Assembly (NCBI RefSeq): GCF_022884085.1
Contig: NZ_JAGGCS010000008.1
Location: 186,001 to 250,000, forward strand
DNA length: 64,000 nucleotides
Reading direction: 5' to 3'
Origin: Paenirhizobium cremeum
GTDB lineage: Bacteria > Pseudomonadota > Alphaproteobacteria > Rhizobiales > Rhizobiaceae
Shown in pieces: positions 1 through 64,000 of this stretch (its first letter is position 1; each line of letters opens with the position of its first letter). The notes under the pieces are model-generated. The model did not search any database, had not been told where the DNA came from, and was given only the letters and a program-made list of their open reading frames with translations. Both the position numbers and the translations under genes were made by a program.

Positions 1-477
1 CCGGTCAGGAAAGACCTCGTCCTGAAGCGGCAGGTATGCGCCGCCGGAATCGACGAGATAGAGGCAGGGCAGGCGGTTCTCCCGCGCGATTTCCTGGGCG
101 CGTAGATGCTTCTTGACCGTCAGGGGATAGTAAGTCCCGCCTTTCACGGTCGGATCGTTGGCGACGATCATGCATTCCCGGCCGGCCACCCGGCCGATAC
201 CGGTGAGGATGCCTGCGGCCGGCACGGCTTCGTCATAAACGTCGTAGGCGGCGAACTGCGACAGTTCCAGAAACGGCGTGCCGGGATCGAGAAGCGCGTC
301 CACCCGGTCGCGAGGCAGGAGCTTTCCACGAGCCGTGTGACGATTGCGGGCCGCTTCACCGCCGCCCATGGCGATCCCGGAAGCCTTTGCATTGAGGTCA
401 TCGACAAGGCCGCGCATGAAGGCGGTGTTGGCGTGATAGCTGGCGTCGCGCGTGATGTTGGATTTGAGCCGCATCAT
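1..477 (-). CDS. mccB: Methylcrotonyl-CoA carboxylase beta (carboxyltransferase) subunit, N-terminal part
   Basis: This gene is cut by the left edge; about 159 codons remain. The enzyme's carboxyltransferase half moves CO2 from biotin to 3-methylcrotonyl-CoA in leucine breakdown, with a biotin-carrying alpha subunit. Reading the minus strand gives [17 protein letters not shown], then a [22 protein letters not shown] block and a region ending [34 protein letters not shown]. These are typical of the N-terminal carboxyltransferase domain of MCC beta. The start is placed at one of two adjacent ATGs (477 or 474) behind a GAGGG Shine-Dalgarno at 480-484; an ATG at 489 overlaps the stop of the upstream ivd gene and is a less likely alternative. 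The tight junction implies one leucine-degradation operon with ivd. A propionyl-CoA carboxylase beta subunit is the main alternative, but the ivd neighbour favours MCC. Confidence 0.88.
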
Positions 478-481
478 TCCC

Positions 482-1654
482 TCACGCATGACTCTTGAAC
501 AATTCACGACCGATCAGCATGCGCCTGATTTCGCTGGTGCCGGCGCCGATCTCGTAAAGCTTGGCGTCGCGCAAGAGCCGCCCGGCGGGGCTTTCGTTCA
601 TGTAGCCGATGCCGCCGAGAAGCTGGATCGCATCGAGCGTCACCTGCGTCGCGCGTTCGGCGGAAAACAGGATCGCACCTGCCGCATCCTGCCGAGTGAG
701 ACGACTGTTATCGCCGGCGCGGGCCACCGCATAAACATAAGCGCGCGAGGCGTTCATCGCGGTGTACATGTCGGCAATCTTGCCCTGCACGAGCTGGAAT
801 TCGCCGATCGCCTTGCCGAACTGGTGTCGTTCACGGGTGTAGCGAAGAACGAGATCGAGCGCCGATTGCATGATGCCGATCGGGCCCGCCGCCAGCACGG
901 CGCGTTCGTAGTCGAGACCGCTCATCAGCACGGTAACGCCGTCGTTCACCTTGCCCAGCACGTTTTCCTCGGGCACTTCGCAATCCTCGAAAACGAGTTC
1001 GGACGTCGGAGAACCGCGCATGCCGAGCTTGTCGAGCTTCTGCGCCGGCCGGAAGCCCTTGAAGCCCTTCTCGATGATAAAGGCAGTAATGCCGCGCGGG
1101 CCGGCAGCCATGTCCGTCTTGGCGTAGACGACCAGCGTATCGGCTTCGTGGCCATTGGTGATCCACATCTTGGAGCCATTCAGGAGGTAGCGGTCCCCTT
1201 TTCGCTCCGCCTTCAGCCGCATGGATACGACATCGGAGCCCGCTTCCGTCTCGCTCATCGCAAGCGAACCGACGTGCTCCCCGGATATGAGCTTCGGCAG
1301 GTATAGCCGTTTCTGCCCGCCCGTGCCCCAGCGGTGGATCTGGTTGATGCAGAGGTTGGAATGGGCGCCGTAGGATAGGCCGACGGATGCCGAGGCGCGG
1401 CTGATTTCCTCCATGGCGACGCAATGAGCGAGGTAGCCCATGTCCGCGCCACCATATTCTGCGGAGACCGTGATGCCATGCAGGCCGAGCGCGCCCATCT
1501 CCGGCCAGAGATGTCTCGGGAAACGATCCTCCCGGTCTATGGCCGCAGCAAGCGGCGCGATCCTGTCATCAGCGAACTTGCGCACGCTGTCGCGCAGCGC
1601 CCCGATCTCCTCCCCGAGATCGGCGTCGAAAACTGCGGCAAGATCCAGGCTCAT
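482..1654 (-). CDS. ivd: Isovaleryl-CoA dehydrogenase
   Basis: This 390-residue FAD flavoprotein oxidises isovaleryl-CoA to 3-methylcrotonyl-CoA, the step just before methylcrotonyl-CoA carboxylase in leucine degradation, and passes electrons to ETF. The full acyl-CoA dehydrogenase fold is visible. The N-terminal helical domain is followed by [13 protein letters not shown] and [12 protein letters not shown] in the middle beta domain, and by the C-terminal [26 protein letters not shown] signature. The motif [16 protein letters not shown] carries the glutamate that in isovaleryl-CoA dehydrogenases acts as catalytic base at this unusual early position, which separates it from medium-chain enzymes. 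Length matches the family. It lies directly upstream of mccB (transcribed right to left), with the stop near the mccB start, so the two are probably cotranscribed. Confidence 0.93.
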
Positions 1655-1705
1655 CGCATATCCCTCCTCCCGACGGATTTCATGCAGCCGTCTTCAGTTG
1701 TTAAA

Positions 1706-1737
1706 GGCGGTCCGGCGTCTCCTCCACGCCGGCCGCC
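1706..1737 (-). terminator. Hairpin terminator after the Lrp-type gene
   Basis: GGCGG-T-CCGGCGT, a 7-base loop, then ACGCCGG-CCGCC form a 12-bp stem with a single bulged base. On the minus strand it is followed by TTTAAC. It sits six bases beyond the stop of the Lrp-type gene and about 50 bases before ivd, so it probably separates the regulator transcript from the ivd-mccB operon, or attenuates read-through. The U-run is short. Confidence 0.6.
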
Positions 1738-1742
1738 CCGCT

Positions 1743-2216
1743 CTATGTTTCCGTACCTCCGGTGAAGGCGGCCGACCGGCGCACGAAAGTCTTGATGGCG
1801 AAATTGGACTGGATGCGCGCCACACCCGGAACCGTCGTCAGGAAGTCCAGAAGCTCCTGGTAATGCGGCAGGTCGCGCACCATGGCGTGGATCAGGTAGT
1901 CCGAGCTTCCGCTGGTCTGGTAGCCGCCGACCACCTCCGGAATGGAGGCGACGCTATGTTCGAACGTCGTCAACGCGTCCTTGATCTGCCGTTCCAGCGT
2001 AACGGAGATGAACACGCCCATCGTGCCCAAAAGCCGGTTTTCGTCGAAGACGGCGGTGTAGCCGCGAATGATCCCCGATTCCTCCAGCTTGCGCACGCGC
2101 CTCAGCGTCGGGGTGAACGACAGTCCGATCCGGGATGCGAGATCACGCCAGCTAATCCGCCCGTCCTCGCCGAGAACATGCAGGATTTTCTGATCGAAGG
2201 CGTCGAGCGTTTCCAT
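1743..2216 (-). CDS. Lrp/AsnC-family transcriptional regulator, probable BkdR
   Basis: A 157-residue regulator with an N-terminal winged HTH (LDAFDQKILHVLGEDGRISW, then LASRIGLSFTPTLRRVRKLEESG as the recognition unit). The C-terminal RAM effector domain (VFISVTLERQIKD to TTVPGVARIQSNFAIKTFV) has the usual family length. Lrp-type proteins bind amino acids and DNA as dimers to octamers. It is divergent from the thiolase-bkd operon, which matches the Pseudomonas putida arrangement where the Lrp homologue BkdR activates the branched-chain keto acid dehydrogenase operon. I infer the same role here. The intergenic region carries two copies of ATGGATCAAA-type sequence that could be its sites. Confidence 0.85.
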   Translation of the reverse strand: METLDAFDQKILHVLGEDGRISWRDLASRIGLSFTPTLRRVRKLEESGIIRGYTAVFDENRLLGTMGVFISVTLERQIKDALTTFEHSVASIPEVVGGYQTSGSSDYLIHAMVRDLPHYQELLDFLTTVPGVARIQSNFAIKTFVRRSAAFTGGTET

Positions 2217-2429
2217 GGATCAAATGATCTATAGTTCTTGGAGTTGATGGATCAAAGATATCGCTGTTGTCAAATCTGTCAATCAAAATAGCTTTGAAAT
2301 GAAATGGGGATAGTGATACCGTTCGCTCAGTCGGGAGTTTTCAGATCGTTTGATCTCATGTCCCGGTGGTAAGCGTCCCGGCTTGGAGGAGCCGTGATGC
2401 GAGCAAGGCTCTTTCCAGGGAGGTGGAAA
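2217..2429. promoter_or_regulatory. Divergent promoter region between the Lrp-type regulator and the bkd operon
   Basis: This 213-bp AT-richer stretch separates two divergent transcription units. It holds a direct repeat: ATGGATCAAATGATC (2214-2228, overlapping the regulator start) and ATGGATCAAAGATATC (2247-2262). Such repeated degenerate elements are usual for Lrp-family binding. A TTGTCA element at 2267-2272 could be a -35 box for the rightward operon, but no convincing -10 box follows at the right distance. The thiolase ribosome-binding site GGGAGGTGG lies at 2418-2426. No gene is seen here. Confidence 0.45.
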
Positions 2430-3617
2430 GTGACTGAGCATGATCCGGTCGTTATCGTCGGTTCCGCCCGTACGCCCATGGGTGGTTTTCAGGGCGATTT
2501 GAAATCCGTGGCCGCTCCGGCTCTCGGTGCCGTCGCTATTCGTGCCGCGCTTGAACGAGTCGGTCTTGCTGGAGATCAGGTCGATGAGGTGCTGTTCGGC
2601 TGCGTGTTGTCGGCGGGACAAGGACAAGCGCCTGCGCGGCAGGCGGCGATGATGGCCGGCATTCCCAGTTCGACCGGTGCGACGACCATCAACAAGATGT
2701 GCGGTTCCGGCATGAAAGCCGCAATGCTGGCCTACGATCTCATCATTGCCGGCAGTTCGTCCATCGTGGTCGCAGGCGGCATGGAGAGCATGACCAATGC
2801 ACCTTATTTGCTCGACCGCGCCCGCAAAGGTTATCGGTTGGGCCATGGCAGGGTCATCGACCACATGTTCCTCGACGGTCTCGAAGACGCCTATGACAAG
2901 GGCCGGTTGATGGGCACTTTCGCTGAAGAGTGCGCCGAAGCCTACCAATTCACGCGCGACATGCAGGATTCCTATGCTGTCGCCTCGCTGGAACGTGCAC
3001 GCAAGGCCATAGCCGAAGGCAGGTTCGACCGGGAGATCGCACCCGTGACGATTCCCGTTGGTCGGGACGAGCAGGTGATCGCCATCGATGAGCAGCCGGG
3101 CAAGGCGCGACCGGAAAAGATCCCGACCCTCAAGCCAGCCTTTCGCGAGGGCGGCACGGTTACGGCCGCAAATTCCAGTTCGATTTCCGACGGTGCGGCA
3201 GCGTTGGTGCTGATGCGCCGGTCTGAGGCCGAGCGGCGTGGGCTTGCACCCTTGGCCACGATCATGGGGCACGCGACCGATGCACGGGCGCCCGCCCGGT
3301 TCACCACCGCTCCCATTGGAGCGCTCGAGCGGCTTTCCGAAAAGGTCGGCTGGAAGCTGGACGACGTCGATCTCTTCGAAATCAACGAAGCCTTTGCCGT
3401 GGTTGCGATGGCGGCCATGCGTGACCTCGAGCTGCCGCATGACAAGGTTAACGTCCATGGCGGCGCCTGCGCGCTTGGCCATCCGATTGGCGCCTCGGGC
3501 GCCCGCGTCGTGGTGACGCTGCTCTCCGCACTGCGGCAGCACGGTCTCAAACGAGGAATGGCGACGATCTGCATCGGTGGCGGGGAGGCCACCGCGGTCG
3601 CTGTCGAACTTTGCTGA
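2430..3617 (+). CDS. Thiolase (acetyl-CoA acetyltransferase family)
   Basis: A 395-residue thiolase. It should cleave a 3-ketoacyl-CoA to acetyl-CoA, or run the reverse condensation. I chose the GTG at 2430 (MTEHDPVVIVGSARTP) because GGGAGGTGG lies just upstream and the conserved N-terminus begins there; an in-frame ATG at 2394 gives 12 unlikely extra residues. Catalytic features are present: nucleophile Cys91 in INKMCGSGMKAA, the NEAFA motif, GGACALGHPIGASGARV with the active-site His, and a second Cys in the ATICIGGGEA stretch. It is the first gene of the bkd operon, 63 bp before E1alpha. A likely job is thiolysis of acetoacetyl-CoA or 2-methylacetoacetyl-CoA from leucine and isoleucine; the substrate cannot be told from sequence. 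Confidence 0.88.
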   Translation: MTEHDPVVIVGSARTPMGGFQGDLKSVAAPALGAVAIRAALERVGLAGDQVDEVLFGCVLSAGQGQAPARQAAMMAGIPSSTGATTINKMCGSGMKAAMLAYDLIIAGSSSIVVAGGMESMTNAPYLLDRARKGYRLGHGRVIDHMFLDGLEDAYDKGRLMGTFAEECAEAYQFTRDMQDSYAVASLERARKAIAEGRFDREIAPVTIPVGRDEQVIAIDEQPGKARPEKIPTLKPAFREGGTVTAANSSSISDGAAALVLMRRSEAERRGLAPLATIMGHATDARAPARFTTAPIGALERLSEKVGWKLDDVDLFEINEAFAVVAMAAMRDLELPHDKVNVHGGACALGHPIGASGARVVVTLLSALRQHGLKRGMATICIGGGEATAVAVELC

Positions 3618-4913
<1,296 letters not shown>

Positions 4914-4914
4914 C

Positions 4915-5928
4915 ATGACCAGAATGACCATGATCGAAGCGGTGCGCAGCGCCATGGATATCTCCATGGCGCGTGACGACAACGTCGTCGTCTTCGGCGA
5001 GGATGTGGGCTATTTCGGCGGCGTCTTCCGCGCCACGCAGGGGCTTCAGGCGAAATACGGCAAGACGCGCTGCTTCGACACGCCGATCAGTGAATCCGGC
5101 ATCGTCGGCACGGCCATCGGCATGGCGGCCTATGGGTTGAAGCCGTGCGTCGAAATCCAGTTCGCCGATTACATGTTTCCCGCCTACGACCAGATCACCC
5201 AGGAGGCGGCGCGTATCCGCTATCGTTCCAACGGCGATTTCACCTGTCCGATCGTGCTGAGAATGCCGACGGGCGGCGGAATCTTCGGCGGCCAGACGCA
5301 CAGCCAGAGCCCTGAGGCGCTGTTCACCCATGTCTGCGGCCTGAAGGTCATCGTTCCGTCGAACCCCTTCGACGCCAAGGGACTGCTGATCTCCTCGATA
5401 GAGGACCCCGACCCGGTGATGTTCCTGGAACCCAAGCGGCTCTACAACGGCCCGTTCGACGGCCATCACGACCGTCCGGTGGTTCCATGGTCCACCCATC
5501 CTCTCGGCGACGTCCCCGAGGGGCACTACACCGTCCCGATCGGCAAGGCCAAGGTCCGGCGGCCGGGCAATGATGTGACCGTGATCGCCTATGGCACCAT
5601 GGTTCATGTGGCGCTCGCCGCCGTCGAGGAGACGGGCGTCGATGCCGAGGTGATCGATCTTAGAAGCCTGCTGCCGCTCGATCTCGATACGATCGTGCAA
5701 TCCGTCTCGAAGACCGGCCGCTGCATCATGGTGCATGAGGCGACGCTGACCTCGGGCTTCGGCGCGGAGGTGGTATCGCTCGTGCAGGAGCATTGTTTCT
5801 ACCATCTGGAAGTGCCCGTGATCCGCATCTGCGGATGGGACACTCCTTATCCGCACGCCCAGGAATGGGACTATTTCCCCGGCCCGCAGCGCATCGGCAG
5901 GGCGCTCGCAGAAATCATGAAGGCGTGA
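4915..5928 (+). CDS. bkdA2: Branched-chain 2-oxoacid dehydrogenase E1 beta subunit
   Basis: The 337-residue transketolase-like beta chain of E1. Family hallmarks are MTMIEAVRSAMD, FGEDVGYFGGVFRAT, FDTPISESGIVGTAIGMA, QFADYMFPAYDQI and the C-terminal DLRSLLPLDLDTIV plus HEATLTSGFGAEV. The protein forms an alpha2beta2 heterotetramer with the upstream product and helps bind ThDP. It starts one base after the E1alpha stop and ends three bases before the E2 start, an arrangement expected for equimolar subunits. Length is normal. Confidence 0.95.
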   Translation: MTRMTMIEAVRSAMDISMARDDNVVVFGEDVGYFGGVFRATQGLQAKYGKTRCFDTPISESGIVGTAIGMAAYGLKPCVEIQFADYMFPAYDQITQEAARIRYRSNGDFTCPIVLRMPTGGGIFGGQTHSQSPEALFTHVCGLKVIVPSNPFDAKGLLISSIEDPDPVMFLEPKRLYNGPFDGHHDRPVVPWSTHPLGDVPEGHYTVPIGKAKVRRPGNDVTVIAYGTMVHVALAAVEETGVDAEVIDLRSLLPLDLDTIVQSVSKTGRCIMVHEATLTSGFGAEVVSLVQEHCFYHLEVPVIRICGWDTPYPHAQEWDYFPGPQRIGRALAEIMKA

Positions 5929-5931
5929 CCC

Positions 5932-7215
5932 ATGAGCGAATATGTTCTCAATATGCCCGATGTCGGCGAAGGTGTCGCAGAAGCCGAACTGGTGGAATGG
6001 CACGTGAAGCCCGGCGATCCAGTCCGTGAGGACATGGTGCTGGCTGCGGTGATGACTGACAAGGCGACGGTTGAAATTCCCTCGCCCGTCGCCGGTATCG
6101 TGACATGGCTCGCCGCGGAAGTGGGAGACTCGGTGGCGGTCAGGGCGCCGCTGGTCAGGATTGAGATCGCTTCCGGTTCGGTTGCGCCCGCACCGGTGGA
6201 GGAACCGCAGCCGGTTGCGAAAGCCGAAATGCCAGCGCTCCCGGTTCAGGTCGCACCCGCTCAGGACATCGTTCAGCCGGAGCCTTCAAAAAAGCCTCGA
6301 AAGATCGAACCCCTGCCGATGCCAGCCGACGAGGCGGAAGCAAAGCCGCTGGCGGCTCCGGCCGTGCGGCATCGGGCACAGGCCTCCGGTGTCGACCTGA
6401 ACAAGGTAAAAGGGACCGGGCCGGAGGGGCGCATCACACATGAGGATCTCGACGCCTTCCTGGCAAGCGGACCGCGCATGCCGGGCACGGCGACGGGCTT
6501 CGGCCGGAACACGGCGGTCGAGGAGATCAGGATCACCGGCTTGCGGCGGAAGATCGCCGAGAAGGTGGCCCTTTCCGCCGCGCGCATCCCCCACATCACC
6601 TATGTCGAGGAAGTCGATGTAACCGATCTGGAGGGGCTTCGGGCCGCGATGAATGGCGGGCGCAGGCCGGATCAGCCCAAACTGACGATCCTGCCGTTTC
6701 TGATGCGGGCGCTGGTTCGGGCGGTGGAAGATCAGCCGGCGATGAATGCCACGTTTGACGACGAGACGGGCGTCATCACCCGGTATGGCGCGGTGCATGT
6801 CGGCATTGCAACGCAGACGCCGGCCGGACTTTCCGTGCCGGTGGTGCGTCACGCCGAAGCTCTGGGATTATGGGGGTGCGCGGCTGAACTCGGCCGCGTT
6901 GCGGAGGCCGCGCGAACCGGTCGCGCCGCGCGCGAGGAACTGACAGGCTCCACGATCACCATCAGTTCGCTTGGCTCGCTGGGCGGCATCGTCTCGACGC
7001 CGATCATCAATCACCCGGAGGTGGCGATCATCGGCGTCAACAAGATTGTCACGCGCCCGATGTGGGATGGCAGGGGACAGTTTATCCCCCGCAGGATGAT
7101 GAACCTGTCCTCCAGCTTCGATCACCGGGTGGTCGACGGCTGGGACGCGGCAACCTTCGTCCAGCGGCTCAAGACCCTGCTCGAAACACCGGCGCTGATC
7201 TTCGTCGAGGACTGA
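5932..7215 (+). CDS. bkdB: Branched-chain 2-oxoacid dehydrogenase E2 (dihydrolipoyl acyltransferase)
   Basis: The 427-residue E2 core protein transfers the acyl group from lipoamide to CoA. Domain order: one lipoyl domain (residues 1-78) with lipoylated Lys44 in MTDKATVEIP, a Pro/Ala-rich linker (about 85-145), a peripheral-subunit-binding domain (RHRAQASGVDLNKVKGTGPEGRI), and the catalytic domain ending in SFDHRVVDGWDAA with the acyltransferase His and Asp. It closes the operon; no lipoamide dehydrogenase (E3) gene follows, so E3 must come from another locus such as the pyruvate or 2-oxoglutarate dehydrogenase operon. Confidence 0.94.
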   Translation: MSEYVLNMPDVGEGVAEAELVEWHVKPGDPVREDMVLAAVMTDKATVEIPSPVAGIVTWLAAEVGDSVAVRAPLVRIEIASGSVAPAPVEEPQPVAKAEMPALPVQVAPAQDIVQPEPSKKPRKIEPLPMPADEAEAKPLAAPAVRHRAQASGVDLNKVKGTGPEGRITHEDLDAFLASGPRMPGTATGFGRNTAVEEIRITGLRRKIAEKVALSAARIPHITYVEEVDVTDLEGLRAAMNGGRRPDQPKLTILPFLMRALVRAVEDQPAMNATFDDETGVITRYGAVHVGIATQTPAGLSVPVVRHAEALGLWGCAAELGRVAEAARTGRAAREELTGSTITISSLGSLGGIVSTPIINHPEVAIIGVNKIVTRPMWDGRGQFIPRRMMNLSSSFDHRVVDGWDAATFVQRLKTLLETPALIFVED

Positions 7216-7286
7216 AGGGTTCTTTCTGTTGCAGAAATCGCGTCGATGTCCGAGAGAGCACCGAAGATTTTTCGCGGGATTTCAGA

Positions 7287-7310
7287 CCGGCGAATTTAAC
7301 CGCCGGCGTT
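7287..7310 (+). terminator. Terminator of the bkd operon
   Basis: CCGGCG, an 8-base loop, and CGCCGG form a perfect 6-bp GC stem followed by CGTTTTG on the plus strand. It lies about 70 bases after the bkdB stop and just before the convergent permease gene ends. Confidence 0.6.
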
Positions 7311-7316
7311 TTGCTC

Positions 7317-8099
7317 TCAGAAGCGGTGGATCTTGAGGCCGAGGAATTTCTCCGTCACCACCACGACGATTAAGGTCAGAACCACCGAGATCGTGGAGAC
7401 CGCGGCTGCTTCCGGCGTGAAGTTGGTGCGCAGGTAGTCGTAAAGCTGGATCGGCAGCGTCGCCGTCCCGACGCTCTTCAGCATGAACGAGATAGTGAAG
7501 ATGTCGAAGGAGATGATGAAGGCGAAGAGGCAGCCGCCGATGACGCCCGGCTTGATGAGCGGCAGCATAATGCGGCGGAAGCGGGTGAATGCGCCTGCGC
7601 CTAGGCTGCGGGCTGCCATGCTCCAAGCCGTATCGTAGCTTTCAAGCGATGTGGAAACGTTGATGAACACGAAGGGAAGGGTAATCAGCACATGCCCGAC
7701 GATCATGGCGAACATGGTCTGGGTTCCGATGCCGATCGTATAGACGAAGAACAGCAGTGCGATGGCGGTCAGCACTTCGGGAAGAAGCAACGGCGCCATC
7801 ATGGTGATCCGCACCGCTTCCTTCAGCCGACCGGCGAACTGCACGAAGTAGATCGCCGCCATGGTGCCGATGACGCCGGAGATCACCGTCGATACGGCGG
7901 CGACCCACAGCGAGGTCTTGATTGCCCGGAGGAAGACCTCGTTATGGAAGAAGACGTTGTACCATTTCAGCGACAGGCCCTGCGGCGGAAAGGTGAGAAA
8001 GGCGCCGGCGTTAAACGAAGCGCCGACGACCACGAGGATCGGCGCCAGCAGAAAGACATAGATGAACAGGCAATAGACGGTGAAAAAGCGCTTGGACAT
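7317..8099 (-). CDS. ABC transporter permease (PotC-like)
   Basis: A 260-residue inner-membrane permease with six predicted hydrophobic segments, starting with FFTVYCLFIYVFLLAPILVVVGASF. The EAA loop, which contacts the ATPase, is seen as SMAARSLGAGAFTRFRRIMLPLIKPGVIGG. Family resemblance is to the spermidine/putrescine PotC/PotI group (2-aminoethylphosphonate and thiamine importers are related). It is the last gene of a four-gene transporter operon, starting one base after the stop of the companion permease. The transported compound is not certain; see the binding protein. Confidence 0.87.
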   Translation of the reverse strand: MSKRFFTVYCLFIYVFLLAPILVVVGASFNAGAFLTFPPQGLSLKWYNVFFHNEVFLRAIKTSLWVAAVSTVISGVIGTMAAIYFVQFAGRLKEAVRITMMAPLLLPEVLTAIALLFFVYTIGIGTQTMFAMIVGHVLITLPFVFINVSTSLESYDTAWSMAARSLGAGAFTRFRRIMLPLIKPGVIGGCLFAFIISFDIFTISFMLKSVGTATLPIQLYDYLRTNFTPEAAAVSTISVVLTLIVVVVTEKFLGLKIHRF

Positions 8100-8100
8100 C

Positions 8101-8961
8101 TCAGTTCGCCTTCCATTTCATGCGGGTCGCCAGCGAGAAGGCAACGACGATCAGGCCGCCGGTGACGGCGAGGCCAAGGGCCAGCGCGGAGCCGAACGGC
8201 CACTGGAAGGTATCGACGAGCGCATCGACGACCGAGACAGCCATGGTCTTCACCTTGGAACCGCCGATCAGGGATGGCGTCACATAGGCCGACAGCGAGA
8301 GAACGAAGGTCAGGATGCAACCGGCCTGGATGCCGGGCGTGGCGAGCGGCAGGATGATGCGCCGGAAGATGGTCGCCTTCGAAGCGCCGAGTGAGCGGGC
8401 TGCGGATTCCAGCGATGGATCGATGCCCTGGATGGCGTTCATGATCGGCAGGATCATGAAGGGCAGGAAAACGTGGGAAAGCGCGATCACGATACCGAGC
8501 GTGTTGTACATCAGGCCGACAGGACGGTCGACGATGCCGAGGTTCATCAGCGTGCGGTTGATGACGCCGTTATTGCCGAGCAGGATCGTCCAGCCGTAAC
8601 TGCGGATGACAATGCCAACGAGAAGTGGAGAAAGCACGATGCCATAAGCAAGGCCGCGAAAACGCGAATTGCCGCGGGCAAGCTGCCAGGCAACCGGGAA
8701 GCCGAGCACGAGGCAGGCGACCGTACAGATGAAGCCGATCATCAGGGTGTTCAGTGTCTGGCCGATGTAGAAGCTGTCGGACAGGAAGCGAATGTAGTTC
8801 GCCAGCGTATAGCCTTCGCCATAGGGCGCGCCTTGTCCCGGCGTGCGAAAACTCATCACGACGATGGTAAGATAAGGCAATAGGATGAAGACGAAGAGCA
8901 GGATTGCGGCGGGCGCGATCAAGAGAAGCGGGGCGTGACGTTTGAAACTTGCCTCCGTCAT
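8101..8961 (-). CDS. ABC transporter permease (PotB-like)
   Basis: A 286-residue permease with an N-terminal membrane anchor (LLLIAPAAILLFVFILLPYLTIVVMSF) and five further membrane segments. The EAA loop is ESAARSLGASKATIFRRIILPLATPGI. It pairs with the following PotC-like permease to form the membrane channel. Its ATG at 8961 overlaps the ATPase stop (ATGA), showing translational coupling inside one operon. Confidence 0.88.
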   Translation of the reverse strand: MTEASFKRHAPLLLIAPAAILLFVFILLPYLTIVVMSFRTPGQGAPYGEGYTLANYIRFLSDSFYIGQTLNTLMIGFICTVACLVLGFPVAWQLARGNSRFRGLAYGIVLSPLLVGIVIRSYGWTILLGNNGVINRTLMNLGIVDRPVGLMYNTLGIVIALSHVFLPFMILPIMNAIQGIDPSLESAARSLGASKATIFRRIILPLATPGIQAGCILTFVLSLSAYVTPSLIGGSKVKTMAVSVVDALVDTFQWPFGSALALGLAVTGGLIVVAFSLATRMKWKAN

Positions 8962-10025
8962 GCGCCGGCCTCCAGCACCCAGTAGCGATCGGCGGGGACG
9001 GTCAGCTTCACCTGCTCGCCATCGGCAAAACGGTGGCGCGGGAAGGTCTGGACGTCGATTTCGGTGCCGCCGTCGAGCTTCAGGCGGTAATCCATGAGGC
9101 TGCCGGAATAATAGCTGGACAGGACGGTCGCCGCGGTCCCTTCGCCGGAGGTGGCGATCTCGATGCCCTCAGGGCGGACGGCAAGGGTGATCGTCTCTCC
9201 CTGCCTCAAGGTCCGCTCGCAGGCGATTTCGGCCGGGCCGAGCGCGCTCTTCACACCGTAGCGGCCATCGCCAGCAACCGTCTCGACCGTTGCTGGCAGG
9301 AGGTTGACCTGGCCGACGAATTTCGCCACCTCGGTGCTGGCGGGACGCTCATAGATATCCGAAGGGCTGCCGCACTGGGCGATCCGTCCGCCGAACATGA
9401 CGACAACGCGGTCGGACATGGTCATCGCCTCGGCCTGATCGTGGGTGACGTAGACGGTGGTGATGCCGACGCGGCGCTGGATGTCACGGATGAAGACGCG
9501 CATTTCCTCGCGCAGCTTGGCGTCGAGATTGGCGAGCGGTTCGTCGAGCAGCAGGATCTTCGGTTCGATGACCAGCGCGCGAGCAAGCGCCACGCGCTGT
9601 TGCTGGCCACCGGAAAGCTGGCGGGGATAGCGGTCGGCATGGTTGGACAGTTGCACCATGTCGAGCACCTTGGCGATGCGGTCGCGCATCTCGGCCTTCG
9701 GCACCTTGCGCATCTCCAGCCCGAAGGCGAGATTGCCGGCAACAGTCATGTGGGGAAACAGCGCGTAATTCTGGAACACCATCCCAATATCGCGTTTTTC
9801 GGCGGGCACGTGCACGACATCCTTGCCGTCGAAGCGGATCGCGCCGCTCGAGACATCCTCGAAACCGGCAATCATCTTCAGCGTCGTGGTCTTGCCGCAA
9901 CCGGAAGGTCCAAGCAGCGAGACGAATTCGCCCTCGGCGATGCGGATGGAGATCCCGTCCACGGCACGTGAGCTGCCGTAGTCCTTGGTCAGCCGTTCGA
10001 TGCTAACCTCTGTCATGGTGTCCAA
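8958..10025 (-). CDS. ABC transporter ATP-binding protein (PotA-like)
   Basis: A 355-residue ATPase. Visible motifs: Walker A GPSGCGKTTTLK, Q-loop MVFQNYALFPHMTV, signature LSGGQQQRVALARALV, Walker B ILLLDEPLANLD, and the H-loop YVTHDQAEAM. The C-terminal third is a TOBE-type regulatory domain, usual for polyamine and CUT1-type importers of this length. The start may instead be the ATG at 10016 (MTEVSIERL). It energises the two permeases downstream. Confidence 0.92.
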   Translation of the reverse strand: MDTMTEVSIERLTKDYGSSRAVDGISIRIAEGEFVSLLGPSGCGKTTTLKMIAGFEDVSSGAIRFDGKDVVHVPAEKRDIGMVFQNYALFPHMTVAGNLAFGLEMRKVPKAEMRDRIAKVLDMVQLSNHADRYPRQLSGGQQQRVALARALVIEPKILLLDEPLANLDAKLREEMRVFIRDIQRRVGITTVYVTHDQAEAMTMSDRVVVMFGGRIAQCGSPSDIYERPASTEVAKFVGQVNLLPATVETVAGDGRYGVKSALGPAEIACERTLRQGETITLAVRPEGIEIATSGEGTAATVLSSYYSGSLMDYRLKLDGGTEIDVQTFPRHRFADGEQVKLTVPADRYWVLEAGA

Positions 10026-10075
10026 CTTTCCCTATGGCCCGCAGAAAAGCGCGGGCATGCCTCGATGTCGAAAGT

Positions 10076-10104
10076 CCAGGCCGGAGGAGGGAATGCCGGC
10101 CTGG
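10076..10104 (-). terminator. Intercistronic hairpin between binding protein and ATPase genes
   Basis: CCAGGCCGG, an 11-base loop, and CCGGCCTGG form a perfect 9-bp stem in the 131-bp gap after the solute-binding protein gene. No U-run follows. Such hairpins after periplasmic binding-protein genes usually block 3' decay or partly stop transcription, so that the binding protein is made in excess over the membrane parts. Confidence 0.55.
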
Positions 10105-10156
10105 CATGCAATGAGGACGGGGATGCGCGCACGTATCACCCGCCCTTCCGGCAAGG

Positions 10157-11194
10157 TTACTTGACGGTCTTTGCCCAGGTCTCGGCGAATTCCGCCTGCT
10201 TGCTGTTCATGAATTCCCAGTCCCAGGTCAGGATATTGTCCATCTGGGTGCCGGAAATCGGCACGTCGGCCTTGAGATCGTCGGGAACGACTACTTTCGA
10301 ATTGGTCGGCGAGACAAAGAATTCCTTCATCAGCAGCGTCTGTGCCTCGGGCGACAGCATGAAGTTCGCGTATTCGTAGGCGAGTTCCTTTTCCGGCGCG
10401 TTGACGAGGATGTTCAGCGTCTGGTCGAACATCAGCATGCCTTCCTCCGGCACGACGATATCGATCGGCAGACCCTGCTTGCGCAGGCGGGCGACTTCGC
10501 CGAAGTCGAAGGGTGCAACGACGAATTCGCCGGCGGCGATGCCGGTGGAGAGGTTGAAGTCCGCCTGGATCACGGGCCCGAGGTTTTCGAGCGCCTTGAA
10601 GCCGGCATCGACATCGTACTGATCCTTGCCGAAGATCTTGGAGAAGAGCATCAGCTCCATCTTGCCGGCGGTGTTCGCGAAATTGTAGAGGCCGATGCGG
10701 CCCTTGAATTCCGGATTGTTCCACAGGTCCTTCCAGCCTTTCGGCGGCGTGGATACGAGGTCCGTGCGGTAGGCAAGCCCGATCGGCGAAACCATGGCAA
10801 CCGCGCCCCAGCCATCGGTCTTCTTCGCCAGCGGATAGAGGTCTGCGTAGTTCGGCAGCTTGGTGAGGTCGAGCTTTTCGAAGAAGCCTTCCTTGCGCAG
10901 GCTGTTGGCGAAGGCCTCGTTGGTCATGAGGAACGAATAGGGCGGTTTGTCGACGCCCGCGGCGCGCAGGTTGGCGCTCCAGACGCGGCCGTTGCCAGCG
11001 TCAAGCGTTACCGCGGCTCCGCTCTTGGCGGTGAAGGCCGGCGCAAGTGTTGTGCGCCAGAACTGCTCCCAGGCGCCCCCGAGGGTCGGTACCACCAGGG
11101 TCTTCTGCTGCGCGCGCGCCGGCAGACCGAACATGGCGGCTGCGGAAAATCCGGCCATCGCCGAAAGCGTCTGGCGTCTCGTCAAATTCGTCAT
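10157..11194 (-). CDS. Periplasmic solute-binding protein of polyamine-type ABC transporter
   Basis: A 345-residue extracellular binding protein of the PotD/PotF fold. The N-terminus MTNLTRRQTLSAMAGFSAAAMFGLPARAQQ has an arginine pair and a hydrophobic stretch ending ARA-Q, so it is probably exported by Tat or Sec and cleaved after ARA. The mature protein opens with LVVPTLGGAWEQFWRTTLAPAF, a form common in PotD-like proteins that bind putrescine, spermidine or related cations, though iron- and aminophosphonate-binding relatives look similar. It heads the transporter genes and follows a dioxygenase gene after 65 bp. An AACAAGGGGAAC leader provides its ribosome-binding site. Confidence 0.85.
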   Translation of the reverse strand: MTNLTRRQTLSAMAGFSAAAMFGLPARAQQKTLVVPTLGGAWEQFWRTTLAPAFTAKSGAAVTLDAGNGRVWSANLRAAGVDKPPYSFLMTNEAFANSLRKEGFFEKLDLTKLPNYADLYPLAKKTDGWGAVAMVSPIGLAYRTDLVSTPPKGWKDLWNNPEFKGRIGLYNFANTAGKMELMLFSKIFGKDQYDVDAGFKALENLGPVIQADFNLSTGIAAGEFVVAPFDFGEVARLRKQGLPIDIVVPEEGMLMFDQTLNILVNAPEKELAYEYANFMLSPEAQTLLMKEFFVSPTNSKVVVPDDLKADVPISGTQMDNILTWDWEFMNSKQAEFAETWAKTVK

Positions 11195-11259
11195 TTCAGT
11201 TCCCCTTGTTGTTCAGGTCGTTCAGTGCATGCGTATTTGCGGGTCTTGCATTCCCCCAG

Positions 11260-12228
11260 TCAGGACTTCGAAAAGGCCTGGCTGGTCTTCAGCGCGATGT
11301 ATTCGCCATAGGTGATCGGCTGGTATTTCGCCGTCTTGCCACCCCGGGTGAAGGGTTCGAGGCACTCGATCACCGTTTCGGCGTTCGGATTCAGAAAGAA
11401 GGGAATGGACTGGCGCCGGGCGTTGCCCTTGCGATCGCCCGGCGGATTTGCCACCCGGTGCGGCGTCGAGACCCATTCGTCATTCGTCCAGCGCATGAAG
11501 GCGTCGCCGATGTTGACGACGTAGGCGCCATCGATATTGGGTGCATCCAGCCATTCTCCGTCGCGGCGCTGGACCTGCAACCCGCCGGGGGAGGCTTCCG
11601 AGCGCAGGATGGTCATGAAGCCGTAATCCGTATGCATGCCGGCACGCATCTGGCCGGGCAGGGGTGTTTCCTCCTGTTCCGGATAGTTGATGACCCGGAG
11701 CGCGGAGAGGTGATCGACGAAGGAAGGCTCGAAGTATTCGGACGGCAGGCCGATTGCCGCGCAGAACGCCCGGCGAAGATGAAGGGCCAGCCGTTCCATC
11801 TCGCCGAAATAGTCGATGAAGGCCTGCTGAAGACCGGGCGGCTGGTCGGGCCACGCGCCGCCCTTGAGGCGGGGACCGAAGTTCAGGCTTTCCTTGTAGT
11901 CGCCGGGGGTCTTGATGCCGAGCGTCGCGGCAAGCGCCTCGTCCGCGATAGGCGAAAAGGCAACGCCGCCTTCGATGTCGGCGGCCCGGCCCTGTGCGAC
12001 TTTCCATTCCTGCGGATAATCGAAGAACTTACGGGCAAGATCGTAGAGCCGCCTGGTCACATCAGGCGAGACACCGTGGCCGGTGACAAGGAAGAAACCT
12101 GTGTCACGCGCAGCTTTTTCAAGCTGGCGAACCACGTCCGAAGCGCCATCCCCTCCTGCGATGAATGGGGCGACATCTATGACCGGAATGGCCTGTCCGG
12201 AGATCTGTGGTGTTGTCTCACGCTGCAT
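11260..12228 (-). CDS. Isopenicillin N synthase-like 2-oxoglutarate/Fe(II) dioxygenase
   Basis: A 322-residue member of the plant/fungal-type 2-oxoglutarate dioxygenase family. The N-terminal DIOX_N part reads AIPVIDVAPFIAGG and TGFFLVTGHGVSPDV. The iron triad is His-x-Asp in GMHTDYGFMT plus the distal His in STPHRVANPP, and RQSIPFF supplies the Arg-x-Ser that binds the 2-oxoglutarate carboxylate. I start it at the ATG at 12228 (MQRETTPQISGQ); an upstream extension in frame has no family similarity and crosses the divergent promoter. Substrate unknown: this family hydroxylates small molecules including thymine. It is co-directional with, and 65 bp from, the polyamine-type transporter, which suggests it acts on the imported compound. 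Confidence 0.85.
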   Translation of the reverse strand: MQRETTPQISGQAIPVIDVAPFIAGGDGASDVVRQLEKAARDTGFFLVTGHGVSPDVTRRLYDLARKFFDYPQEWKVAQGRAADIEGGVAFSPIADEALAATLGIKTPGDYKESLNFGPRLKGGAWPDQPPGLQQAFIDYFGEMERLALHLRRAFCAAIGLPSEYFEPSFVDHLSALRVINYPEQEETPLPGQMRAGMHTDYGFMTILRSEASPGGLQVQRRDGEWLDAPNIDGAYVVNIGDAFMRWTNDEWVSTPHRVANPPGDRKGNARRQSIPFFLNPNAETVIECLEPFTRGGKTAKYQPITYGEYIALKTSQAFSKS

Positions 12229-12280
12229 GACGACGATTTCTCTCTGGTATGGAGCGATCTTGCTTGTCGTTCCTTTTATA

Positions 12281-12306
12281 AACAGATGTTGACAAAAACA
12301 TCTGTT
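12281..12306 (+). promoter_or_regulatory. Operator/promoter of the psu operon: perfect 10-bp inverted repeat
   Basis: AACAGATGTT, a 6-base spacer GACAAA, and AACATCTGTT form a perfect inverted repeat. A perfect -35 box TTGACA lies inside it at 12289-12294, and a weaker -10 (CATATC) starts 18 bases later, leading to psuK at 12359. The position would let a dimeric HTH protein block RNA polymerase. The psuK product itself carries an N-terminal HTH and is an obvious candidate. The same element also lies 54-78 bp upstream of the divergent dioxygenase gene. Confidence 0.68.
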
Positions 12307-12358
12307 GTTGTCCATATCCTGACAGCAGCAATTTTTCGAAAAACGCGGTCGGGTACGG

Positions 12359-13477
12359 ATGGAAGAACTCGGAGAGCAGGAACGCGCGGTTCTGGAGTTG
12401 GTGAAGGCCAATCCGTTTGCCGGGCAGCAGGAGATCGCCACCATGATGGGGCTGGCGCGCTCCACCGTGGCGGCTCACATCGTCCAGCTCATTCAGAAGG
12501 GCTACATCCTCGGTCGCGGCTATGTGCTGCCGGCGACCCGGCGCGTGGCCTGTCTCGGCGGCGCCGTCTTCGATCGCAAGTACCGCGCCCTCGATCCGCT
12601 TGTGGAGGATACCTCCAACCCCGTCCAGGGATCGCGTACCAGCGGCGGCGTGGCCCGCAACGTGACGGAAAATCTTGCCCTGCTCGGCACGGAAACGAGC
12701 TTCATCTCGATCATCGGCAATGACGAACCAGGCCGGGAGATCCTCAATCATCTGCGCGAGCGGGGCGTCGATGTCAGTCAGGTGCAGATCAGCGACAAGG
12801 GCCGCACCGCCGAATACGTGGCGCTGCTGGAATCGACCGGCGCCCTGCGCTTCGGCCTTGCCGACATGGCGATCTTCGAGGAATTCCAACCGGCCGTGCT
12901 CGACCGCGTCTGGTCGCATATCGGTTCCGCCACCTGGATTTTTGCCGACTGCAACCTTCCGGCTGAAACCCTCGAGGCGCTCATTATGCGCAAGCGCGGC
13001 TCGCGTGCGAAACTTGCGATTGATGCCGTTTCGACGCCGAAGGTCGCCCGCCTGCCGAAGGATCTTTCCGGCGTCGATATCATCTTCATGAATATTGCCG
13101 AGGCAAACGCCTTCCTTGGCTGGCAGATGCCGGCATCCGGCGCGTCTCTGGACGAGGCGTGCGAGGCCGCGCGGGCTCTTCAGGCTGCGGGCGCCACTGA
13201 AGCCGTGGTCACGCTGGGGTCCACCGGTGTTGCCGTTGCCGCGCAGGACGGGATTGCCAGTTTCGCAGCCGTTCAGGCCTTGCCGGTCGATATGACCGGT
13301 GCGGGCGACGCGATGATCGCGGCGACGCTCCACCGGATCATTTCCGGCGACGATATCGTCCGCGCGGCTCGCATCGGCAGTCTCATGGGCACTTTGACCA
13401 CCGAATGCACTACCAGCGTTCACCCCGCTCTTTCGGCGCATTTCATCGAGGCGAACCTCCATCGCCTCCAAGATTGA
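12359..13477 (+). CDS. psuK: Pseudouridine kinase with N-terminal winged-HTH domain
   Basis: A 372-residue fusion. Residues 1-60 form a winged helix-turn-helix (GQQEIATMMGLARSTVAAHIVQLIQKGYI). From about residue 63 a PfkB sugar kinase domain begins (RVACLGGAVFDRKYRAL), with the glycine pair motif SGGVARNVTENLALLG and the catalytic signature DMTGAGDAMIAA near the C-terminus. It phosphorylates pseudouridine at the 5' position. Psu kinases with an HTH head are known in this family. The psuG gene follows 33 bp downstream. The HTH suggests that the enzyme also controls its own promoter, which contains a perfect palindrome. Confidence 0.9.
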   Translation: MEELGEQERAVLELVKANPFAGQQEIATMMGLARSTVAAHIVQLIQKGYILGRGYVLPATRRVACLGGAVFDRKYRALDPLVEDTSNPVQGSRTSGGVARNVTENLALLGTETSFISIIGNDEPGREILNHLRERGVDVSQVQISDKGRTAEYVALLESTGALRFGLADMAIFEEFQPAVLDRVWSHIGSATWIFADCNLPAETLEALIMRKRGSRAKLAIDAVSTPKVARLPKDLSGVDIIFMNIAEANAFLGWQMPASGASLDEACEAARALQAAGATEAVVTLGSTGVAVAAQDGIASFAAVQALPVDMTGAGDAMIAATLHRIISGDDIVRAARIGSLMGTLTTECTTSVHPALSAHFIEANLHRLQD

Positions 13478-13510
13478 CGCGCCCGCATACTGAAAGGAAC
13501 CTCGGAAATA

Positions 13511-14452
13511 ATGCCCCTTCTGAAACCCGAAATGAGCGCCGAAGTTGCCGCAGCCCTGGCTGAAGGTCGTCCTGTCGTCGCGCTCGAATCGACCATCATC
13601 ACCCATGGTATGCCGTATCCGGCCAATCTGGAGACCGCGATTGCGGTGGAAGACACCATCCGGGCGAACGGCGCGGTACCTGCGACCATCGCCGTGATCG
13701 GCGGCAAGCTGCATGCTGGCCTCGATCGCGACACGCTTGCCGCGCTTGCCGCTGACAAGAGCGCGGTCAAGGCTTCCGGCCGCGACCTTGCCGCGGTCAT
13801 GACGCGTGGCGGCACGGCCGGCACGACGGTTTCGGCCACCATGCGCATTGCCGAGCTTGCCGGCATTCCGGTTTTTGCGACCGGCGGCGTTGGCGGCGTG
13901 CATCGCGGCGCCGAGGAGAGCTTCGATATCTCTGCCGACTTGACCGAACTCGGCAGGACCGGCACGGCCGTCGTCTGCGCTGGCGTAAAGTCGATCCTCG
14001 ATATCCCGAAGACGCTGGAATTCCTCGAGACGCAGCGGGTTCCGGTCATCGCCTATGGCACGGATGCCTTCCCCGCCTTCTTCACTCGCGATAGCGGAGA
14101 AAAGGCCGATCATCGCTTCGACAGCGCCGAGGAGATCGCCAGGGCCATCGTCAGCCATCACGCGCTCGGTTCGGGAACGGGTCTGCTCATCGCCAATCCC
14201 ATTCCGGAAGAGGCGGCACTCGACCCAGCCTTCATCAATGCGACGATTGCCGATGCTCTGACCGAAGCCGAGGAGCGCGGCGTGACCCGCAAGGACGTGA
14301 CGCCCTTCCTGCTCGCCCGGATCAACGAACTGTCCGAGGGCCGCAGCCTCAAGGCAAATATCGCGCTGGTGATGAACAATGCCGCGTTTGCCGCGAAGAT
14401 CGCCGTCGCGATCAGAGCGTTGGCCCCAAGTGTGTTGGCCAGCGGTCGCTAG
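13511..14452 (+). CDS. psuG: Pseudouridine-5'-phosphate glycosidase
   Basis: A 313-residue PsuG. It splits the C-C glycosidic bond of pseudouridine 5'-phosphate to uracil and ribose 5-phosphate, the second step after PsuK. Characteristic stretches are VVALESTIITHGMPYP, VMTRGGTAGTTVSATMRIA, VFATGGVGGVHRGAE, VVCAGVKSILDI, PVIAYGTDAFPAF and GTGLLIANPIP; the catalytic Lys and metal-binding Asp fall in these blocks. AAGGAA precedes the ATG. Length matches the family. Confidence 0.95.
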   Translation: MPLLKPEMSAEVAAALAEGRPVVALESTIITHGMPYPANLETAIAVEDTIRANGAVPATIAVIGGKLHAGLDRDTLAALAADKSAVKASGRDLAAVMTRGGTAGTTVSATMRIAELAGIPVFATGGVGGVHRGAEESFDISADLTELGRTGTAVVCAGVKSILDIPKTLEFLETQRVPVIAYGTDAFPAFFTRDSGEKADHRFDSAEEIARAIVSHHALGSGTGLLIANPIPEEAALDPAFINATIADALTEAEERGVTRKDVTPFLLARINELSEGRSLKANIALVMNNAAFAAKIAVAIRALAPSVLASGR

Positions 14453-14476
14453 AGATTTCACGAAAGGAACGCCCCC

Positions 14477-15301
14477 ATGAGCGACATGCCTGTTTTCGAG
14501 ACCATTCTTTTCGAGAAGGACGCGACCGACAAGTTCGCAACCATTACCCTCAACCGGCCCGACAAACTGAACGCGATGAACAAGACGGCGATCCGCGAGA
14601 TCGACGCTGCCGTGGCTGCGGCCGTCGCGGATCCGGATATCAATGCGCTGGTCATCACCGGCGCCGGCCGGGCGTTTTCCGCCGGCTATGATCTGCAGGG
14701 CGCCGACTACGACGTCGATATCGAGGACTGGCATGCCGATATGGGTGAGAACACCCAGGCGCTGCTTAACATCTGGAAGGCGCCGATCCCGGTCATCGCT
14801 TCCGTCAACGGTTACGCGCTTGCCGGCGCTCTCGAACTGATGATGGCTTGCGACCTTGCGATTGCGGCCGACACCGCCAAGTTCGGCGAACCGGAAGTGC
14901 GGCACAATTCCGGTCCGCCGTCGCTGTTCATGCCCTGGCTGCTTGCCACCCGCGATGTCCGCTGGCTGATGTATACCGGCGATCTCGTGGATGCCGAGGA
15001 AGCATTGCGCATGCATCTCGTCAACAAGGTCGTGCCCGCCGCCGAACTCAAGCAAAAGACCGAAAACCTCGCCCGGAAACTGGCGCGCATGCCGGTTCCG
15101 GCGATCAAATACGCCAAGGCTTCGATCAACAACCAGCAGATCGCCGCCGGCCTGATGACCTCGATGGACTACAACGTGCATGCGATCGCTGCACTTCACG
15201 TCAGCCGCAAGGGTCAGGAGTGGATGGCCAATCTCGGCAGGATGTCCCTGAAGGAATATCTCGAGGTGCGTGACGCGCCGTTCAAGGGGCTTGACGACTA
15301 A
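14477..15301 (+). CDS. Enoyl-CoA hydratase/isomerase family protein
   Basis: A 274-residue crotonase-fold protein, 24 bp after psuG behind GAAAGGAAC. The CoA-binding and oxyanion-hole parts are visible: TLNRPDKLNAMNK, GAGRAFSAGYDLQGADYD and VNGYALAGALELMMACDLAIAA, then FGEPEVRHNSGPP. Which acyl-CoA it uses cannot be decided. It is probably cotranscribed with psuKG, which is not an obvious pathway link; a hairpin terminator follows it. A GEPEVR position normally carrying a catalytic Glu is present, so hydratase activity is plausible. Confidence 0.82.
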   Translation: MSDMPVFETILFEKDATDKFATITLNRPDKLNAMNKTAIREIDAAVAAAVADPDINALVITGAGRAFSAGYDLQGADYDVDIEDWHADMGENTQALLNIWKAPIPVIASVNGYALAGALELMMACDLAIAADTAKFGEPEVRHNSGPPSLFMPWLLATRDVRWLMYTGDLVDAEEALRMHLVNKVVPAAELKQKTENLARKLARMPVPAIKYAKASINNQQIAAGLMTSMDYNVHAIAALHVSRKGQEWMANLGRMSLKEYLEVRDAPFKGLDD

Positions 15302-15308
15302 GCTTCCC

Positions 15309-15340
15309 CCGGCCTTCTCATCCCCCGAAGGCCGGTCTTT
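15309..15340 (+). terminator. Terminator of the psuK-psuG-hydratase operon
   Basis: CCGGCCTTC, a 9-base loop, and GAAGGCCGG form a perfect 9-bp stem, followed by TCTTT. It lies eight bases after the hydratase stop in the convergent gap before the nucleoside hydrolase gene and may serve both strands. Confidence 0.75.
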
Positions 15341-15387
15341 GGGGCGGTGTCCGGTAGCTTTCGGCACCGCTCCCTCTTTCCTTCGGT

Positions 15388-16365
15388 TCATGCGCCGACC
15401 CGCTGGCGCGGTGCATTGGATGTCGCAGACGCCAGCACCGCAAGACGCTCCGTGAGAAGCGAGAAGAATGCCGCGTCATCCACGTCGCGAATGAAGAGCG
15501 CGTTGGCCGGGCGGCCGCTGACTTTCCACCAGTCGACCACGGTCATGCCCTTGGTCAATTCGGATTCGGTTTCGATCTCGACATTGCAGTGGCGTCCACC
15601 GTATATGTCCGGCCGGATCAGGTAGGCGATCACATTCGGATCGTGCAGCGGGCCGCCGTCGGTTCCGTATTTCTCCTCGTCGAAACGCTCGAAATAGTCG
15701 AGCCAGCCGGCAGCCACCGTGCCGAATTCGCCTTCCAGCGCGCGGATCTGTTCTACCCGTTCGCGCGTCGTGCGCACCTTGTGCGTGACGTCGAGCGGCA
15801 TCATGACGATCGGGACGCCGGAGGCGAAGACAATGGCCGCCGCCTGCGGATCGACGAAGATGTTGAATTCCGCGGCAGGGGTAATGTTACCGCCTTCGAA
15901 CAGCCCGCCGCCCATCAGCACGATCCGATGGATGCGTGAGGCGATTTTCGGGGCTTTGGTCAGCGCTGTCCCGATATTGGTGAGCGGGCCGAGCGGGCAA
16001 AGCGTCACGGACCCTTCGGGCTCCTTCATCAGCGTATCGATGATGAAGTCGACGGCGTGGCGATCCTGCAGCGGCATAATGGGTTCAGGCAGATCGGCGC
16101 CGTCAAGTCCGCTTGCGCCGTGCACGTGTTCGGCAGTGACAAGCGGTGCGGCCATCGGTCTTGCGCAGCCGGCGAAAACGGGGACGTCGGCGCGGCCGGC
16201 AAGTTCCAGCACTTGGCGCGCATTGCGGTGAGTGAGGTTGAGCGGAACATTGCCGGCGACGGTTGTGATGCCCAGCACCTCCACCTCGGGACTGGCAAGC
16301 GCCAGTAGAATGGCAAAGGCGTCGTCCTGACCCGGATCGGTGTCGATGATGATTTTCTCAGCCAT
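15388..16365 (-). CDS. Inosine-uridine preferring nucleoside hydrolase
   Basis: A 325-residue nucleoside hydrolase that frees the base from ribonucleosides using a calcium ion. The N-terminal DTDPGQDDAFAILLAL cluster of aspartates is the metal and ribose site; PVFAGCARPM, VTLCPLGPLTNIGTAL and RIVLMGGGLFEGGNITPAAEFNIFVDPQAA are further family blocks. I start at ATG 16365 behind GAAGGA; an ATG at 16392 behind AGGAGG would add nine residues and is about equally possible. It is the last gene of a minus-strand run after the indolepyruvate oxidoreductase and converges on psuG's operon, giving the region two ways to break down nucleosides. Confidence 0.92.
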   Translation of the reverse strand: MAEKIIIDTDPGQDDAFAILLALASPEVEVLGITTVAGNVPLNLTHRNARQVLELAGRADVPVFAGCARPMAAPLVTAEHVHGASGLDGADLPEPIMPLQDRHAVDFIIDTLMKEPEGSVTLCPLGPLTNIGTALTKAPKIASRIHRIVLMGGGLFEGGNITPAAEFNIFVDPQAAAIVFASGVPIVMMPLDVTHKVRTTRERVEQIRALEGEFGTVAAGWLDYFERFDEEKYGTDGGPLHDPNVIAYLIRPDIYGGRHCNVEIETESELTKGMTVVDWWKVSGRPANALFIRDVDDAAFFSLLTERLAVLASATSNAPRQRVGA

Positions 16366-16408
16366 GAGCTTGTCCTTCGGTACCAGTTTCATCCTCGACG
16401 CCTCCTCT

Positions 16409-19400
16409 TCATGCGCTCTGGGAAAGCGGCGCTTCGCTCTGCCAGCGTCCGAGCAACTCGCTCTTGTGCGCTTCGTATCGGCGGGCGGCTTCAAGCTTCA
16501 CCGGTCCGAACCCGCGCACCATGTCCGGCAGGCCGGCAATTTCGATGGCGGAATTCAGCTTCGCCCGGGATAGATTTGCGGAGAGTTCCTCGACGAGCGC
16601 CACATAGTCCTCGATCATGCGCCGTTCCATGCGACGCTCCTCGGTACGCCCGAAGGGGTCGAGACGGGTGCCGCGCAGGCCCTTCAGCTTTGCCAGGATG
16701 CCGAAGACCGGGCTGATCCACGCGCCGAACGCAAGCTTTGCCGGTCGGCCGGTGCGCGCGTCGATGCGCCGCGAAAGGAACGGCGGCGCCAGATGATGGC
16801 GAATGCGGAAATCGCCCTCGAACTGTTCGGAAATCGCCTTGGCGAAGGACGGATCGCGGTGAAGCCGGGCCACTTCGTATTCGTCCTTGTAGGCCATGAG
16901 CTTGAAGGCGTTGCGGGCGACGGTTTCGGCGAATTCGCCTTTGCCGCCGATGGCCGCTTCCGCGACGCGTGCCCGTTCCACCAGTGTGCGGTAACGCTTG
17001 GCATAAGCCGCATCCTGATAGTTGGTCAGGAATACGGTGCGCTTGTCGATCAGCATGCCGAGGCTTTCTACCTCGGGTGCTTCCTGTGAGAGGCCTGCGG
17101 CCTTGGCGACCGCATCGGGTTCCACGGCGAGGCGGCGGCCCCAGGCGAAGGCGGCGCGATTCATCGTGACGCCAGTGCCGTTGAGTTCGATGGCGCGCTG
17201 GATGGCGTCGAGGCTGATCGGGATCAAGCCGCGCTGCCAGGCGTTGCCGAGCAGCAGCATGTTGGCGGCGATGGCATCGCCGAGGAGCGCGGTTCCGGCG
17301 GTCGTCGCCGGCACCAGCGTAAGCGCATCCTCCCCGGCTGCCTTCTTCAGCGCACGCAGTGTGGCTTCCTGACGAAGGTCGATTGCGGTGTTCTGCACGA
17401 AGGCCGCGGTCGGGGCAAAGTGGTCGTCGATGACGGCGCGGGTACGGCCCTTGACGAAGGTCGGCAGCGCGGTGCGTCCGGCCGATACCACGACGTCGAA
17501 GCCCAGCACAACATCGCTTTCGCCGGGGCCGATGCGCACGGTGTTCAGCGCCTCGGGATTGGCGGAAATGCGAAGGTGAGAGACGACAGCGCCGTTCTTC
17601 TGGGCAAGCCCGGTCTGGTCGAGGGTCAGAACGGCAAGTCCGTCGATGTGGGCAGCCATCGACAATATGGCGCTGACCGTGATGACGCCGGTACCGCCGA
17701 TGCCGGCAAGCAGCATATTGTAGGGTTGGCTGAGATCGGCCTCGATCACGGGCAGCGGCAGATTGGAAGCGTCGATGCTCGTCGCACGTCCCGCGGGCTT
17801 GCGGATCCTGCCGCCCTCGACCGTGACAAAACTCGGACAGAAGCCCTTGATGCAGGAAAGGTCGGTGTTGCAGCTTGACTGGTTGATTCGCCGCTTGCGA
17901 CCGAATTCCGTCTCTTTCGGCTCGATGGAAATGCAATTGGAGACAGCGGAACAGTCTCCGCAACCTTCGCAAACGAGTTCGTTGATGAAGGCGCGCTTGT
18001 CGGACACCGGGAATGCGCCGCGCTTGCGTCGGCGGCGTTTTTCGGCGGCGCAAACCTGATCGTAGATCAGTGCGGTCACGCCCTCGGTCTCGCGCAGGTC
18101 TCGCTGCACGGCATCGAGTTCGTCGCGCGGATGAATGGAGACCTCACGCGGCAGGCGGCCTATCCAGGCATCCGGATTTTCCGCCACGACCACGACGCGT
18201 CGCGCACCCTCGGCCAGCAACTGGCTGACAACGGCGGGAACGCTCAGTTCGCCGTCATGGCGCTGGCCGCCGGTCATGGCGACCGCGTCGTTGAACAGGA
18301 TCTTGTAGGTGGCATTGACCTTGGCGGCGATGGCCGCCCGGATGGCGAGAAGGCCGGAATGAAAATAGGTGCCGTCACCCATGTTGACGAAGATATGCTT
18401 CTCGTCGGTGAAAGGCGAAAGGCCGATCCAGGCACCGCCTTCGCCACCCATCTGGGTGAAGGTCGATGTGTTGCGATCCTCGACGCCGATAATCATCATG
18501 TGACAGCCGATACCCGTCGTGGCGCGGCTGCCATCAGGGATGCGCGTCGAGATGGAGTGCGGACAGCCGGAGCAGAAATAGGGCTCGCGCTTGAGTGCGG
18601 GAGTATCGTCCGTAACCGCGCCGGCAATTTCCTCGAGCCGTCGAGCGGCAGGACCGAGCGGACCGTCATTGCCGCCGAGACGCTGGACAAGCGCGCGGGC
18701 AACCGCGACCATCGAAATTTCGCCGATCGAGGGCAGCAACCGTTCGCCGGCATCTCCGGTCTTGCCGAAGATGCGCGGCCGCCGGTCGGCCGGCAGGTTG
18801 AAGAGCAGGGCCTTTAATTGCTCCTCGATCACTGGGCGTTTCTCCTCGACAACGAAAATCTCGTCGAAGTCGAGGGCGAAGCGGGAGATGCCTTCCGGTT
18901 CCAGCGGCCATGTCAGGCCGACCTTGTAGAGGCCGATGCCGAGTCGTTCGAGATCGTCTTCGCTTAGCCCCAATGCCGCGACCGCGCCGAGGAGATCGAG
19001 CCAGGACTTGCCGGTCGAGACGATGCCGAGCCGGCCGCGTGACGGTGCGCCGGACCGGCGGTCGAGACGATTGGCCCGCGCGAAGGCCTTCACGGCCTCG
19101 ATCTTGCGTTCCAGCCGCAGTTCCATCGCATGCGGTCCGTCGGGCCAGCGTAGCGACAGTTCGCCCGGTGCCGGTCCGTCCGTGGGAAGGATGATCGAGG
19201 GACGGCCGGAGCCGATTTCCACCGTCGCAGTGCATTCGACGATTTCCGTCTGGCATTTATAGCCGATCCATGCCCCGGAATAGCGGCTCATGGCCCAGCC
19301 GTAGAGGCCGTAATCGATGTATTCTGCAATGCCCGCCGGCGAAAGCAGCGGCACCATGGCGGAGATCAGGTTGTGTTCGCTCTGATGGGGCAGGGTGGAG

Positions 19401-19897
19401 GAGGCGGCGCCATGATCGTCGCCGACGAGAAGCAGAACGCCGCCATGCTGGCTGGTGCCGGCGGCATTGGCATGCCGGATGACGTCCATGCTGCGATCGA
19501 CGCCGGGGCCTTTACCGTACCACATGGAAAAGACGCCGTCGTAGCGGGTTCCCTTGAACATGCCGGTCTGCTGCGTGCCCCAGACGGCGGTTGCCGCCAT
19601 GTCCTCGTTCAGGCCCGGCTGGAATTTGACATGCGCCTTTTCGAGGTATTTACGGGCCTTGACCATTTCCCGGTCGAAGCCGGCAAGGGGAGAGCCGCGA
19701 TAGCCTGAAACGTAGCCCGCCGTGTTGAGGCCGGCGGCGAGGTCGCGTTCGCGCTGGATCATCGGCAGGCGGACGAGGGCTTGCGTGCCGGAGACGAGGA
19801 TGCGACCCTCCTCCAGCCGGTAGCGGTCGTCGAGGTCGATGCTCTCGTTGATCTGGTGGCTGGCGGCAATGCGCGACAGAGCGACGGGAAGGTTCAT
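16409..19897 (-). CDS. Indolepyruvate ferredoxin oxidoreductase, fused single-chain form
   Basis: A 1162-residue enzyme that oxidatively decarboxylates aryl-pyruvates (indolepyruvate, phenylpyruvate) to aryl-acetyl-CoA with reduction of an electron carrier. It combines the alpha and beta parts found as separate subunits in archaea. Visible blocks: pyrimidine-binding QTGMFKGTRYDGVFSMWYGK near the N-terminus, ThDP site SPFTDEKHIFVNMGDGTYFHSG, a cysteine cluster CEGCGDCSAVSNC with CNTDLSCIKGFCPSF for iron-sulfur clusters, and the gamma-type domain AGIGGTGVITVSAIL. The ATG at 19897 overlaps the stop of the FAD oxidase (ATGA). Long, aerobe-type fused versions are common in proteobacteria. A 2-oxoacid of another amino acid is also possible as substrate. 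Confidence 0.92.
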   Translation of the reverse strand: MNLPVALSRIAASHQINESIDLDDRYRLEEGRILVSGTQALVRLPMIQRERDLAAGLNTAGYVSGYRGSPLAGFDREMVKARKYLEKAHVKFQPGLNEDMAATAVWGTQQTGMFKGTRYDGVFSMWYGKGPGVDRSMDVIRHANAAGTSQHGGVLLLVGDDHGAASSTLPHQSEHNLISAMVPLLSPAGIAEYIDYGLYGWAMSRYSGAWIGYKCQTEIVECTATVEIGSGRPSIILPTDGPAPGELSLRWPDGPHAMELRLERKIEAVKAFARANRLDRRSGAPSRGRLGIVSTGKSWLDLLGAVAALGLSEDDLERLGIGLYKVGLTWPLEPEGISRFALDFDEIFVVEEKRPVIEEQLKALLFNLPADRRPRIFGKTGDAGERLLPSIGEISMVAVARALVQRLGGNDGPLGPAARRLEEIAGAVTDDTPALKREPYFCSGCPHSISTRIPDGSRATTGIGCHMMIIGVEDRNTSTFTQMGGEGGAWIGLSPFTDEKHIFVNMGDGTYFHSGLLAIRAAIAAKVNATYKILFNDAVAMTGGQRHDGELSVPAVVSQLLAEGARRVVVVAENPDAWIGRLPREVSIHPRDELDAVQRDLRETEGVTALIYDQVCAAEKRRRRKRGAFPVSDKRAFINELVCEGCGDCSAVSNCISIEPKETEFGRKRRINQSSCNTDLSCIKGFCPSFVTVEGGRIRKPAGRATSIDASNLPLPVIEADLSQPYNMLLAGIGGTGVITVSAILSMAAHIDGLAVLTLDQTGLAQKNGAVVSHLRISANPEALNTVRIGPGESDVVLGFDVVVSAGRTALPTFVKGRTRAVIDDHFAPTAAFVQNTAIDLRQEATLRALKKAAGEDALTLVPATTAGTALLGDAIAANMLLLGNAWQRGLIPISLDAIQRAIELNGTGVTMNRAAFAWGRRLAVEPDAVAKAAGLSQEAPEVESLGMLIDKRTVFLTNYQDAAYAKRYRTLVERARVAEAAIGGKGEFAETVARNAFKLMAYKDEYEVARLHRDPSFAKAISEQFEGDFRIRHHLAPPFLSRRIDARTGRPAKLAFGAWISPVFGILAKLKGLRGTRLDPFGRTEERRMERRMIEDYVALVEELSANLSRAKLNSAIEIAGLPDMVRGFGPVKLEAARRYEAHKSELLGRWQSEAPLSQSA

Positions 19898-21369
19898 CTT
19901 GTGGCCTTTCCAGCGGCTTCGGTCTCCATGTCGAAGACGCGACCCGGATTGAGGATGAGATTGGGGTCGAATGCGCGTTTCATGCGGCGCATGGCGGCAA
20001 TCTCGGAGGCGCTGCGCACCAGCGGCAGCCATTTCTTCTTGTCGAGCCCGATGCCGTGTTCGGCGGAAATGGCTCCGCCCGTCTCGGCAACGACTGCGAA
20101 GACGGCATCGGCGATGTCCTCGTCACGATCCGTCCTGACCATATAATGCAGGTTTCCGTCACCAAGATGGCCGAAGACGTAAGGACGGGCGGAACTGTCT
20201 ATCGCAAGCAGTCGGACCGCCGCATCGGCCAGGAAATCCTGCATGCGGGCCAAGGGAATGCTGACGTCGAAGCCGACCATGCGGTCCATGCTGAAGATGA
20301 AGGCGCTGCAGGCCTCGCGAAGCGCCCAGATGCCGCGGTAATCCCTCGGTGATTGCGACACGACCACATCGTCCACGAGGCCTGCCTCGACCGCGCTCAT
20401 CAGCGTTGTAGCGAAACGTTCGTGGTTCTCGCTTTCGTCCTGCCCCTGAATTTCGACGAGGGCATATAGACCGGCGCCCACGGGAAGCGGCGGCGTGGCG
20501 AAACCGCCGGCAGCTACACCCGCATAGACCTCCGGGAAAATCACCTCGAAGGCGGACAGCAGCGGCCCGAGTTCCTGACGAAGCCGCGCAAGCAGCGCCT
20601 GAGCCGCGGCAAGCGAGGGCAGCACGCACAGGGCATTGACCTGCAAAGGTGGCAGCGGATGCAGACGCAGACAGGCTTTCGTGACGACGCCAAGCGTGCC
20701 CTCGGAGCCGATGAAGCTCTGGTTGAGGTCGTAGCCGGAATTGTCCTTGGGCAGGCCCTTCAGCGAGGAGAGCACGGAGCCATCCGGCAGGACCGTTTCC
20801 AGTCCGAGGACCTGGGCGCGGTACATACCATATCGGAGGACGCGAATGCCACCGGCATTGGTGGCGATGTTGCCGCCCACGGTGCAGGAACCGCGGGCGC
20901 CGATGTCGACGCCAAACAGAAAACCGGCTTCCTCTGCCGCCTCCTGAACCGATTGCATGGTGACGCCAGCTTCCGCGACGATTGTTCCGGCTCGCTGGTC
21001 CACGCTCTCAAGATGCGTCATGCGCTCCAGCGAAAGCGACACCTCGCCCTCGCGCGGGCGGGCGCCGCCGGAAAGGCCGGTCCTACCGCCCTGGATCACC
21101 AGGGGCTGGCCGAGATCATTGCAGGTGGAAAGAATGAGTGAAACGTCTGCGGTGTGGCGCGGCCTCAAAACCAGAGCCGGGCGAGGGCCGCGCTCGTCGG
21201 TGGCGTCGCTGCGATAACCGTCGCCGACATCGGCGCCAATCAGCAACGCGCCTTGATCGAGGTGCGTCGAAATCCTCCCGATCAACGCCGAGAGTTTCGC
21301 CTCCGTGGCGTCGCTGGTTGCCGGGCGCGCGTCGCCAACGGCCGGGTCTGAGCCCGTCCCGCTATTCAT
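19894..21369 (-). CDS. FAD-linked oxidase (GlcD / D-2-hydroxyacid dehydrogenase family)
   Basis: A 491-residue flavoprotein of the vanillyl-alcohol-oxidase fold. The FAD-binding PCMH domain includes LSTCNDLGQPLVIQGGRTGLSGGARP and SCTVGGNIATNAGGIRVLRYGMYR; the C-terminal cap includes YVFGHLGDGNLHYMV and AISAEHGIGLDKKKWLPL, the His-rich signature of D-lactate, glycolate and D-2-hydroxyglutarate dehydrogenases. I start at ATG 21369 (MNSGTGSDP) behind CAGGGGAAC, as the in-frame extension has no similarity. It is coupled to the indolepyruvate oxidoreductase by a 4-bp overlap and divergent from a GntR regulator. Its likely substrate is a D-2-hydroxyacid, perhaps an aromatic lactate given the neighbour; that is inference. 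Confidence 0.88.
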   Translation of the reverse strand: MNSGTGSDPAVGDARPATSDATEAKLSALIGRISTHLDQGALLIGADVGDGYRSDATDERGPRPALVLRPRHTADVSLILSTCNDLGQPLVIQGGRTGLSGGARPREGEVSLSLERMTHLESVDQRAGTIVAEAGVTMQSVQEAAEEAGFLFGVDIGARGSCTVGGNIATNAGGIRVLRYGMYRAQVLGLETVLPDGSVLSSLKGLPKDNSGYDLNQSFIGSEGTLGVVTKACLRLHPLPPLQVNALCVLPSLAAAQALLARLRQELGPLLSAFEVIFPEVYAGVAAGGFATPPLPVGAGLYALVEIQGQDESENHERFATTLMSAVEAGLVDDVVVSQSPRDYRGIWALREACSAFIFSMDRMVGFDVSIPLARMQDFLADAAVRLLAIDSSARPYVFGHLGDGNLHYMVRTDRDEDIADAVFAVVAETGGAISAEHGIGLDKKKWLPLVRSASEIAAMRRMKRAFDPNLILNPGRVFDMETEAAGKATR

Positions 21370-21410
21370 TTTTTCTTGTTCCCCTGAATGGTTAGGGGCA
21401 TCGTTATACA

Positions 21411-21438
21411 GGTTCCTATATTTGTCAAACCTATATTT
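21411..21438. promoter_or_regulatory. Divergent promoter/operator between FAD oxidase and GntR genes
   Basis: The 133-bp gap holds a direct repeat of CCTATATTT (21415-21423 and 21430-21438). It also holds an overlapping inverted repeat AGGTT-N13-AACCT and, on the minus strand, a perfect TTGACA -35 box (21428-21423) facing the FAD oxidase gene. This is a likely site for the adjacent FCD-type GntR regulator. A TATAAC-like -10 lies closer than the optimal spacing. Confidence 0.5.
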
Positions 21439-21502
21439 AAAAGCTATGGTGTTCGCATGGCAATCATGGCATGCTCGCAAAAATCACGGGGAGAGACGGG
21501 TA

Positions 21503-22264
21503 ATGATCCTGAGATATGACGAGGTCGTGCGAACGGGCATCGCCAAACAGGTGGCCGACAATATCCGGTCGGCAATCATGGATGGACGACTGAAGATCGA
21601 CGAGCGGTTGCCGAGCGAGGAAGAGCTTGCGCGCAGCTTTGGAATTTCCCGCCCGACGGTGCGCGAGGCGCTGAAGCGACTTGCCGCCCAGAACCTCATT
21701 CATTCCAAGCGCGGTCCGACCGGCGGCAATTTCGTCAAGCGGCCGGACCCGGAAGGGCTTTCCAAGGCGATCACGGGTGCTGCGACGCTGCTGGTGGGCG
21801 TTGGCGCCTTCGATATCGACGAGATCGTCGTGGCGCGCCGGGAAACCGAGACGATCTGCTGCCGGCTTTCGGTCGAGAACCGCAGCGACGAGCATCTCGC
21901 GCTGATGGAAGACGAGATCCGGGTGCAGGAAGACGAAACGATCAGCGACGAGGATTTCTGTGCGTCCGACGTGCGTTTCCATCGTGCGCTTGTGGATTCA
22001 ACCGGCAACGGACCGTTGAAGCTGATGATGTATACCGTCATCGAATCCTTCATCCCGGTCACCAACATGATCGTTTTCCGGGTGCGCGAGCGTCGTCAGG
22101 TTGCGGCCTTCCATCGGGAAATTCTCGATGCGGTTCGTCAGCGGCAGGCCGACCGGGCCATCGTTGCGCTTGGTGATCTCCTCGACTATGTCAGCCAGTC
22201 CTATGCGACGGCCGTTTCCGCGCGCGAGAGCCGTGCGGCTTCCTCTGGCCACGCCCCTGCATGA
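21503..22264 (+). CDS. GntR-family transcriptional regulator (FadR/FCD subfamily)
   Basis: A 253-residue regulator: winged HTH in residues 1-75 (AKQVADNIRSAIMDGRLKI, LPSEEELARSFGISRPTVREALKRLAAQNLI) and an all-helical FCD effector domain after it, with the metal-binding-type FHRALVDSTGN and FHREILDAVRQRQ helices. Start chosen at ATG 21503 behind GGGGAGAGACGGG. It is divergent from the FAD oxidase-indolepyruvate oxidoreductase operon and is a likely regulator of it. The last codons overlap the start of the downstream reductase. Confidence 0.9.
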   Translation: MILRYDEVVRTGIAKQVADNIRSAIMDGRLKIDERLPSEEELARSFGISRPTVREALKRLAAQNLIHSKRGPTGGNFVKRPDPEGLSKAITGAATLLVGVGAFDIDEIVVARRETETICCRLSVENRSDEHLALMEDEIRVQEDETISDEDFCASDVRFHRALVDSTGNGPLKLMMYTVIESFIPVTNMIVFRVRERRQVAAFHREILDAVRQRQADRAIVALGDLLDYVSQSYATAVSARESRAASSGHAPA

Positions 22265-23301
22265 ATTCAACCACCATTGTCCAAGGCCAGGAGCATCTCC
22301 CTACCATGAGCGAAACCTTTACCGCGATCGTTATCGATGCCGTGGATGGAAAGCCGAAGCCGGAATTCCGCCAGCTTTCCATCTCCGACCTGCCGGACAA
22401 TGACGTGCTGGTCGAGATCGCGTTTTCGACGCTGAACTACAAGGACGGTCTTGCCGTGTCGGGCAAGGGACGGATTGCGCGGCGCACGCCGCTCGTGGCC
22501 GGCATCGATCTCGCCGGCACGGTCGTCGAGTCCCGTTCACCGCTGTGGAAGACCGGCGACAAGGTCGTCGTCAACGGTTTCGGTCTTTCGGAAACGGAAT
22601 GGGGCGGTTATTCGCGCTTCCAGCGGCTGAAGCCCGAATGGCTGATGCGTTTGCCGGAGACGTTTTCGTTCGAACAGGCGATGGCCATCGGAACCGCCGG
22701 TTACACCGCGGCACTCTGTGTCAACGCACTCGAGGACTGGGGCAGCATCAAGCCGGGTGAGGGCGAAGTGCTCGTAACAGGCGCGGCAGGTGGCGTCGGT
22801 TCGGTTGCGATCAGCCTTCTGGCGGCGCGGGGTTACAAGGTGACCGCTTCGACCGGACGTCCCGAAACTCATGACTACCTCGCCTCGCTCGGTGCTTCCG
22901 CCTTCATTGATCGCGCGAGCCTTGCCGAGAAGGGTGGTCCTTTGCAGAAGGAGCGCTGGAGCGGCGCGGTGGATAGCGTCGGCTCGACCACGCTCGCCAA
23001 TGTTCTTGCCCAGACGGTCTATGGCGGCGGAGTTGCAGCTTGCGGTCTTGCCGGTGGTGCGGATCTTCCGGCAACCGTTCTACCGCATATCCTGCGCGGC
23101 GTTGCCCTGCTGGGCGTCGATTCCGTCATGGCTCCCATGGCGAAGCGCATGCGCGCCTGGCAGACCCTTTCGGAATCGCTCGACATCAAGCATCTCTCGG
23201 CCTTGACGAAAGTCGAGCCGATGTCGAACCTTCCCGAACTCGCCGATGCCATTATCGCCGGCCAGATTCGGGGCCGCGTGGTCATCGACGTCAGACGCTG
23301 A
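22261..23301 (+). CDS. acuI: Acryloyl-CoA reductase (AcuI/YhdH family MDR oxidoreductase)
   Basis: A 346-residue zinc-free medium-chain reductase; family members reduce acryloyl-CoA to propionyl-CoA with NADPH, or act as quinone reductases. Conserved stretches: STLNYKDGLAVSGKGRI, PLVAGIDLAGTVVES, and the Rossmann motif VLVTGAAGGVGSVAISLLAARGY. The first ATG (22261) overlaps the GntR stop; the ATG at 22306 (MSETFTAIVID) fits the family N-terminus better, with AGGAG somewhat distant at 12 bases. It is cotranscribed with the GntR gene. Confidence 0.85.
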   Translation: MNSTTIVQGQEHLPTMSETFTAIVIDAVDGKPKPEFRQLSISDLPDNDVLVEIAFSTLNYKDGLAVSGKGRIARRTPLVAGIDLAGTVVESRSPLWKTGDKVVVNGFGLSETEWGGYSRFQRLKPEWLMRLPETFSFEQAMAIGTAGYTAALCVNALEDWGSIKPGEGEVLVTGAAGGVGSVAISLLAARGYKVTASTGRPETHDYLASLGASAFIDRASLAEKGGPLQKERWSGAVDSVGSTTLANVLAQTVYGGGVAACGLAGGADLPATVLPHILRGVALLGVDSVMAPMAKRMRAWQTLSESLDIKHLSALTKVEPMSNLPELADAIIAGQIRGRVVIDVRR

Positions 23302-23460
23302 GACAGGCGCTTCCTGACCGGTCAAGCATTGGTCTCGGGGTAAAACAAAGGGGAGGCCGGATGGCCATTGCCGGAACCGGGAAGAACAACGTGTTCGAGC
23401 CCTTCTTTACCGCCGGGGTCAGATCGTTCGCAACCTGCCGTAAACCTGACGCGCGTTTCT

Positions 23461-24009
23461 TCAAAACGTCGGCGGCGTGCAGGCGCTGATGACCTCGCAG
23501 GGAACCGGCCCCACACAGCGGAACCGGTGCGGTCGACGGCTTTCGAAGTAATAAGCGTCGCCCGCCCCCAGAATGCGTCTCTCGTCGTCCACCGTCACCT
23601 CCAGCCGTCCGGAAAGAACGATGCCGCCTTCCTCGCCTTCATGCACCAGCGGAACCTTGCCCGTATCGGCACCCGGCTGATAGCATTCCTTGAGGATCTG
23701 CAGGCTCCTGCCGAAAAGGCTCTCGCCGATTTGCCGGTAGGAAATCGCTCCTTTGCCGATCTCCACCAGTTCCTCCGCGGCATAGAACGCCTTGCGCGGC
23801 TTTTCCGGTTCGAAAGCGAAGAACTCTGCAAGTCCGATGGGAATACCGTCCAGAATCCGCTTCAACGCACCGACGGAAGGGTTCGAGGCATTCGATTCGA
23901 TCAGCGAAATCGTCGAGTTGGTTACTCCCGCCCGCTTGGCGAGTTCACGCTGCGAAAGATTGTGGGCCATGCGCAGATGGCGAAGCCTGTTTCCGATATC
24001 GACCGTCAT
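23461..24009 (-). CDS. Xre-family regulator with C-terminal cupin domain (PuuR-like)
   Basis: A 182-residue regulator: residues 5-60 form an HTH (RLRHLRMAHNLSQRELAKRAGVTNSTIS and IESNASNPSVGALKRIL) and residues 110-182 a cupin barrel (LVHEGEEGGIVLSGRLEVTV, GAGDAYYFESRRPHRFR). This is the architecture of PuuR and relatives, which sense small amines or amino acids in the cupin and repress catabolic genes. It is divergent from an omega-aminotransferase gene, and the 145-bp gap holds three related ATATC-type half or full palindromes, so autoregulation and control of the aminotransferase are likely. Confidence 0.88.
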   Translation of the reverse strand: MTVDIGNRLRHLRMAHNLSQRELAKRAGVTNSTISLIESNASNPSVGALKRILDGIPIGLAEFFAFEPEKPRKAFYAAEELVEIGKGAISYRQIGESLFGRSLQILKECYQPGADTGKVPLVHEGEEGGIVLSGRLEVTVDDERRILGAGDAYYFESRRPHRFRCVGPVPCEVISACTPPTF

Positions 24010-24032
24010 AAGGCACCCGGGTGTTGAAGGTG

Positions 24033-24092
24033 TTCGAAATATCGAAACCTATGCCAATCGGCGCTTGAATATCAATGGCTTAAAAATATCAA
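24033..24092. promoter_or_regulatory. Operator cluster for the Xre-cupin regulator
   Basis: Three related sites lie in the gap between the regulator and the aminotransferase: palindrome TTCGA-AATA-TCGAA (24033-24046), palindrome TTGA-ATA-TCAA (24065-24075) and a degenerate copy TTAAAAATATCAA (24080-24092). The first two centres are about 30 bases apart, close to three helical turns. Together with the strong ribosome-binding site AAAGGAG (24141-24147) before the aminotransferase ATG, this looks like a cooperative repressor site. Confidence 0.55.
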
Positions 24093-24154
24093 GAAAAGGA
24101 CTTGTTCGGTTGGAGAAAATCGCTGAACTCAGGGTATCTTAAAGGAGATCTCGC

Positions 24155-25489
24155 ATGGACCACCGAAGCAAATCCAACGCCCCCGTCCTCGACAATTTCT
24201 GGATGCCCTTTACCGCCAACCGTCAGTTCAAGGCCACACCCCGGCTGCTGGCAGAGGCGGAGGGCATGTACTATACCGATATCGACGGCAACAAGGTGCT
24301 CGACGGCACCGCCGGCCTGTGGTGCTGCAATGCCGGCCATGGCCGCAAGAAGATCGTCGAGGCCGTTGAACGGCAGCTCCGGACCCTGGATTTCGCGCCG
24401 ACCTTCCAGATGGGGCATCCGGTCGCCTTCGATTTCGCAGCCAAGCTTGCAGCCAATGCACCGGGCGGTGCCGCCGCCGGGCTCGACCGCGTGTTCTTCA
24501 CTGGTTCCGGCTCCGAATCCGTCGATACCGCGCTGAAGATCGCCATTGCCTATCAGCGCGCAATCGGCCAGGGCACGCGCACCCGCGTCATCGGTCGCGA
24601 AAAGGGGTATCATGGCGTAGGCTTCGGCGGCATCTCGGTCGGCGGGCTCGTCAACAACCGCCGCATGTTCCCGCAGATCCCCGCCGACCATATGCGCCAC
24701 ACGTTGGACATCGAGCGCAATGGCTTTTCAAAGGGGCTCCCGGAACACGGCGTCGAGCTGGCGGAGGACCTGGAGCGGCTGGTCGCACTGCACGGCGCGG
24801 AAACGATCGCCGCCGTTATCGTTGAGCCCATGTCCGGTTCGGCTGGTGTCATCCTGCCGCCAAAGGGTTATCTGGAACGTGTGCGTGCCATTGCCGACAA
24901 ATACGGTATCCTCTTGATCTTCGACGAAGTCATTACCGGCTTCGGCCGACTCGGCACCCCGTTCGCGACCGACTACTTCGGCGTGACGCCCGATCTCGTC
25001 ACCACGGCAAAGGGCATCACCAACGGTACGATCCCGATGGGCGCGGTGTTCGCCAGCCGCAAGGTTTACGACGGCCTGATGGTTGGTCCGGAAAACGCCA
25101 TCGAACTTTTCCATGGCTACACCTATTCCGGTCACCCCGTCGCCTGCGCCGCAGGTCTCGCAACCATGGAAATCTACGAGGAAGAGGGACTGCTGACACG
25201 GGCCGCAGGCCTTGCGGACTATTGGCAGGAGGCGCTGCATTCGCTGAAAGGCCTGCCCCATGTGATCGATATCCGCAACATCGGGCTCGTCGGCGCGATC
25301 GAGTTGGCCCCTCGTGACGGGGCTCCGGGCATCCGCGCTTACGATGTCTTCGTCGATTGCTTCCGGAAAGGTACCCTGATCCGCGTCACGGGCGATATCA
25401 TCGCACTGTCTCCGCCCCTTATCGTCGAGAAGGACCAGATCGACAGGATCGTTTCGACGCTTGCCGATGCGCTGAAGCGCGCTGCCTGA
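24155..25489 (+). CDS. Class III omega-aminotransferase (beta-alanine:pyruvate type)
   Basis: A 444-residue PLP enzyme of aminotransferase class III. The N-terminal NFWMPFTANRQFK and the middle FFTGSGSESVDTALKIA are typical of omega-amino acid:pyruvate aminotransferases. PLP is held by Asp257 in IFDEVITGFGRLG and Schiff-base Lys286 in TTAKGITNGTIPMGAVF. It moves an amino group from a terminal amine or beta-amino acid to pyruvate. Strong AAAGGAG ribosome-binding site. Divergent from the Xre-cupin regulator, facing an island of amine-type oxidases, so it fits removal of the amino group from the same class of substrate. Confidence 0.92.
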   Translation: MDHRSKSNAPVLDNFWMPFTANRQFKATPRLLAEAEGMYYTDIDGNKVLDGTAGLWCCNAGHGRKKIVEAVERQLRTLDFAPTFQMGHPVAFDFAAKLAANAPGGAAAGLDRVFFTGSGSESVDTALKIAIAYQRAIGQGTRTRVIGREKGYHGVGFGGISVGGLVNNRRMFPQIPADHMRHTLDIERNGFSKGLPEHGVELAEDLERLVALHGAETIAAVIVEPMSGSAGVILPPKGYLERVRAIADKYGILLIFDEVITGFGRLGTPFATDYFGVTPDLVTTAKGITNGTIPMGAVFASRKVYDGLMVGPENAIELFHGYTYSGHPVACAAGLATMEIYEEEGLLTRAAGLADYWQEALHSLKGLPHVIDIRNIGLVGAIELAPRDGAPGIRAYDVFVDCFRKGTLIRVTGDIIALSPPLIVEKDQIDRIVSTLADALKRAA

Positions 25490-25543
25490 CAGAAAATGGC
25501 GGAATTCCTCGCCGTTTCGACGGTGAAGATATGATTGTTAAAT

Positions 25544-25568
25544 ACGGCCGGTGTGAAACACCGGCCGT
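25544..25568. terminator. Bidirectional terminator between aminotransferase and cupin genes
   Basis: ACGGCCGGTG, a 5-base loop, and CACCGGCCGT form a perfect 10-bp stem in the convergent gap. On the minus strand the stem is followed by ATTTAAC; on the plus strand by TCCC. It lies midway between the two gene ends. Confidence 0.75.
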
Positions 25569-25581
25569 TCCCGCTGGTATG

Positions 25582-25929
25582 TCAGGGTTTCGGCACGACG
25601 GTCGCGAGCTTGCGGAAGGTCGACAGGATCTCCAGCCGGCTGGCGACGCCCTTGGCGACGCGCACGATGGAGCCGGGACCGATCTTCACGGGTTCCGAGC
25701 CTTCCTGCGAATAAAGCGCCTCGCCTTCGACCACGACGAAGGTTTCCTCAAGATCACGGCCCGGATAGCTGTATGTACCGGGTTCGGCCTTCCAGACGGC
25801 GACGATGGTGCCATTCTCGATATCATCCTGCCAGATGGATCGCCTGTACGAGCCGCTGTCACGGCCATCCGCCGGCAGTCCTGGAGTCAGGTCAATGTCA
25901 TCGGAAATATTGAAAATCGGCATGTTCAT
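25582..25929 (-). CDS. Cupin-domain protein (cupin_3 type)
   Basis: A 115-residue single-domain cupin. It shows AVWKAEPGTYSYPGRDLEETFVVVEG followed by EPVKIGPGSIVRVAKGVASRLEIL, the two half-barrel motifs of the DUF861/cupin_3 group. The usual cupin histidines are mostly replaced (YPGRDLEE), as in that group, so catalysis is unclear. It follows the FAD oxidase gene in the transcript (81-bp gap) and has an AACAAGGGGACC leader like several genes here. No function can be assigned beyond association with amine oxidation. Confidence 0.78.
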   Translation of the reverse strand: MNMPIFNISDDIDLTPGLPADGRDSGSYRRSIWQDDIENGTIVAVWKAEPGTYSYPGRDLEETFVVVEGEALYSQEGSEPVKIGPGSIVRVAKGVASRLEILSTFRKLATVVPKP

Positions 25930-26010
25930 GGTTGGTCCCCTTGTTTGACGTTGATGAGCGCCACGGGCTGAGCCCAGCGGCCATGGTTGTCATGATGCGA
26001 TGAAAGACGC

Positions 26011-27336
26011 TCAGGCGTGCGGCGGCAGCGGCGCGCCTGAAAGCCTGGCTGCGATATTGTCCCTGATCCGGTAGTAGCGCAGAGTCAGGGCCGGGCCGAA
26101 GCTCATGTAGAAGGGTGCTTCCGTCAGGGGTTCGAGTTTCAGGGCCAGTTCGTTTTCCGGCTTGCCGAGCGCCCATTCCGACAGGATGGAGCCGAGCATG
26201 GAACCGGTCGGAACCCCACGTCCGGAAAGACCGGTCAGCGCCACCACACCGGGGGCGATGGAATAGAAGCGGGGTACGGTGCGGTACTGCATATCGAGTT
26301 CGCCGAACCAGAAGTATTCCCAGCGGATCTCGCCCTTGATCTGCGGATGCAGCCATTTCAGCCGGTCGCTCATGACCTGCCGTGTATAGGCCATGTCGCG
26401 GCCGCGCCGACCCATCGGGAACATCGAGGCGACGATGCGTCCCTCGGCATTGTATTTGTAGACGTAGATGTCGCCGCGTCCGTCGTGGATCGTCGTGTTT
26501 TTCGGCAGGACGGTGCGGCGCGTTTCCTCGTCCAACGGCTGGGTCGCCGCAACGAAAACCCTCTGGATCTTGAAGGTGCGGTCGAGCTTCGGCCATCCGC
26601 CCACGGTGTAGGCGCCGGTGGAGAAGATCACCTTGTCAGCGATCACTTCCCCGTTGTCCGTCTTCACGGACCAACCGCCAGTCGGACTGCGGTCGCAGGC
26701 GATGACCGCCGAGCCAGTATGGATGATGCCGCCTTCCTGAATGACGGCGCGGACAAGACCGCGCGCATAGCCGAGCGGATTGAGATGCCCGCCTTCCTCG
26801 TGCAGCCAGCCCCCGTGAAAACGTGGACTGCCGGTCATGGCTTCCACCTCGTCCCGGTCGAGAAAACGGGTGCGGGCGCCAACGGCATTGTAGGTTTCGA
26901 CCTTCTTGTCGAGCCCTGCCAGCGCCCCCTTGTAGGGCGCGCCCATGACATAGCCGTTCTGTACCCATTCGCAATCGATCTGGTAGTCGCGGATCATGCT
27001 GGAAACACGGTCGTTTGCCCGCGTCTGGCGCTCGATCAGCCGTTCTGCCCAAGGTTCGCCCAACATCCTGCGCAGTTCGGGCAGGCTGTAATGGGTGAAG
27101 GTGGGGGTGCAGTGGCCGGCATTGCGGCCGGAGCCGCCGAAGCCGGCTTCTGCCCGCTCCAGCAGCACGACCTTGACGCCGGCCCGGGCAAGCTCGAGGG
27201 CGGTCGTCAGGCCTGTATAGCCGGCTCCGACAATGCAGACATCCGCCTGTACTCTGCCTTCCAGCGGTTCGGTTTTCGGCGCGGTGGCAGCCGTCGCATA
27301 CCACAGCGTCACGTCGAAGGGAGAAAATGCGGCCAT
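26011..27336 (-). CDS. FAD-dependent amine/amino-acid oxidoreductase (DAO family, PuuB/OrdL-like)
   Basis: A 441-residue flavoprotein. The dinucleotide-binding motif is ADVCIVGAGYTGLTTALELARAGVKVVLLE (from about residue 30), followed by GFGGSGRNAGHCTPTFTH, typical of the gamma-glutamylputrescine oxidase group. C-terminal FYSIAPGVVALTGLSGRGVPTGSMLG closes the FAD site. It would oxidise a C-N bond to an imine and release an aldehyde and amine. It is downstream of the permease genes (9-bp gap), so substrate uptake and oxidation are cotranscribed. PuuB itself is an inference; other DAO substrates are possible. Confidence 0.85.
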   Translation of the reverse strand: MAAFSPFDVTLWYATAATAPKTEPLEGRVQADVCIVGAGYTGLTTALELARAGVKVVLLERAEAGFGGSGRNAGHCTPTFTHYSLPELRRMLGEPWAERLIERQTRANDRVSSMIRDYQIDCEWVQNGYVMGAPYKGALAGLDKKVETYNAVGARTRFLDRDEVEAMTGSPRFHGGWLHEEGGHLNPLGYARGLVRAVIQEGGIIHTGSAVIACDRSPTGGWSVKTDNGEVIADKVIFSTGAYTVGGWPKLDRTFKIQRVFVAATQPLDEETRRTVLPKNTTIHDGRGDIYVYKYNAEGRIVASMFPMGRRGRDMAYTRQVMSDRLKWLHPQIKGEIRWEYFWFGELDMQYRTVPRFYSIAPGVVALTGLSGRGVPTGSMLGSILSEWALGKPENELALKLEPLTEAPFYMSFGPALTLRYYRIRDNIAARLSGAPLPPHA

Positions 27337-27345
27337 CGGAACACC

Positions 27346-28236
27346 TCAGTTCAGGTCGCTGCGGGCGTCGAGGGCATCGCGTAGCCCGTCGCCGATGAAG
27401 TTGAAGCTGGTTACCGCAAGCGTGATGGCGATGCCGGGAACGATGGCGAGCCACGGGGCGCTGTCGAGATATTGCTGGGCGCCATTCAGCATGTTGCCCC
27501 AGCTCGGCAAGGGTGGCTGTATTCCGTAGCCGAGGAAGCTGACATAGGCCTCGAGCAGGATGGCGCGGGCAACGGTCAGCGTCGCGGCGACGATGATCGG
27601 GCCAATGGCATTGGGCAGCAGTTCGCGGAACATGATCCAGGCGTTGGAAAGGCCGAGCATGCGGGCGGCGAGCACGAAGTCGCGTTCGCGCAGCGAGCGG
27701 ACCTCCGCCTCCACCAGACGGGCGATTTCCATCCAGCTCGTCACGGCGATGATGACGGTTATCATGAAGGGGCTCGGCTTGATGAATGCCGCAAGCGCGA
27801 GCAGCAGGAAAATGCTGGGGAAGGAGAGGAAGGCATCGACGAGACGCATCAGTATGGCGCCGAGACGACCGCCGTAATATCCCGCGATGATTCCGATCAC
27901 CGTTCCGAGTGCCGTGGACAGCACCATGGCGAAGAAGCCGACCAGCAACGAGATGCGACCGGCATTGAAGAGCCGCGCGGCAAGGTCGCGTCCGAGAGGA
28001 TCGGTACCGAAGATGTGGTAGCCGGTGAACGGCGGTGCGAAGCGGGCCCGGAGGTCGATATAGAGTTCGTCATAGGGCAGAAGATAGGGACCGGCCACGC
28101 AGGCGATGACAAGCACGGTAATCATCACGAGGCCGACGACGGCCAGCTTGTGGCGAGCGAAGCGGCGGACGGTGCGGTTGTTCCACCAGCGGGAACGCGG
28201 TGCAAGGTCCGGGGAGGGAAGCGTCGTTGCGGACAT
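27346..28236 (-). CDS. Oligopeptide-type ABC transporter permease (DppC-like)
   Basis: A 296-residue permease. It has a cytosolic N-terminus, a first membrane helix (KLAVVGLVMITVLVIACVAGPYLL), the OppC_N-type FGTDPLGRDLAARLFNAG motif, and the EAA loop VLAARMLGLSNAWIMFRELLPNAIGPI. I start at ATG 28236 (MSATTLPSP) behind GGAGCCGC, ten bases after the DppB-like stop. It pairs with the DppB-like permease. The motor ATPase for these permeases is not next to them but lies at 33974-35620. Confidence 0.88.
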   Translation of the reverse strand: MSATTLPSPDLAPRSRWWNNRTVRRFARHKLAVVGLVMITVLVIACVAGPYLLPYDELYIDLRARFAPPFTGYHIFGTDPLGRDLAARLFNAGRISLLVGFFAMVLSTALGTVIGIIAGYYGGRLGAILMRLVDAFLSFPSIFLLLALAAFIKPSPFMITVIIAVTSWMEIARLVEAEVRSLRERDFVLAARMLGLSNAWIMFRELLPNAIGPIIVAATLTVARAILLEAYVSFLGYGIQPPLPSWGNMLNGAQQYLDSAPWLAIVPGIAITLAVTSFNFIGDGLRDALDARSDLN

Positions 28237-28246
28237 GATGCGGCTC

Positions 28247-29197
28247 CTATCCGAGGCGGATGCGCGGATCGACAAAGGCGACCAGCAGGTCGGCGATCAG
28301 GCTGCCGAGCAGAACGAGAATGGCGGAAAACATCAGGAGCCCCATCACGACCGGGTAGTCGTGGTAGCCGAGGCTGTCGAGGAACAGGCGTCCCATGCCG
28401 GGCCAAGTGAACACGGTTTCGGTGACCAGTGCGCCGCCGAGAATGGTCGGAAGCTGCAGTCCGGCGAGTGTAATCATCGGAAGCAGGGCATTGCCGACCA
28501 CATGCTTCATCAGCACCCTGTTGGGTTTCAGCCCCTTAGCACGGGCCGTCCGCACGAAGTCCTGGTTGATGACATCCAGGGTGGCCGTCCGCATGTAACG
28601 GCTCCACACCGCGATGTTGACCAGCGCCAGCACAAGGCTCGGCATCACGAGATGGATCGCGTAGTCATAGAACGAACCATCGCCGATCGTGTACATGTTG
28701 CCGGCGGGCAGCCATTTGAGCTTCAGCGAGAAGACGTAGATGGCGACGAGGCCGAACCAGAAGGTCGGGATCGAAAGGGCGATCATCGCACCGACGGTTG
28801 CCGCATAGTCGAAGACCGAATAGCGACTGGTTGCGCCCTTTATGCCGATCCATGTGCCGATCAGGACCGAGATCAGCGTCGAGGATAGCATCAGAAGCAG
28901 GGTGGCGAACAGGTGGCCGGAGATGATCTCCAGGACCGGTCTCTGGTCGCGGTAGGATTTGCCCCAATCGCCCTGCAGCAGTCTCCAGATCCAGTCAAGA
29001 TACTGAATGGGCAAGGGACGGTCGAGACCCATCTGATGGGCGATGCGGTCGAGCGCCTCGCGGGTCATGCCGGGGGTCAGCGCATATTGCGACAAGGGCC
29101 CGCCGGGGGCGAGGTTGAGGATGGCAAATCCGATGACCGAGACGAGCAGCAAGAGCACAAGGCTCTGCCACAGCCGCTGAAGAAGGTAGGATAGCAT
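28247..29197 (-). CDS. Oligopeptide-type ABC transporter permease (DppB-like)
   Basis: A 316-residue permease beginning MLSYLLQRLWQSLVLLLLVSVIGFAILNLAPGGPL, the standard DppB/OppB start. DRPLPIQYLDWIWRLLQGDWGKSY, the EAA loop VRTARAKGLKPNRVLMKHVVGNALLPMI and the C-terminal DLLVAFVDPRIRLG are further family markers. Six membrane segments are expected. Confidence 0.9.
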   Translation of the reverse strand: MLSYLLQRLWQSLVLLLLVSVIGFAILNLAPGGPLSQYALTPGMTREALDRIAHQMGLDRPLPIQYLDWIWRLLQGDWGKSYRDQRPVLEIISGHLFATLLLMLSSTLISVLIGTWIGIKGATSRYSVFDYAATVGAMIALSIPTFWFGLVAIYVFSLKLKWLPAGNMYTIGDGSFYDYAIHLVMPSLVLALVNIAVWSRYMRTATLDVINQDFVRTARAKGLKPNRVLMKHVVGNALLPMITLAGLQLPTILGGALVTETVFTWPGMGRLFLDSLGYHDYPVVMGLLMFSAILVLLGSLIADLLVAFVDPRIRLG

Positions 29198-29232
29198 GTG
29201 CGGGCTCCGGGATCACTGAGGGACACGTCAGG

Positions 29233-29255
29233 CCGGCCGCCTGTCGCACGGCCGG
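29233..29255 (-). terminator. Intercistronic hairpin after the solute-binding protein gene
   Basis: CCGGCCG, a 9-base loop, and CGGCCGG form a perfect 7-bp GC stem in the 107-bp gap between the binding protein gene and the DppB-like permease. No U-run, so a stability or attenuation hairpin is more likely than a full stop. Confidence 0.5.
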
Positions 29256-29304
29256 TCGAGGTTCCTTGGCCGGAGCCGATGCGGCGCCGGCCGGGTCTTC
29301 AGCT

Positions 29305-30969
29305 TCAGGCCCAGCGCCAGGTCGCGACGTTCCAGGTGTCGATGCGAACGTTGACGTTGGGGACGACGTTCTCGACGCCCTGCTTGTGGCCGCGAACCGT
29401 CGCATACTGGAAGAGCGGCAGGAACGGCAGTTCCTTGCGCATGATTTCCTGGATCTTCAGATAGACCGCCTTGCGTTCCTCCGGCACGAAGATCTCGCCG
29501 CCCTTGGTCAGCAAGTCGTCCACTTCCGTATTGGCAAACTGCCAGGTGTTCTGGCCGGCGCCACCCTTGGCAGGGCTCGAATTGGAGCGGAAGTAATCGG
29601 AGGTATCCGGGTCCGATCCGGTCAGGAAGTCGAGGCCGACGATGACGGTGTCGAATTTTGACAGCATCCAGTAATCGCCCCACATGACGGCTGGCGGCAG
29701 GTTGGAGATGGTCATCTCGACGCCGAGGTCCTTGAAAGACTGCTGCATATATTGCTGCACCTGTTCGCGGATATGGTTGCCGGCGGTCGTGGAGCAGGTG
29801 AAGGAGAGCTTCACGCCGTCCTTTGCGCGGATGCCGTCGGCACCGGGAGCCCAGCCGGCATCATCGAGAAGCTTCTTGGCCTTCTCGATATCGTATTCGT
29901 GTTTCGGCAGGTCCGGGTTGAAATAGAAGGACTGCTGCGGCACGTAGCTTTCGGTCGGCGAGGGCAGGCCATAATAGAGCGCGTCGATGATCGATTGCTT
30001 GTCGATGGCGTGGTAGAGCGCCTCGCGCACGGCTGGATCCTTGAACTGCGGACGTTCCATGTTGAAGGTGAAGGATTCGATCGTCGACCCCGGCACGACG
30101 TTGACGTTCTTGCCTTCCAGCCCCTTCGCCTCGTCGTAATGATCGGGGGTGATCCACTGCAGGCCGACGACGTCGATATCTCCGGTCTTGAACTGGGTGT
30201 ACATGACGTTGAGGTCGGGAACGTATTTGTAGATCAGCTTCTCGACATAGGGGCCTTCGCCGAAATAGTCGGAATTGGCTTCAAGCAGGATATGGTCGCC
30301 GGCGACGCGCTCGGACCATTTGAACGGACCGGTGCCGACGGGGGCGTTGTTGAAGGCGGCAGTGTTCTTGTCGGCTTCCGCGCCAAGAATGTGCTTCGGC
30401 GTGATGAAGGTCGAAGCGAGAATAGACGGATAGGGTGCGAACGGCTTTTCCATGCGCCACGTGATCTCGGTCGGCGACACGACGGTCAGGTCGCGCACCA
30501 GTTCGTGGCCGGTCTTGCGCCAGCTGCGGAAGTTGGGATCGACCAAGAGCTCGATGGTGAACTTGACGTCCTCGGCGGTGAACGGCTTGCCGTCGTGCCA
30601 TTTGACGTCGTCGCGCAGCTTGACCTTCCAGTTCAGACCGTCGGCGGAAATGCCGCCATTCTCGACGGTCGGCACCTCGGCCGCCAGGGCGGCAACGAAT
30701 TTGCCCTCGGGATCTACGAAAAACAGCGTGTCGAAAATGCTGAAGTGGATACCCTCATCCACCTCGATGTGCGGCATATGCGGGTTGAAGACGGTCGGCT
30801 CCTGCGAGAAGCCGACGGTGAGCTGGCCCTTGATGGTTTTCGGCTGAGCGGCGAGCGCCTTGCCCATGCCAGGCATGCCGGAAAGAACGAGCCCCGAGGC
30901 TCCCAGAGCCATCAGGCCAAGCGCCTGCCGGCGGGTCGGTTTCATGAACGGGTTGTTGTGGTCAGACAT
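29305..30969 (-). CDS. Periplasmic substrate-binding protein, family 5 (DppA/OppA type)
   Basis: A 554-residue extracellular binding protein. The N-terminus has a twin-arginine-like PTRRQALGLMALGASGLVLS stretch and an AAQ cleavage region near residue 44, so Tat export is likely. SBP family 5 motifs follow: FNPHMPHIEVDEGIHFSIFDTLF, the LRDDVKWHDGKPFTAEDVKFTIELL signature, and PVGTGPFKW. Members bind peptides, but also opines, amines and nickel. I start at ATG 30969 (MSDHNNPF) behind AACAAGGGGAACTGAC. Cotranscribed with the permeases downstream. Confidence 0.9.
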   Translation of the reverse strand: MSDHNNPFMKPTRRQALGLMALGASGLVLSGMPGMGKALAAQPKTIKGQLTVGFSQEPTVFNPHMPHIEVDEGIHFSIFDTLFFVDPEGKFVAALAAEVPTVENGGISADGLNWKVKLRDDVKWHDGKPFTAEDVKFTIELLVDPNFRSWRKTGHELVRDLTVVSPTEITWRMEKPFAPYPSILASTFITPKHILGAEADKNTAAFNNAPVGTGPFKWSERVAGDHILLEANSDYFGEGPYVEKLIYKYVPDLNVMYTQFKTGDIDVVGLQWITPDHYDEAKGLEGKNVNVVPGSTIESFTFNMERPQFKDPAVREALYHAIDKQSIIDALYYGLPSPTESYVPQQSFYFNPDLPKHEYDIEKAKKLLDDAGWAPGADGIRAKDGVKLSFTCSTTAGNHIREQVQQYMQQSFKDLGVEMTISNLPPAVMWGDYWMLSKFDTVIVGLDFLTGSDPDTSDYFRSNSSPAKGGAGQNTWQFANTEVDDLLTKGGEIFVPEERKAVYLKIQEIMRKELPFLPLFQYATVRGHKQGVENVVPNVNVRIDTWNVATWRWA

Positions 30970-31082
30970 GTCAGTTCCCCTTGTTGTTGGATATGATGAA
31001 ACGTCAGTTTGCATTTCTGCGCCGCCTCTCCGGGCAGTTTTCGCAGCAAGGCGGCGAACCGTTCTTCACCGCCTGTTCCGGT

Positions 31083-31106
31083 GCCGCCGGCATTCCGGCC
31101 GGCGGC
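31083..31106 (-). terminator. Hairpin after the second DAO-family oxidase gene
   Basis: GCCGCCGG, an 8-base loop, and CCGGCGGC form a perfect 8-bp stem eight bases beyond the oxidase stop, within the 145-bp gap before the binding protein gene. No U-run on the minus strand. Confidence 0.5.
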
Positions 31107-31114
31107 AAAACCAG

Positions 31115-32446
31115 TCAGAAACCGCTGATCAGCTCGATCTTCGATCCATCGGAAAAGCGGTTGAAACGGAAGTTCTCGCGCTCGACGAGCGGCGGACGGC
31201 CGGTCACGATGTCGGCCATCAGTCGACCGGCCCCGGGGCCGATGCCGAAGCCGTGACCGGAAAAGCCGGTCGCGACATGGAAGCCGGGAATGGCGTCGAT
31301 CGCGTCGATCACGGGGATGGCGTCGGGCGTGACATCGATCATGCCCGCCCAGCGCTGCGCGATTTCCGCCTTTTCGAAGACAGGGAAGGCCTTCTTCAGT
31401 TTGGCGAGCGCGCTGTCGGTCATCGCTTTCGAGGGGATCGGATCGAGGACGCGGTTGTACTCGAAGGGAGAGGGTTCATCGAGCGCCCAATGGCGGGGCA
31501 TGCGGAACTCGTCATAGAACCTGCCGCCGAAGCGGAAGCGGAGCGAACGCCACTCGTGCCCCAGCGCCGGCAGGAATTTCGTCGCGTAGCGGAAGGAGGC
31601 GGGTACGATGTCAACGATGTTCTGGAAACCGTCGGCAATGGTGTAGCCGCCGTCGAGCCGCTTGCGAATGGCAAAGCCATTCGACCACAAGGCCTCTTCC
31701 GGGCCGCCTTCGAGCGGTTTCGTGCGCAGCACGGAGTTCATGACCTTCAGCTGCGGAAGATCGAGGCCATTATTGCCGAGGAAGAGGCTCGACCACGCGC
31801 CACCTGCGAGAACCACGGCCTTGCATGCGATCTCCCCGCGCTCTGTCACGACTCCGGAAACCCTGCCGGCGGAGAGCTGCAGGCCGCGTACCGCGCATTC
31901 GGTCAGGATATGGGCGCCCCTGTCACGGGCAGCTTCCGCGATCGCCGGCGCGGCCCGTTGGGGCTCCGCGCGGCAATCGCCGGCGGTGTAGAGCGCGCCG
32001 GCGATGTTCATGTTGGAGTCGGGGTATTTCGCTTTGAACTCCGCTGCGCTCAGCATGCGGGACTCGATCTGGTAGCCTTCAAGGTTGCGGTTCCAGCGTT
32101 CGTGCTCATCGAACTGCTTGTCGTCGGCGCAGGTGAAGACGATGCCGGATCGTTTGAAACCGGTCTCACGGGCGGTGCGCCGGTTGAGGTCGGCCCAGAT
32201 ACGAAGGGATTCCGCCATCAGCGGTACTTCGCGGGGGTCGCGGCGGGAGATGCGCACCCAGCCCCAGTTACGACTGGATTGCTCGTGGCCGATCCCGCCC
32301 TTTTCGCAAAGCGCGACGCGAAGACCGCTATCGACAAGTTCCAGTGCTGTGGAGGTTCCGATGATCCCGCCGCCGATCACGACGACGTCCACCTCTTTCG
32401 GCAGTTCCTCGTCGCCATGGACGGGAACGACATATGGACCGGGCAT
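31115..32446 (-). CDS. FAD-dependent oxidoreductase (DAO family), second copy in the island
   Basis: A 443-residue flavoprotein starting at ATG 32446, one base after the SDR stop, behind GAGGAG; an in-frame TTG at 32464 is an alternative. The FAD motif is VDVVVIGGGIIGTSTALELVDSGLRVALCEKG, followed by HEQSSRNWGWVRISRRDPRE. The C-terminal HVATGFSGHGFGIGPGAGRLMADIVTG completes the DAO fold. Unlike the other oxidase at 26011-27336 it has the SSRNWGW form seen in D-amino acid and N-methyl-amino-acid dehydrogenase groups. Substrate unknown; the context is an amine or amino acid derivative. Confidence 0.86.
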   Translation of the reverse strand: MPGPYVVPVHGDEELPKEVDVVVIGGGIIGTSTALELVDSGLRVALCEKGGIGHEQSSRNWGWVRISRRDPREVPLMAESLRIWADLNRRTARETGFKRSGIVFTCADDKQFDEHERWNRNLEGYQIESRMLSAAEFKAKYPDSNMNIAGALYTAGDCRAEPQRAAPAIAEAARDRGAHILTECAVRGLQLSAGRVSGVVTERGEIACKAVVLAGGAWSSLFLGNNGLDLPQLKVMNSVLRTKPLEGGPEEALWSNGFAIRKRLDGGYTIADGFQNIVDIVPASFRYATKFLPALGHEWRSLRFRFGGRFYDEFRMPRHWALDEPSPFEYNRVLDPIPSKAMTDSALAKLKKAFPVFEKAEIAQRWAGMIDVTPDAIPVIDAIDAIPGFHVATGFSGHGFGIGPGAGRLMADIVTGRPPLVERENFRFNRFSDGSKIELISGF

Positions 32447-32447
32447 T

Positions 32448-33167
32448 TCAGAAAAACTCCTCAAGCTGACAATTGATGGCGAACTCGGCGACGGAGGCCT
32501 CGTTCGGAAGGGAAACGAGCAATGCGACGATGCGGGCGAGGTCGTCTGGCTGGGTCAACTGTTCGGCTGGCCGGTCGGTCAGGCCGGCAGCCATGTCGGT
32601 TGCGACGAAACCGGGGCAGACGGCGGTGGCGCGTACACCCTTGTCGAAACCGGCCTGCCGGATCGCATGGGAAAGTGCCACAGCCGCGAATTTGGAGACG
32701 GAATAGCTGCCCGATCCCGCCGACTTGACGCGTTTGCCGGAAAGCGATGCGAGAATGATGACGCGTCCCTGGCCGCTTTCGCAGAGCGGTTCCCATGCGG
32801 CCTTTGCAAGACGGCGCGGCGCCTTGACGTTGACAGCGAGCATCGCGTCGATGTCTTCGTCTTCCGCTTCAATCACCGTCTTGGGGATCATGATGCCGGC
32901 ATTGGCGACGATGGCATCGACCCGTCCGAAATGGCGGAGGGCATCCGCGACCCAGCGCGCTTCGGCGCCGGGGTCATTTGCATCGTATTGTGCAAGATGC
33001 ACGGAATTCGCCTGGTCTCCCGAGCTGGCCCAGTAGGGTATTGTCGGCTTGCGCATCCCGAGCGATACCGCCCAACCCTGTCGGAACAGTTCCGCGGCGA
33101 TGTGATCGCCTATGCCCCTGCTCGCTCCTGAAATCAGCGCAACGCGCCGTCCGGTTTTGATGGTCAT
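32448..33167 (-). CDS. Short-chain dehydrogenase/reductase
   Basis: A 239-residue classical SDR. The cofactor motif is LISGASRGIGDHIAAELFRQG, with NAG in AIVANAGIMIP, catalytic Ser in VIILASLSGK and the YxxxK motif in SGSYSVSKFAA. Its ATG overlaps the stop of the MarR gene (ATGA) and its stop is one base before the FAD oxidase start, so marR, the SDR and the oxidase form one transcript. It could reduce or oxidise the carbonyl product of the oxidase; the substrate is unknown. Confidence 0.9.
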   Translation of the reverse strand: MTIKTGRRVALISGASRGIGDHIAAELFRQGWAVSLGMRKPTIPYWASSGDQANSVHLAQYDANDPGAEARWVADALRHFGRVDAIVANAGIMIPKTVIEAEDEDIDAMLAVNVKAPRRLAKAAWEPLCESGQGRVIILASLSGKRVKSAGSGSYSVSKFAAVALSHAIRQAGFDKGVRATAVCPGFVATDMAAGLTDRPAEQLTQPDDLARIVALLVSLPNEASVAEFAINCQLEEFF

Positions 33168-33652
33168 TCCGCAAGCCCTACAATCCGGCGATATGCCCGC
33201 CGCAGGATGTCCATGAGTTGTCGTTGCTCGTCTTCAGGGATGAAGTCGAAAAATTCGCGCGACTGCTTGGGGACGAGTTCGCGGACTTTAACGGCCAGGG
33301 CAGCGCCGGCCGCCGTGATGTAAAGCTCCTGAGCGCGGCTGTCTTCGGGGGAGGTTTCGCGCCGTAGCAGATTGTGCGCTTCCATCTGGTCGATGATGCG
33401 TCCCATTGCGGAGCGGTCCTTCATCGTCAGGTGGGCGATGACGGAGGGGCGGATGCCAGGATGGCTGTCGACGAGAAGTAGCGTTGTGATCTTGCCGGTG
33501 CCTTTGGCGACGTCGAGACCTTCGAGACATTCGTCGAGATCCCGGGATACTGCGAGATTGATTGCCCGGATGTAGAAGCTCAGCGTGTCCTTAAGGACGT
33601 CGAGATCGACCTCCTCGACGGTCGTTGGCGGTTTTGCTGGTATTTTCGGCAT
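33164..33652 (-). CDS. MarR-family transcriptional regulator
   Basis: A 162-residue winged-HTH protein with start at ATG 33652 (MPKIPAKPP) behind ACAGGAAC; in-frame sequence further upstream is promoter DNA. The helices KGTGKITTLLLVDSHPGIRPSVIAHLTMKDRSAMGRIIDQMEAHNLLRRETSPEDSRAQELYIT match the MarR DNA-binding domain and wing, with dimer helices at both ends. It is first in the SDR-oxidase transcript. The motif CAATATAGTTGCA occurs in its own promoter and once more upstream of the transporter ATPase gene, so it probably controls both. Confidence 0.88.
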   Translation of the reverse strand: MPKIPAKPPTTVEEVDLDVLKDTLSFYIRAINLAVSRDLDECLEGLDVAKGTGKITTLLLVDSHPGIRPSVIAHLTMKDRSAMGRIIDQMEAHNLLRRETSPEDSRAQELYITAAGAALAVKVRELVPKQSREFFDFIPEDEQRQLMDILRRAYRRIVGLAE

Positions 33653-33973
33653 TCTGTTCCTGTCTCTTGCGGACATGAAGAACCGCCGGCGGCCTGCGGT
33701 ATCTGCAGCCTGCCCATGCTGTCCGGCATTCATGTCGTGTGTCGTCGTGGCGGTAGGAAAGGACAAATGGTGGATGAATGCAACTATATTGTTGTCCTGA
33801 TAAGAAATTTTTTCTCTTTTCCGGAAAGTTTTTGAGGCAACAACCAACACTCCGGATTCCCTGGGGTCCGGTCGGTTTTTCCCATGTTTTTTGCTTCGGC
33901 CGTAACGCACCCGCCGCCCGTTAGGAGAACGGGCAGGCGGGTCGTTTAAGGCGAATCTCCTTGAGGAAGCCCG
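33653..33973 (-). promoter_or_regulatory. marR promoter region with CAATATAGTTGCA element and upstream terminator
   Basis: This 321-bp gap has no convincing gene. At 33779-33794 a near-palindrome reads, on the minus strand, CAACAATATAGTTGCA; it contains TATAGT, a good -10 box, about 130 bases upstream of marR. An A/T-rich tract (33805-33825) lies where the -35 region would be. At 33909-33942 a long stem (ACCCGCC-GCCCGTT, 5-base loop, AACGGGC-a-GGCGGGT, 14 bp with one bulge) probably ends the transporter ATPase transcript coming from the right. Confidence 0.6.
33909..33942 (-). terminator. Strong hairpin terminator after the transporter ATPase gene
   Basis: A 14-bp stem with one bulged A and a 5-base loop lies 32 bases past the ATPase stop codon. 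There is no long U-run on the minus strand, but the stem is the strongest in this part of the window and separates the ATPase transcript from the marR promoter. Confidence 0.65.
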
Positions 33974-35620
33974 TCAGGCTTCCGCGGCCCTTGCCGCTGG
34001 TTCCCAGTCCGCGCCGGGAATGGCTGAAACCAGCCGCTGCGTATATTCGTGCTCGGGTGCCCGGAATATCTTGGAGGGCGGACCGTGTTCAACCACGCTT
34101 CCCTTGTACATCACGATCACGTCGTCGCAGATCTGGCTTGCCACACGCAGGTCGTGGGTAATGAAGATCATTGCGACCTTCATTTCCTTCTGCACGCGGG
34201 CCAGCAATTCGAGGATCTGTGCCTGGATGGAGACGTCGAGGGCCGAGACGGCCTCGTCCGCGACAAGCAGGACAGGATCGAACATTAATGCGCGTGCAAT
34301 GCCGATCCTCTGGCGCTGTCCGCCGGAAAACTCATGTGGAAAGCGGTCGTAGGCCGCTTCGTCGAGACCGACCAGCTTCAGCAGGCGGAAGGCCTTGGTC
34401 TTCGCTTCATGGACGGCAAGGCCGTGGGCAACCGGCCCGACCGTCAGGATCCTGCCGATCGTGTGGCGCGGATTGAGCGACGCAAACGGGTCCTGAAAGA
34501 TCATCTGGATATAGGGCCGGAGCAGGCGAAAACTTTCTTCGGGCATGTTTGCCACATCCCGGCCGTCGAAGAGGATTCGCCCCGCATCGGGTTCCAGGAG
34601 TTTCAAAAGGACGCGGCCAAGCGAAGACTTGCCCGAACCGCTTTCGCCGACGACACCGAGGGTCTGGCCTTTGTGAATGACGAAGCTGACATCGTTGACC
34701 GCTTTCACCACACGGCCCTTGCTGAGAAATGAACCGGTCGTGCGGTATTCCTTCTGCAGGTTTTCCACCTGAAGTACCACGGGTGCGTCCTCGACTGCGG
34801 ATCGGTCGTCGCCGCGCATGCGCGGCACTGCGGCCACGAGGCGCTGGGTGTAGGGATGCGACGGGCGGGTCAATACGTCTTCGGCCTTGCCCTGCTCGAC
34901 CAGTATCCCCTTTTCCATCACCACGACGCGGTCGGCGATCTCCGCGACCACCCCGAAGTCGTGGGTGATGAACATCACGCTCATATTCTTCCGCTTTTGG
35001 ATCTTGCGGATGAGTTCCAGAATCTGTGCCTGTGTGGTGACGTCGAGCGCGGTCGTCGGTTCGTCGGCGATCAGGACATCGGGATCGAGCGCCAGCGCCA
35101 TGGCGATCATGACGCGCTGCCGCTGGCCGCCGGAGAGGCGGAAGGGATATTGCAGGCGCATGAGCGCGGGGTCGGGAAGGCCGACCTCCTCCAGCAGTTC
35201 GAGCACCCTGGCGGTTCGGCTTTCCGGAGTGCCGACGCCATGGGCCGCCATAACCTCGGCGATCTGGTCGCCGACGGTCATCAACGGGTTCAGCGCCGAG
35301 AGCGGGTCCTGGAAGATGATCGAGACAGCCTGCCCGCGCAGCGGCCTGATTTTCTCCTCGGGAGTGGAGACGATGTCCATGCCCTTGAAGAGGATTTGTC
35401 CGCCCGTCACTTTGATCGACGGCGCGAGCAAGCCCATGATGGCGTTGGCGGTTACAGATTTGCCGGAGCCGGATTCGCCGATGATGCAAAGAATTTCACC
35501 GGCATTGAGATCGAATGAGATGTCCTGGACTGCATGGGCGCGTTCCATCTTGGGAGGTAGGCTGACTGTCAGATGACGCACCGATAGCACCACGTTGGGA
35601 GGCATGGAGGCTTGCGACAT
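33974..35620 (-). CDS. Dipeptide/oligopeptide-type ABC transporter ATPase, two fused ATP-binding domains (DppD-DppF)
   Basis: A 548-residue protein with two complete ATPase cassettes. The first has Walker A GESGSGKSVTANAIMGL, signature LSGGQRQRVMIAMALAL and Walker B VLIADEPTTALD; the second GESGSGKSSLGRVLLKLL, FSGGQRQRIGIARALMF and LLVADEAVSALD. Both have the oligopeptide transporter C-terminal extension (HPYTQRLVAAVP; HEYTQRLVSAIPG). I start at ATG 35620 (MSQASMPP) behind AACAAGGGGAACCC. It is the only such ATPase here and should power the permeases at 27346-29197, although five kilobases and three genes lie between. Confidence 0.92.
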   Translation of the reverse strand: MSQASMPPNVVLSVRHLTVSLPPKMERAHAVQDISFDLNAGEILCIIGESGSGKSVTANAIMGLLAPSIKVTGGQILFKGMDIVSTPEEKIRPLRGQAVSIIFQDPLSALNPLMTVGDQIAEVMAAHGVGTPESRTARVLELLEEVGLPDPALMRLQYPFRLSGGQRQRVMIAMALALDPDVLIADEPTTALDVTTQAQILELIRKIQKRKNMSVMFITHDFGVVAEIADRVVVMEKGILVEQGKAEDVLTRPSHPYTQRLVAAVPRMRGDDRSAVEDAPVVLQVENLQKEYRTTGSFLSKGRVVKAVNDVSFVIHKGQTLGVVGESGSGKSSLGRVLLKLLEPDAGRILFDGRDVANMPEESFRLLRPYIQMIFQDPFASLNPRHTIGRILTVGPVAHGLAVHEAKTKAFRLLKLVGLDEAAYDRFPHEFSGGQRQRIGIARALMFDPVLLVADEAVSALDVSIQAQILELLARVQKEMKVAMIFITHDLRVASQICDDVIVMYKGSVVEHGPPSKIFRAPEHEYTQRLVSAIPGADWEPAARAAEA

Positions 35621-35685
35621 GGGTTCCCCTTGTTTTCTGGCTTCGTCGCTGATTGTGCCGCGCGGCCTTTTGACCGTCGTCGGCC

Positions 35686-35716
35686 ACAAAATAGTGGATC
35701 GTATCCACTATTTTGT
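35686..35716. promoter_or_regulatory. 31-bp palindromic operator upstream of the transporter ATPase gene
   Basis: ACAAAATAGTGGAT, a 3-base centre CGT, and ATCCACTATTTTGT form a perfect 14-bp inverted repeat located 66-96 bases before the ATPase ATG. Length and perfection fit a dimeric repressor site rather than a terminator, as it lies upstream of the gene. The binding protein is unknown; GntR- or MarR-type regulators are candidates. Confidence 0.65.
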
Positions 35717-35792
35717 CCAGAGAGTTTGGAAAGGGCGTTTTGGTTTCTTCCGTAGAGAAAGATCGTAAGCGGGCACGGGGCGCCGCATGGGA

Positions 35793-35806
35793 GCAATATA
35801 GTTGCA
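35793..35806. promoter_or_regulatory. Second copy of the MarR-type element GCAATATAGTTGCA
   Basis: GCAATATAGTTGC is a near-perfect palindrome and shares 13 identical bases (CAATATAGTTGCA) with the element in the marR promoter at 33779-33791, in the opposite orientation. It lies 174 bases upstream of the ATPase gene and 223 bases upstream of the sulfate-binding gene on the other strand. The rest of the 408-bp divergent gap (35621-36028) contains the 31-bp palindrome and no gene that I can support. Confidence 0.55.
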
Positions 35807-36028
35807 AACCGCGTTACGGCTGAACGTTCCGCCCGCAAGGACTGAGGCCGGTTCCATCATCCTTTCCCAGACCATCGGGAAGGCATCCGAAAATCTCTGC
35901 CTTCACTCTCCCGAACCGCGGAAAATCATTCCCGTTTGCCTGCCATGCCGAGGCAATCTCGCCTCGTTCGGTCATCCCTTGACCTATATGTTTGTTTCAG
36001 CATCAACATTTCTATCGGGATTTACTGG

Positions 36029-37030
36029 ATGAAGCGCATTTTTTCGCTTTCGATCGTTGTGGCGGCGGTACTCGCAGGCGCTTCGGTCGGTCGGGCCGAG
36101 GACAAGATCCTCAACGCCTCCTACGACATTTCGCGTGAGCTGTTCGCGGCTGTGAACCAGGCTTTCGTTCCGAAGTACAAGGCCGATACCGGCAAGGATG
36201 TAACGGTCGATCAATCCCACGCAGGCTCGTCGAAACAGGCGCGCTCCATTCTCGAGGGACTTGAGGCGGACGTCGTCACTTTCAACCAGGTGATCGACGT
36301 CGAGACGCTTGCCAAGGGCGGGTTCGTTTCGGCCGATTGGCAGAAGAATTTTCCCAATAACGCCTCGCCCTATTATTCCTTCCCGTCCTTCCTCGTCAGG
36401 GCCGGCAATCCGAAGAACATCATGAACTGGGACGACCTTGTCCGGGACGACGTCAAGGTGATCTTCCCGAACCCGAAGACCTCCGGCAATGCGCGCTACA
36501 CCTATCTGGCGGCGACCGCATTTGCCAAGAAAGCCTATGGTGGCGACGAAGCCAAGGTGAAGGCGTTCGTTACCAAGCTCTTCGACAACGTTCCGGTCTT
36601 CGATACGGGCGGACGTGCCGCGACGACGACTTTCGTGGAGCGCAATGTCGGCGACGTGCTCGTGACATTCGAGGCCGAGACGCGCGGCATCGTTAAGGAA
36701 TTCGGCAAGGACAAGCTGGAAACCGTAACGCCGCCCACCAGCCTTCTGGCGGAGTTTCCGGTCGCGATCGTCGACAAGGTTGCCGATGCCCGTGGCACGC
36801 GCGACCTCGCCAAGGCCTATCTGGACTTTCTTTACACACCGGAAGGGCAGCGTATTCTCGCTCAGAATGGCAACCGTGTGAACGACCCTGCCGTCAGCGC
36901 CGAGTTCAAGAATCAGTTCCCGGCCGTGGAACTCCAGAAGGTCGAGGACGTATTCGGTTCCTGGAGTGACATCCAGAAAACGCATTTCGCCTCGGGCGGG
37001 CTGCTGGACGAGCTTTACGGTCAACGTTAA
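36029..37030 (+). CDS. cysP: Sulfate ABC transporter periplasmic binding protein
   Basis: A 333-residue sulfate/thiosulfate-binding protein (Sbp/CysP family). A Sec signal peptide (MKRIFSLSIVVAAVLAGASVGRAED) is cleaved after GRA. The mature start LNASYDISRELF, then HAGSSKQARSILEGLEADVVTFNQVIDV, and YYSFPSFLVRAGNPKNI-NWDDLV and FPNPKTSGNARYTYL are family signatures that bind sulfate by backbone and Ser contacts. I start at ATG 36029, as the open frame upstream is not protein-like. First gene of a cysPTWA operon. Confidence 0.93.
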   Translation: MKRIFSLSIVVAAVLAGASVGRAEDKILNASYDISRELFAAVNQAFVPKYKADTGKDVTVDQSHAGSSKQARSILEGLEADVVTFNQVIDVETLAKGGFVSADWQKNFPNNASPYYSFPSFLVRAGNPKNIMNWDDLVRDDVKVIFPNPKTSGNARYTYLAATAFAKKAYGGDEAKVKAFVTKLFDNVPVFDTGGRAATTTFVERNVGDVLVTFEAETRGIVKEFGKDKLETVTPPTSLLAEFPVAIVDKVADARGTRDLAKAYLDFLYTPEGQRILAQNGNRVNDPAVSAEFKNQFPAVELQKVEDVFGSWSDIQKTHFASGGLLDELYGQR

Positions 37031-37052
37031 GAACAAGCGCGGTTATCTGCCG

Positions 37053-37080
37053 GCCCGACGGCTTCGGCTGTCGGGCGATT
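37053..37080 (+). terminator. UUCG-capped hairpin between cysP and cysT
   Basis: GCCCGACGGC, loop TTCG, and GCTGTCGGGC form a 10-bp stem with one G-U pair and a very stable UUCG tetraloop, followed by GATTTATG. It sits 22 bases after the binding-protein stop and probably lowers expression of the membrane components relative to the binding protein. Confidence 0.7.
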
Positions 37081-37101
37081 TATGTTTGAAGAGGTTGCCG
37101 T

Positions 37102-37923
37102 TTGAAACGCCGTGTCCTGCCCGGATTTTCGCTCTCGCTCGGCGTGACCGTTTTCTATGTCGCGCTGATCGTCGTCCTGCCGCTGACGGCGCTCGTATTC
37201 AAGGCCGCAAGCCTCGGGCCCGCCGATTACTGGTCGATCATTTCCTCCGCGCGGGCCGTCGCGAGCTATCGCGTCACCGTTCTTTGCGCCTTGGCGGCCA
37301 CCGTTTTCAATCTGTTCTTCGGGCTGGCGCTGGCGTGGGTCTTGTCGCGCTACCGGTTTCCCGGTCGACGCCTTGTCGATGCCGTCGTCGACCTGCCGTT
37401 CGCCTTGCCGACGGCGGTCGCGGGTATTTCTCTGACGACCCTCTTTGCGCCGGGCGGCCTGTTCGGTCGTTTTCTCGATCCGCTCGGCATCCAGGTCGCC
37501 TACACGCCGCTCGGCATCATGATTGCCATGGCGTTCACCAGCCTTCCTTTCATCGTCCGTACCGTTCAGCCCGTTCTTGAAGAGATCGATCCTGCGCTGG
37601 AAGAGGCCGCCCAGTCGCTCGGTGGCTCGGATCGCGAAGTCTTCACCCGCGTTATCCTGCCGTTGCTGAAACCCGCGCTGCTCGCGGGTGTCTCTCTGGC
37701 CTTCGCCCGCAGTCTCGGCGAATTCGGTGCGATCATTTTCATCGCGGGCAACCAGCCATTCGAGACGGAGATCACGGCTCTGCTCATCTTCATCCGCCTC
37801 GAGGAGTATGACTATCAGGCGGCCGCGGCCATCGCCTCCGTGCTCCTCATCACTGCCTTCGCCATGCTTGCCGTCACGAACGCATTGCAAAATCGCGCAT
37901 TGCGCTACACGGAGCGGAGTTGA
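37102..37923 (+). CDS. cysT: Sulfate ABC transporter permease CysT
   Basis: A 273-residue permease starting with TTG or ATG-like context at 37102 (MKRRVLPGFSLSLG). It has six membrane segments, a VDLPFALPTAVAGISLTTLFAPGG region and the EAA loop EEAAQSLGGSDREVFTRVILPLLKPALLAG. GAIIFIAGNQPFETEI is typical of sulfate permeases. It forms the channel with CysW, whose ATG is three bases after this stop. Confidence 0.92.
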   Translation: MKRRVLPGFSLSLGVTVFYVALIVVLPLTALVFKAASLGPADYWSIISSARAVASYRVTVLCALAATVFNLFFGLALAWVLSRYRFPGRRLVDAVVDLPFALPTAVAGISLTTLFAPGGLFGRFLDPLGIQVAYTPLGIMIAMAFTSLPFIVRTVQPVLEEIDPALEEAAQSLGGSDREVFTRVILPLLKPALLAGVSLAFARSLGEFGAIIFIAGNQPFETEITALLIFIRLEEYDYQAAAAIASVLLITAFAMLAVTNALQNRALRYTERS

Positions 37924-37926
37924 GCC

Positions 37927-38811
37927 ATGCAAAACGCGAACGGACGCGCGCCGCGCGTCGGGGACACACCGCTGGTCCGCCGCAGTCTGATCGGTGGGGT
38001 CCTCCTGATCGGAGCATTGTTCATCCTTGCGCCTCTCGTGGTCATCGGCATCGAGGCTTTTTCGAAGGGAGCGGATGTCTATTGGGCGGCGGTCAGCCAT
38101 CCCGATACGCGCAGCGCCATTCTGATGACCGTCCTGACGGCCCTCGTCGCAGTGCCGTTGAATACGGTCTTCGGGATTTGCGCCGCGTGGGCGATCACCA
38201 AGTTCGATTTTCCCCTGCGCCGTCTCCTGATCGTCGTTATAGAGATTCCGTTCTCGATTTCGCCGATTGTCGCGGGTGTTTCCTATCTGTTCGTCTACGG
38301 TCTTCAGGGGCTGTTCGGCCCTCTTCTCCAGGACGCCGGGATAAAGGTGCTCTTCGCCTTGCCGGGCATCGTGCTGGCTTCGATGTTCGTCACGGCTCCC
38401 TTCGTGGCACGCGAACTCATTCCTCTCATGCAGGCGCAGGGCAGGGATCTCGAGGAAGCGGCCACATCGCTCGGCGCATCGGGGTTGCGGACGTTCCTGA
38501 AGGTGACACTCCCCAACATCAAATGGGCGCTGCTTTACGGCATCGTGCTCTGCAATGCGCGCGTGGTCGGCGAATTCGGTGCCGTTTCCGTCGTCTCTGG
38601 CAATATCCGCGGCCAGACCAATACGCTGCCGCTTCATATCGAATTGCTCTACCACGACTACCAGACGGCGGGTGCCTTTGCTGCGGCCTCCATTCTTGCC
38701 GTCATCGCAATCTTTACCATTATCGCAAAGGTGCTGCTGGAACGCCGCGGCGCCGGGCGCAAGAGGCGGCCGGTCGCCGCCGCTGAAACCGCCGGGGAAC
38801 AGACCGCATGA
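37927..38811 (+). CDS. cysW: Sulfate ABC transporter permease CysW
   Basis: A 294-residue permease. Membrane segment GGVLLIGALFILAPLVVIGIEAFSKG, then EIPFSISPIVAGVSYLFVYGLQGLFGP and the EAA loop EEAATSLGASGLRTFLKVTLPNIKWAL; GAVSVVSGNIRGQTNTLPLHIELLYHDY is the CysW signature. Its end overlaps the CysA start (ATGA). Confidence 0.93.
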   Translation: MQNANGRAPRVGDTPLVRRSLIGGVLLIGALFILAPLVVIGIEAFSKGADVYWAAVSHPDTRSAILMTVLTALVAVPLNTVFGICAAWAITKFDFPLRRLLIVVIEIPFSISPIVAGVSYLFVYGLQGLFGPLLQDAGIKVLFALPGIVLASMFVTAPFVARELIPLMQAQGRDLEEAATSLGASGLRTFLKVTLPNIKWALLYGIVLCNARVVGEFGAVSVVSGNIRGQTNTLPLHIELLYHDYQTAGAFAAASILAVIAIFTIIAKVLLERRGAGRKRRPVAAAETAGEQTA

Positions 38812-39851
38812 AAATTCGCCTCGACAACGTCGTAAAGACATTCGACACGTTTCGCGCCGTCCACGGCGTTTCCCTCGATATCGCCAGCGGAGAGCTGGTT
38901 GCCCTGCTGGGGCCATCCGGTTCCGGAAAGACTACCATCCTGCGCATGGTCGCCGGCCTTGAATTCGCAGATGGCGGCCAGATCTATTTCGGAGACCAGG
39001 ATGCAACCGAAATTCCCGTGCGCGAGCGCGGAGTGGGGTTTGTCTTTCAGCACTACGCTCTCTTCCCGCATATGACCGTCGCCGAAAACATCGCCTTCGG
39101 CATGACGACTGCACGCGCCGTCAAACGGAGCCGGGAGGAGATCGACGCTCGGGTGAAGGAGCTTCTGGGGCTTGTGCGCCTTGAAGGGCTGGGCGGCCGC
39201 TTCCCGGGCCAGATTTCGGGTGGCCAGCGCCAGCGGGTCGCTCTGGCCCGTGCGCTGGCCGTCGATCCAAAGGTGCTGCTTCTCGATGAACCCTTCGGTG
39301 CACTCGATGCGAAGGTGCGCCGGGACCTGCGCCGATGGCTGCGGGAGATCCACGACCAGCTCGGCATCACCACGCTTTTCGTCACCCACGATCAGGAAGA
39401 GGCGCTGGATCTTGCTGATCGCGTTGTCATTCTGAATGAAGGAAAAATCGTCCAGGCGGCCAGCCCTTCGGAAATTTGCCGCAATCCGGGCTCGGCTTTC
39501 GTCATGCGCTTCCTGGGAGACACGAATGTCCTGCGGACGGAAGTCGTCGGCGGACGTGCTCGTCTGGGCAAGGGGCAGATCGAGGCGGATGGCCTGGCGG
39601 ACGGACCGGCTGAGGTGTTTTTCCGTCCTACCGAGGCCGAATGGTCGGTCAACGGGGAGGGGGATATCGCCGTAACGGTAAACCGGGTCATGGATCGTCC
39701 CGGAGAACGCAACCTCCTTGTCACGGCAGAGTCCGGCGAGAGCTTCGAGATCCGGGTGCCTTCAACGACTGAAGTCGTATCAGGGGCTTCCGGATCGATC
39801 GGCATTCGCAACTACCGGATTTTTTCCCTGAACGCGCGCTCCGCAGCGTAA
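38808..39851 (+). CDS. cysA: Sulfate/thiosulfate ABC transporter ATPase CysA
   Basis: A 347-residue ATPase: Walker A LLGPSGSGKTTILRMVAG, Q-loop FVFQHYALFPHMTV, signature ISGGQRQRVALARALA, Walker B VLLLDEPFGALDAKVR, and FVTHDQEEALDLAD. The C-terminal TOBE-like domain carries VFFRPTEAEW, the CysA-type end. It completes the sulfate importer operon, which is usually under CysB or sulfur-starvation control; I do not see a clear site. Confidence 0.94.
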   Translation: MKIRLDNVVKTFDTFRAVHGVSLDIASGELVALLGPSGSGKTTILRMVAGLEFADGGQIYFGDQDATEIPVRERGVGFVFQHYALFPHMTVAENIAFGMTTARAVKRSREEIDARVKELLGLVRLEGLGGRFPGQISGGQRQRVALARALAVDPKVLLLDEPFGALDAKVRRDLRRWLREIHDQLGITTLFVTHDQEEALDLADRVVILNEGKIVQAASPSEICRNPGSAFVMRFLGDTNVLRTEVVGGRARLGKGQIEADGLADGPAEVFFRPTEAEWSVNGEGDIAVTVNRVMDRPGERNLLVTAESGESFEIRVPSTTEVVSGASGSIGIRNYRIFSLNARSAA

Positions 39852-39962
39852 GCTATCGACTACATAACCTCACCCACGAAGTACCGGTGCTATTCTATGG
39901 TGCGGGCCATGCAGCCACGACCTTCGCCGGGCTTGTTGCAAAGTCAGGATCAGCGCGCAGTT

Positions 39963-39982
39963 TGCCCCTAAACTGTGGGGCA
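39963..39982. terminator. Weak hairpin between cysA and kdgK ends
   Basis: TGCCCC, an 8-base loop, and GGGGCA form a 6-bp stem in the 139-bp convergent gap. No U-run; a candidate bidirectional terminator only. Confidence 0.35.
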
Positions 39983-39990
39983 CTTCGCGG

Positions 39991-40935
39991 TCAGGCCGAT
40001 GGCGGAACAACTGTCTCGCCTGTCGCTGCAAGGAGTGCATTCCGCGGGACGAGCGCGCCGTGATGTCCGATGACGGCGGCGGCGATCCGGGCTGCGGCGT
40101 GGGCTGCCGTCCGGGCGTCGCCGTCCTGAATGTAGTGGGCGAGAAAGGTGCCGTTGAAGCTGTCGCCGGCGCTTGTGGTGTCGACGATCTTTTCGACCCG
40201 GGCGGCAGGGATGAACTCCACGGGTTTACCCGCAAAGCCAAGAGTGATCCCGTTCGCGCCGTCCTTGACCACCACGCCGTCGGCGCCAAGCGCCCTGTAT
40301 CGGGCAATCGTCGCTTCCGGATCGGCGTCGCCGAAATGTGTGGCTTCGTCGTCGAAGCTCGGCATGACGAGGTTCGCGGCTGAAGCCCCTTCGGTGACGG
40401 TTTCCAGCATGGCGGTCTTGTCCTGCCAGAGATGGGGACGGATGTTCGGATCGAAGACCACGGTCTTGCCCTCCGCCCTTGCTGCCCGAAGCTCAGAGAT
40501 CAGGGTACCGGCGGCATTGAGGCTCAATATTGCGAGCGTGATGCCCGAGAAGAAGAGCACATCCGATTGTTCAATCGCGGCCCGCAGATGGTTCGGATCG
40601 TCCGCAAGGGTCTTCGCCGCGGATGCCGAGCGCCAATAGGAGAAGCTGCGTTCGCCATTATCGAGATGGATCATGTAGAGGCCGGGCGTGCGGCCGGTGA
40701 CGCGCCTTATAAAAGCGGTCTCGACACCGGTGCCTTCAATGAAGGACAGCATCTCCTCGGATATCTTGTCCGTTCCGACGGCGCTCAGATAGCTGACCAC
40801 CCAGTCATCGGGGGCCTCGAGACGGGCGTAATAGGCGGTGTTGAAGGTATCCCCCGCATATCCCTTGCTCAGAAGCCCTCCCTCCGCTTGGCGGAGTTCC
40901 ACCATGCATTCGCCGATCGATAGCATTCGCTTCAT
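39991..40935 (-). CDS. kdgK: 2-dehydro-3-deoxygluconokinase (PfkB family)
   Basis: A 314-residue sugar kinase. It starts MKRMLSIGECMVELRQAEGGLLSKGYAGDTFNTAYYARLEAP, which is the KdgK-type substrate region (GDTFNTAYY), and has the PfkB signature DTTSAGDSFNGTFLAHYI with catalytic Asp. It makes 2-keto-3-deoxy-6-phosphogluconate for the Entner-Doudoroff pathway. No sugar pathway genes flank it here; it stands between the sulfate operon and the toxin-antitoxin pair. Confidence 0.9.
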   Translation of the reverse strand: MKRMLSIGECMVELRQAEGGLLSKGYAGDTFNTAYYARLEAPDDWVVSYLSAVGTDKISEEMLSFIEGTGVETAFIRRVTGRTPGLYMIHLDNGERSFSYWRSASAAKTLADDPNHLRAAIEQSDVLFFSGITLAILSLNAAGTLISELRAARAEGKTVVFDPNIRPHLWQDKTAMLETVTEGASAANLVMPSFDDEATHFGDADPEATIARYRALGADGVVVKDGANGITLGFAGKPVEFIPAARVEKIVDTTSAGDSFNGTFLAHYIQDGDARTAAHAAARIAAAVIGHHGALVPRNALLAATGETVVPPSA

Positions 40936-40978
40936 ATTGCCGTCCTGTCGTATTTAGCTGTCCGCTTGGCCGTGCCTT

Positions 40979-41488
40979 CTATGGCAACCGGGAGAGCCTG
41001 TGTTCGTCATCGATAAGGTTCAGCCTGGAAGGTGCCTTATCGCCCCATTGCCACAGGACCAGATTGAAATCGTCGTCCGTTGCGCCTGGCGCGAAGCTGC
41101 GGACCAGCAGGGCATGATAGCCTGCGGCCGTCGCCTGCCTGGCGAATGCCTGCGTTCTTGCCTCGCCATGGGCTTTCATTTCGTCACGCCAGGTTGAAGC
41201 AGCCAAGGCCGCGGCATCCATTCCGAATGCCGCCAGTTCCGAGGCCTCGCGGCCGTCCAGAACCCTGTCGATCTCGGCGTCATAGGAAACGAGCGTGGTC
41301 GGCTGGAGATTGCCGACCTGGTTCGCTTCCCGCAATGCTGTCATGATGGAGAGCGATGCGTAGAGCGCCTGCATGCCTTTTGGATTGAAGCGTCCACCAT
41401 AGAGTTCCGCGCCGCGGCCTGACAGCGGTTCGCGGGCGTAGATCGGGTTGAGGGCGCGATAGAGCTTGCCGCTAAAGGATAACGGCAT
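40979..41488 (-). CDS. RES-domain toxin (NAD+-depleting family)
   Basis: A 169-residue RES protein. It shows KLYRALNP, ELYGGRFNPKGMQALYASLSIMTALREANQ and later DFNLVLWQWGDKAP; the conserved Arg, Tyr/Phe and Glu of RES toxins lie in the first two blocks. Characterised relatives (MbcT, ParT, Res) destroy NAD+ or ADP-ribosylate a target and are held inactive by the partner antitoxin. The ATG is two bases after the antitoxin stop. Length is normal for the family. Confidence 0.88.
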   Translation of the reverse strand: MPLSFSGKLYRALNPIYAREPLSGRGAELYGGRFNPKGMQALYASLSIMTALREANQVGNLQPTTLVSYDAEIDRVLDGREASELAAFGMDAAALAASTWRDEMKAHGEARTQAFARQATAAGYHALLVRSFAPGATDDDFNLVLWQWGDKAPSRLNLIDDEHRLSRLP

Positions 41489-41490
41489 GG

Positions 41491-41841
41491 TCAGGCGTGA
41501 ACGCCGGCATCGATCGCGTCGATATAGTCGAGTACGTCCTCGGCCCTGCCATTGCGCACAAGCTGCATGGCGGTCTGGCCGGAAAAACCAGGCAGAGGTT
41601 CGGAACGATACCAGGCATACGCCATCAGGGCGGAGCCGAAGCGCGGCTCGACCTTGTTGAGGATCTCGACCATCTCGCGAAGACGACGCTGCGTCCTGTC
41701 CGAACGCACACGATCCTTGCGCTGAACAGCATCCCTGCCCAGCCCTACGGTGCGGGCAACTTCCTCGCTTGTCGTCCGTAGCGTGTCGGCGATCTTCCGT
41801 GGTGCGAACATCCCGTTATCCGAATACTGTGCCAGCCCCAT
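41491..41841 (-). CDS. Xre/MbcA/ParS-type antitoxin
   Basis: A 116-residue antitoxin. The N-terminal half is an Xre-like HTH (KIADTLRTTSEEVARTVGLGRDAV) and the C-terminal half the toxin-binding domain (MVEILNKVEPRFGSALMAYAWYRSEPLPGFSGQTAMQLVRNGRAEDVLDYI, formerly DUF2384). It neutralises the RES toxin encoded two bases downstream and probably represses the operon through the palindrome at 41874-41893. Confidence 0.9.
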   Translation of the reverse strand: MGLAQYSDNGMFAPRKIADTLRTTSEEVARTVGLGRDAVQRKDRVRSDRTQRRLREMVEILNKVEPRFGSALMAYAWYRSEPLPGFSGQTAMQLVRNGRAEDVLDYIDAIDAGVHA

Positions 41842-41873
41842 GATATCGATCTCGACAGAATAAGCCTCTAATT

Positions 41874-41893
41874 TTGACGCAATATAGCGTCAA
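41874..41893 (-). promoter_or_regulatory. Operator/promoter of the RES toxin-antitoxin operon
   Basis: TTGACGC, a 6-base AATATA spacer, and GCGTCAA form a perfect 7-bp inverted repeat 33-52 bases upstream of the antitoxin ATG. On the minus strand the outer arm supplies a -35-like TTGACG, so binding of the antitoxin-toxin complex would cover the promoter. Confidence 0.65.
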
Positions 41894-41958
41894 GAAAAGA
41901 GTTGTTCAATAGTCGGGAAAAAATGGTGGGATTTCGTCGGAACGACGCGACCATTCGT

Positions 41959-42714
41959 TTACGCCGCGAAATCCGCCGTCAGGCGGTGGGTGGCGTCGAG
42001 CACGATGGTCAGTGCGGCGGCCCTGGCAAGAGGGACGGCGCCACAAAGACTGCCGGTCGTGATGATTTCTCCCGCAGCAAGCGAATTTTCCGGCCGGTCC
42101 GTCCGATTGGCCCAATCCGCGAGCCATGCAAGCACATCGCCTGCCGGATGTCTGGCTGCATCGGCAAAGATCACTTCGTCGCCCAGGGTGATTTCGAGTG
42201 GTGTGCCCGCCACTGCGTCAAGAGCGGAAAGCGGCAGCGTCGGCCCGAGCAGATAACCGGCATTGCCGAGACGATCGGCGAGGAAGAGCAGGTAGGGCGA
42301 TTTGCTGCCCTCGACGAGGCGGCTGTCCAGGACCTCCAGGCCGAGATGGACGCTGTCGACCGCTTTGACGATTTCATCCCGACTGTAACCCTCCGTGCGG
42401 GGCGGCAATGCGGTGGAGAGTCGTATGGCGATCTCCGCTTCGATGGCGACGCCCGCCCGCCATGGGAAGGTCGCAGCATCGGCGATATGGAGCGGAAGCA
42501 ATCGTCCCGTTACGGCAATGCCGTCAGGAGAACGGGCGACCTTGTAGCCCCCGGGTTCCGCCGGCGCATCCGCCGTGGTTATCGCCTGGACGGCAAAGGC
42601 CTCGGCGATCGTCGAAGGTGCAGGAAGACTGTCGGCAGGCATGCGCGCCTTGGCCTGTTTCAGCGCAGCAGCAAGAGCGGTCGGATCGAAGGAAATGGGG
42701 GACATGGTCATCAT
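41959..42714 (-). CDS. Hydratase of the 2-keto-4-pentenoate hydratase / oxalocrotonate decarboxylase family
   Basis: A 251-residue FAH-fold protein of the MhpD group. Markers: GYKVARSPDGIAV, FPWRAGVAIEAEIAIRLSTALPP with the metal-binding Glu pair, VDSVHLGLEVLDSRL and the C-terminal ITTGSLCGAVPLARAAALTIVL. Such enzymes hydrate 2-hydroxypentadienoate in aromatic ring breakdown, but no other ring-cleavage genes are near. Several ATGs (42714, 42711, 42705) are possible starts. It is downstream of the giant repeat gene, separated by a strong hairpin. Confidence 0.8.
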   Translation of the reverse strand: MMTMSPISFDPTALAAALKQAKARMPADSLPAPSTIAEAFAVQAITTADAPAEPGGYKVARSPDGIAVTGRLLPLHIADAATFPWRAGVAIEAEIAIRLSTALPPRTEGYSRDEIVKAVDSVHLGLEVLDSRLVEGSKSPYLLFLADRLGNAGYLLGPTLPLSALDAVAGTPLEITLGDEVIFADAARHPAGDVLAWLADWANRTDRPENSLAAGEIITTGSLCGAVPLARAAALTIVLDATHRLTADFAA

Positions 42715-42819
42715 CCGGAATTGAAGAGGGATATCAGGTAGCCCTTGAAGGCGGTGCTGTCGAGCCGTGCTGCATCAGCTTGTAGCGCCGCATCCCATTT
42801 TGCCGCTTCAATCTGGGTA

Positions 42820-42845
42820 CCCAGGCAGGGCGAACCCTGCCTGGG
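42820..42845 (-). terminator. Strong UUCG hairpin terminator after the giant repeat gene
   Basis: On the minus strand CCCAGGCAGGG, loop TTCG, and CCCTGCCTGGG form a perfect 11-bp stem with a UUCG tetraloop, 12 bases after the stop codon. There is no U-run, but this is the most stable hairpin I noticed in the window and marks the 3' end of the 6.9-kb gene. Confidence 0.8.
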
Positions 42846-42856
42846 ATCTGACGTAG

Positions 42857-45800
42857 TTACGTCGTGAGATAGGCCGAAATGACCGCTGCAATCTGGTCCG
42901 AGTTCAGATCTCCCATGTGGGAGCCCATGAGTGCGTCCAGCTGAGCATCCGACAGGCCCGCAATGTCTTCGGTGGAGAGACCTGCGAGGCTGGTCGAACT
43001 GAAGGCTGCGATGTCTTCGGTGGAGAAGGTGGCGAGATCTTCCATCTCCAGTGCCGCGACCTGTCCCGAAGTGAGGGCGCCGACCTGGCTCGAAGTCAAC
43101 GCCTCGGCCTGCGCCGTCGACAGCGCTGCGATGACCCCGGTGCTCAGCCCCGAGATGGCCTGAGAGTTGAGGGCGGCGATTTCGCTGGTGGACAAGAGGG
43201 CGATATCGTCGGTGCCGAGGGCCGCCGCCTGCAATGCCGTCAGGGCGGAAAGCTGCGTCATGGAGAGCGAATCAATTTGGTCGGTGCTCATCGCAGCCAC
43301 CTGATTATAGCCCAGCGAAGCTATCTGGCTTGTCGTCAGAACGGCGATCTGGCTTGTGGAGAGGCCGGCAATAATCGCGGTCGACAGACCCTTGATGGCT
43401 GACGAACTGATAACGGCAAGCTCCGCGGTCGAAAAAGTCTCCATGTCTTCAGTGGAAAGACCTGCAAGGCCGTCGGAACTCAGGGCGGCAATCTGATCGG
43501 TGGAGAGGGATTCAAGCTGCTCCGCACTGAGGGCTGCGACCTGCTCGCTGCTCAGGCCATGAATGCCGGCGGTGCCAAGCGAGGCGATATCGTTCGTGGA
43601 CAGCGCCGCGATGATGGCCGTCGAGAGCCCCTTGATCGCCGAGGAACTGATCGCTGCGAGTTCCGCGGTCGAGAAGCTTTCGAAATCCTCAAGCGTAAGG
43701 CCTGCAAGAGCATCCGAACCGAGGGCGGCGATCTGCGTCGGCGAGAGGGCATCCACCTGTTCCGCGCTCAGCGCCGCGACCTGGGCGCTCGTCAGGCCGG
43801 CGATGCCTGCCGCGCTGATGGCAGCGATCTGGCTTGCGGAGAGCGATGCGATGTCGTCCGTGTCCAGCGCCGCGATCTGCTTCGAGCCGAGAGCCGCTAT
43901 CTGCGCGGTCGACAAGGCTTCGATCTGCTCGGAGCTCAGCACGCTGATTTGGCTGGTGGAGAGCCCGGCAATGCCGGCCGCGCTCAGGGCAGCGATCTGG
44001 TCCGGCGTAAAGGCGGCGATGGCCGCCGTCGACAGACCGGACATGGCGGCCGAGCTGATCGCGGCAATGTCGGCGGTCGAGAACATGTCGAGATCATCGG
44101 TACCGAGAGCTGCGATCTGTTTCGAGTTCAGTGCGGCGACCTGCGTGGTGGACAGGGCCTCGACCTGTTCCGGGCTGAGGGCAACGATCTGGCTCGTCGA
44201 GAGCCCGGCAATGCCGGCTGCACTCAGGGCCGCGATCTGAGTGTTGGAGAGCGCGGCAATCGTGCTTGTCGAGAGGCCGGCAATCGCACTCGAGCTGATC
44301 GCCGCGATATCTGCGGTCGAGAACATGTCCAAGTCGTCCACGCTCAGCGCGGCAATCTGGGTCGAGCTCAGCGCGGCAACCTGTGTCGAGGACAGGGCTT
44401 CGACCTGCTCAGGACTGAGCGCTTCCATCTGGCCGATGGAAAGCCCGGCGATGCCGGCCGTGCTGAGTGCCGCGATCTGGCTTGTGGAAAGCGATGCAAT
44501 TCCATCCGTGCCAAGAGCCGCGACCTGTTTCGACGTCAGGGCCGCAAGCTGTGCGGTCGTGAGGGCGTCGATCTGCTCCGGGCTGAGGGCGGCGATCTGG
44601 CTGCTGGAGAGGCCGGAAATGCCTGCGGCGCTCAGCGCCTCCACCTGATCGGCCGAGAGCGAGGCCAGAAGGTCCGTCGACAATCCGACGATGGCGCTGG
44701 AACTGATGGCTGCAATCTCGGCGGTCGTGAACGTGTCCAGATCATCCGTGCCGAGCGCGGCAATCTGGGTCGAACTCAGCACCGCGATCTGGGTTGCGGT
44801 CAGCGCTTCAACCTGTTCCGCGCTGAGGGCAGCGATGTCGTCGGTACTAAGACCCTTGATGCCGGCAGTACTCAGCGCCGCTACCTGCTTGGTGGAGAGC
44901 GCCGCGATATCATCGGTCCCCAGCGCCGCGATTTGCTTGGAACTCAGCGCTGCTATCTGCGTGGTCGACAGGGCCTTGAGCTGCTCAAGGCTCAGCGTTT
45001 CGATCTGGGAGGTAGAGAGCGCCGCGATGCTCGTCGCACTCAGCGCTTCCACCTGATCGGTCGAGAGCGATCCCAGGAGGGTGGCAGACAAGCCGGCAAT
45101 TGCGCTCGAGCTGATCGCCGCGATATCTGCGGTCGAGAACGTCTCGATGTCGTCCGTGCCGAGGGCCGCGATCTGTGCCGAGCTCAAAGCCGAAACCTGA
45201 AGGGACGTCAGGGCCTCGACCTGATCGGTGCTCAGAGCCGCGATCTGATCACTGGAGAGGCCCGCGATACCGGTTGTGCTCAGAGCCGCGATCTGGTCCG
45301 TCGAAAGGGCCGCCAGCAAGGCGGTGGAAAGTCCGAAGATCGTGCTGGAAGCCAGCGCCGCGATGTCCTTGGTGGAGAACATGGCGATATCGTCGGTTCC
45401 AAGCGCTGCAATCTGCGTCGAGCTGAGAACGGCGACCTGCGTGCTTGTCAGGGCCTCGACCTGCTCGGCGCTCAAGGCCGCGATGTCGTCGGTGCCCAGG
45501 GCCTTGATGCCGGCCGTGTTCAGCGCGGCGATCTGGTCGGTGGAGAGGGCGGCAATGTCGTCGGTGGAGAGGGCGGCAACCTGCCGGGAGGTCAGCGCAT
45601 TCACCTGCGCAGTTGACAGGGCGTGGATCTGCCCGGTGTTCAGCGCGTTGATCTGATCCGTCGAAAGGCCGGCGATGCTGGCCGCGCTGAAGGCGGAAAG
45701 CTGGTCGCTCGACAGGCTCGCTATAAGGTCCGTCGACAATCCGGCGATCCCGCTGGAACTGATTGCGGCGATGTCCCTGGTCGAGAAGGTCGCGATATCG

Positions 45801-48800
45801 TCCGTGCCGAGGGCGGCGATCTGGGCGGAACTCAGCGCGCCGATCTGCGCGGTGGAGAGGGCATCGACCTGCGCGGTGCTCAGAGCGTTGATCTGGCTCG
45901 TGGAAAGGCCAGCTACACCGGCAGTGCCGAGAGCCGCAATCTGTGCCGTGGAAAGGGCCGCAATTTCCTCCGTGCTGAAGATCGCGACCTGTCTGGAGGC
46001 GAGCGCCGCGATCTGGGCTGTGCTCATCGCCTTGATCTGATCGCTGTTCAGGGCCTCGATCTGCTTGGTCGTAAGGCCTGCCACACTGGCTGTGCTCAGG
46101 ACGGCGATCTGTTCGGTCGAAAGAGATGCCAGAACAGCGGTGGACAAGCCTGCGATCGCGTTGGCACTGATGGCTGCAATGTCGGCGGTCGAGAAGGTTG
46201 CGATGTCTTCTGAACCGAGCGCTGCAAGCTGGGCGGAGCTGAGGGCGCTGACCTGTGCGGAACTGAGCGCTTCGGCCTGACCGGTGGCCAGGGCTGCAAT
46301 CTGCCTCGTGCTCAGAGCGGCGACGCCTGCGGTAGTCAGCGCATCGATCTGGTCGGTCGAAAGCGCCGCTATCGCACCGGTGGACAGTCCTATGATCGCG
46401 CTCGATCCAATCGCAGCGATGTCCTTGGTCGAGAAGGTGGCGATGTCTTCCGCTTCAAGGACGGCAAGCTGTGCCGAGCCGAAGGCGGCGACCTGCGCCG
46501 AGGTCAATGCCTCGACCTGCGCGGTGCTCATTGCCACGATCTGCTTGGTGGAAAGACCTGCGATGGCCGCTGTGCCGAGGGCCGCGATCTGGTCCGTCGA
46601 GAGCGCGGCGATCTCGTTGGTGCTCAGGGTCGCAAGCTGACCGGAGCTTAAGGCCGCAATCTGCTTGGTAGAAAGGCTGGCAATCTGTTCCTCGCTCAGG
46701 GCCTCGACCTGTTTGGTCGTCAGGCCTGAAATGCCGGCCGTGCTCAAGGCGTTGATCTGGCCGCTCGAAAGGGAGGCAAGGACCGCTGTCGACAACCCTG
46801 CTATCGCCGCGGATGTTATGGCCGCAATCTCGGCCGTCGAGAAGGTCAGGATATCGCCCGTGTCAAGCGCGGCGATCTGGTCGGAATTGAGAGCCGCAAT
46901 CTGCTTGCTGGACAGTGCAGCCATCTGATCGCTGTTCAGGGCGTCGATCTGTCTGGTTGTGAGCCCGGCGATGCCGCCGGTGCCAAGCGCTGCAATCTGG
47001 TCGGTAGAAAGCGCTGCGATGTCATCCGTACCAAGGGCGGCAATCTGCGCCGAGTTGAGCGCGGCGATCTGCGCGGTTGTCAAGATGGCGATCTGTTCGG
47101 GTTCCAGGGCAGCGATCTGCCGCGTGCTCAGGCCCGAGATGCCGGCGGTCCCGAGGGCGGCCAGTTGTTCCGTGGTCAATGCGGTGACATTGCCGGTGTT
47201 CAGCGCCGCGACTTGCGCGGAACTCAGTGCGGCAAGCTGCTTGGTCGACAGAAGGGCGACCTGGTCCGAGCTGAGAGCGTCGATCTGGAGAGTGGTCAGG
47301 CCCTTGATGGCGGCCGTGCTCAGGGCTTCGATCTGTGTGCTGGAAAGAGCGGCGATGATGTTCGTCGACAAACCCGATATTGCGCTCGAGCTTATCGCGG
47401 CGATGTCCGCGGTGGAGAAGGTCGCGATATCGGCGGTCTCCAGCGCCGCCATCTGTGCGGAACTAAGAGCGGCCACCTGGACGGTCGAAAGCGCCTCGAC
47501 CTGTGCGGTCGAAAGGGCGACGATCTGATCCGTGCTCAGGCCCTTGATCGCGTTGGCGCTCAAGGCCGCGATCTGTCGGGTGGTGAGAGCCTCGATGAGG
47601 TTTGCGGAAAGACCCGATACGGCGGTAGAGCTGATGGCTGCGATATCCGCGGTGGAGAAGGTCGCGAGGTCCTCGCTCGCCAGCGCTGCCAGTTGCACGG
47701 AACTCAGTGCGGCGACCTGGGCAGGCGACAGCGCTTCGGCCTGGGCGGTCGACAGGGCTTCGATCTGGTCGGTGCTCAGACCCGTCGCAGCCCTGGTGCT
47801 CAGCGCTGCAATCTGGCTGGTGGACAAGGCCGCGATACCGTCCGTGCCCATGGCCGCGACGTGCTTCGAGCTTAGAGTGGCGATCTGAGACGTCGTCATC
47901 GCGGCTATCTGTTCGGGGGACAGGGCGTCGATCTGGTCGGTCGTCAGGTTTGCGATTGTCGTCGTACTCAAGGCGGCAATCTGGGCGGCGGTGAGGGCCG
48001 CAAGCGCGTCGGTTGCCAGCCCCGCTATCGACTTGTAGCTGATTGCGGCGATTTCCGCGGCCGTGAAAGTCGCCAGATCGTCGGTGCCCAGTGCCGCGAC
48101 TTGCAGCGAACTCAGCGCGGCCACCTGCGTTATGGTGAGCGCTTCGGCCTGCGCGGTGGAAAGGGCTGCGATCTGGTCCGTCGACAGGCTCGCAATGACG
48201 CTTGTGCTGAGCAGGGCAATCTGGTTGGTGGTAAGCGAGACAAGGACGTCCGTGGAGAGACCGGTTATCGCCTTGCTGGTGATGGCCGCGATCTCGGCAA
48301 GTGAGAACGTTGCGATATCGTCGGTCTCCAGCGCGGACAGCTGTAGCGAACCCATCGCCTTCACCTGCGTGACGGTCAGCGCCTCGACCTGTGCGCCGGA
48401 GAGGGCAGCAACCTGATCGGTTGTCAGGTTGGCAATCGTGCTCGTGCTCAGAGCAGCGATTTGCCTGGTGCTGAGCGCCGCGATGTCATCCGTGCCGAGG
48501 GCCTGCATCTGGGACGCCTTGAGGACGCTGATCTGCGTCGTCGTCATGGCGGTCAACTGGTCGACCGACAGTGCCTCGATTTGTGTCACCTTCAAATTGG
48601 CCACGGCGCTCGTGGTGAGCGAGGCGATCTGGCTGGAGGAGAGGGACGCAAGCACGTCGTTTGTCAGGCCCGATATCGCCCTGTTGCTGATTGCCGCGAT
48701 ATCGCCGGTCGAAAACGTCGCTAGGTCGTCCGCTTCCAGCATGGCGATCTGGGCCGAACTCAGGACTTTCACCTGAGCGGTGGAGAGGGCCTCGACCTGC

Positions 48801-49768
48801 GCGGTGGACAGGGCCTCCATATGGCCGGTGGTAAGGCCGGTAATGGCGCTCGTGCTCAGCGCCGCAATCTGGCTGGTCGAGAGGGAGGCGACCTGGCTCG
48901 CTGTCAGGCCCGACAAGGCCTTACTCGTGATGGCAGCGATATCTGCAGTCGAGAATGTCGCCAGATCCTCCGTCCCCAGGACGGCGATCTGGTCGGAGGT
49001 CAAAGTCTTCACCTGTGTGGTGGTAAGAGCCTCGACCTGCGCGGTGGAGAGAGTGTCGATCTGGTCTACAAAAAGCGCCGGGACCGCTTTCGTGCTCAAT
49101 GCCGCAATCTGCGCGGTAGAAAGCGTGGCAATGTCATCGGTTCCCAAGGCCTGGACATGGGCGGCCTTGAGAACGCTGATCTGGGCGGTTGTCAGGGCGG
49201 CGACCTGTGCTGTGGACAGGGCCTCGATCTGGTCGGTCGTCAGGCTTGCCACTGCGCCCGTGCTCAAGGCTGCAATCTGACCTGTCGTAAGGGAGGCCAG
49301 CACGCCCGTTGCAAGGCCGGATATGGCGTTCTGGTTGATCGCCGCGATATCGGCGAGCGAGAATTTGGCGAGATCCTCCACGCCGAGAGCGGCAAGTTGA
49401 GACGCGGTGAGGGCTTTGACTTGCGATGAGGTGAGCGCCTCCGTCTGCACGGTGGTCAAGGCGTCGATCTGCGTGGTGGTGAGGGCTGCGACTTGGCCCG
49501 ATGTCAGGCTCTCGACATCGTATTTGTCCAGAACGGCGAGTTGATCGAGGGTCAAGCCGACGATCGCGTTCTGCGAAATGGCGCTCAACTGCTGGGAGTT
49601 GAGGACATCGACGTCTTCCGTGTCCAAGGCTGCAATCTGTTCGGAGGAAAGCGCGCTCATCTGCCGCGTCGAAAGCAATGCCACGTCTTCCGTAGTCCAG
49701 GCGGCGACTGCAGCAGTTGAAAGAGACCTGATCTGACTGACGCTTAAGGAGGGAATAATCGAGGTCAT
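42857..49768 (-). CDS. Giant 2303-residue octapeptide-repeat protein
   Basis: I do not recognise a named family. The whole protein is one unbroken array of 8-residue units, consensus (S/T/G)(T/S)x(Q/D/E)(I/V/L)x(A/G/T)(L/F/I). Reading it through, 287 octads (the first is MTSIIPSL) are in register, followed by a 7-residue tail ISAYLTT; 287 x 8 + 7 = 2303, so no insertion or deletion breaks phase. Octads group into 10-unit modules opening GTDDIATF-STADIAAI-SSSAIAGL (about 19 F-marked openings) and 7-unit modules opening GTDDIAAL. Glycine-Leu ends mark every third unit before a run of four. There is one Trp, very few Lys, Arg, His or Tyr, no Sec signal and no RTX nonapeptide. Composition is acidic, Ser/Thr about a quarter. 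It follows genes for type I secretion, a GT41 glycosyltransferase and Glf on the same strand. I infer a secreted or surface solenoid; an intracellular role is not excluded. Confidence 0.85.
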   Translation of the reverse strand: MTSIIPSLSVSQIRSLSTAAVAAWTTEDVALLSTRQMSALSSEQIAALDTEDVDVLNSQQLSAISQNAIVGLTLDQLAVLDKYDVESLTSGQVAALTTTQIDALTTVQTEALTSSQVKALTASQLAALGVEDLAKFSLADIAAINQNAISGLATGVLASLTTGQIAALSTGAVASLTTDQIEALSTAQVAALTTAQISVLKAAHVQALGTDDIATLSTAQIAALSTKAVPALFVDQIDTLSTAQVEALTTTQVKTLTSDQIAVLGTEDLATFSTADIAAITSKALSGLTASQVASLSTSQIAALSTSAITGLTTGHMEALSTAQVEALSTAQVKVLSSAQIAMLEADDLATFSTGDIAAISNRAISGLTNDVLASLSSSQIASLTTSAVANLKVTQIEALSVDQLTAMTTTQISVLKASQMQALGTDDIAALSTRQIAALSTSTIANLTTDQVAALSGAQVEALTVTQVKAMGSLQLSALETDDIATFSLAEIAAITSKAITGLSTDVLVSLTTNQIALLSTSVIASLSTDQIAALSTAQAEALTITQVAALSSLQVAALGTDDLATFTAAEIAAISYKSIAGLATDALAALTAAQIAALSTTTIANLTTDQIDALSPEQIAAMTTSQIATLSSKHVAAMGTDGIAALSTSQIAALSTRAATGLSTDQIEALSTAQAEALSPAQVAALSSVQLAALASEDLATFSTADIAAISSTAVSGLSANLIEALTTRQIAALSANAIKGLSTDQIVALSTAQVEALSTVQVAALSSAQMAALETADIATFSTADIAAISSSAISGLSTNIIAALSSTQIEALSTAAIKGLTTLQIDALSSDQVALLSTKQLAALSSAQVAALNTGNVTALTTEQLAALGTAGISGLSTRQIAALEPEQIAILTTAQIAALNSAQIAALGTDDIAALSTDQIAALGTGGIAGLTTRQIDALNSDQMAALSSKQIAALNSDQIAALDTGDILTFSTAEIAAITSAAIAGLSTAVLASLSSGQINALSTAGISGLTTKQVEALSEEQIASLSTKQIAALSSGQLATLSTNEIAALSTDQIAALGTAAIAGLSTKQIVAMSTAQVEALTSAQVAAFGSAQLAVLEAEDIATFSTKDIAAIGSSAIIGLSTGAIAALSTDQIDALTTAGVAALSTRQIAALATGQAEALSSAQVSALSSAQLAALGSEDIATFSTADIAAISANAIAGLSTAVLASLSTEQIAVLSTASVAGLTTKQIEALNSDQIKAMSTAQIAALASRQVAIFSTEEIAALSTAQIAALGTAGVAGLSTSQINALSTAQVDALSTAQIGALSSAQIAALGTDDIATFSTRDIAAISSSGIAGLSTDLIASLSSDQLSAFSAASIAGLSTDQINALNTGQIHALSTAQVNALTSRQVAALSTDDIAALSTDQIAALNTAGIKALGTDDIAALSAEQVEALTSTQVAVLSSTQIAALGTDDIAMFSTKDIAALASSTIFGLSTALLAALSTDQIAALSTTGIAGLSSDQIAALSTDQVEALTSLQVSALSSAQIAALGTDDIETFSTADIAAISSSAIAGLSATLLGSLSTDQVEALSATSIAALSTSQIETLSLEQLKALSTTQIAALSSKQIAALGTDDIAALSTKQVAALSTAGIKGLSTDDIAALSAEQVEALTATQIAVLSSTQIAALGTDDLDTFTTAEIAAISSSAIVGLSTDLLASLSADQVEALSAAGISGLSSSQIAALSPEQIDALTTAQLAALTSKQVAALGTDGIASLSTSQIAALSTAGIAGLSIGQMEALSPEQVEALSSTQVAALSSTQIAALSVDDLDMFSTADIAAISSSAIAGLSTSTIAALSNTQIAALSAAGIAGLSTSQIVALSPEQVEALSTTQVAALNSKQIAALGTDDLDMFSTADIAAISSAAMSGLSTAAIAAFTPDQIAALSAAGIAGLSTSQISVLSSEQIEALSTAQIAALGSKQIAALDTDDIASLSASQIAAISAAGIAGLTSAQVAALSAEQVDALSPTQIAALGSDALAGLTLEDFESFSTAELAAISSSAIKGLSTAIIAALSTNDIASLGTAGIHGLSSEQVAALSAEQLESLSTDQIAALSSDGLAGLSTEDMETFSTAELAVISSSAIKGLSTAIIAGLSTSQIAVLTTSQIASLGYNQVAAMSTDQIDSLSMTQLSALTALQAAALGTDDIALLSTSEIAALNSQAISGLSTGVIAALSTAQAEALTSSQVGALTSGQVAALEMEDLATFSTEDIAAFSSTSLAGLSTEDIAGLSDAQLDALMGSHMGDLNSDQIAAVISAYLTT
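42878..49768 (-). repeat. 24-bp coding tandem repeat array (287 octad units)
   Basis: At DNA level the gene is a 6.9-kb array of diverged 24-bp units, with higher-order periods of 240 bp (10 units) and 168 bp (7 units). Copies differ at many synonymous positions while the peptide pattern holds, so the array is old or selected at protein level rather than a fresh expansion. The period is a multiple of three, hence long open frames on the opposite strand are by-products. Confidence 0.85.
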
Positions 49769-49986
49769 GCGAGAAAGCCTTTGACGTTAGCCGATTGTCG
49801 AAATCAATAAAGTTTGCGAACAGTCGCCCCAACGGGGCAGCCCACCGGTATTGCCCGTTCGGCTTTCGGCTGAGGTCGCGGCCGGCCGAACAATGCACCA
49901 CCTGGCAATGGGGATTATAGGCAACTGGCTTGCCTGAACCTGAAGTTGATCCGGCACGGTTGCCATGCCCAACCCATGCGGATCGT
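49769..49986 (-). promoter_or_regulatory. Promoter region and leader of the giant repeat gene
   Basis: On the minus strand a perfect TATAAT (49919-49914) lies about 145 bases before the ATG; the -35 match 17 bases upstream (CAGGTT, 49942-49937) is poor. This would give a leader of roughly 140 bases containing a small stem GCCCC-AAC-GGGGC (49826-49838). The ribosome-binding site is a weak AAAGG. The gene therefore seems to have its own promoter in addition to any read-through from glf. No gene is seen in the gap. Confidence 0.45.
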
Positions 49987-53228
<3,242 letters not shown>

Positions 53229-53273
53229 GATCCTGAACATCCCGTACATTGGCGGTCCGATGACCGGCGTTAC

Positions 53274-53301
53274 AACTACGTGCGAAAGGCTGTTCGTAGT
53301 T
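53274..53301. promoter_or_regulatory. Inverted repeat upstream of the GT41 gene
   Basis: AACTACG, 14 bases, and CGTAGTT form a perfect 7-bp inverted repeat in the 224-bp gap between the heme oxygenase and GT41 genes, 46-73 bases upstream of the GT41 start. A second dyad, CTTAGGCAT with ATGCCTGAG, lies close by (about 53316-53354). Either could be an operator or a terminator of the heme operon. No gene is seen in the gap. Confidence 0.4.
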
Positions 53302-53452
53302 AACCACGCTAGCTTGCCTTAGGCATGCCATCCGGCATCGGAAATGCCTGAGGAATGAAATCTCCACGGATGGGCCGGGCTTGGCCGCTCCCAATCTGCC
53401 AAAGGGGAATGTAAAACCATGCGACGCTGAGGAGATACGGACTGCGTCCGTA

Positions 53453-54050
53453 CTACACGTGCGGCATTTCCCGCTCGACAAGATCGAGAACGAACGCGAA
53501 AGCCTGACGGGCACCCTCGACGGCGCGCTCATCCTCTTCCGGTGTCAGCGCGACCGCATCGAGTGCCGAGGTGAAGTTTCGCCAGTGCAGGCCGCGTCCA
53601 TCTGCATGGCCGGCAAGATGGCGCGCACCGTACGCTTCGGAGAGGCCGAGCGTCTTGGTGGCGGTCTTCAACAGGATCGCCGCGCCAAGATTGGAGCCTT
53701 CGACGACATAAAGCCAGCCAAGTGCGGTGGGCACGTCCAGCGGTTCGTCTACCTCTGAAACAGGGCTCGGCAGTTTGCCGGTGATATCTTCGACATCCCT
53801 GCAGACGCGGTCGAGCCGGCGGCGAGAGGCGAGGCCGGGAAGCAGGGCTCCGAGCTGCGGATCGAGATAGAGGCACTCGACCCTGCCGTGGAGAGCATGC
53901 TGGACCTTGAGAAATGCAGCGTAGCGGTCAAGGTTGCCGAAGGGGTCCGCGCTCATGATCCGCTTGTCGAGCGTTTCGTGGGTGGCAATGGGTTCCATTG
54001 CGAAGGCGCAGGGCACGGCTGGGTTCGACAAGGGCGGCTTCAGCACTCAT
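53453..54050 (-). CDS. hemO: Heme oxygenase (PigA/HemO type) with an apparent frameshift near the start
   Basis: The long frame (from GTG 54046 to 53453) encodes a biliverdin-forming heme oxygenase of the PigA/HemO family: ATHETLDKRIM with the proximal heme His, GNLDRYAAFLKVQHALHGRVE, LLPGLASRRRLD, ALGWLYVVEGSNLGAAIL (distal helix) and YGARHLAGHADGRGLHW. It would open heme and release iron after uptake. But the best start is ATG 54050 behind GAGGA with ideal spacing, and that frame reads MSAEAALVEPSRALRLRNGT, which looks like the true N-terminus, before it shifts and stops after 40 codons. Removing one base in 53985-54003 would join the two as LRLRNGTHATHETLDKR. So the gene is either frameshifted, mis-sequenced or started at the odd GTG. 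It follows hasE after 57 bp. Confidence 0.8.
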
Positions 54051-54107
54051 TTAAAATCCTCGAATGTGGGGTTTGTTATCGTTCGATCGGCGGGCGGCGT
54101 GGCTCAG

Positions 54108-55418
54108 TCATTCCTCGCGAAACGCTCTGTTGATCTGATCGCTGATCGGTTTGACGAGATAGGAAAGCGCCGTGCGGTCGCCGGTCTTTATCATCGCTTC
54201 TGCGGGCATCCCCGGCACAAGGGTCAGTCCCCCTAGCTTCTGCATCTCCTCGTGGCTGATGGAGAGACGCACGAGATAGTAGGTCAATCCGCTCTTCTCG
54301 TCGGTCGAAAGATCGGCGGCGACGCGATTGACATGGCCATTGAGTTCGGGCGTGGTCCGCTGGCTGAAGGCGGAAAGACGCAGGACGGCCTTCTGACCGG
54401 GTTGTACCTGATCGATATCCTTTGGCTGTATGCGCACGTCGAGCGCTAGGTCTTCCCCTTTCGGGACGATGAGCATGATCGGTTCACCCGGCGACACGAC
54501 ACCGCCGACGGTATGCACAACGAGTTGGTGCACCGTCCCCGATTGTGGTGCGACGATATCGATGCGCTTCAGCTCGTCCTCGGCTGCCGTCTTGCGCTCG
54601 ATGAATTCACCGATCTGACCCTGGATCTCGCGCAGTTCCTGACTGACTTCCGTCTTGAGATCCTGCTCGATCTGCAGGATCTGCAGCCGGGTTTCAGTGA
54701 TGCGACCCTGCGCCTGGGCCTGATAGGCGATCTTTTCACCACGCTCGCCGCCGAATGTGGCGGCCTGCGTTCGCAGGCTGTTCAGCCGCTGGACCGATAC
54801 GACGCCCCTCTCCTGCAGGGTTTCCTGCGAGACGATCTCGGACTGCAGAACCCTGAGGCCATCGGCATAGGCGATTTCCTGTGCCTTCAGACCCTCGATC
54901 TCATGTTCGTACTGTGCGATGCGTTCGCCAAGTTGGGCCTTCTTGCCGGCACGCGCCTCCCTGCGGAACTCGAACAGCCTCGTCTCGCTGCGGATTGCAG
55001 ATGCCACGTCCGGATTGTCGCGTCGGGCCAGCAACTGGTCGGGAAAATCGATCGCGTCGAGATCGTCGCGTTCGGCTTCAAGGCGCGCCAGACGGGCAGT
55101 CAACTCATCGAGGCGCTTAGTGACGATGGCGAGGCTGGCCCGGGTCTGGGTTGCGTCAAGGCGCATGACGACGTCCCCTGCCCGCACCTGCGCGCCTTCC
55201 TGCACAAGGATTTCTCCAACCACGCCGCCTTTGGGGTGCTGCACTTTCTTCACATAGGAATCGACGACAAACGAACCGGAAGCAACCACGGCGCCGGCGA
55301 GTTCGGTCGTTGCCGCCCACCCGCCGGCCCCACCGACAAGGACAAGGCCGAGCGCCAGCCCAGCCGCCAGGTGGCGGCGGATCGAACGGATGATCTGATT
55401 GTCATCAGCGGCGGCCAT
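54108..55418 (-). CDS. hasE: Type I secretion membrane fusion protein (HasE/PrtE/HlyD family)
   Basis: A 436-residue periplasmic adaptor. A single N-terminal membrane helix (HLAAGLALGLVLVGGAGGWAATTEL) is followed by a split lipoyl/barrel-sandwich domain (VVASGSFVVDSYVKKVQHPKGGVVGEILVQEGAQVRAGDVVMRLD), a long coiled coil (residues about 100-290) and the returning barrel (IVAPQSGTVHQLVVHTVGGVVSPGEPIMLIVPKGEDL). It links the ABC exporter to a TolC-type channel. It overlaps the exporter ATPase gene by 14 bases. Cargo should include the adjacent HasA-like protein; the giant repeat protein is a second candidate. Confidence 0.9.
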   Translation of the reverse strand: MAAADDNQIIRSIRRHLAAGLALGLVLVGGAGGWAATTELAGAVVASGSFVVDSYVKKVQHPKGGVVGEILVQEGAQVRAGDVVMRLDATQTRASLAIVTKRLDELTARLARLEAERDDLDAIDFPDQLLARRDNPDVASAIRSETRLFEFRREARAGKKAQLGERIAQYEHEIEGLKAQEIAYADGLRVLQSEIVSQETLQERGVVSVQRLNSLRTQAATFGGERGEKIAYQAQAQGRITETRLQILQIEQDLKTEVSQELREIQGQIGEFIERKTAAEDELKRIDIVAPQSGTVHQLVVHTVGGVVSPGEPIMLIVPKGEDLALDVRIQPKDIDQVQPGQKAVLRLSAFSQRTTPELNGHVNRVAADLSTDEKSGLTYYLVRLSISHEEMQKLGGLTLVPGMPAEAMIKTGDRTALSYLVKPISDQINRAFREE

Positions 55419-57234
55419 CGGGTTCCTCCTGTTCCTGCCCGGTCGGGGCTTCTTTCGCCGGCACGGGCCGGTTGGCGATCACACGCAGAGGCTTGAGCGC
55501 AGAGCCGGTTGCCGGAAAGCCCTTTGAGGGTGCGGGTGGCGTCTGCAGCACCTTCGCGAATACTTCGTCGCGTGGCCCGAACGCCGTCTGTCGACCGTTT
55601 TCCATCACCAGAACCTGATCGACCACGCCGAGCGCGCTGGGGCGGTGTGCGACCACGATCGCGATGCCGCCGCGGTTACGCACGCCGGCAATCGCCTGCA
55701 CGACGGCGGCCTCGCCATCGGCATCAAGGTTGGCGTTCGGTTCATCGAGAACCACCAGAAAGGGATCGCGGAACAGCGCGCGGGCAAGGCCGATCCGCTG
55801 TCGTTGTCCGGCAGAAAGCGCCGACCCTCCCTCCCCGATGCGGGTCTCGTAGCCGTCATCGAACCGCAGGATGAGTTCCTGGGCACCTGCCGCCTTCGCT
55901 GCGGCGACGATGGCTTCCGGATCAGGTCTTTCCTCGAAGCGGGCGATGTTTTCGGCAATCGTGCCGTCGAAGAGCTCGACCCCCTGCGGCAGGTAGCCGA
56001 TATGCCGTCCAAGCGCCTGCCTATCCCACTGATCGAGGCTTGCGCCGTCGAGGCGAACCTTGCCGGCTGCAGGAGACCATGCGCCGACGAGCGCGCGCGA
56101 CAAGGTGGACTTGCCCGAACCGGAAGGCCCGATAATCCCGAGGGCGCTGCCGGCAATGATGGTGAAACCGACCTGGGCAACTGTCGGCTTGCGCTCGCCG
56201 GGCGGGAGTATGGTGACGGCTTCGACCCGCAACTCCTTCTCCGGCGCGGGCAAGGCGGTTACCGGCGGTTGGTCCGGAACCTTGGACAGCAATTCCTTGA
56301 GCCGAGGCCAGCCTTGCCGGGCCAGAAGAAACGATTTCCAGTTGGCTATGGCGAGATCGACAGGCGCAAGAGCCCGGCCCATCATGACGGAACTGGCGAT
56401 AATGACGCCGCCCGTCGCCTTCTGCTCGACGACCAGCCATGCGCCGACCGCGAGTATCGCCGACTGGAGCATCACACGCATGGCTTTCGACAGTCCGCCC
56501 AAGCCTCCGGCGACATCGCCGGCCCGGCGGTTCGCCGCGAGATAGGCGTTGTTGGCAATGCGCCACCGGGTTGCCATCCGGCCTGCAAGCCCCATGGCGG
56601 CCACCACTTCGGCGTTGCGGCGGGTGCTTTCCAGAAGGGCGTTGCGGGCCATGTTCTGCGCGATAGTTTCGCTCACCCATTTCTGCGACAATGTGTTGGC
56701 AAGGATGGTCAGGAGCACGAGCAGGATTGCGCCGAAAAGCGCCGTCAGGCCGATCCATAGGTGGAAAAGAAAGCAGATGCCGAGATAAAGCGGTATCCAC
56801 GGCAGATCGAAGAAGGCGGTCGGTCCCGTTCCAGACAGGAAGCCCCGCACGCTGTCGAGATCCCGCAAGGGTTGAAGCCCGTCGCCCGGCATGCGGGCGA
56901 GAAGCGGTAACCTGACGACGGCGTCATGGACGCGGCCGGAAAGCTTGTTGTCGAAGTGCTCCCCGATCCGCAGCAAAACCCGCGCCCGAAGGATGTCGAG
57001 CGCTGCCTGGAACAGATAGAGCCCGGCCGCCAGCACGGAGAGACCCACCAGCGTCGGTACGCTGCCGCTCGAAAGCACCCTGTCATAGACCTGCAGCATA
57101 AACAGGGGTGAGGTCAGCGCCAGGATATTGACGACACCACTGATGAGGGCAATCGCAAGAAGCGATTGCCTCAGCGGCGAGACGACCGCCGCTGTCAGGG
57201 ACAGCGGCGGCGCATATGTCGGTTTCCTCAGCAC
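55405..57234 (-). CDS. hasD: Type I secretion ABC exporter (HasD/PrtD family)
   Basis: A 609-residue exporter: transmembrane domain in residues 20-310 (SLLAIALISGVVNILALTSPLFMLQVYDRVLSSGS is the PrtD-type first segment) and an ATPase in residues 340-575 with Walker A IIGPSGSGKSTLSRALVG, signature LSAGQRQRIGLARAL and Walker B FLVVLDEPNANLD. No N-terminal C39 peptidase or C39-like domain is present, as expected for exporters of RTX or HasA substrates recognised by an uncleaved C-terminal signal. It lies 13 bp after the hasA-like gene. An extra proline/glutamate-rich tail of about 30 residues follows the ATPase. Confidence 0.92.
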   Translation of the reverse strand: MLRKPTYAPPLSLTAAVVSPLRQSLLAIALISGVVNILALTSPLFMLQVYDRVLSSGSVPTLVGLSVLAAGLYLFQAALDILRARVLLRIGEHFDNKLSGRVHDAVVRLPLLARMPGDGLQPLRDLDSVRGFLSGTGPTAFFDLPWIPLYLGICFLFHLWIGLTALFGAILLVLLTILANTLSQKWVSETIAQNMARNALLESTRRNAEVVAAMGLAGRMATRWRIANNAYLAANRRAGDVAGGLGGLSKAMRVMLQSAILAVGAWLVVEQKATGGVIIASSVMMGRALAPVDLAIANWKSFLLARQGWPRLKELLSKVPDQPPVTALPAPEKELRVEAVTILPPGERKPTVAQVGFTIIAGSALGIIGPSGSGKSTLSRALVGAWSPAAGKVRLDGASLDQWDRQALGRHIGYLPQGVELFDGTIAENIARFEERPDPEAIVAAAKAAGAQELILRFDDGYETRIGEGGSALSAGQRQRIGLARALFRDPFLVVLDEPNANLDADGEAAVVQAIAGVRNRGGIAIVVAHRPSALGVVDQVLVMENGRQTAFGPRDEVFAKVLQTPPAPSKGFPATGSALKPLRVIANRPVPAKEAPTGQEQEEPDGRR

Positions 57235-57247
57235 GTCCGCGCCGTCA

Positions 57248-57991
57248 TCACGCGGCCAGCGCCGGAGCGAAGATGAAGTCGCTCACGTCGAGAACGCTGG
57301 AACTGACACCGACCAGCGTGATGCCGACGGAAGCGTCTGTCAGCGAGCCGATAACGGCGTCGCCGTTCGTGTCATCGTACCAGTAGATGTCGGCGGTCGA
57401 GGTCACCCCCCATGCCGATACGTCCAGCGTATCCGTTCCGTCCTGATAGCCATAAGTGCCGGCAGGACCTGCCTTGACCGTGTCCACGCCGCCGGAAAAG
57501 ACGAAGGTGTCCGCACCGGAGAAGCCGACGAGAACATTGGAGGCGGCGGTGTCTTCGATAACGGTGCCGACTTCGCCGAGGTAGTCGTAGAAGCTGGAAA
57601 GAGAACCGTTGACCGTCAGATCGTAGATCGCCCAATCGAACGAGTCCTGCCCGGCGCCGGGGATGGTGCTGTCGGGCGTGATGACGAGTTCGGCGGAGAC
57701 GCTGAAGCCGCTGGCGTTGGACTGGCTGAAGCCGCTGCCGAGCGTGATGGTGTCGACCGTACCGGTCAGGTTGCCGCGTGCATACTGGACCTCGCCTTCG
57801 AGGTAGATGCCCTTGCTGCCGGCAGTGCCGTTGCCCCATTGCTCATAGGTCGTGCCAGCCACGGGGTTGGTCACAAGGCCCGCGCCCTCGTCCCAGAACG
57901 CGCCGTAGCTTGTCTGGAAACCGCTGGTCCAACTCGTCAGGTAAGCCTCCAGATTGGAAGAAGCCGAAGTGAGTTCAATGATTGCAGCCAT
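57248..57991 (-). CDS. hasA: HasA-like secreted hemophore with RTX-type C-terminal domain
   Basis: A 247-residue protein without Sec signal. Residues 1-140 resemble HasA hemophores: LEAYLTSWTSGFQTSYGAFW, YEQWGNGTAGSKGIYLEGEVQYARGNLTGTVDTITLGSGF and DWAIYDLTVNGSLSSFYDYL. Tyr70 in VQYA aligns by eye with the heme-ligating Tyr75 of Serratia HasA. There is no histidine anywhere, so His32 and His83 equivalents are absent. Residues about 150-247 (GFSGADTFVFSGGVDTV, DGTDTLDVSAWG, GITLVGVSSSVLDVSDFIF) match the C-terminal secretion region of RTX/serralysin proteins, longer than the 188-residue Serratia protein needs. A good GAGGAG ribosome-binding site precedes the ATG. The neighbours are its receptor and exporter. 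Confidence 0.85.
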   Translation of the reverse strand: MAAIIELTSASSNLEAYLTSWTSGFQTSYGAFWDEGAGLVTNPVAGTTYEQWGNGTAGSKGIYLEGEVQYARGNLTGTVDTITLGSGFSQSNASGFSVSAELVITPDSTIPGAGQDSFDWAIYDLTVNGSLSSFYDYLGEVGTVIEDTAASNVLVGFSGADTFVFSGGVDTVKAGPAGTYGYQDGTDTLDVSAWGVTSTADIYWYDDTNGDAVIGSLTDASVGITLVGVSSSVLDVSDFIFAPALAA

Positions 57992-58047
57992 TTGTCTGCT
58001 CCTCGGATGGGTGTTGCAAAATGCCGGATCTCAGCCCGGACAGTGCT

Positions 58048-58076
58048 CCCCGGGCAAAACCGAAACGGTTTCGGGG
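58048..58076 (-). terminator. Hairpin between hasR and hasA
   Basis: CCCCG-(bulge)-AAACCG, 3-base loop, CGGTTT-CGGGG form a bulged 11-bp stem in the 125-bp gap between the receptor and hemophore genes. In a leftward transcript it lies after the receptor stop and could be a partial terminator or a 5' stabiliser for hasA mRNA. Confidence 0.45.
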
Positions 58077-58116
58077 AGACTGCGTCGCATTGAAAAATCC
58101 TTGCCGGTTTCTTGCA

Positions 58117-60915
58117 TCAGAACCTCATGTTGAGAGACGCCAGGAAGGTTCTTCCCGGCGCGGTGTAGGAACTGGTCGCCGGGATGTAATTGCGGTCCGT
58201 CACATTGTTGACGGCCAGTTTGAGCGTGGCGCTTTCGGTCAGCGCGTAGGAAGCGTAGATATCGGCCACGGTATAGGGATCGGAAATCTCCCTCAGGTTG
58301 CCGTCCTCGTCGAGGCTCCGGCTTTGGGTTGGCGTGACATGCGTCAGGCGACCTCCGATGGAGAGACGAGTTTCGAAGAACCTGAGGCCCGCGTCAAGAG
58401 TGACCTTGAATCTCGGGGCTACGGCACCCGAGGTCGCAAAGACCTCGCCGTCCGTCGTGATCGATCCATTGGAAAAGACCTGTGTCTTTTCGGGCCACTC
58501 CGTATCGAGGAATGTCATGGACCCGCCGAGCCAGAAACGATCGGTGTTGTAGTTTCCTTCTAGTTCGACGCCCCGCATGGTGGTGGTGCCGTCGTAATTG
58601 ACGAAACCATAGTAGCTTCTGTCGGTTACCCCTGGAGTCAGGATGGAGCCGAGGACGATGTAATCATCCACTTCGCGGTAGAAGGCGGCAGCCTTCAGAC
58701 GCAGCGAATCTCCATCCTGCAGAAGGTCGTCCAGCAGAATGTTGGCCCCGATTTCGGCCGTACGCGCCCGTTCCGGCTTCAGCCACTCATTGGGCGCAAA
58801 GACCGTGCCCGGTGCACCGTCACCGGGGGTACCTCCGGAGAAGAAGGTTTCGAGAATGGTCGGCGGACGGAAGCTGTGGGAATATGTGACGAAGGGACGG
58901 AACCAGTCGGCTGGCTTGAACTCGATGCTGGCCGAAGGCAGCCAGGCATCGTCGGTACGGTCTATTTCGACATCGTATGAGGGATAGACTGTCACAGGGT
59001 TGTGCTGGGTTGCGGACGGCCCCGTACCAGCCATGCATCGCGAAGCGAAGCTGTTGGGCCAGAGGACGTTTATGAATATCGCCCGAGGAGGAGGATTACT
59101 GCTGCCAACCGCTATTACGCTATCGTAATACTGTGCCGCGGTGTAATGGTTGGAAAGTGGGTCACAGGGCACTTCTATGACTTCGGTATAAGAATAGCGA
59201 TTGTAATAGGTCGACGTTCCCTTCAGCCGCGACCAGTCATAACGCAGCCCTGCGCGCAAGGTGACCCAGTCCGCCGGCTCCAGCGCCCCGTTGATGAAGA
59301 AGCTTGCCATATCGCGCCGACCGTCCGGGCTGAAGGACGTATAGTTGCTGGCCCAATCGGGATTGAGATCGATGGTCGCGCTCGACGCGCTGGAGGTTGT
59401 TATATCGCGAAAAGCCTCGGCACCGTAATTGACGCTGAGCGCCCCAGCAGGGGTATCGAAGCGACTGGTATTTTCCAGTGAACCGCCGAAACTTTTCATC
59501 CCTGCGTCGATGAAAGTGTCGGGCGTGCCGTTATCTCGTGCCTCCCGCATCTCGTTGTTCATGGCGTCGTTGAACCAGAATCGGCCGGTGAAATCGATCA
59601 GGTCGCTTTCCGGATCCCATTTGAGTTCCGCCGAAACGCTGTCATTGCGCACGTCTTCGAAATTGCGGCTGGTGCCGCCGGACGAACCGTAAAGGAACTC
59701 GTTTTCCTGATGCATCCAGGAAAGGGATGTCTGGACATCTCCGAAATCGCCCTCGAGCTTGACCAGCGACGACCAGCTTTCGCGGCCTAGCTGGTTCCTC
59801 ATCGTTTCTTCCGTCGTCGTCGAATCCCCGTTTGCGCCGATTTCGTATTCGCCGAGCCTGGTGCGACTGTAGCCTCCGGTCACGGAAAACGGTGTATCGC
59901 CAAGGCGGGCTGCTCCGAGGATAGAACCTTGAAAATCATAGGCATTGTCGCCGCGCGCGGCGTTCAGCTCGATGCCCCAGTTCTTGCCGTCTCTGATTAG
60001 ATCATCCGCACCCACCGTGCGGAAATCAACCGAACCGCCGAGCGAACCGACATTGCCCGACGAAGCGTCGGTGCTCTTTTCCACCTCGACCGAACGGATG
60101 AAGGCTGTGTCGACATAGGCCTGCCCCGCATCCGACTGATAGCCGCCGTCGCTTCCACCGAAGCCCAGACCGCGCTGGGCGTTCTGCCGGGCACCGTCGA
60201 TCGAGACCACGACGCGCCCAGCATCCTGGAGACCTCGGATGTTGGGAGATACTGTCGGGAAGCTGCCATTGCCCTCCCCCGCATAGACGCCGGAAATGTT
60301 GTTGAAGAGATCCCGCGTGTTGCGGCCCCCGCTACCCTGGATAGCCTCGCGTGAAACGACGCTGACCGACGCCGGCTCCTGATAGACCCAGTCGGGCGTG
60401 CCCTGATAGCCTGAGCCCGTCGCGACATAGCGTCCGGTCTTTCCGGAAATGACGATCGGCTCAAGGACCGTGTCGTCACCCGTGTCGATCGCACCTGCGC
60501 CGGCATCGTTCGCGGTCTGGGGCGCAGTTATGATGACCGTGCCTTCAGATGTGATGCGATAGGACACACCCGTTCCCTGCGTCAGGCGTGCAAGAGCCTG
60601 TTGGGGTGTGAAGACCCCGACCACCGCGTTCGACCGTAACCCCCTGGGAACCTCTGTTGGAAAGGCCACCTGCAGGCCGGACTGCCGTCCGAATTGCGTT
60701 AGCGCGCCGGTCAGCGGCTGGGCCAGAATATTGAAGGAACGGACGCCAGGCTGTGTCGGGATCTGTGGCTCTGCAGTCTGTGCCAAAGATGTTCCGGCAA
60801 GAAAGACCGGTGCGCCTGTTAGCGCACACACCGCTACGCCGACAAGCAACCGGGCAGTCCCCGATGCCAGCGCCCTGCCCGCCGTCAACCCCTTTACCCT
60901 ACCCCCAATACGCAT
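58117..60915 (-). CDS. hasR: TonB-dependent heme/hemophore receptor with N-terminal STN signalling domain (HasR-like)
   Basis: A 932-residue outer-membrane receptor. A signal peptide (to about residue 46, ending SLAQT) is followed by an STN/secretin domain (residues 58-112: FNILAQPLTGALTQFGRQSGLQVAF, GVFTPQQALARLTQGTGVSY) that passes the signal to the FecR-type protein. The TonB box region and plug come next (PASVSVVSREAIQGSGGRNTRDLFNNISGVYAGEG, PNIRGLQDAGRVVVSIDGARQNAQRG), then a 22-strand barrel. HSFRPPTILETFF with NEWLKPERARTAEIG is the FRAP/NPxL-like heme receptor motif, and the protein ends in the usual aromatic FLASLNMRF. Downstream hasA supports a HasR role. Confidence 0.92.
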   Translation of the reverse strand: MRIGGRVKGLTAGRALASGTARLLVGVAVCALTGAPVFLAGTSLAQTAEPQIPTQPGVRSFNILAQPLTGALTQFGRQSGLQVAFPTEVPRGLRSNAVVGVFTPQQALARLTQGTGVSYRITSEGTVIITAPQTANDAGAGAIDTGDDTVLEPIVISGKTGRYVATGSGYQGTPDWVYQEPASVSVVSREAIQGSGGRNTRDLFNNISGVYAGEGNGSFPTVSPNIRGLQDAGRVVVSIDGARQNAQRGLGFGGSDGGYQSDAGQAYVDTAFIRSVEVEKSTDASSGNVGSLGGSVDFRTVGADDLIRDGKNWGIELNAARGDNAYDFQGSILGAARLGDTPFSVTGGYSRTRLGEYEIGANGDSTTTEETMRNQLGRESWSSLVKLEGDFGDVQTSLSWMHQENEFLYGSSGGTSRNFEDVRNDSVSAELKWDPESDLIDFTGRFWFNDAMNNEMREARDNGTPDTFIDAGMKSFGGSLENTSRFDTPAGALSVNYGAEAFRDITTSSASSATIDLNPDWASNYTSFSPDGRRDMASFFINGALEPADWVTLRAGLRYDWSRLKGTSTYYNRYSYTEVIEVPCDPLSNHYTAAQYYDSVIAVGSSNPPPRAIFINVLWPNSFASRCMAGTGPSATQHNPVTVYPSYDVEIDRTDDAWLPSASIEFKPADWFRPFVTYSHSFRPPTILETFFSGGTPGDGAPGTVFAPNEWLKPERARTAEIGANILLDDLLQDGDSLRLKAAAFYREVDDYIVLGSILTPGVTDRSYYGFVNYDGTTTMRGVELEGNYNTDRFWLGGSMTFLDTEWPEKTQVFSNGSITTDGEVFATSGAVAPRFKVTLDAGLRFFETRLSIGGRLTHVTPTQSRSLDEDGNLREISDPYTVADIYASYALTESATLKLAVNNVTDRNYIPATSSYTAPGRTFLASLNMRF

Positions 60916-60975
60916 TCTGCTTTCCGTCTCCGATCATGCCCGCGGGACGTCATGTCCAGCGCTTCCATGAGTAGA

Positions 60976-60999
60976 GACGAGCGGCACAGAAAAATTGCC
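60976..60999 (-). promoter_or_regulatory. Candidate ECF-sigma promoter of hasR
   Basis: On the minus strand GGCAA (60999-60995), a 15-base spacer and CGTC (60979-60976) resemble ECF promoters (a GGAAC-type -35 and a CGTC -10), 61-84 bases before the hasR ATG. A/T tracts at 60990-60994, 61000-61004, 61013-61017 and 61021-61028 recur at about helical spacing and could curve the DNA. The sigma factor encoded two genes upstream is the expected user. Confidence 0.4.
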
Positions 61000-61050
61000 A
61001 AAAAGACTCAAGTTTTTCTGAAATTTTTGCGCGATTGCTTCTGCAACCGA

Positions 61051-62130
61051 TCAGAAGCCTGAAATCACGCGAGAAAACGGCGTTATGGCGCGCACCTTGC
61101 CGCCGAAGGGGCCGACGATCGCGGCAAGTGCCTTGTCCGGATTGGCAAGGTCGAAGAGACCGCTGATCCTGCGTTCGGCAAGTTCACTGTCTGGCATGAC
61201 AATCCAGGCGGTGTGGTAGCGCTGGACGGTCTCGATCGCTTCCCGGACGGTCACTCCTTCGAGCAGGATCTTTCCGTCCCGCCACGCGCCGATATCCTCA
61301 AGGGCAATATCCTTGACCCTGACCTTGCCGTCGGTGTGATCGATGACCGCAACCTGGCCGGGGTGGAGAACAACGGGTGCGTCATCGCTTTCCGTCATCT
61401 CTGCGCTGATCGAGCCCCGCAACAGGGCGACCGTGGTGGAGGCACTGGAGACCTCGACATCGAAGGCGGTTCCCAGCACCGTCACTTCGATGCCGTCGGC
61501 ATCGACCCGAAACGGCCGTCCCTCGTCGTGGGCGACATCAAAGAAGGCTGCGCCCGCAAGCAGCCTGACGCGACGTTCCGCGGATACGATCTGCGTGGAA
61601 ATGGCGCTGCTGCCGCTGAGTTCAACCGTCGAGCCATCCTCCAAGCGGACGAGTTCCGTCTGGCCCGCCGCCGTGCGGTAATCGGAACGCCAGTCGATCA
61701 GCATCACCGGCACGAACACCCAGAGAAGACAGATGGCAGCAAGAACGGAAGCGGCAAGGACAAACGGCCGGCGCAGCCGCCGCCGGGCAATTCCATGCGA
61801 ACGACGCGAGGGTGAACGCGCCGCATCAGGCGCAGCAGCGGCCCAGTTTCTGTCGGCATAGGCGGGCTGCGCCGCGCCGAGAACGTTCCAGGCCTGATTG
61901 ACACTCGCCCAGGCGGATCGATGATCTGGCGACGTGGACACCCAGGCATCGAACTCGAGCCGTAAGGGGGAATCTTCCGGAAGGCCGCGCAGCCGGAGGA
62001 TCCAGCGCGTCGCCTCGCCGAGCAGTTCCCTTTCTGTCTTTGCCTTGCTGCCCAACGTCGTTTCCTTTGCAGGCTCCTTCAGTTCTTCCTGTGGCCAGAG
62101 CGAACAATCGAGCCGATGTTCCTGTTTCAT
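61051..62130 (-). CDS. FecR-family anti-sigma factor / signal transducer (HasS-like)
   Basis: A 359-residue inner-membrane protein. The cytosolic N-terminal part (EATRWILRLRGLPEDSPLRLEFDAWVSTSPDHRSAWASVNQAW) is the DUF4880 sigma-binding domain. A membrane helix (VLAASVLAAICLLWVFVPVMLI, around residues 125-147) follows, then the periplasmic FecR domain (AGQTELVRLEDGSTVELSGSSAISTQI, RVRLLAGAAFFDVAHDEGRPFRVDADGIEVTVLGTAFDVEV) and a C-terminal STN-like segment that contacts the receptor's signalling domain. It holds the sigma factor until heme-loaded receptor signals. Between sigma and receptor genes, all one direction. Confidence 0.92.
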   Translation of the reverse strand: MKQEHRLDCSLWPQEELKEPAKETTLGSKAKTERELLGEATRWILRLRGLPEDSPLRLEFDAWVSTSPDHRSAWASVNQAWNVLGAAQPAYADRNWAAAAPDAARSPSRRSHGIARRRLRRPFVLAASVLAAICLLWVFVPVMLIDWRSDYRTAAGQTELVRLEDGSTVELSGSSAISTQIVSAERRVRLLAGAAFFDVAHDEGRPFRVDADGIEVTVLGTAFDVEVSSASTTVALLRGSISAEMTESDDAPVVLHPGQVAVIDHTDGKVRVKDIALEDIGAWRDGKILLEGVTVREAIETVQRYHTAWIVMPDSELAERRISGLFDLANPDKALAAIVGPFGGKVRAITPFSRVISGF

Positions 62131-62175
62131 CTTCCGCGCCTGCGCGAAAAGGCGGCGAACTCGGTGCTCATCATA

Positions 62176-62718
62176 TTAGGGTTTTCTCCCCGCAGGAGGA
62201 AGATCGTCGGTATCCTGCCGCAGGCGGGTGGTAACCGCGATCATCGCGTCCTCCACCAGTCGGTAGGCCGTGCGCAGCGACACTCCCAGGTGCGCTGCAA
62301 CGTCCTCGACGGAGTATCCGCCGAACCTGACCATCTCCAATGCAATACGCTGCTTCTCCGGCAGGCTGGCGATCATATCCATGGCGCGGCGCATACTCTC
62401 ACAGAATAGAATGGATTCCTCCGGCGTCGGAATGGCCTGCGGCGCCGCCCAGTCCGGCGCATCCTGCTCGCTCTGCCTCGCCTCGAGTTTCCGCCGGCGA
62501 TGTCGGTCGATCACCAGATTACGGACGATGCGAAACAGATAGGACCTCGGCGGCAAGGCTCTGTCATTACTCGTCGTCGCCGGCAGGAACCGCAGGAACG
62601 CTTCCTGCACGATGTCTTCGGCGCCATCGCGCGTACCGAGCAGACGGCTGGCGTAGTCGATGAGTACAGGACGATGCGTCGTGTACAAGCCGAAGCGAAG
62701 GTCGGGCCGTTCGTTCAT
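62176..62718 (-). CDS. ECF RNA polymerase sigma factor (FecI/HasI-like)
   Basis: A 180-residue extracytoplasmic-function sigma factor. Region 2 is DYASRLLGTRDGAEDIVQEAFLRFL and PRSYLFRIVRNLVIDRHRRRKLEA; region 4 is DMIASLPEKQRIALEMVRFGGYSVEDVAAHLGVSLRTAYRLVEDAM, which contacts the -35 element. No anti-sigma domain is fused. It is the first gene of the heme cluster, 45 bp ahead of the fecR-type gene, and should drive the hasR promoter in a surface-signalling loop. Confidence 0.94.
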   Translation of the reverse strand: MNERPDLRFGLYTTHRPVLIDYASRLLGTRDGAEDIVQEAFLRFLPATTSNDRALPPRSYLFRIVRNLVIDRHRRRKLEARQSEQDAPDWAAPQAIPTPEESILFCESMRRAMDMIASLPEKQRIALEMVRFGGYSVEDVAAHLGVSLRTAYRLVEDAMIAVTTRLRQDTDDLPPAGRKP

Positions 62719-63115
62719 CCGGCGTTTTCCCGAACAGCACTCAAACGCGCCTTCCTATCCAACGAAGTCCGATGCCGCTCCCAAACATGGAGAGGCATCT
62801 GTTCCATACCGAATGTCTACCCTGCTGGACCTCGCCTCTCGCATGCCGCAGGTTTTTCCGTGCCGCAAACGCATAGGCGGCGCAAAATTTCTTGGCAATA
62901 CCAAGCATTTACACCGCTGCTTCGGAGCTCGACGGGCGTGGGCGCGATAAAAGTAGAGTTATTTAATCATATTTATCAACGCATTCGGCGATTGAAAGTA
63001 CCGTCCGTTCGCAGAAAATGCGCTTCCCTTTGGCTGGCAAGGACTGCGATCAATTTTTCGTGATTGGAAGGCGAGGCCGGGCGGGAGGGAGAGCGACCGG
63101 CGCTTCGCTCCGCAG
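62719..63115. other. Intergenic region upstream of the sigma factor gene, with AT-rich direct repeat
   Basis: This 397-bp gap contains no coding sequence that I can support. At 62960-62978 the minus strand reads TGATAAATA-TGATTAAATA, two near-identical 9-10-base direct repeats in an AT-rich island about 240 bases before the sigma factor gene. It may be an iron-responsive (Fur, RirA or Irr) site, but I see no exact match to their consensus sequences. The rest is GC-rich and featureless. Confidence 0.4.
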
Positions 63116-64000
63116 TCAGGCCGTGCTGGCAAAGCGTTCCGGCCGGAACGTGGCGAGCATCGGATGGCGGGCACCGGTTGCCATTTCATAGGCCATGAGT
63201 TCGCCGGCAATCAGGCCGAGTGTCGCGCCGCTATGGCTGAAGGCCACGAAGCAACCGGGAACGCCCTGCAGTTCTCCGAGTACCGGTTCCCCGTCCCCCG
63301 GGATGGGCTTCGGACCTGCGCCATAGGAGACGACCTCCAGAACCGGATTGCCTTCCATGACTCTCGATGCTTCGTCGAGCAAGCCCTGCAATGTCTCGGC
63401 CTTCACTGCAAAGGATCCGTCCGCCCTGACCTCGACCTCTTCGGCCGCCCAGTCCGCATCGAGCGAGAAGGTACCGTTCGGCGCCGGACGGATTGCGACG
63501 CGGGGGGTGTTCAGGACGGCGCGAAGCGGGTGGTCGAGCGGTTTGGTCTGGATGAGCAGGGCAATCGGCGTTCCATCGCCGATAGTCACCCCGATATCGG
63601 AGGCCATGCGTGGAACCGCCGGGCCTGTTGCGATCAGCACGGCGTCCGCTTCGAACCGCTTGCCGGAAGCCGTGACGGCCCCGATGGCGCGACCTCCTTC
63701 CACCTGCGGCGACGCCGCACCCTGATCCGTGACCAGAACACCGCCGAGCGCCGAAAACTCCTTGAGGAGATAATCGATCAGCATGGGCAGATCGACCCAG
63801 CCTTCACCGGGGTTGAAAATTGCTCCCTGCGGGGTGATCGCCCGGCCGTCGATGCCGGGAGTGATCTTGGCGATCTCCGAACCCTGCACATGCAGCGCAT
63901 CATAGGCCAGCGATATCTCGTGACGATAGGCAGCGTCGATCTCGTTGCCGGCATTGTCTGCATCCCAGGTGAGGCCGCCCTCGAAGCGCAGCCAGTCCAC
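63116..64000 (-). CDS. FAD-dependent glycine/D-amino-acid oxidase family protein, C-terminal part
   Basis: The gene is cut by the right edge; 294 residues of the C-terminal part remain and the true start lies outside. DAO-fold features are the substrate-cap region (GWVDLPMLIDYLLKEFSALGGVLVTDQGA), FEADAVLIATGPAVPRMASDIG and the FAD-closing GELQGVPGCFVAFSHSGATLGLIAGELMAYEM. It would oxidise an amino acid or related amine. It is on the same strand as the heme cluster but 397 bp upstream, so it is probably a separate unit. Confidence 0.82.
   Translation of the reverse strand: MDWLRFEGGLTWDADNAGNEIDAAYRHEISLAYDALHVQGSEIAKITPGIDGRAITPQGAIFNPGEGWVDLPMLIDYLLKEFSALGGVLVTDQGAASPQVEGGRAIGAVTASGKRFEADAVLIATGPAVPRMASDIGVTIGDGTPIALLIQTKPLDHPLRAVLNTPRVAIRPAPNGTFSLDADWAAEEVEVRADGSFAVKAETLQGLLDEASRVMEGNPVLEVVSYGAGPKPIPGDGEPVLGELQGVPGCFVAFSHSGATLGLIAGELMAYEMATGARHPMLATFRPERFASTA

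Follow-up and report, generated by a model that had tools for sequence, protein, structure and literature searches.

A giant ALTTAQ-repeat protein with a period of 3.385 octads and a recurrent GT41 glycosyltransferase neighbour

A 64,000-nucleotide stretch of the Paenirhizobium cremeum genome (contig NZ_JAGGCS010000008.1, positions 186,001 to 250,000; hereafter the window) carries, on its minus strand, an ATG-initiated reading frame (42857..49768) whose 2303-residue product consists of 287 octads of the form S-T-x-Q-I-x-A-L followed by seven residues. What kind of object could such a sequence build, and what might it be for? We infer an alpha fold, a solenoid, glycosylation, export and a function to match, and hold with somewhat more confidence than doubt that the product is a giant secreted, O-glycosylated alpha-solenoid rod of the ALTTAQ-repeat family.

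An unbroken register with cap-like ends

The original prediction of 287 in-register octads and a seven-residue tail with no phase break was borne out both by the length of the frame (2303 = 287 x 8 + 7) and by register scoring, in which the proposed phase outscored any shift of one to four residues in 287/287 octads, using a profile built from those same octads. Position 8 was L, F, I, M, W or V in 287/287 octads, position 5 was I, L, V, M, A or F in 286/287 and position 1 was S, T, D, N or G in 269/287, around a consensus of STAQIAAL; eight of the ten prolines fell at position 2, and 591 of the 2303 residues were Ser or Thr. Residue identity reached 0.388 at lag 8, as compared with 0.044-0.106 at lags 1-7. 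Because of this value, and because a Pfam repeat model matches 97 stretches of the protein, the 8-residue periodicity is not due to chance.

The model in question, PF20080 (ALTTAQ_rpt, the ALTTAQ repeat), describes a 38-residue sequence and scored 1455.5 bits against a curated cut-off of 26.4, which places the protein in this family. The claim that it belongs to no characterised family is therefore wrong in part. A search of mostly open-access papers found none carrying the PF20080 ALTTAQ repeat name, and among the papers listed none was recognised on this repeat or on GT41 enzymes with such repeats. The repeat itself is thus already catalogued; new here are its 3.385-octad period, its two faces and its linkage to GT41. 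The octad repeat was present in 10 of 21 genomes (its own and 20 relatives) and in 7 of 299 genomes sampled across the phylum, its own included; phages gave no match to it. Separately, PHROG 15773, of unknown function, gave a match at 1.5e-10. Matches to the Pfam families CAAP1, LRR_EndoS and DUF4351, and to an NCBIfam lanthipeptide family, were set aside as products of the biased composition that a low-complexity repeat brings with it.

Among solved structures, the best match was PDB 9zem (HeliScrew4), a 120-residue protein that is by name a design and that contains the same kind of octad (e.g. TPEQIAAL); compared by sequence only, it aligned ungapped over 108-111 residues (E 1.2e-17; profile E 1.5e-25). 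All other PDB matches were much weaker, most of them to leucine-rich repeats, and no well-characterised family of another fold emerged. Leucine-rich repeats share the regular spacing of Leu, but the unit here has 8 residues and their matches (E 0.0014 and above) fall far short of that to 9zem. The regular hydrophobic positions would also speak against disorder throughout.

The protein had been thought to lack unique caps, and here the comparison with relatives led to a different view. Its first ~45 residues (MTSIIPSLSVSQIRSLSTAAVAAW...; 49634..49768, minus strand, including Trp24) and its last ~44 (...SDQIAAVISAYLTT; 42860..42991, minus strand, ending ISAYLTT) are closer to the corresponding termini of most relatives listed than the octad consensus requires, and the ends are therefore cap-like, although they keep the register. 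Strictness of register is not universal in the family: among the relatives listed, many have between one and six breaks, in most cases of 7 or 5 residues. Three relatives are likewise exactly 6912 bp long, and a dN/dS of about 0.12 against them shows that the protein is under purifying selection.

The GT41 neighbour and possible export

Also on the minus strand, the window encodes a 689-residue TPR and GT41 glycosyltransferase (51180..53249; PF13844, 6.8e-71; PDB 7yeh, 4e-78, and 2jlb, 7.7e-77) and a UDP-galactopyranose mutase (GLF; 49987..51297; PF03275, 2.1e-77), the latter with an uncertain start codon and an ORF that overlaps the end of the GT41 gene. The glycosyltransferase matches the catalytic core and TPRs of the GT41 enzymes human OGT and XcOGT. 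Two residues with a catalytic role in human OGT, the His within SSDFGNHP and the Lys within FNQLYKID, align with a His and a Lys of the window enzyme. We propose that this enzyme modifies the octad protein: a dedicated, cytoplasmic, OGT-like TPR-GT41 would add sugar to some of its many Ser/Thr residues, and the presence of GLF beside it hints at galactofuranose, while proving nothing. To our knowledge, the targets of bacterial OGT-like enzymes are mostly unknown, and the octad protein would be a natural substrate candidate.

A GT41 homologue lay within 3.1 kb of the octad gene in 46 of 75 named loci, and GLF within 5 kb in 26 of 75, every time together with GT41. In all ten octad-positive genomes of the 21 examined, including that of the window, a GT41 gene was found beside an octad gene, and five of these genomes (G001, G004, G005, G008 and G009) yielded no GT41 gene other than this neighbour. 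Across the 75 loci the neighbouring GT41s were 64-89% identical to the window's, as against 35-38% for five farther ones; the pairing was retained while the relative strand varied (37 same, 9 opposite), and it recurred in Rhodobacterales, Rhodospirillales and Pseudomonas. All this argues against the idea, in our judgement rather unlikely, that GT41 and GLF serve polysaccharide or flagellin glycosylation and have no functional tie to the octad gene beside them. That idea does draw on the usual role of GLF as a polysaccharide enzyme, on genomes of the genus with many GT41 matches (21 each in G010 and G011), on four with GT41 and no octad match at threshold (G003, G007, G012 and G013), and on the 29 of 75 loci with no GT41 within 3.1 kb, in six of which a flank extends no further than 3.5 kb. 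No neighbouring GT41 was found at the second octad loci of G001, G004, G005 and G009, at the octad loci of Thioclava and Shinella HZN7, or, within the flanks covered, at 11 loci of f45, a separate octad family whose commonest octads include ASTQLDGL and TSTQLAGL. Ten neighbour ORFs scanned from seven f45 loci included no glycosyltransferase and no type I secretion protein, and no cluster of common neighbours spanned more than 5 loci among 44 without GT41 that were compared.

The proposed pairing of enzyme and substrate resembles that of the HMW1 adhesin of Haemophilus influenzae, a giant exported protein whose own GT41 enzyme, HMW1C, acts in the cytoplasm (PMC3983070); the likeness is that a GT41 gene is adjacent to a giant-protein gene, as in the window and in the 46 loci above. 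The two differ in that HMW1C lacks the TPR fold and forms N-linked carbohydrate bonds, and HMW1 leaves the cell by two-partner secretion, whereas the window enzyme carries TPRs and has human OGT and XcOGT as its nearest matches, the HMW1C-like structure 3q3e matching at only 5.4e-5. No TpsB-type protein of two-partner secretion was detected among the 20 window ORFs scanned with Pfam.

How, then, might the protein leave the cell? The window contains, on the minus strand, an HlyD-family adaptor of type I secretion (54108..55418; PF13437, 3.7e-18) and a type I secretion ABC transporter (55405..57234; PF00005 and PF00664), which might possibly export the rod. The system looks like part of a haem-uptake cluster, in which an ORF (57248-57991) without a Pfam or PDB match is, by its context, a putative HasA; of 100 loci compared at E 1e-8, one had an HlyD homologue. 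In Cereibacter, Pseudomonas and Pseudoroseomonas, type I secretion genes do lie near those for the octad protein and GT41. A similar C-terminal end is found even after an unrelated linker, and the C-terminal 44 residues are a possible export signal. We would expect the product to be exported, by type I secretion in several lineages, as a surface or matrix glycoprotein. Were it instead an intracellular scaffold or spacer, which we consider unlikely, this would accord with an N-terminus that, judged by eye, has no signal peptide, and with the lack of recognisable secretion genes beside most Rhizobiaceae copies; however, type I substrates need no N-terminal signal, and both the secretion genes in those three genera and the recurrent C-terminal end weigh against it.

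A single period of 3.385 octads

The octads had been read as one uniform repeat. This holds for the register, but super-repeats of 7, 10, 17 and 27 octads are superimposed on it: the octads are not interchangeable, and their order follows a single period of 3.385 octads (27 residues). In the window protein, octad similarity is flat at lags 1-6 and peaks at lags of 7, 10, 17, 20, 24, 27, 34, 37, 44, 51 and 54, each of them close to a multiple of 3.39. In the spectrum, the four highest peaks (0.2955, 0.4095, 0.114 and 0.1815) correspond to a single frequency in its harmonics 1-4; the power was 8.3, whereas 50 shuffles gave 2.47 at most. The pattern is seen in the super-repeat region (octads 17 to 281; 43025..49384, minus strand), where, among 24 octads with Phe at position 8, 19 are of a 'DDIATF' type (octads 17, 34, 44, 61, 71, 88, 98, 122, 139, 149, 166, 183, 193, 210, 227, 237, 254, 264 and 281), at spacings of 10, 17 and, once, 24 octads; the remaining five (137, 158, 170, 240 and 282) are of another type and were excluded.

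The period is shared. Across 97 ORFs, the window's included, a peak ranking among the first three fell in the band 0.286-0.304 in 94, and in 55 the strongest peak did so, with a median period of 3.385 octads; most of the distant relatives tested, some with other super-repeats, had periods of 3.37-3.44. Taking the maximum inside a preset band, seven of eight plasmid ORFs (from Cereibacter, Rhodovastum, Pseudomonas, Thioclava, Pseudoroseomonas, R. rhizoryzae and Shinella) gave periods of 3.378-3.425, with 0/300 permutations reaching the in-band value, and the eighth, which contains a run of 26 octads, gave 3.306 (11/300); the in-band peak was the strongest of all in 4/8. The 11 f45 proteins, treated in the same way, gave 3.367-3.442, the in-band peak being the strongest of all in 8/11, and permutations reached its value in 0/300 cases for 5/11 and in at most 9/300 for 10/11.

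Part of the super-repeat signal is duplication. Where the amino acid is the same, codon identity is 0.459-0.489 at lags 10, 17 and 27, and 0.449-0.489 with lag 44 included, against an expected 0.405-0.409; duplications therefore did occur, and since the excess is small, most of the duplicated blocks are old. This excess is what favours reading the super-repeat as a mere record of 10-, 17- and 27-octad duplications, structurally meaningless, with the octad as sole structural unit; in addition, relatives share the pattern by descent, Rhodovastum and Pseudomonas having the window's lags 7, 10, 17 and 27, so that only Cereibacter and f45 clearly differ. Yet it is where the super-repeats differ that about the same quotient returns: the Cereibacter lags are all even (14, 20, 24, 34, 44, 48, 54 and 58), and those of one f45 protein (L142) are 10, 14, 20, 24, 34, 41, 44 and 48, with the lag-17 peak absent. 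In addition, a paralogue (L097) repeats every 133 residues, made up of 16 octads and an extra piece of 5 residues, 17 units in all, and the blocks, mostly old, nonetheless retain their amino-acid pattern at a dN/dS of 0.12 between species. We consider duplication as the whole explanation improbable.

Fold and faces of the putative rod

A period that could report the number of units per turn of an alpha-solenoid is thus present, and the period observed is what a solenoid of about 3.4 octads to the turn would produce; we therefore suggest that 3.385 octads may correspond to one solenoid turn. The original prediction of a continuous solenoid, with a Leu/Ile core and Ser/Thr capping the turns, draws sequence support from positions 1, 5 and 8, from Pro at position 2 and from the single helical period. 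Its further proposal that each octad is one rung is not supported, since the data fit about 3.4 octads per turn, and a single octad would then form only one of the sides of that turn.

Pooling 25,103 octads from the 97 ORFs (window included), position 1 was an N-cap residue (S, T, D, N or G) in 93.9%, position 5 was I, L, V or M in 94.0% and position 8 was L, I, F, M or V in 99.5%; Pro fell at position 2 in 1328 of 1839 cases, and D and E mostly at positions 3, 4 and 6. Capping is weaker in f45, with N-cap residues at position 1 in 62.6% and Pro at position 2 in 47/111. Under the established rules of helix capping, these statistics, together with the 9zem match, would favour an alpha fold. The octad consensus here, STAQIAAL, appears to differ from that of ice-nucleation proteins, and there is no lag-3 signal. 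A beta-solenoid like those of ice-nucleation proteins or haemagglutinins, suggested by Cereibacter homologues annotated 'ICE nucleation protein' and 'heme utilization protein' and by the octapeptide-based repeats that ice-nucleation proteins also have (PMC6400192), appears very unlikely, given that stacked beta coils would favour whole-number coils (e.g. 3 octads) whereas lag 3 is flat, that N-cap residues occupy position 1 and Pro position 2, that the best solved match, HeliScrew4, is helical by name, and that the product names look automatic.

In the alpha-solenoid rod that we favour, each octad would form one short helix, with Ser/Thr at position 1 capping its start, Gln/Asp/Glu at position 4 completing the capping box and Ile5, Ala7 and Leu8 pointing to the core. 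At about 3.39 octads (27 residues) per turn, 287 octads would make about 85 turns and, with a coil pitch of 8-10.5 Å, a rod about 70-90 nm long. The 7- and 10-octad super-repeats (and those of 17, 27 and 44) would be whole-number approximations of 3.385 octads per turn, much as the heptads and hendecads of coiled coils approximate 3.6 residues per turn. If so, the heptad principle would gain a second level, at which it is entire super-repeats that specify a stripe along a solenoid.

Charge is segregated in the Rhizobiaceae-type proteins. The angle on the helix between acidic and basic residues had a median of 166 degrees and exceeded 90 in 95/95 ORFs with 15 or more basic residues, and that between Gly7 and acidic residues had a median of 172 degrees and exceeded 90 in 92/97; in f45 the acidic vector was negligible (R 0.02-0.11) in 6/11 proteins. 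Octad identity would thus vary with angle, so that acidic residues line one side and Gly or small and basic residues the opposite one, and such two-faced rods could associate laterally or attach to a surface. More tentatively, and with doubt outweighing confidence, we picture long glycoprotein rods in which octad order encodes tertiary structure, acidic and basic/glycine stripes run straight, a dedicated OGT sugar-coats the protein before export, and, outside the cell, the rods zip together laterally. If true, plant-associated bacteria would offer long glycosylated protein fibres that lend themselves to design. An uncharacterised Pfam repeat would become something that can be tested, namely an alpha rod with a twist that may perhaps be read from sequence alone.

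Backbone modelling was used to ask which turns are permitted. A first model, with a kink at the N-cap and residue 8 varied in and near the helical region, was discarded: 223 of 972 settings were clash-free, at 2.7-5.0 octads per turn, and those near 3.385 (n=36) were all left-handed and stretched (~8.4-9.7 Å per octad) with a radius of ~1.4-3.4 Å, which on our reading leaves no room for a core. Models of compact solenoids permitted 2.2-7.4 octads per turn in both hands; in these, the fit to conservation was better at 3.8-4.3 (0.46 vs 0.29), and hydrophobic burial was best at 3.30-3.48, by a small margin (0.58 vs 0.54 and 0.55 in the adjacent bins).

Register, family and distribution of the octad ORF

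The ORF at 42857-49768 (-) codes for a 2303-aa protein in which, as originally noted, 287 eight-residue units (octads; consensus S-T-x-Q-I-x-A-L, positions 1-8) are followed by a 7-residue tail without a break in phase, the protein's own register outscoring shifts of up to 4 residues across all octads. Counting the tail, the commonest residues are S174/T51/G28/N12 at position 1, T156/S70 at position 2, Q154/D46 at position 4, I170/V59/L42 at position 5, A172/G44 at position 7 and L235/F24/I19 at position 8. This earlier observation is sound; the accompanying remark that no characterised family could be named for the protein was wrong in part, since Pfam PF20080 (ALTTAQ repeat) covers the ORF, and the octad family is already known as a sequence repeat. 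The new findings are a period of 3.385 octads, the two faces that go with it, and the linkage to an OGT-like enzyme.

An octad ORF of identical length (6912 bp) is found in three relatives, L042, L043 and L152 (Rhizobium sp. ACO-34A), from which the window ORF differs by a dS of 1.06-1.07 and a dN of 0.12-0.13. Equal length and a dN/dS of 0.12 in all three show that length, octad number and sequence are selected. Among equal-length orthologues, conservation is highest at positions 4 and 8 (0.93-0.94), followed by position 7 (0.83-0.85), and is lowest at position 3 (0.58-0.59).

The PF20080-type family was identified in 10 of 21 genomes (E <=1e-8) and in 7 of 299 sampled across the phylum (E <=1e-9), the window's own genome included in both. 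Matches in genome contigs came to 228 stretches, of which the best 80, representing 75 distinct loci, were retained; these 80 appear nearly all to come from Rhizobiaceae or Rhizobiales. A further 57 plasmid records matched, including Cereibacter, Thioclava, Rhodovastum, Pseudomonas and Niveispirillum, and no phage record did so. The sole strong PDB match was 9zem, HeliScrew4.

Several isolated matches were also noted. A Spiroplasma endosymbiont record (CP117533.1, 15151-15780), far outside the remaining hosts listed, gave a weak match (25.7% identity, E 3e-9). Caulobacter vibrioides alone among 14 control genomes had a PF20080 match, absent at stricter limits (E 1e-8, 1e-9), and was also one of two control genomes with a glycosyltransferase of family GT41. 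A separate octad family, f45 (loci L141-L151), has octad ORFs of up to 5333 aa in the regions fetched and open frames of up to 5692 aa, with several per genome in some cases.

A period of 3.385 octads

Comparison of each octad with the one k places further on gave a background mean identity of about 2.9-3.3 of 8 residues over k = 1-59, rising to 3.3-4.5 of 8 at k = 7, 10, 17, 20, 24, 27, 34, 37, 44, 51 and 54, which are integers close to multiples of 3.385. When spectral power was added up across every residue type and position, the octad series had its top four peaks at 0.2955, 0.4095, 0.114 and 0.1815 per octad. Since the harmonics of f = 0.2955 fold to 0.409 (2f), 0.114 (3f) and 0.182 (4f), a single frequency accounts for all four. 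The observed spectral power was 8.3, as against a maximum of 2.47 in 50 shuffles of octad order. Judged from sequence, the character of an octad is predicted to be set by its angle on a helix of 3.385 octads (27.1 residues) per turn. Glycine at position 7 points to 109 degrees (vector strength R 0.86), as do small residues at position 4 (109) and basic residues at position 3 (113), while acidic residues lie at 263 (position 3), 277 (position 6) and 299 degrees (position 4), and Phe/Ile/Met at position 8 at 315 degrees.

Such a super-repeat pattern could instead be a record of duplication, and duplication does contribute, as codon identity at lags 10, 17 and 27 reaches 0.459-0.489 compared with an expected 0.405-0.409. 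However, a common period persists across proteins with differing super-repeats. Rhodovastum and Pseudomonas proteins share the window's lag peaks at 7, 10, 17, 27, 34 and 44, whereas those of Cereibacter fall at 14, 20, 24, 34, 44, 48, 54 and 58, and those of the f45 protein L142 at 10, 14, 20, 24, 34, 41, 44 and 48. In 11 of 12 proteins the top eight lags missed a multiple of 3.39, a value picked after the window had been seen, by a mean of 0.15-0.38 octads, against a nominal chance distance of 0.85. The exception, L097 (mean 1.01), has a 133-residue repeat of 16 octads plus one 5-residue piece, which counted in units is 17, or five turns.

The period likewise recurs as the best value within a preset band (0.285-0.305) in plasmid ORFs, at 3.378-3.425 in 7 of 8 (equalled in none of 300 permutations) and at 3.306 in the eighth, a run of only 26 octads (11 of 300). 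Within the same band, the 11 f45 ORFs gave 3.367-3.442; their in-band values were equalled in 0, 0, 7, 8, 3, 3, 0, 0, 55, 9 and 0 of 300 permutations. The in-band peak was the strongest across the full range in 4 of 8 plasmid and 8 of 11 f45 ORFs. In a pool of 97 ORFs (the window's and those from L029-L116 with 90 octads or more), the best frequency in the band 0.286-0.304 had a median of 0.2954 (period 3.385; range 0.287-0.304). The strongest peak of all fell in this band in 55 ORFs, and one of the top three did so in 94. Basic and acidic directions were more than 90 degrees apart (median 166) in all 95 pooled ORFs that have 15 or more basic residues, which, being related by descent, are not 95 independent events; Gly7 lay opposite the acidic residues in 92 of 97. 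The same separation was seen in 10 of 11 f45 ORFs; several f45 ORFs have a strong basic vector (R up to 0.77), and in six the acidic vector is negligible (R 0.02-0.11). In f45, where octads such as ASTQLDGL and TSTQLAGL are commonest, some proteins also have a strong 2-octad alternation superposed on the 3.4-octad period.

Two octad paralogues contain five-residue pieces, every 133 residues in L097:391-3496 and at spacings of 133 and 53 residues in L158:17366-19696, and 7-residue pieces are common in other octad relatives. These shortened units may mark kinks or joints of a rod.

A probable alpha-solenoid

Of the 287 window octads, 269 begin at position 1 with a residue that can N-cap a helix (S/T/D/N/G), as do 93.9% of the 25,103 pooled octads. 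Position 2, in the first helical turn, holds 1328 of the pool's 1839 prolines; D/E are enriched at positions 3, 4 and 6, with hydrophobic residues at 5 and 8. Together these placements favour an alpha structure, and we take L8-S1-x-x-Q4-I5 to be the capping box and hydrophobic staple of helix starts. The signals are weaker in f45 (62.6% N-cap residues at position 1; 47 of 111 prolines at position 2). Taken alone, the alpha-solenoid reading is quite probable.

When ideal backbones were built with positions 2-7 helical, 92 clash-free compact coils resulted at 3.33-3.45 octads per turn (rise <4.5 Å per octad), all left-handed on the grid sampled; the best, ranked by burial of positions 5 and 8, had a radius of about 7 Å and buried position 4 too. 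A wider random backbone scan admitted both left-handed (369) and right-handed (242) coils, with 2.2-7.4 octads per turn, and had hydrophobic burial best, by a small margin, in the 3.30-3.48 bin and conservation fit best at 3.8-4.3. The models thus permit a 3.385-octad turn without proving it. On that geometry the protein would make 85 turns (287/3.385), and a pitch of 8-10.5 Å would give a rod of about 70-90 nm.

Linkage to a glycosyltransferase, and probable export

Upstream of the octad gene, also on (-), lie genes for a TPR-GT41 glycosyltransferase and UDP-galactopyranose mutase (GLF). When window proteins were compared with 100 loci by BLAST, GT41 was matched in 56 and GLF in 35, HlyD and the TonB receptor in 1 each, and haem oxygenase and the haemophore-like 247-aa protein in none; the ABC protein was matched in 26, at the 26-40% identity of unrelated ABC proteins. 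Of the 75 named loci, 46 have GT41 no more than 3.1 kb from an octad ORF, as do 9 of 13 same-genus loci; in 6 of the 29 named loci without a nearby GT41 the flank is at most 3.5 kb, and two of these six (L094, L101) appear to be the contigs of L033 and L034, whose other flanks show GT41. GLF lies within 5 kb in 26 of 75 named and 9 of 13 same-genus loci, always with GT41. Across the 75 loci, octad-adjacent GT41s share 64-89% identity with the window enzyme, and five additional GT41s in these loci 35-38%.

A GT41 gene adjoins an octad gene in all 10 octad-positive genomes among the 21, the window's own included, and is the only GT41 found in five (G001, G004, G005, G008, G009); no GT41 accompanies the second octad loci in G001, G004, G005 and G009. 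Four genomes have GT41 without an octad match at threshold: G003 (66% complete), G007, G012 and G013. Outside Rhizobiaceae, GT41 is present at the Rhodovastum octad locus. In R. rhizoryzae it lies about 4.6 kb from the nearer of two octad ORFs; it was not found in the regions fetched for Thioclava and Shinella HZN7, or in the examined flanks, some one-sided, of the 11 f45 loci. Tandem octad genes (1574 aa with 2604 or 2550 aa) lie near one GT41 in L033 and L034, and a similar pair in L104 has none in the examined flank.

This linkage makes the octad protein, with its 591 Ser/Thr, a likely acceptor of the OGT-like enzyme; taken alone, its being an OGT substrate is reasonably probable. TPRs are the means by which OGTs hold polypeptides. 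Because such enzymes are cytoplasmic, the sugar would be added ahead of export. HMW1C glycosylates HMW1 prior to export, according to PMC3983070, and the same order is proposed here. GLF may point to galactofuranose as the sugar, or may instead serve a polysaccharide.

Export itself, taken alone, we favour on balance. Pointers to type I secretion come from three distant loci, all outside Rhizobiaceae, and from a C-terminal end found again even behind a non-octad linker (Shinella and Agrobacterium types). On Cereibacter sphaeroides 2.4.1 plasmid pA the octad gene is adjoined by GT41, HlyD and an ABC transporter whose annotation includes a peptidase domain; in Pseudomonas sp. GT41 is adjacent and ABC/HlyD/TolC lie about 3 kb off; and in Pseudoroseomonas the octad gene, split into pieces by the annotation, is accompanied by two GT41s, HlyD and an ABC transporter whose peptidase C39 match narrowly exceeds its cut-off. 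Whether the window's own type I system exports the octad protein is uncertain. Its HlyD and ABC genes lie upstream of the octad gene, at 53453-62718 (-), with those for haem oxygenase, a 247-aa protein that may resemble the HasA haemophore, a TonB receptor, FecR and an ECF sigma factor, in what looks like a haem-acquisition cluster adjoining the octad/GT41 module.

Just downstream of the octad gene, at 40979-41841 (-), a RES-domain protein and an Xre/MbcA/ParS antitoxin form, by family, a putative toxin-antitoxin pair. FAA-hydrolase-like, Xre, RES and PfkB genes occur in the same order beside the octad gene in L042, L043 and L152.
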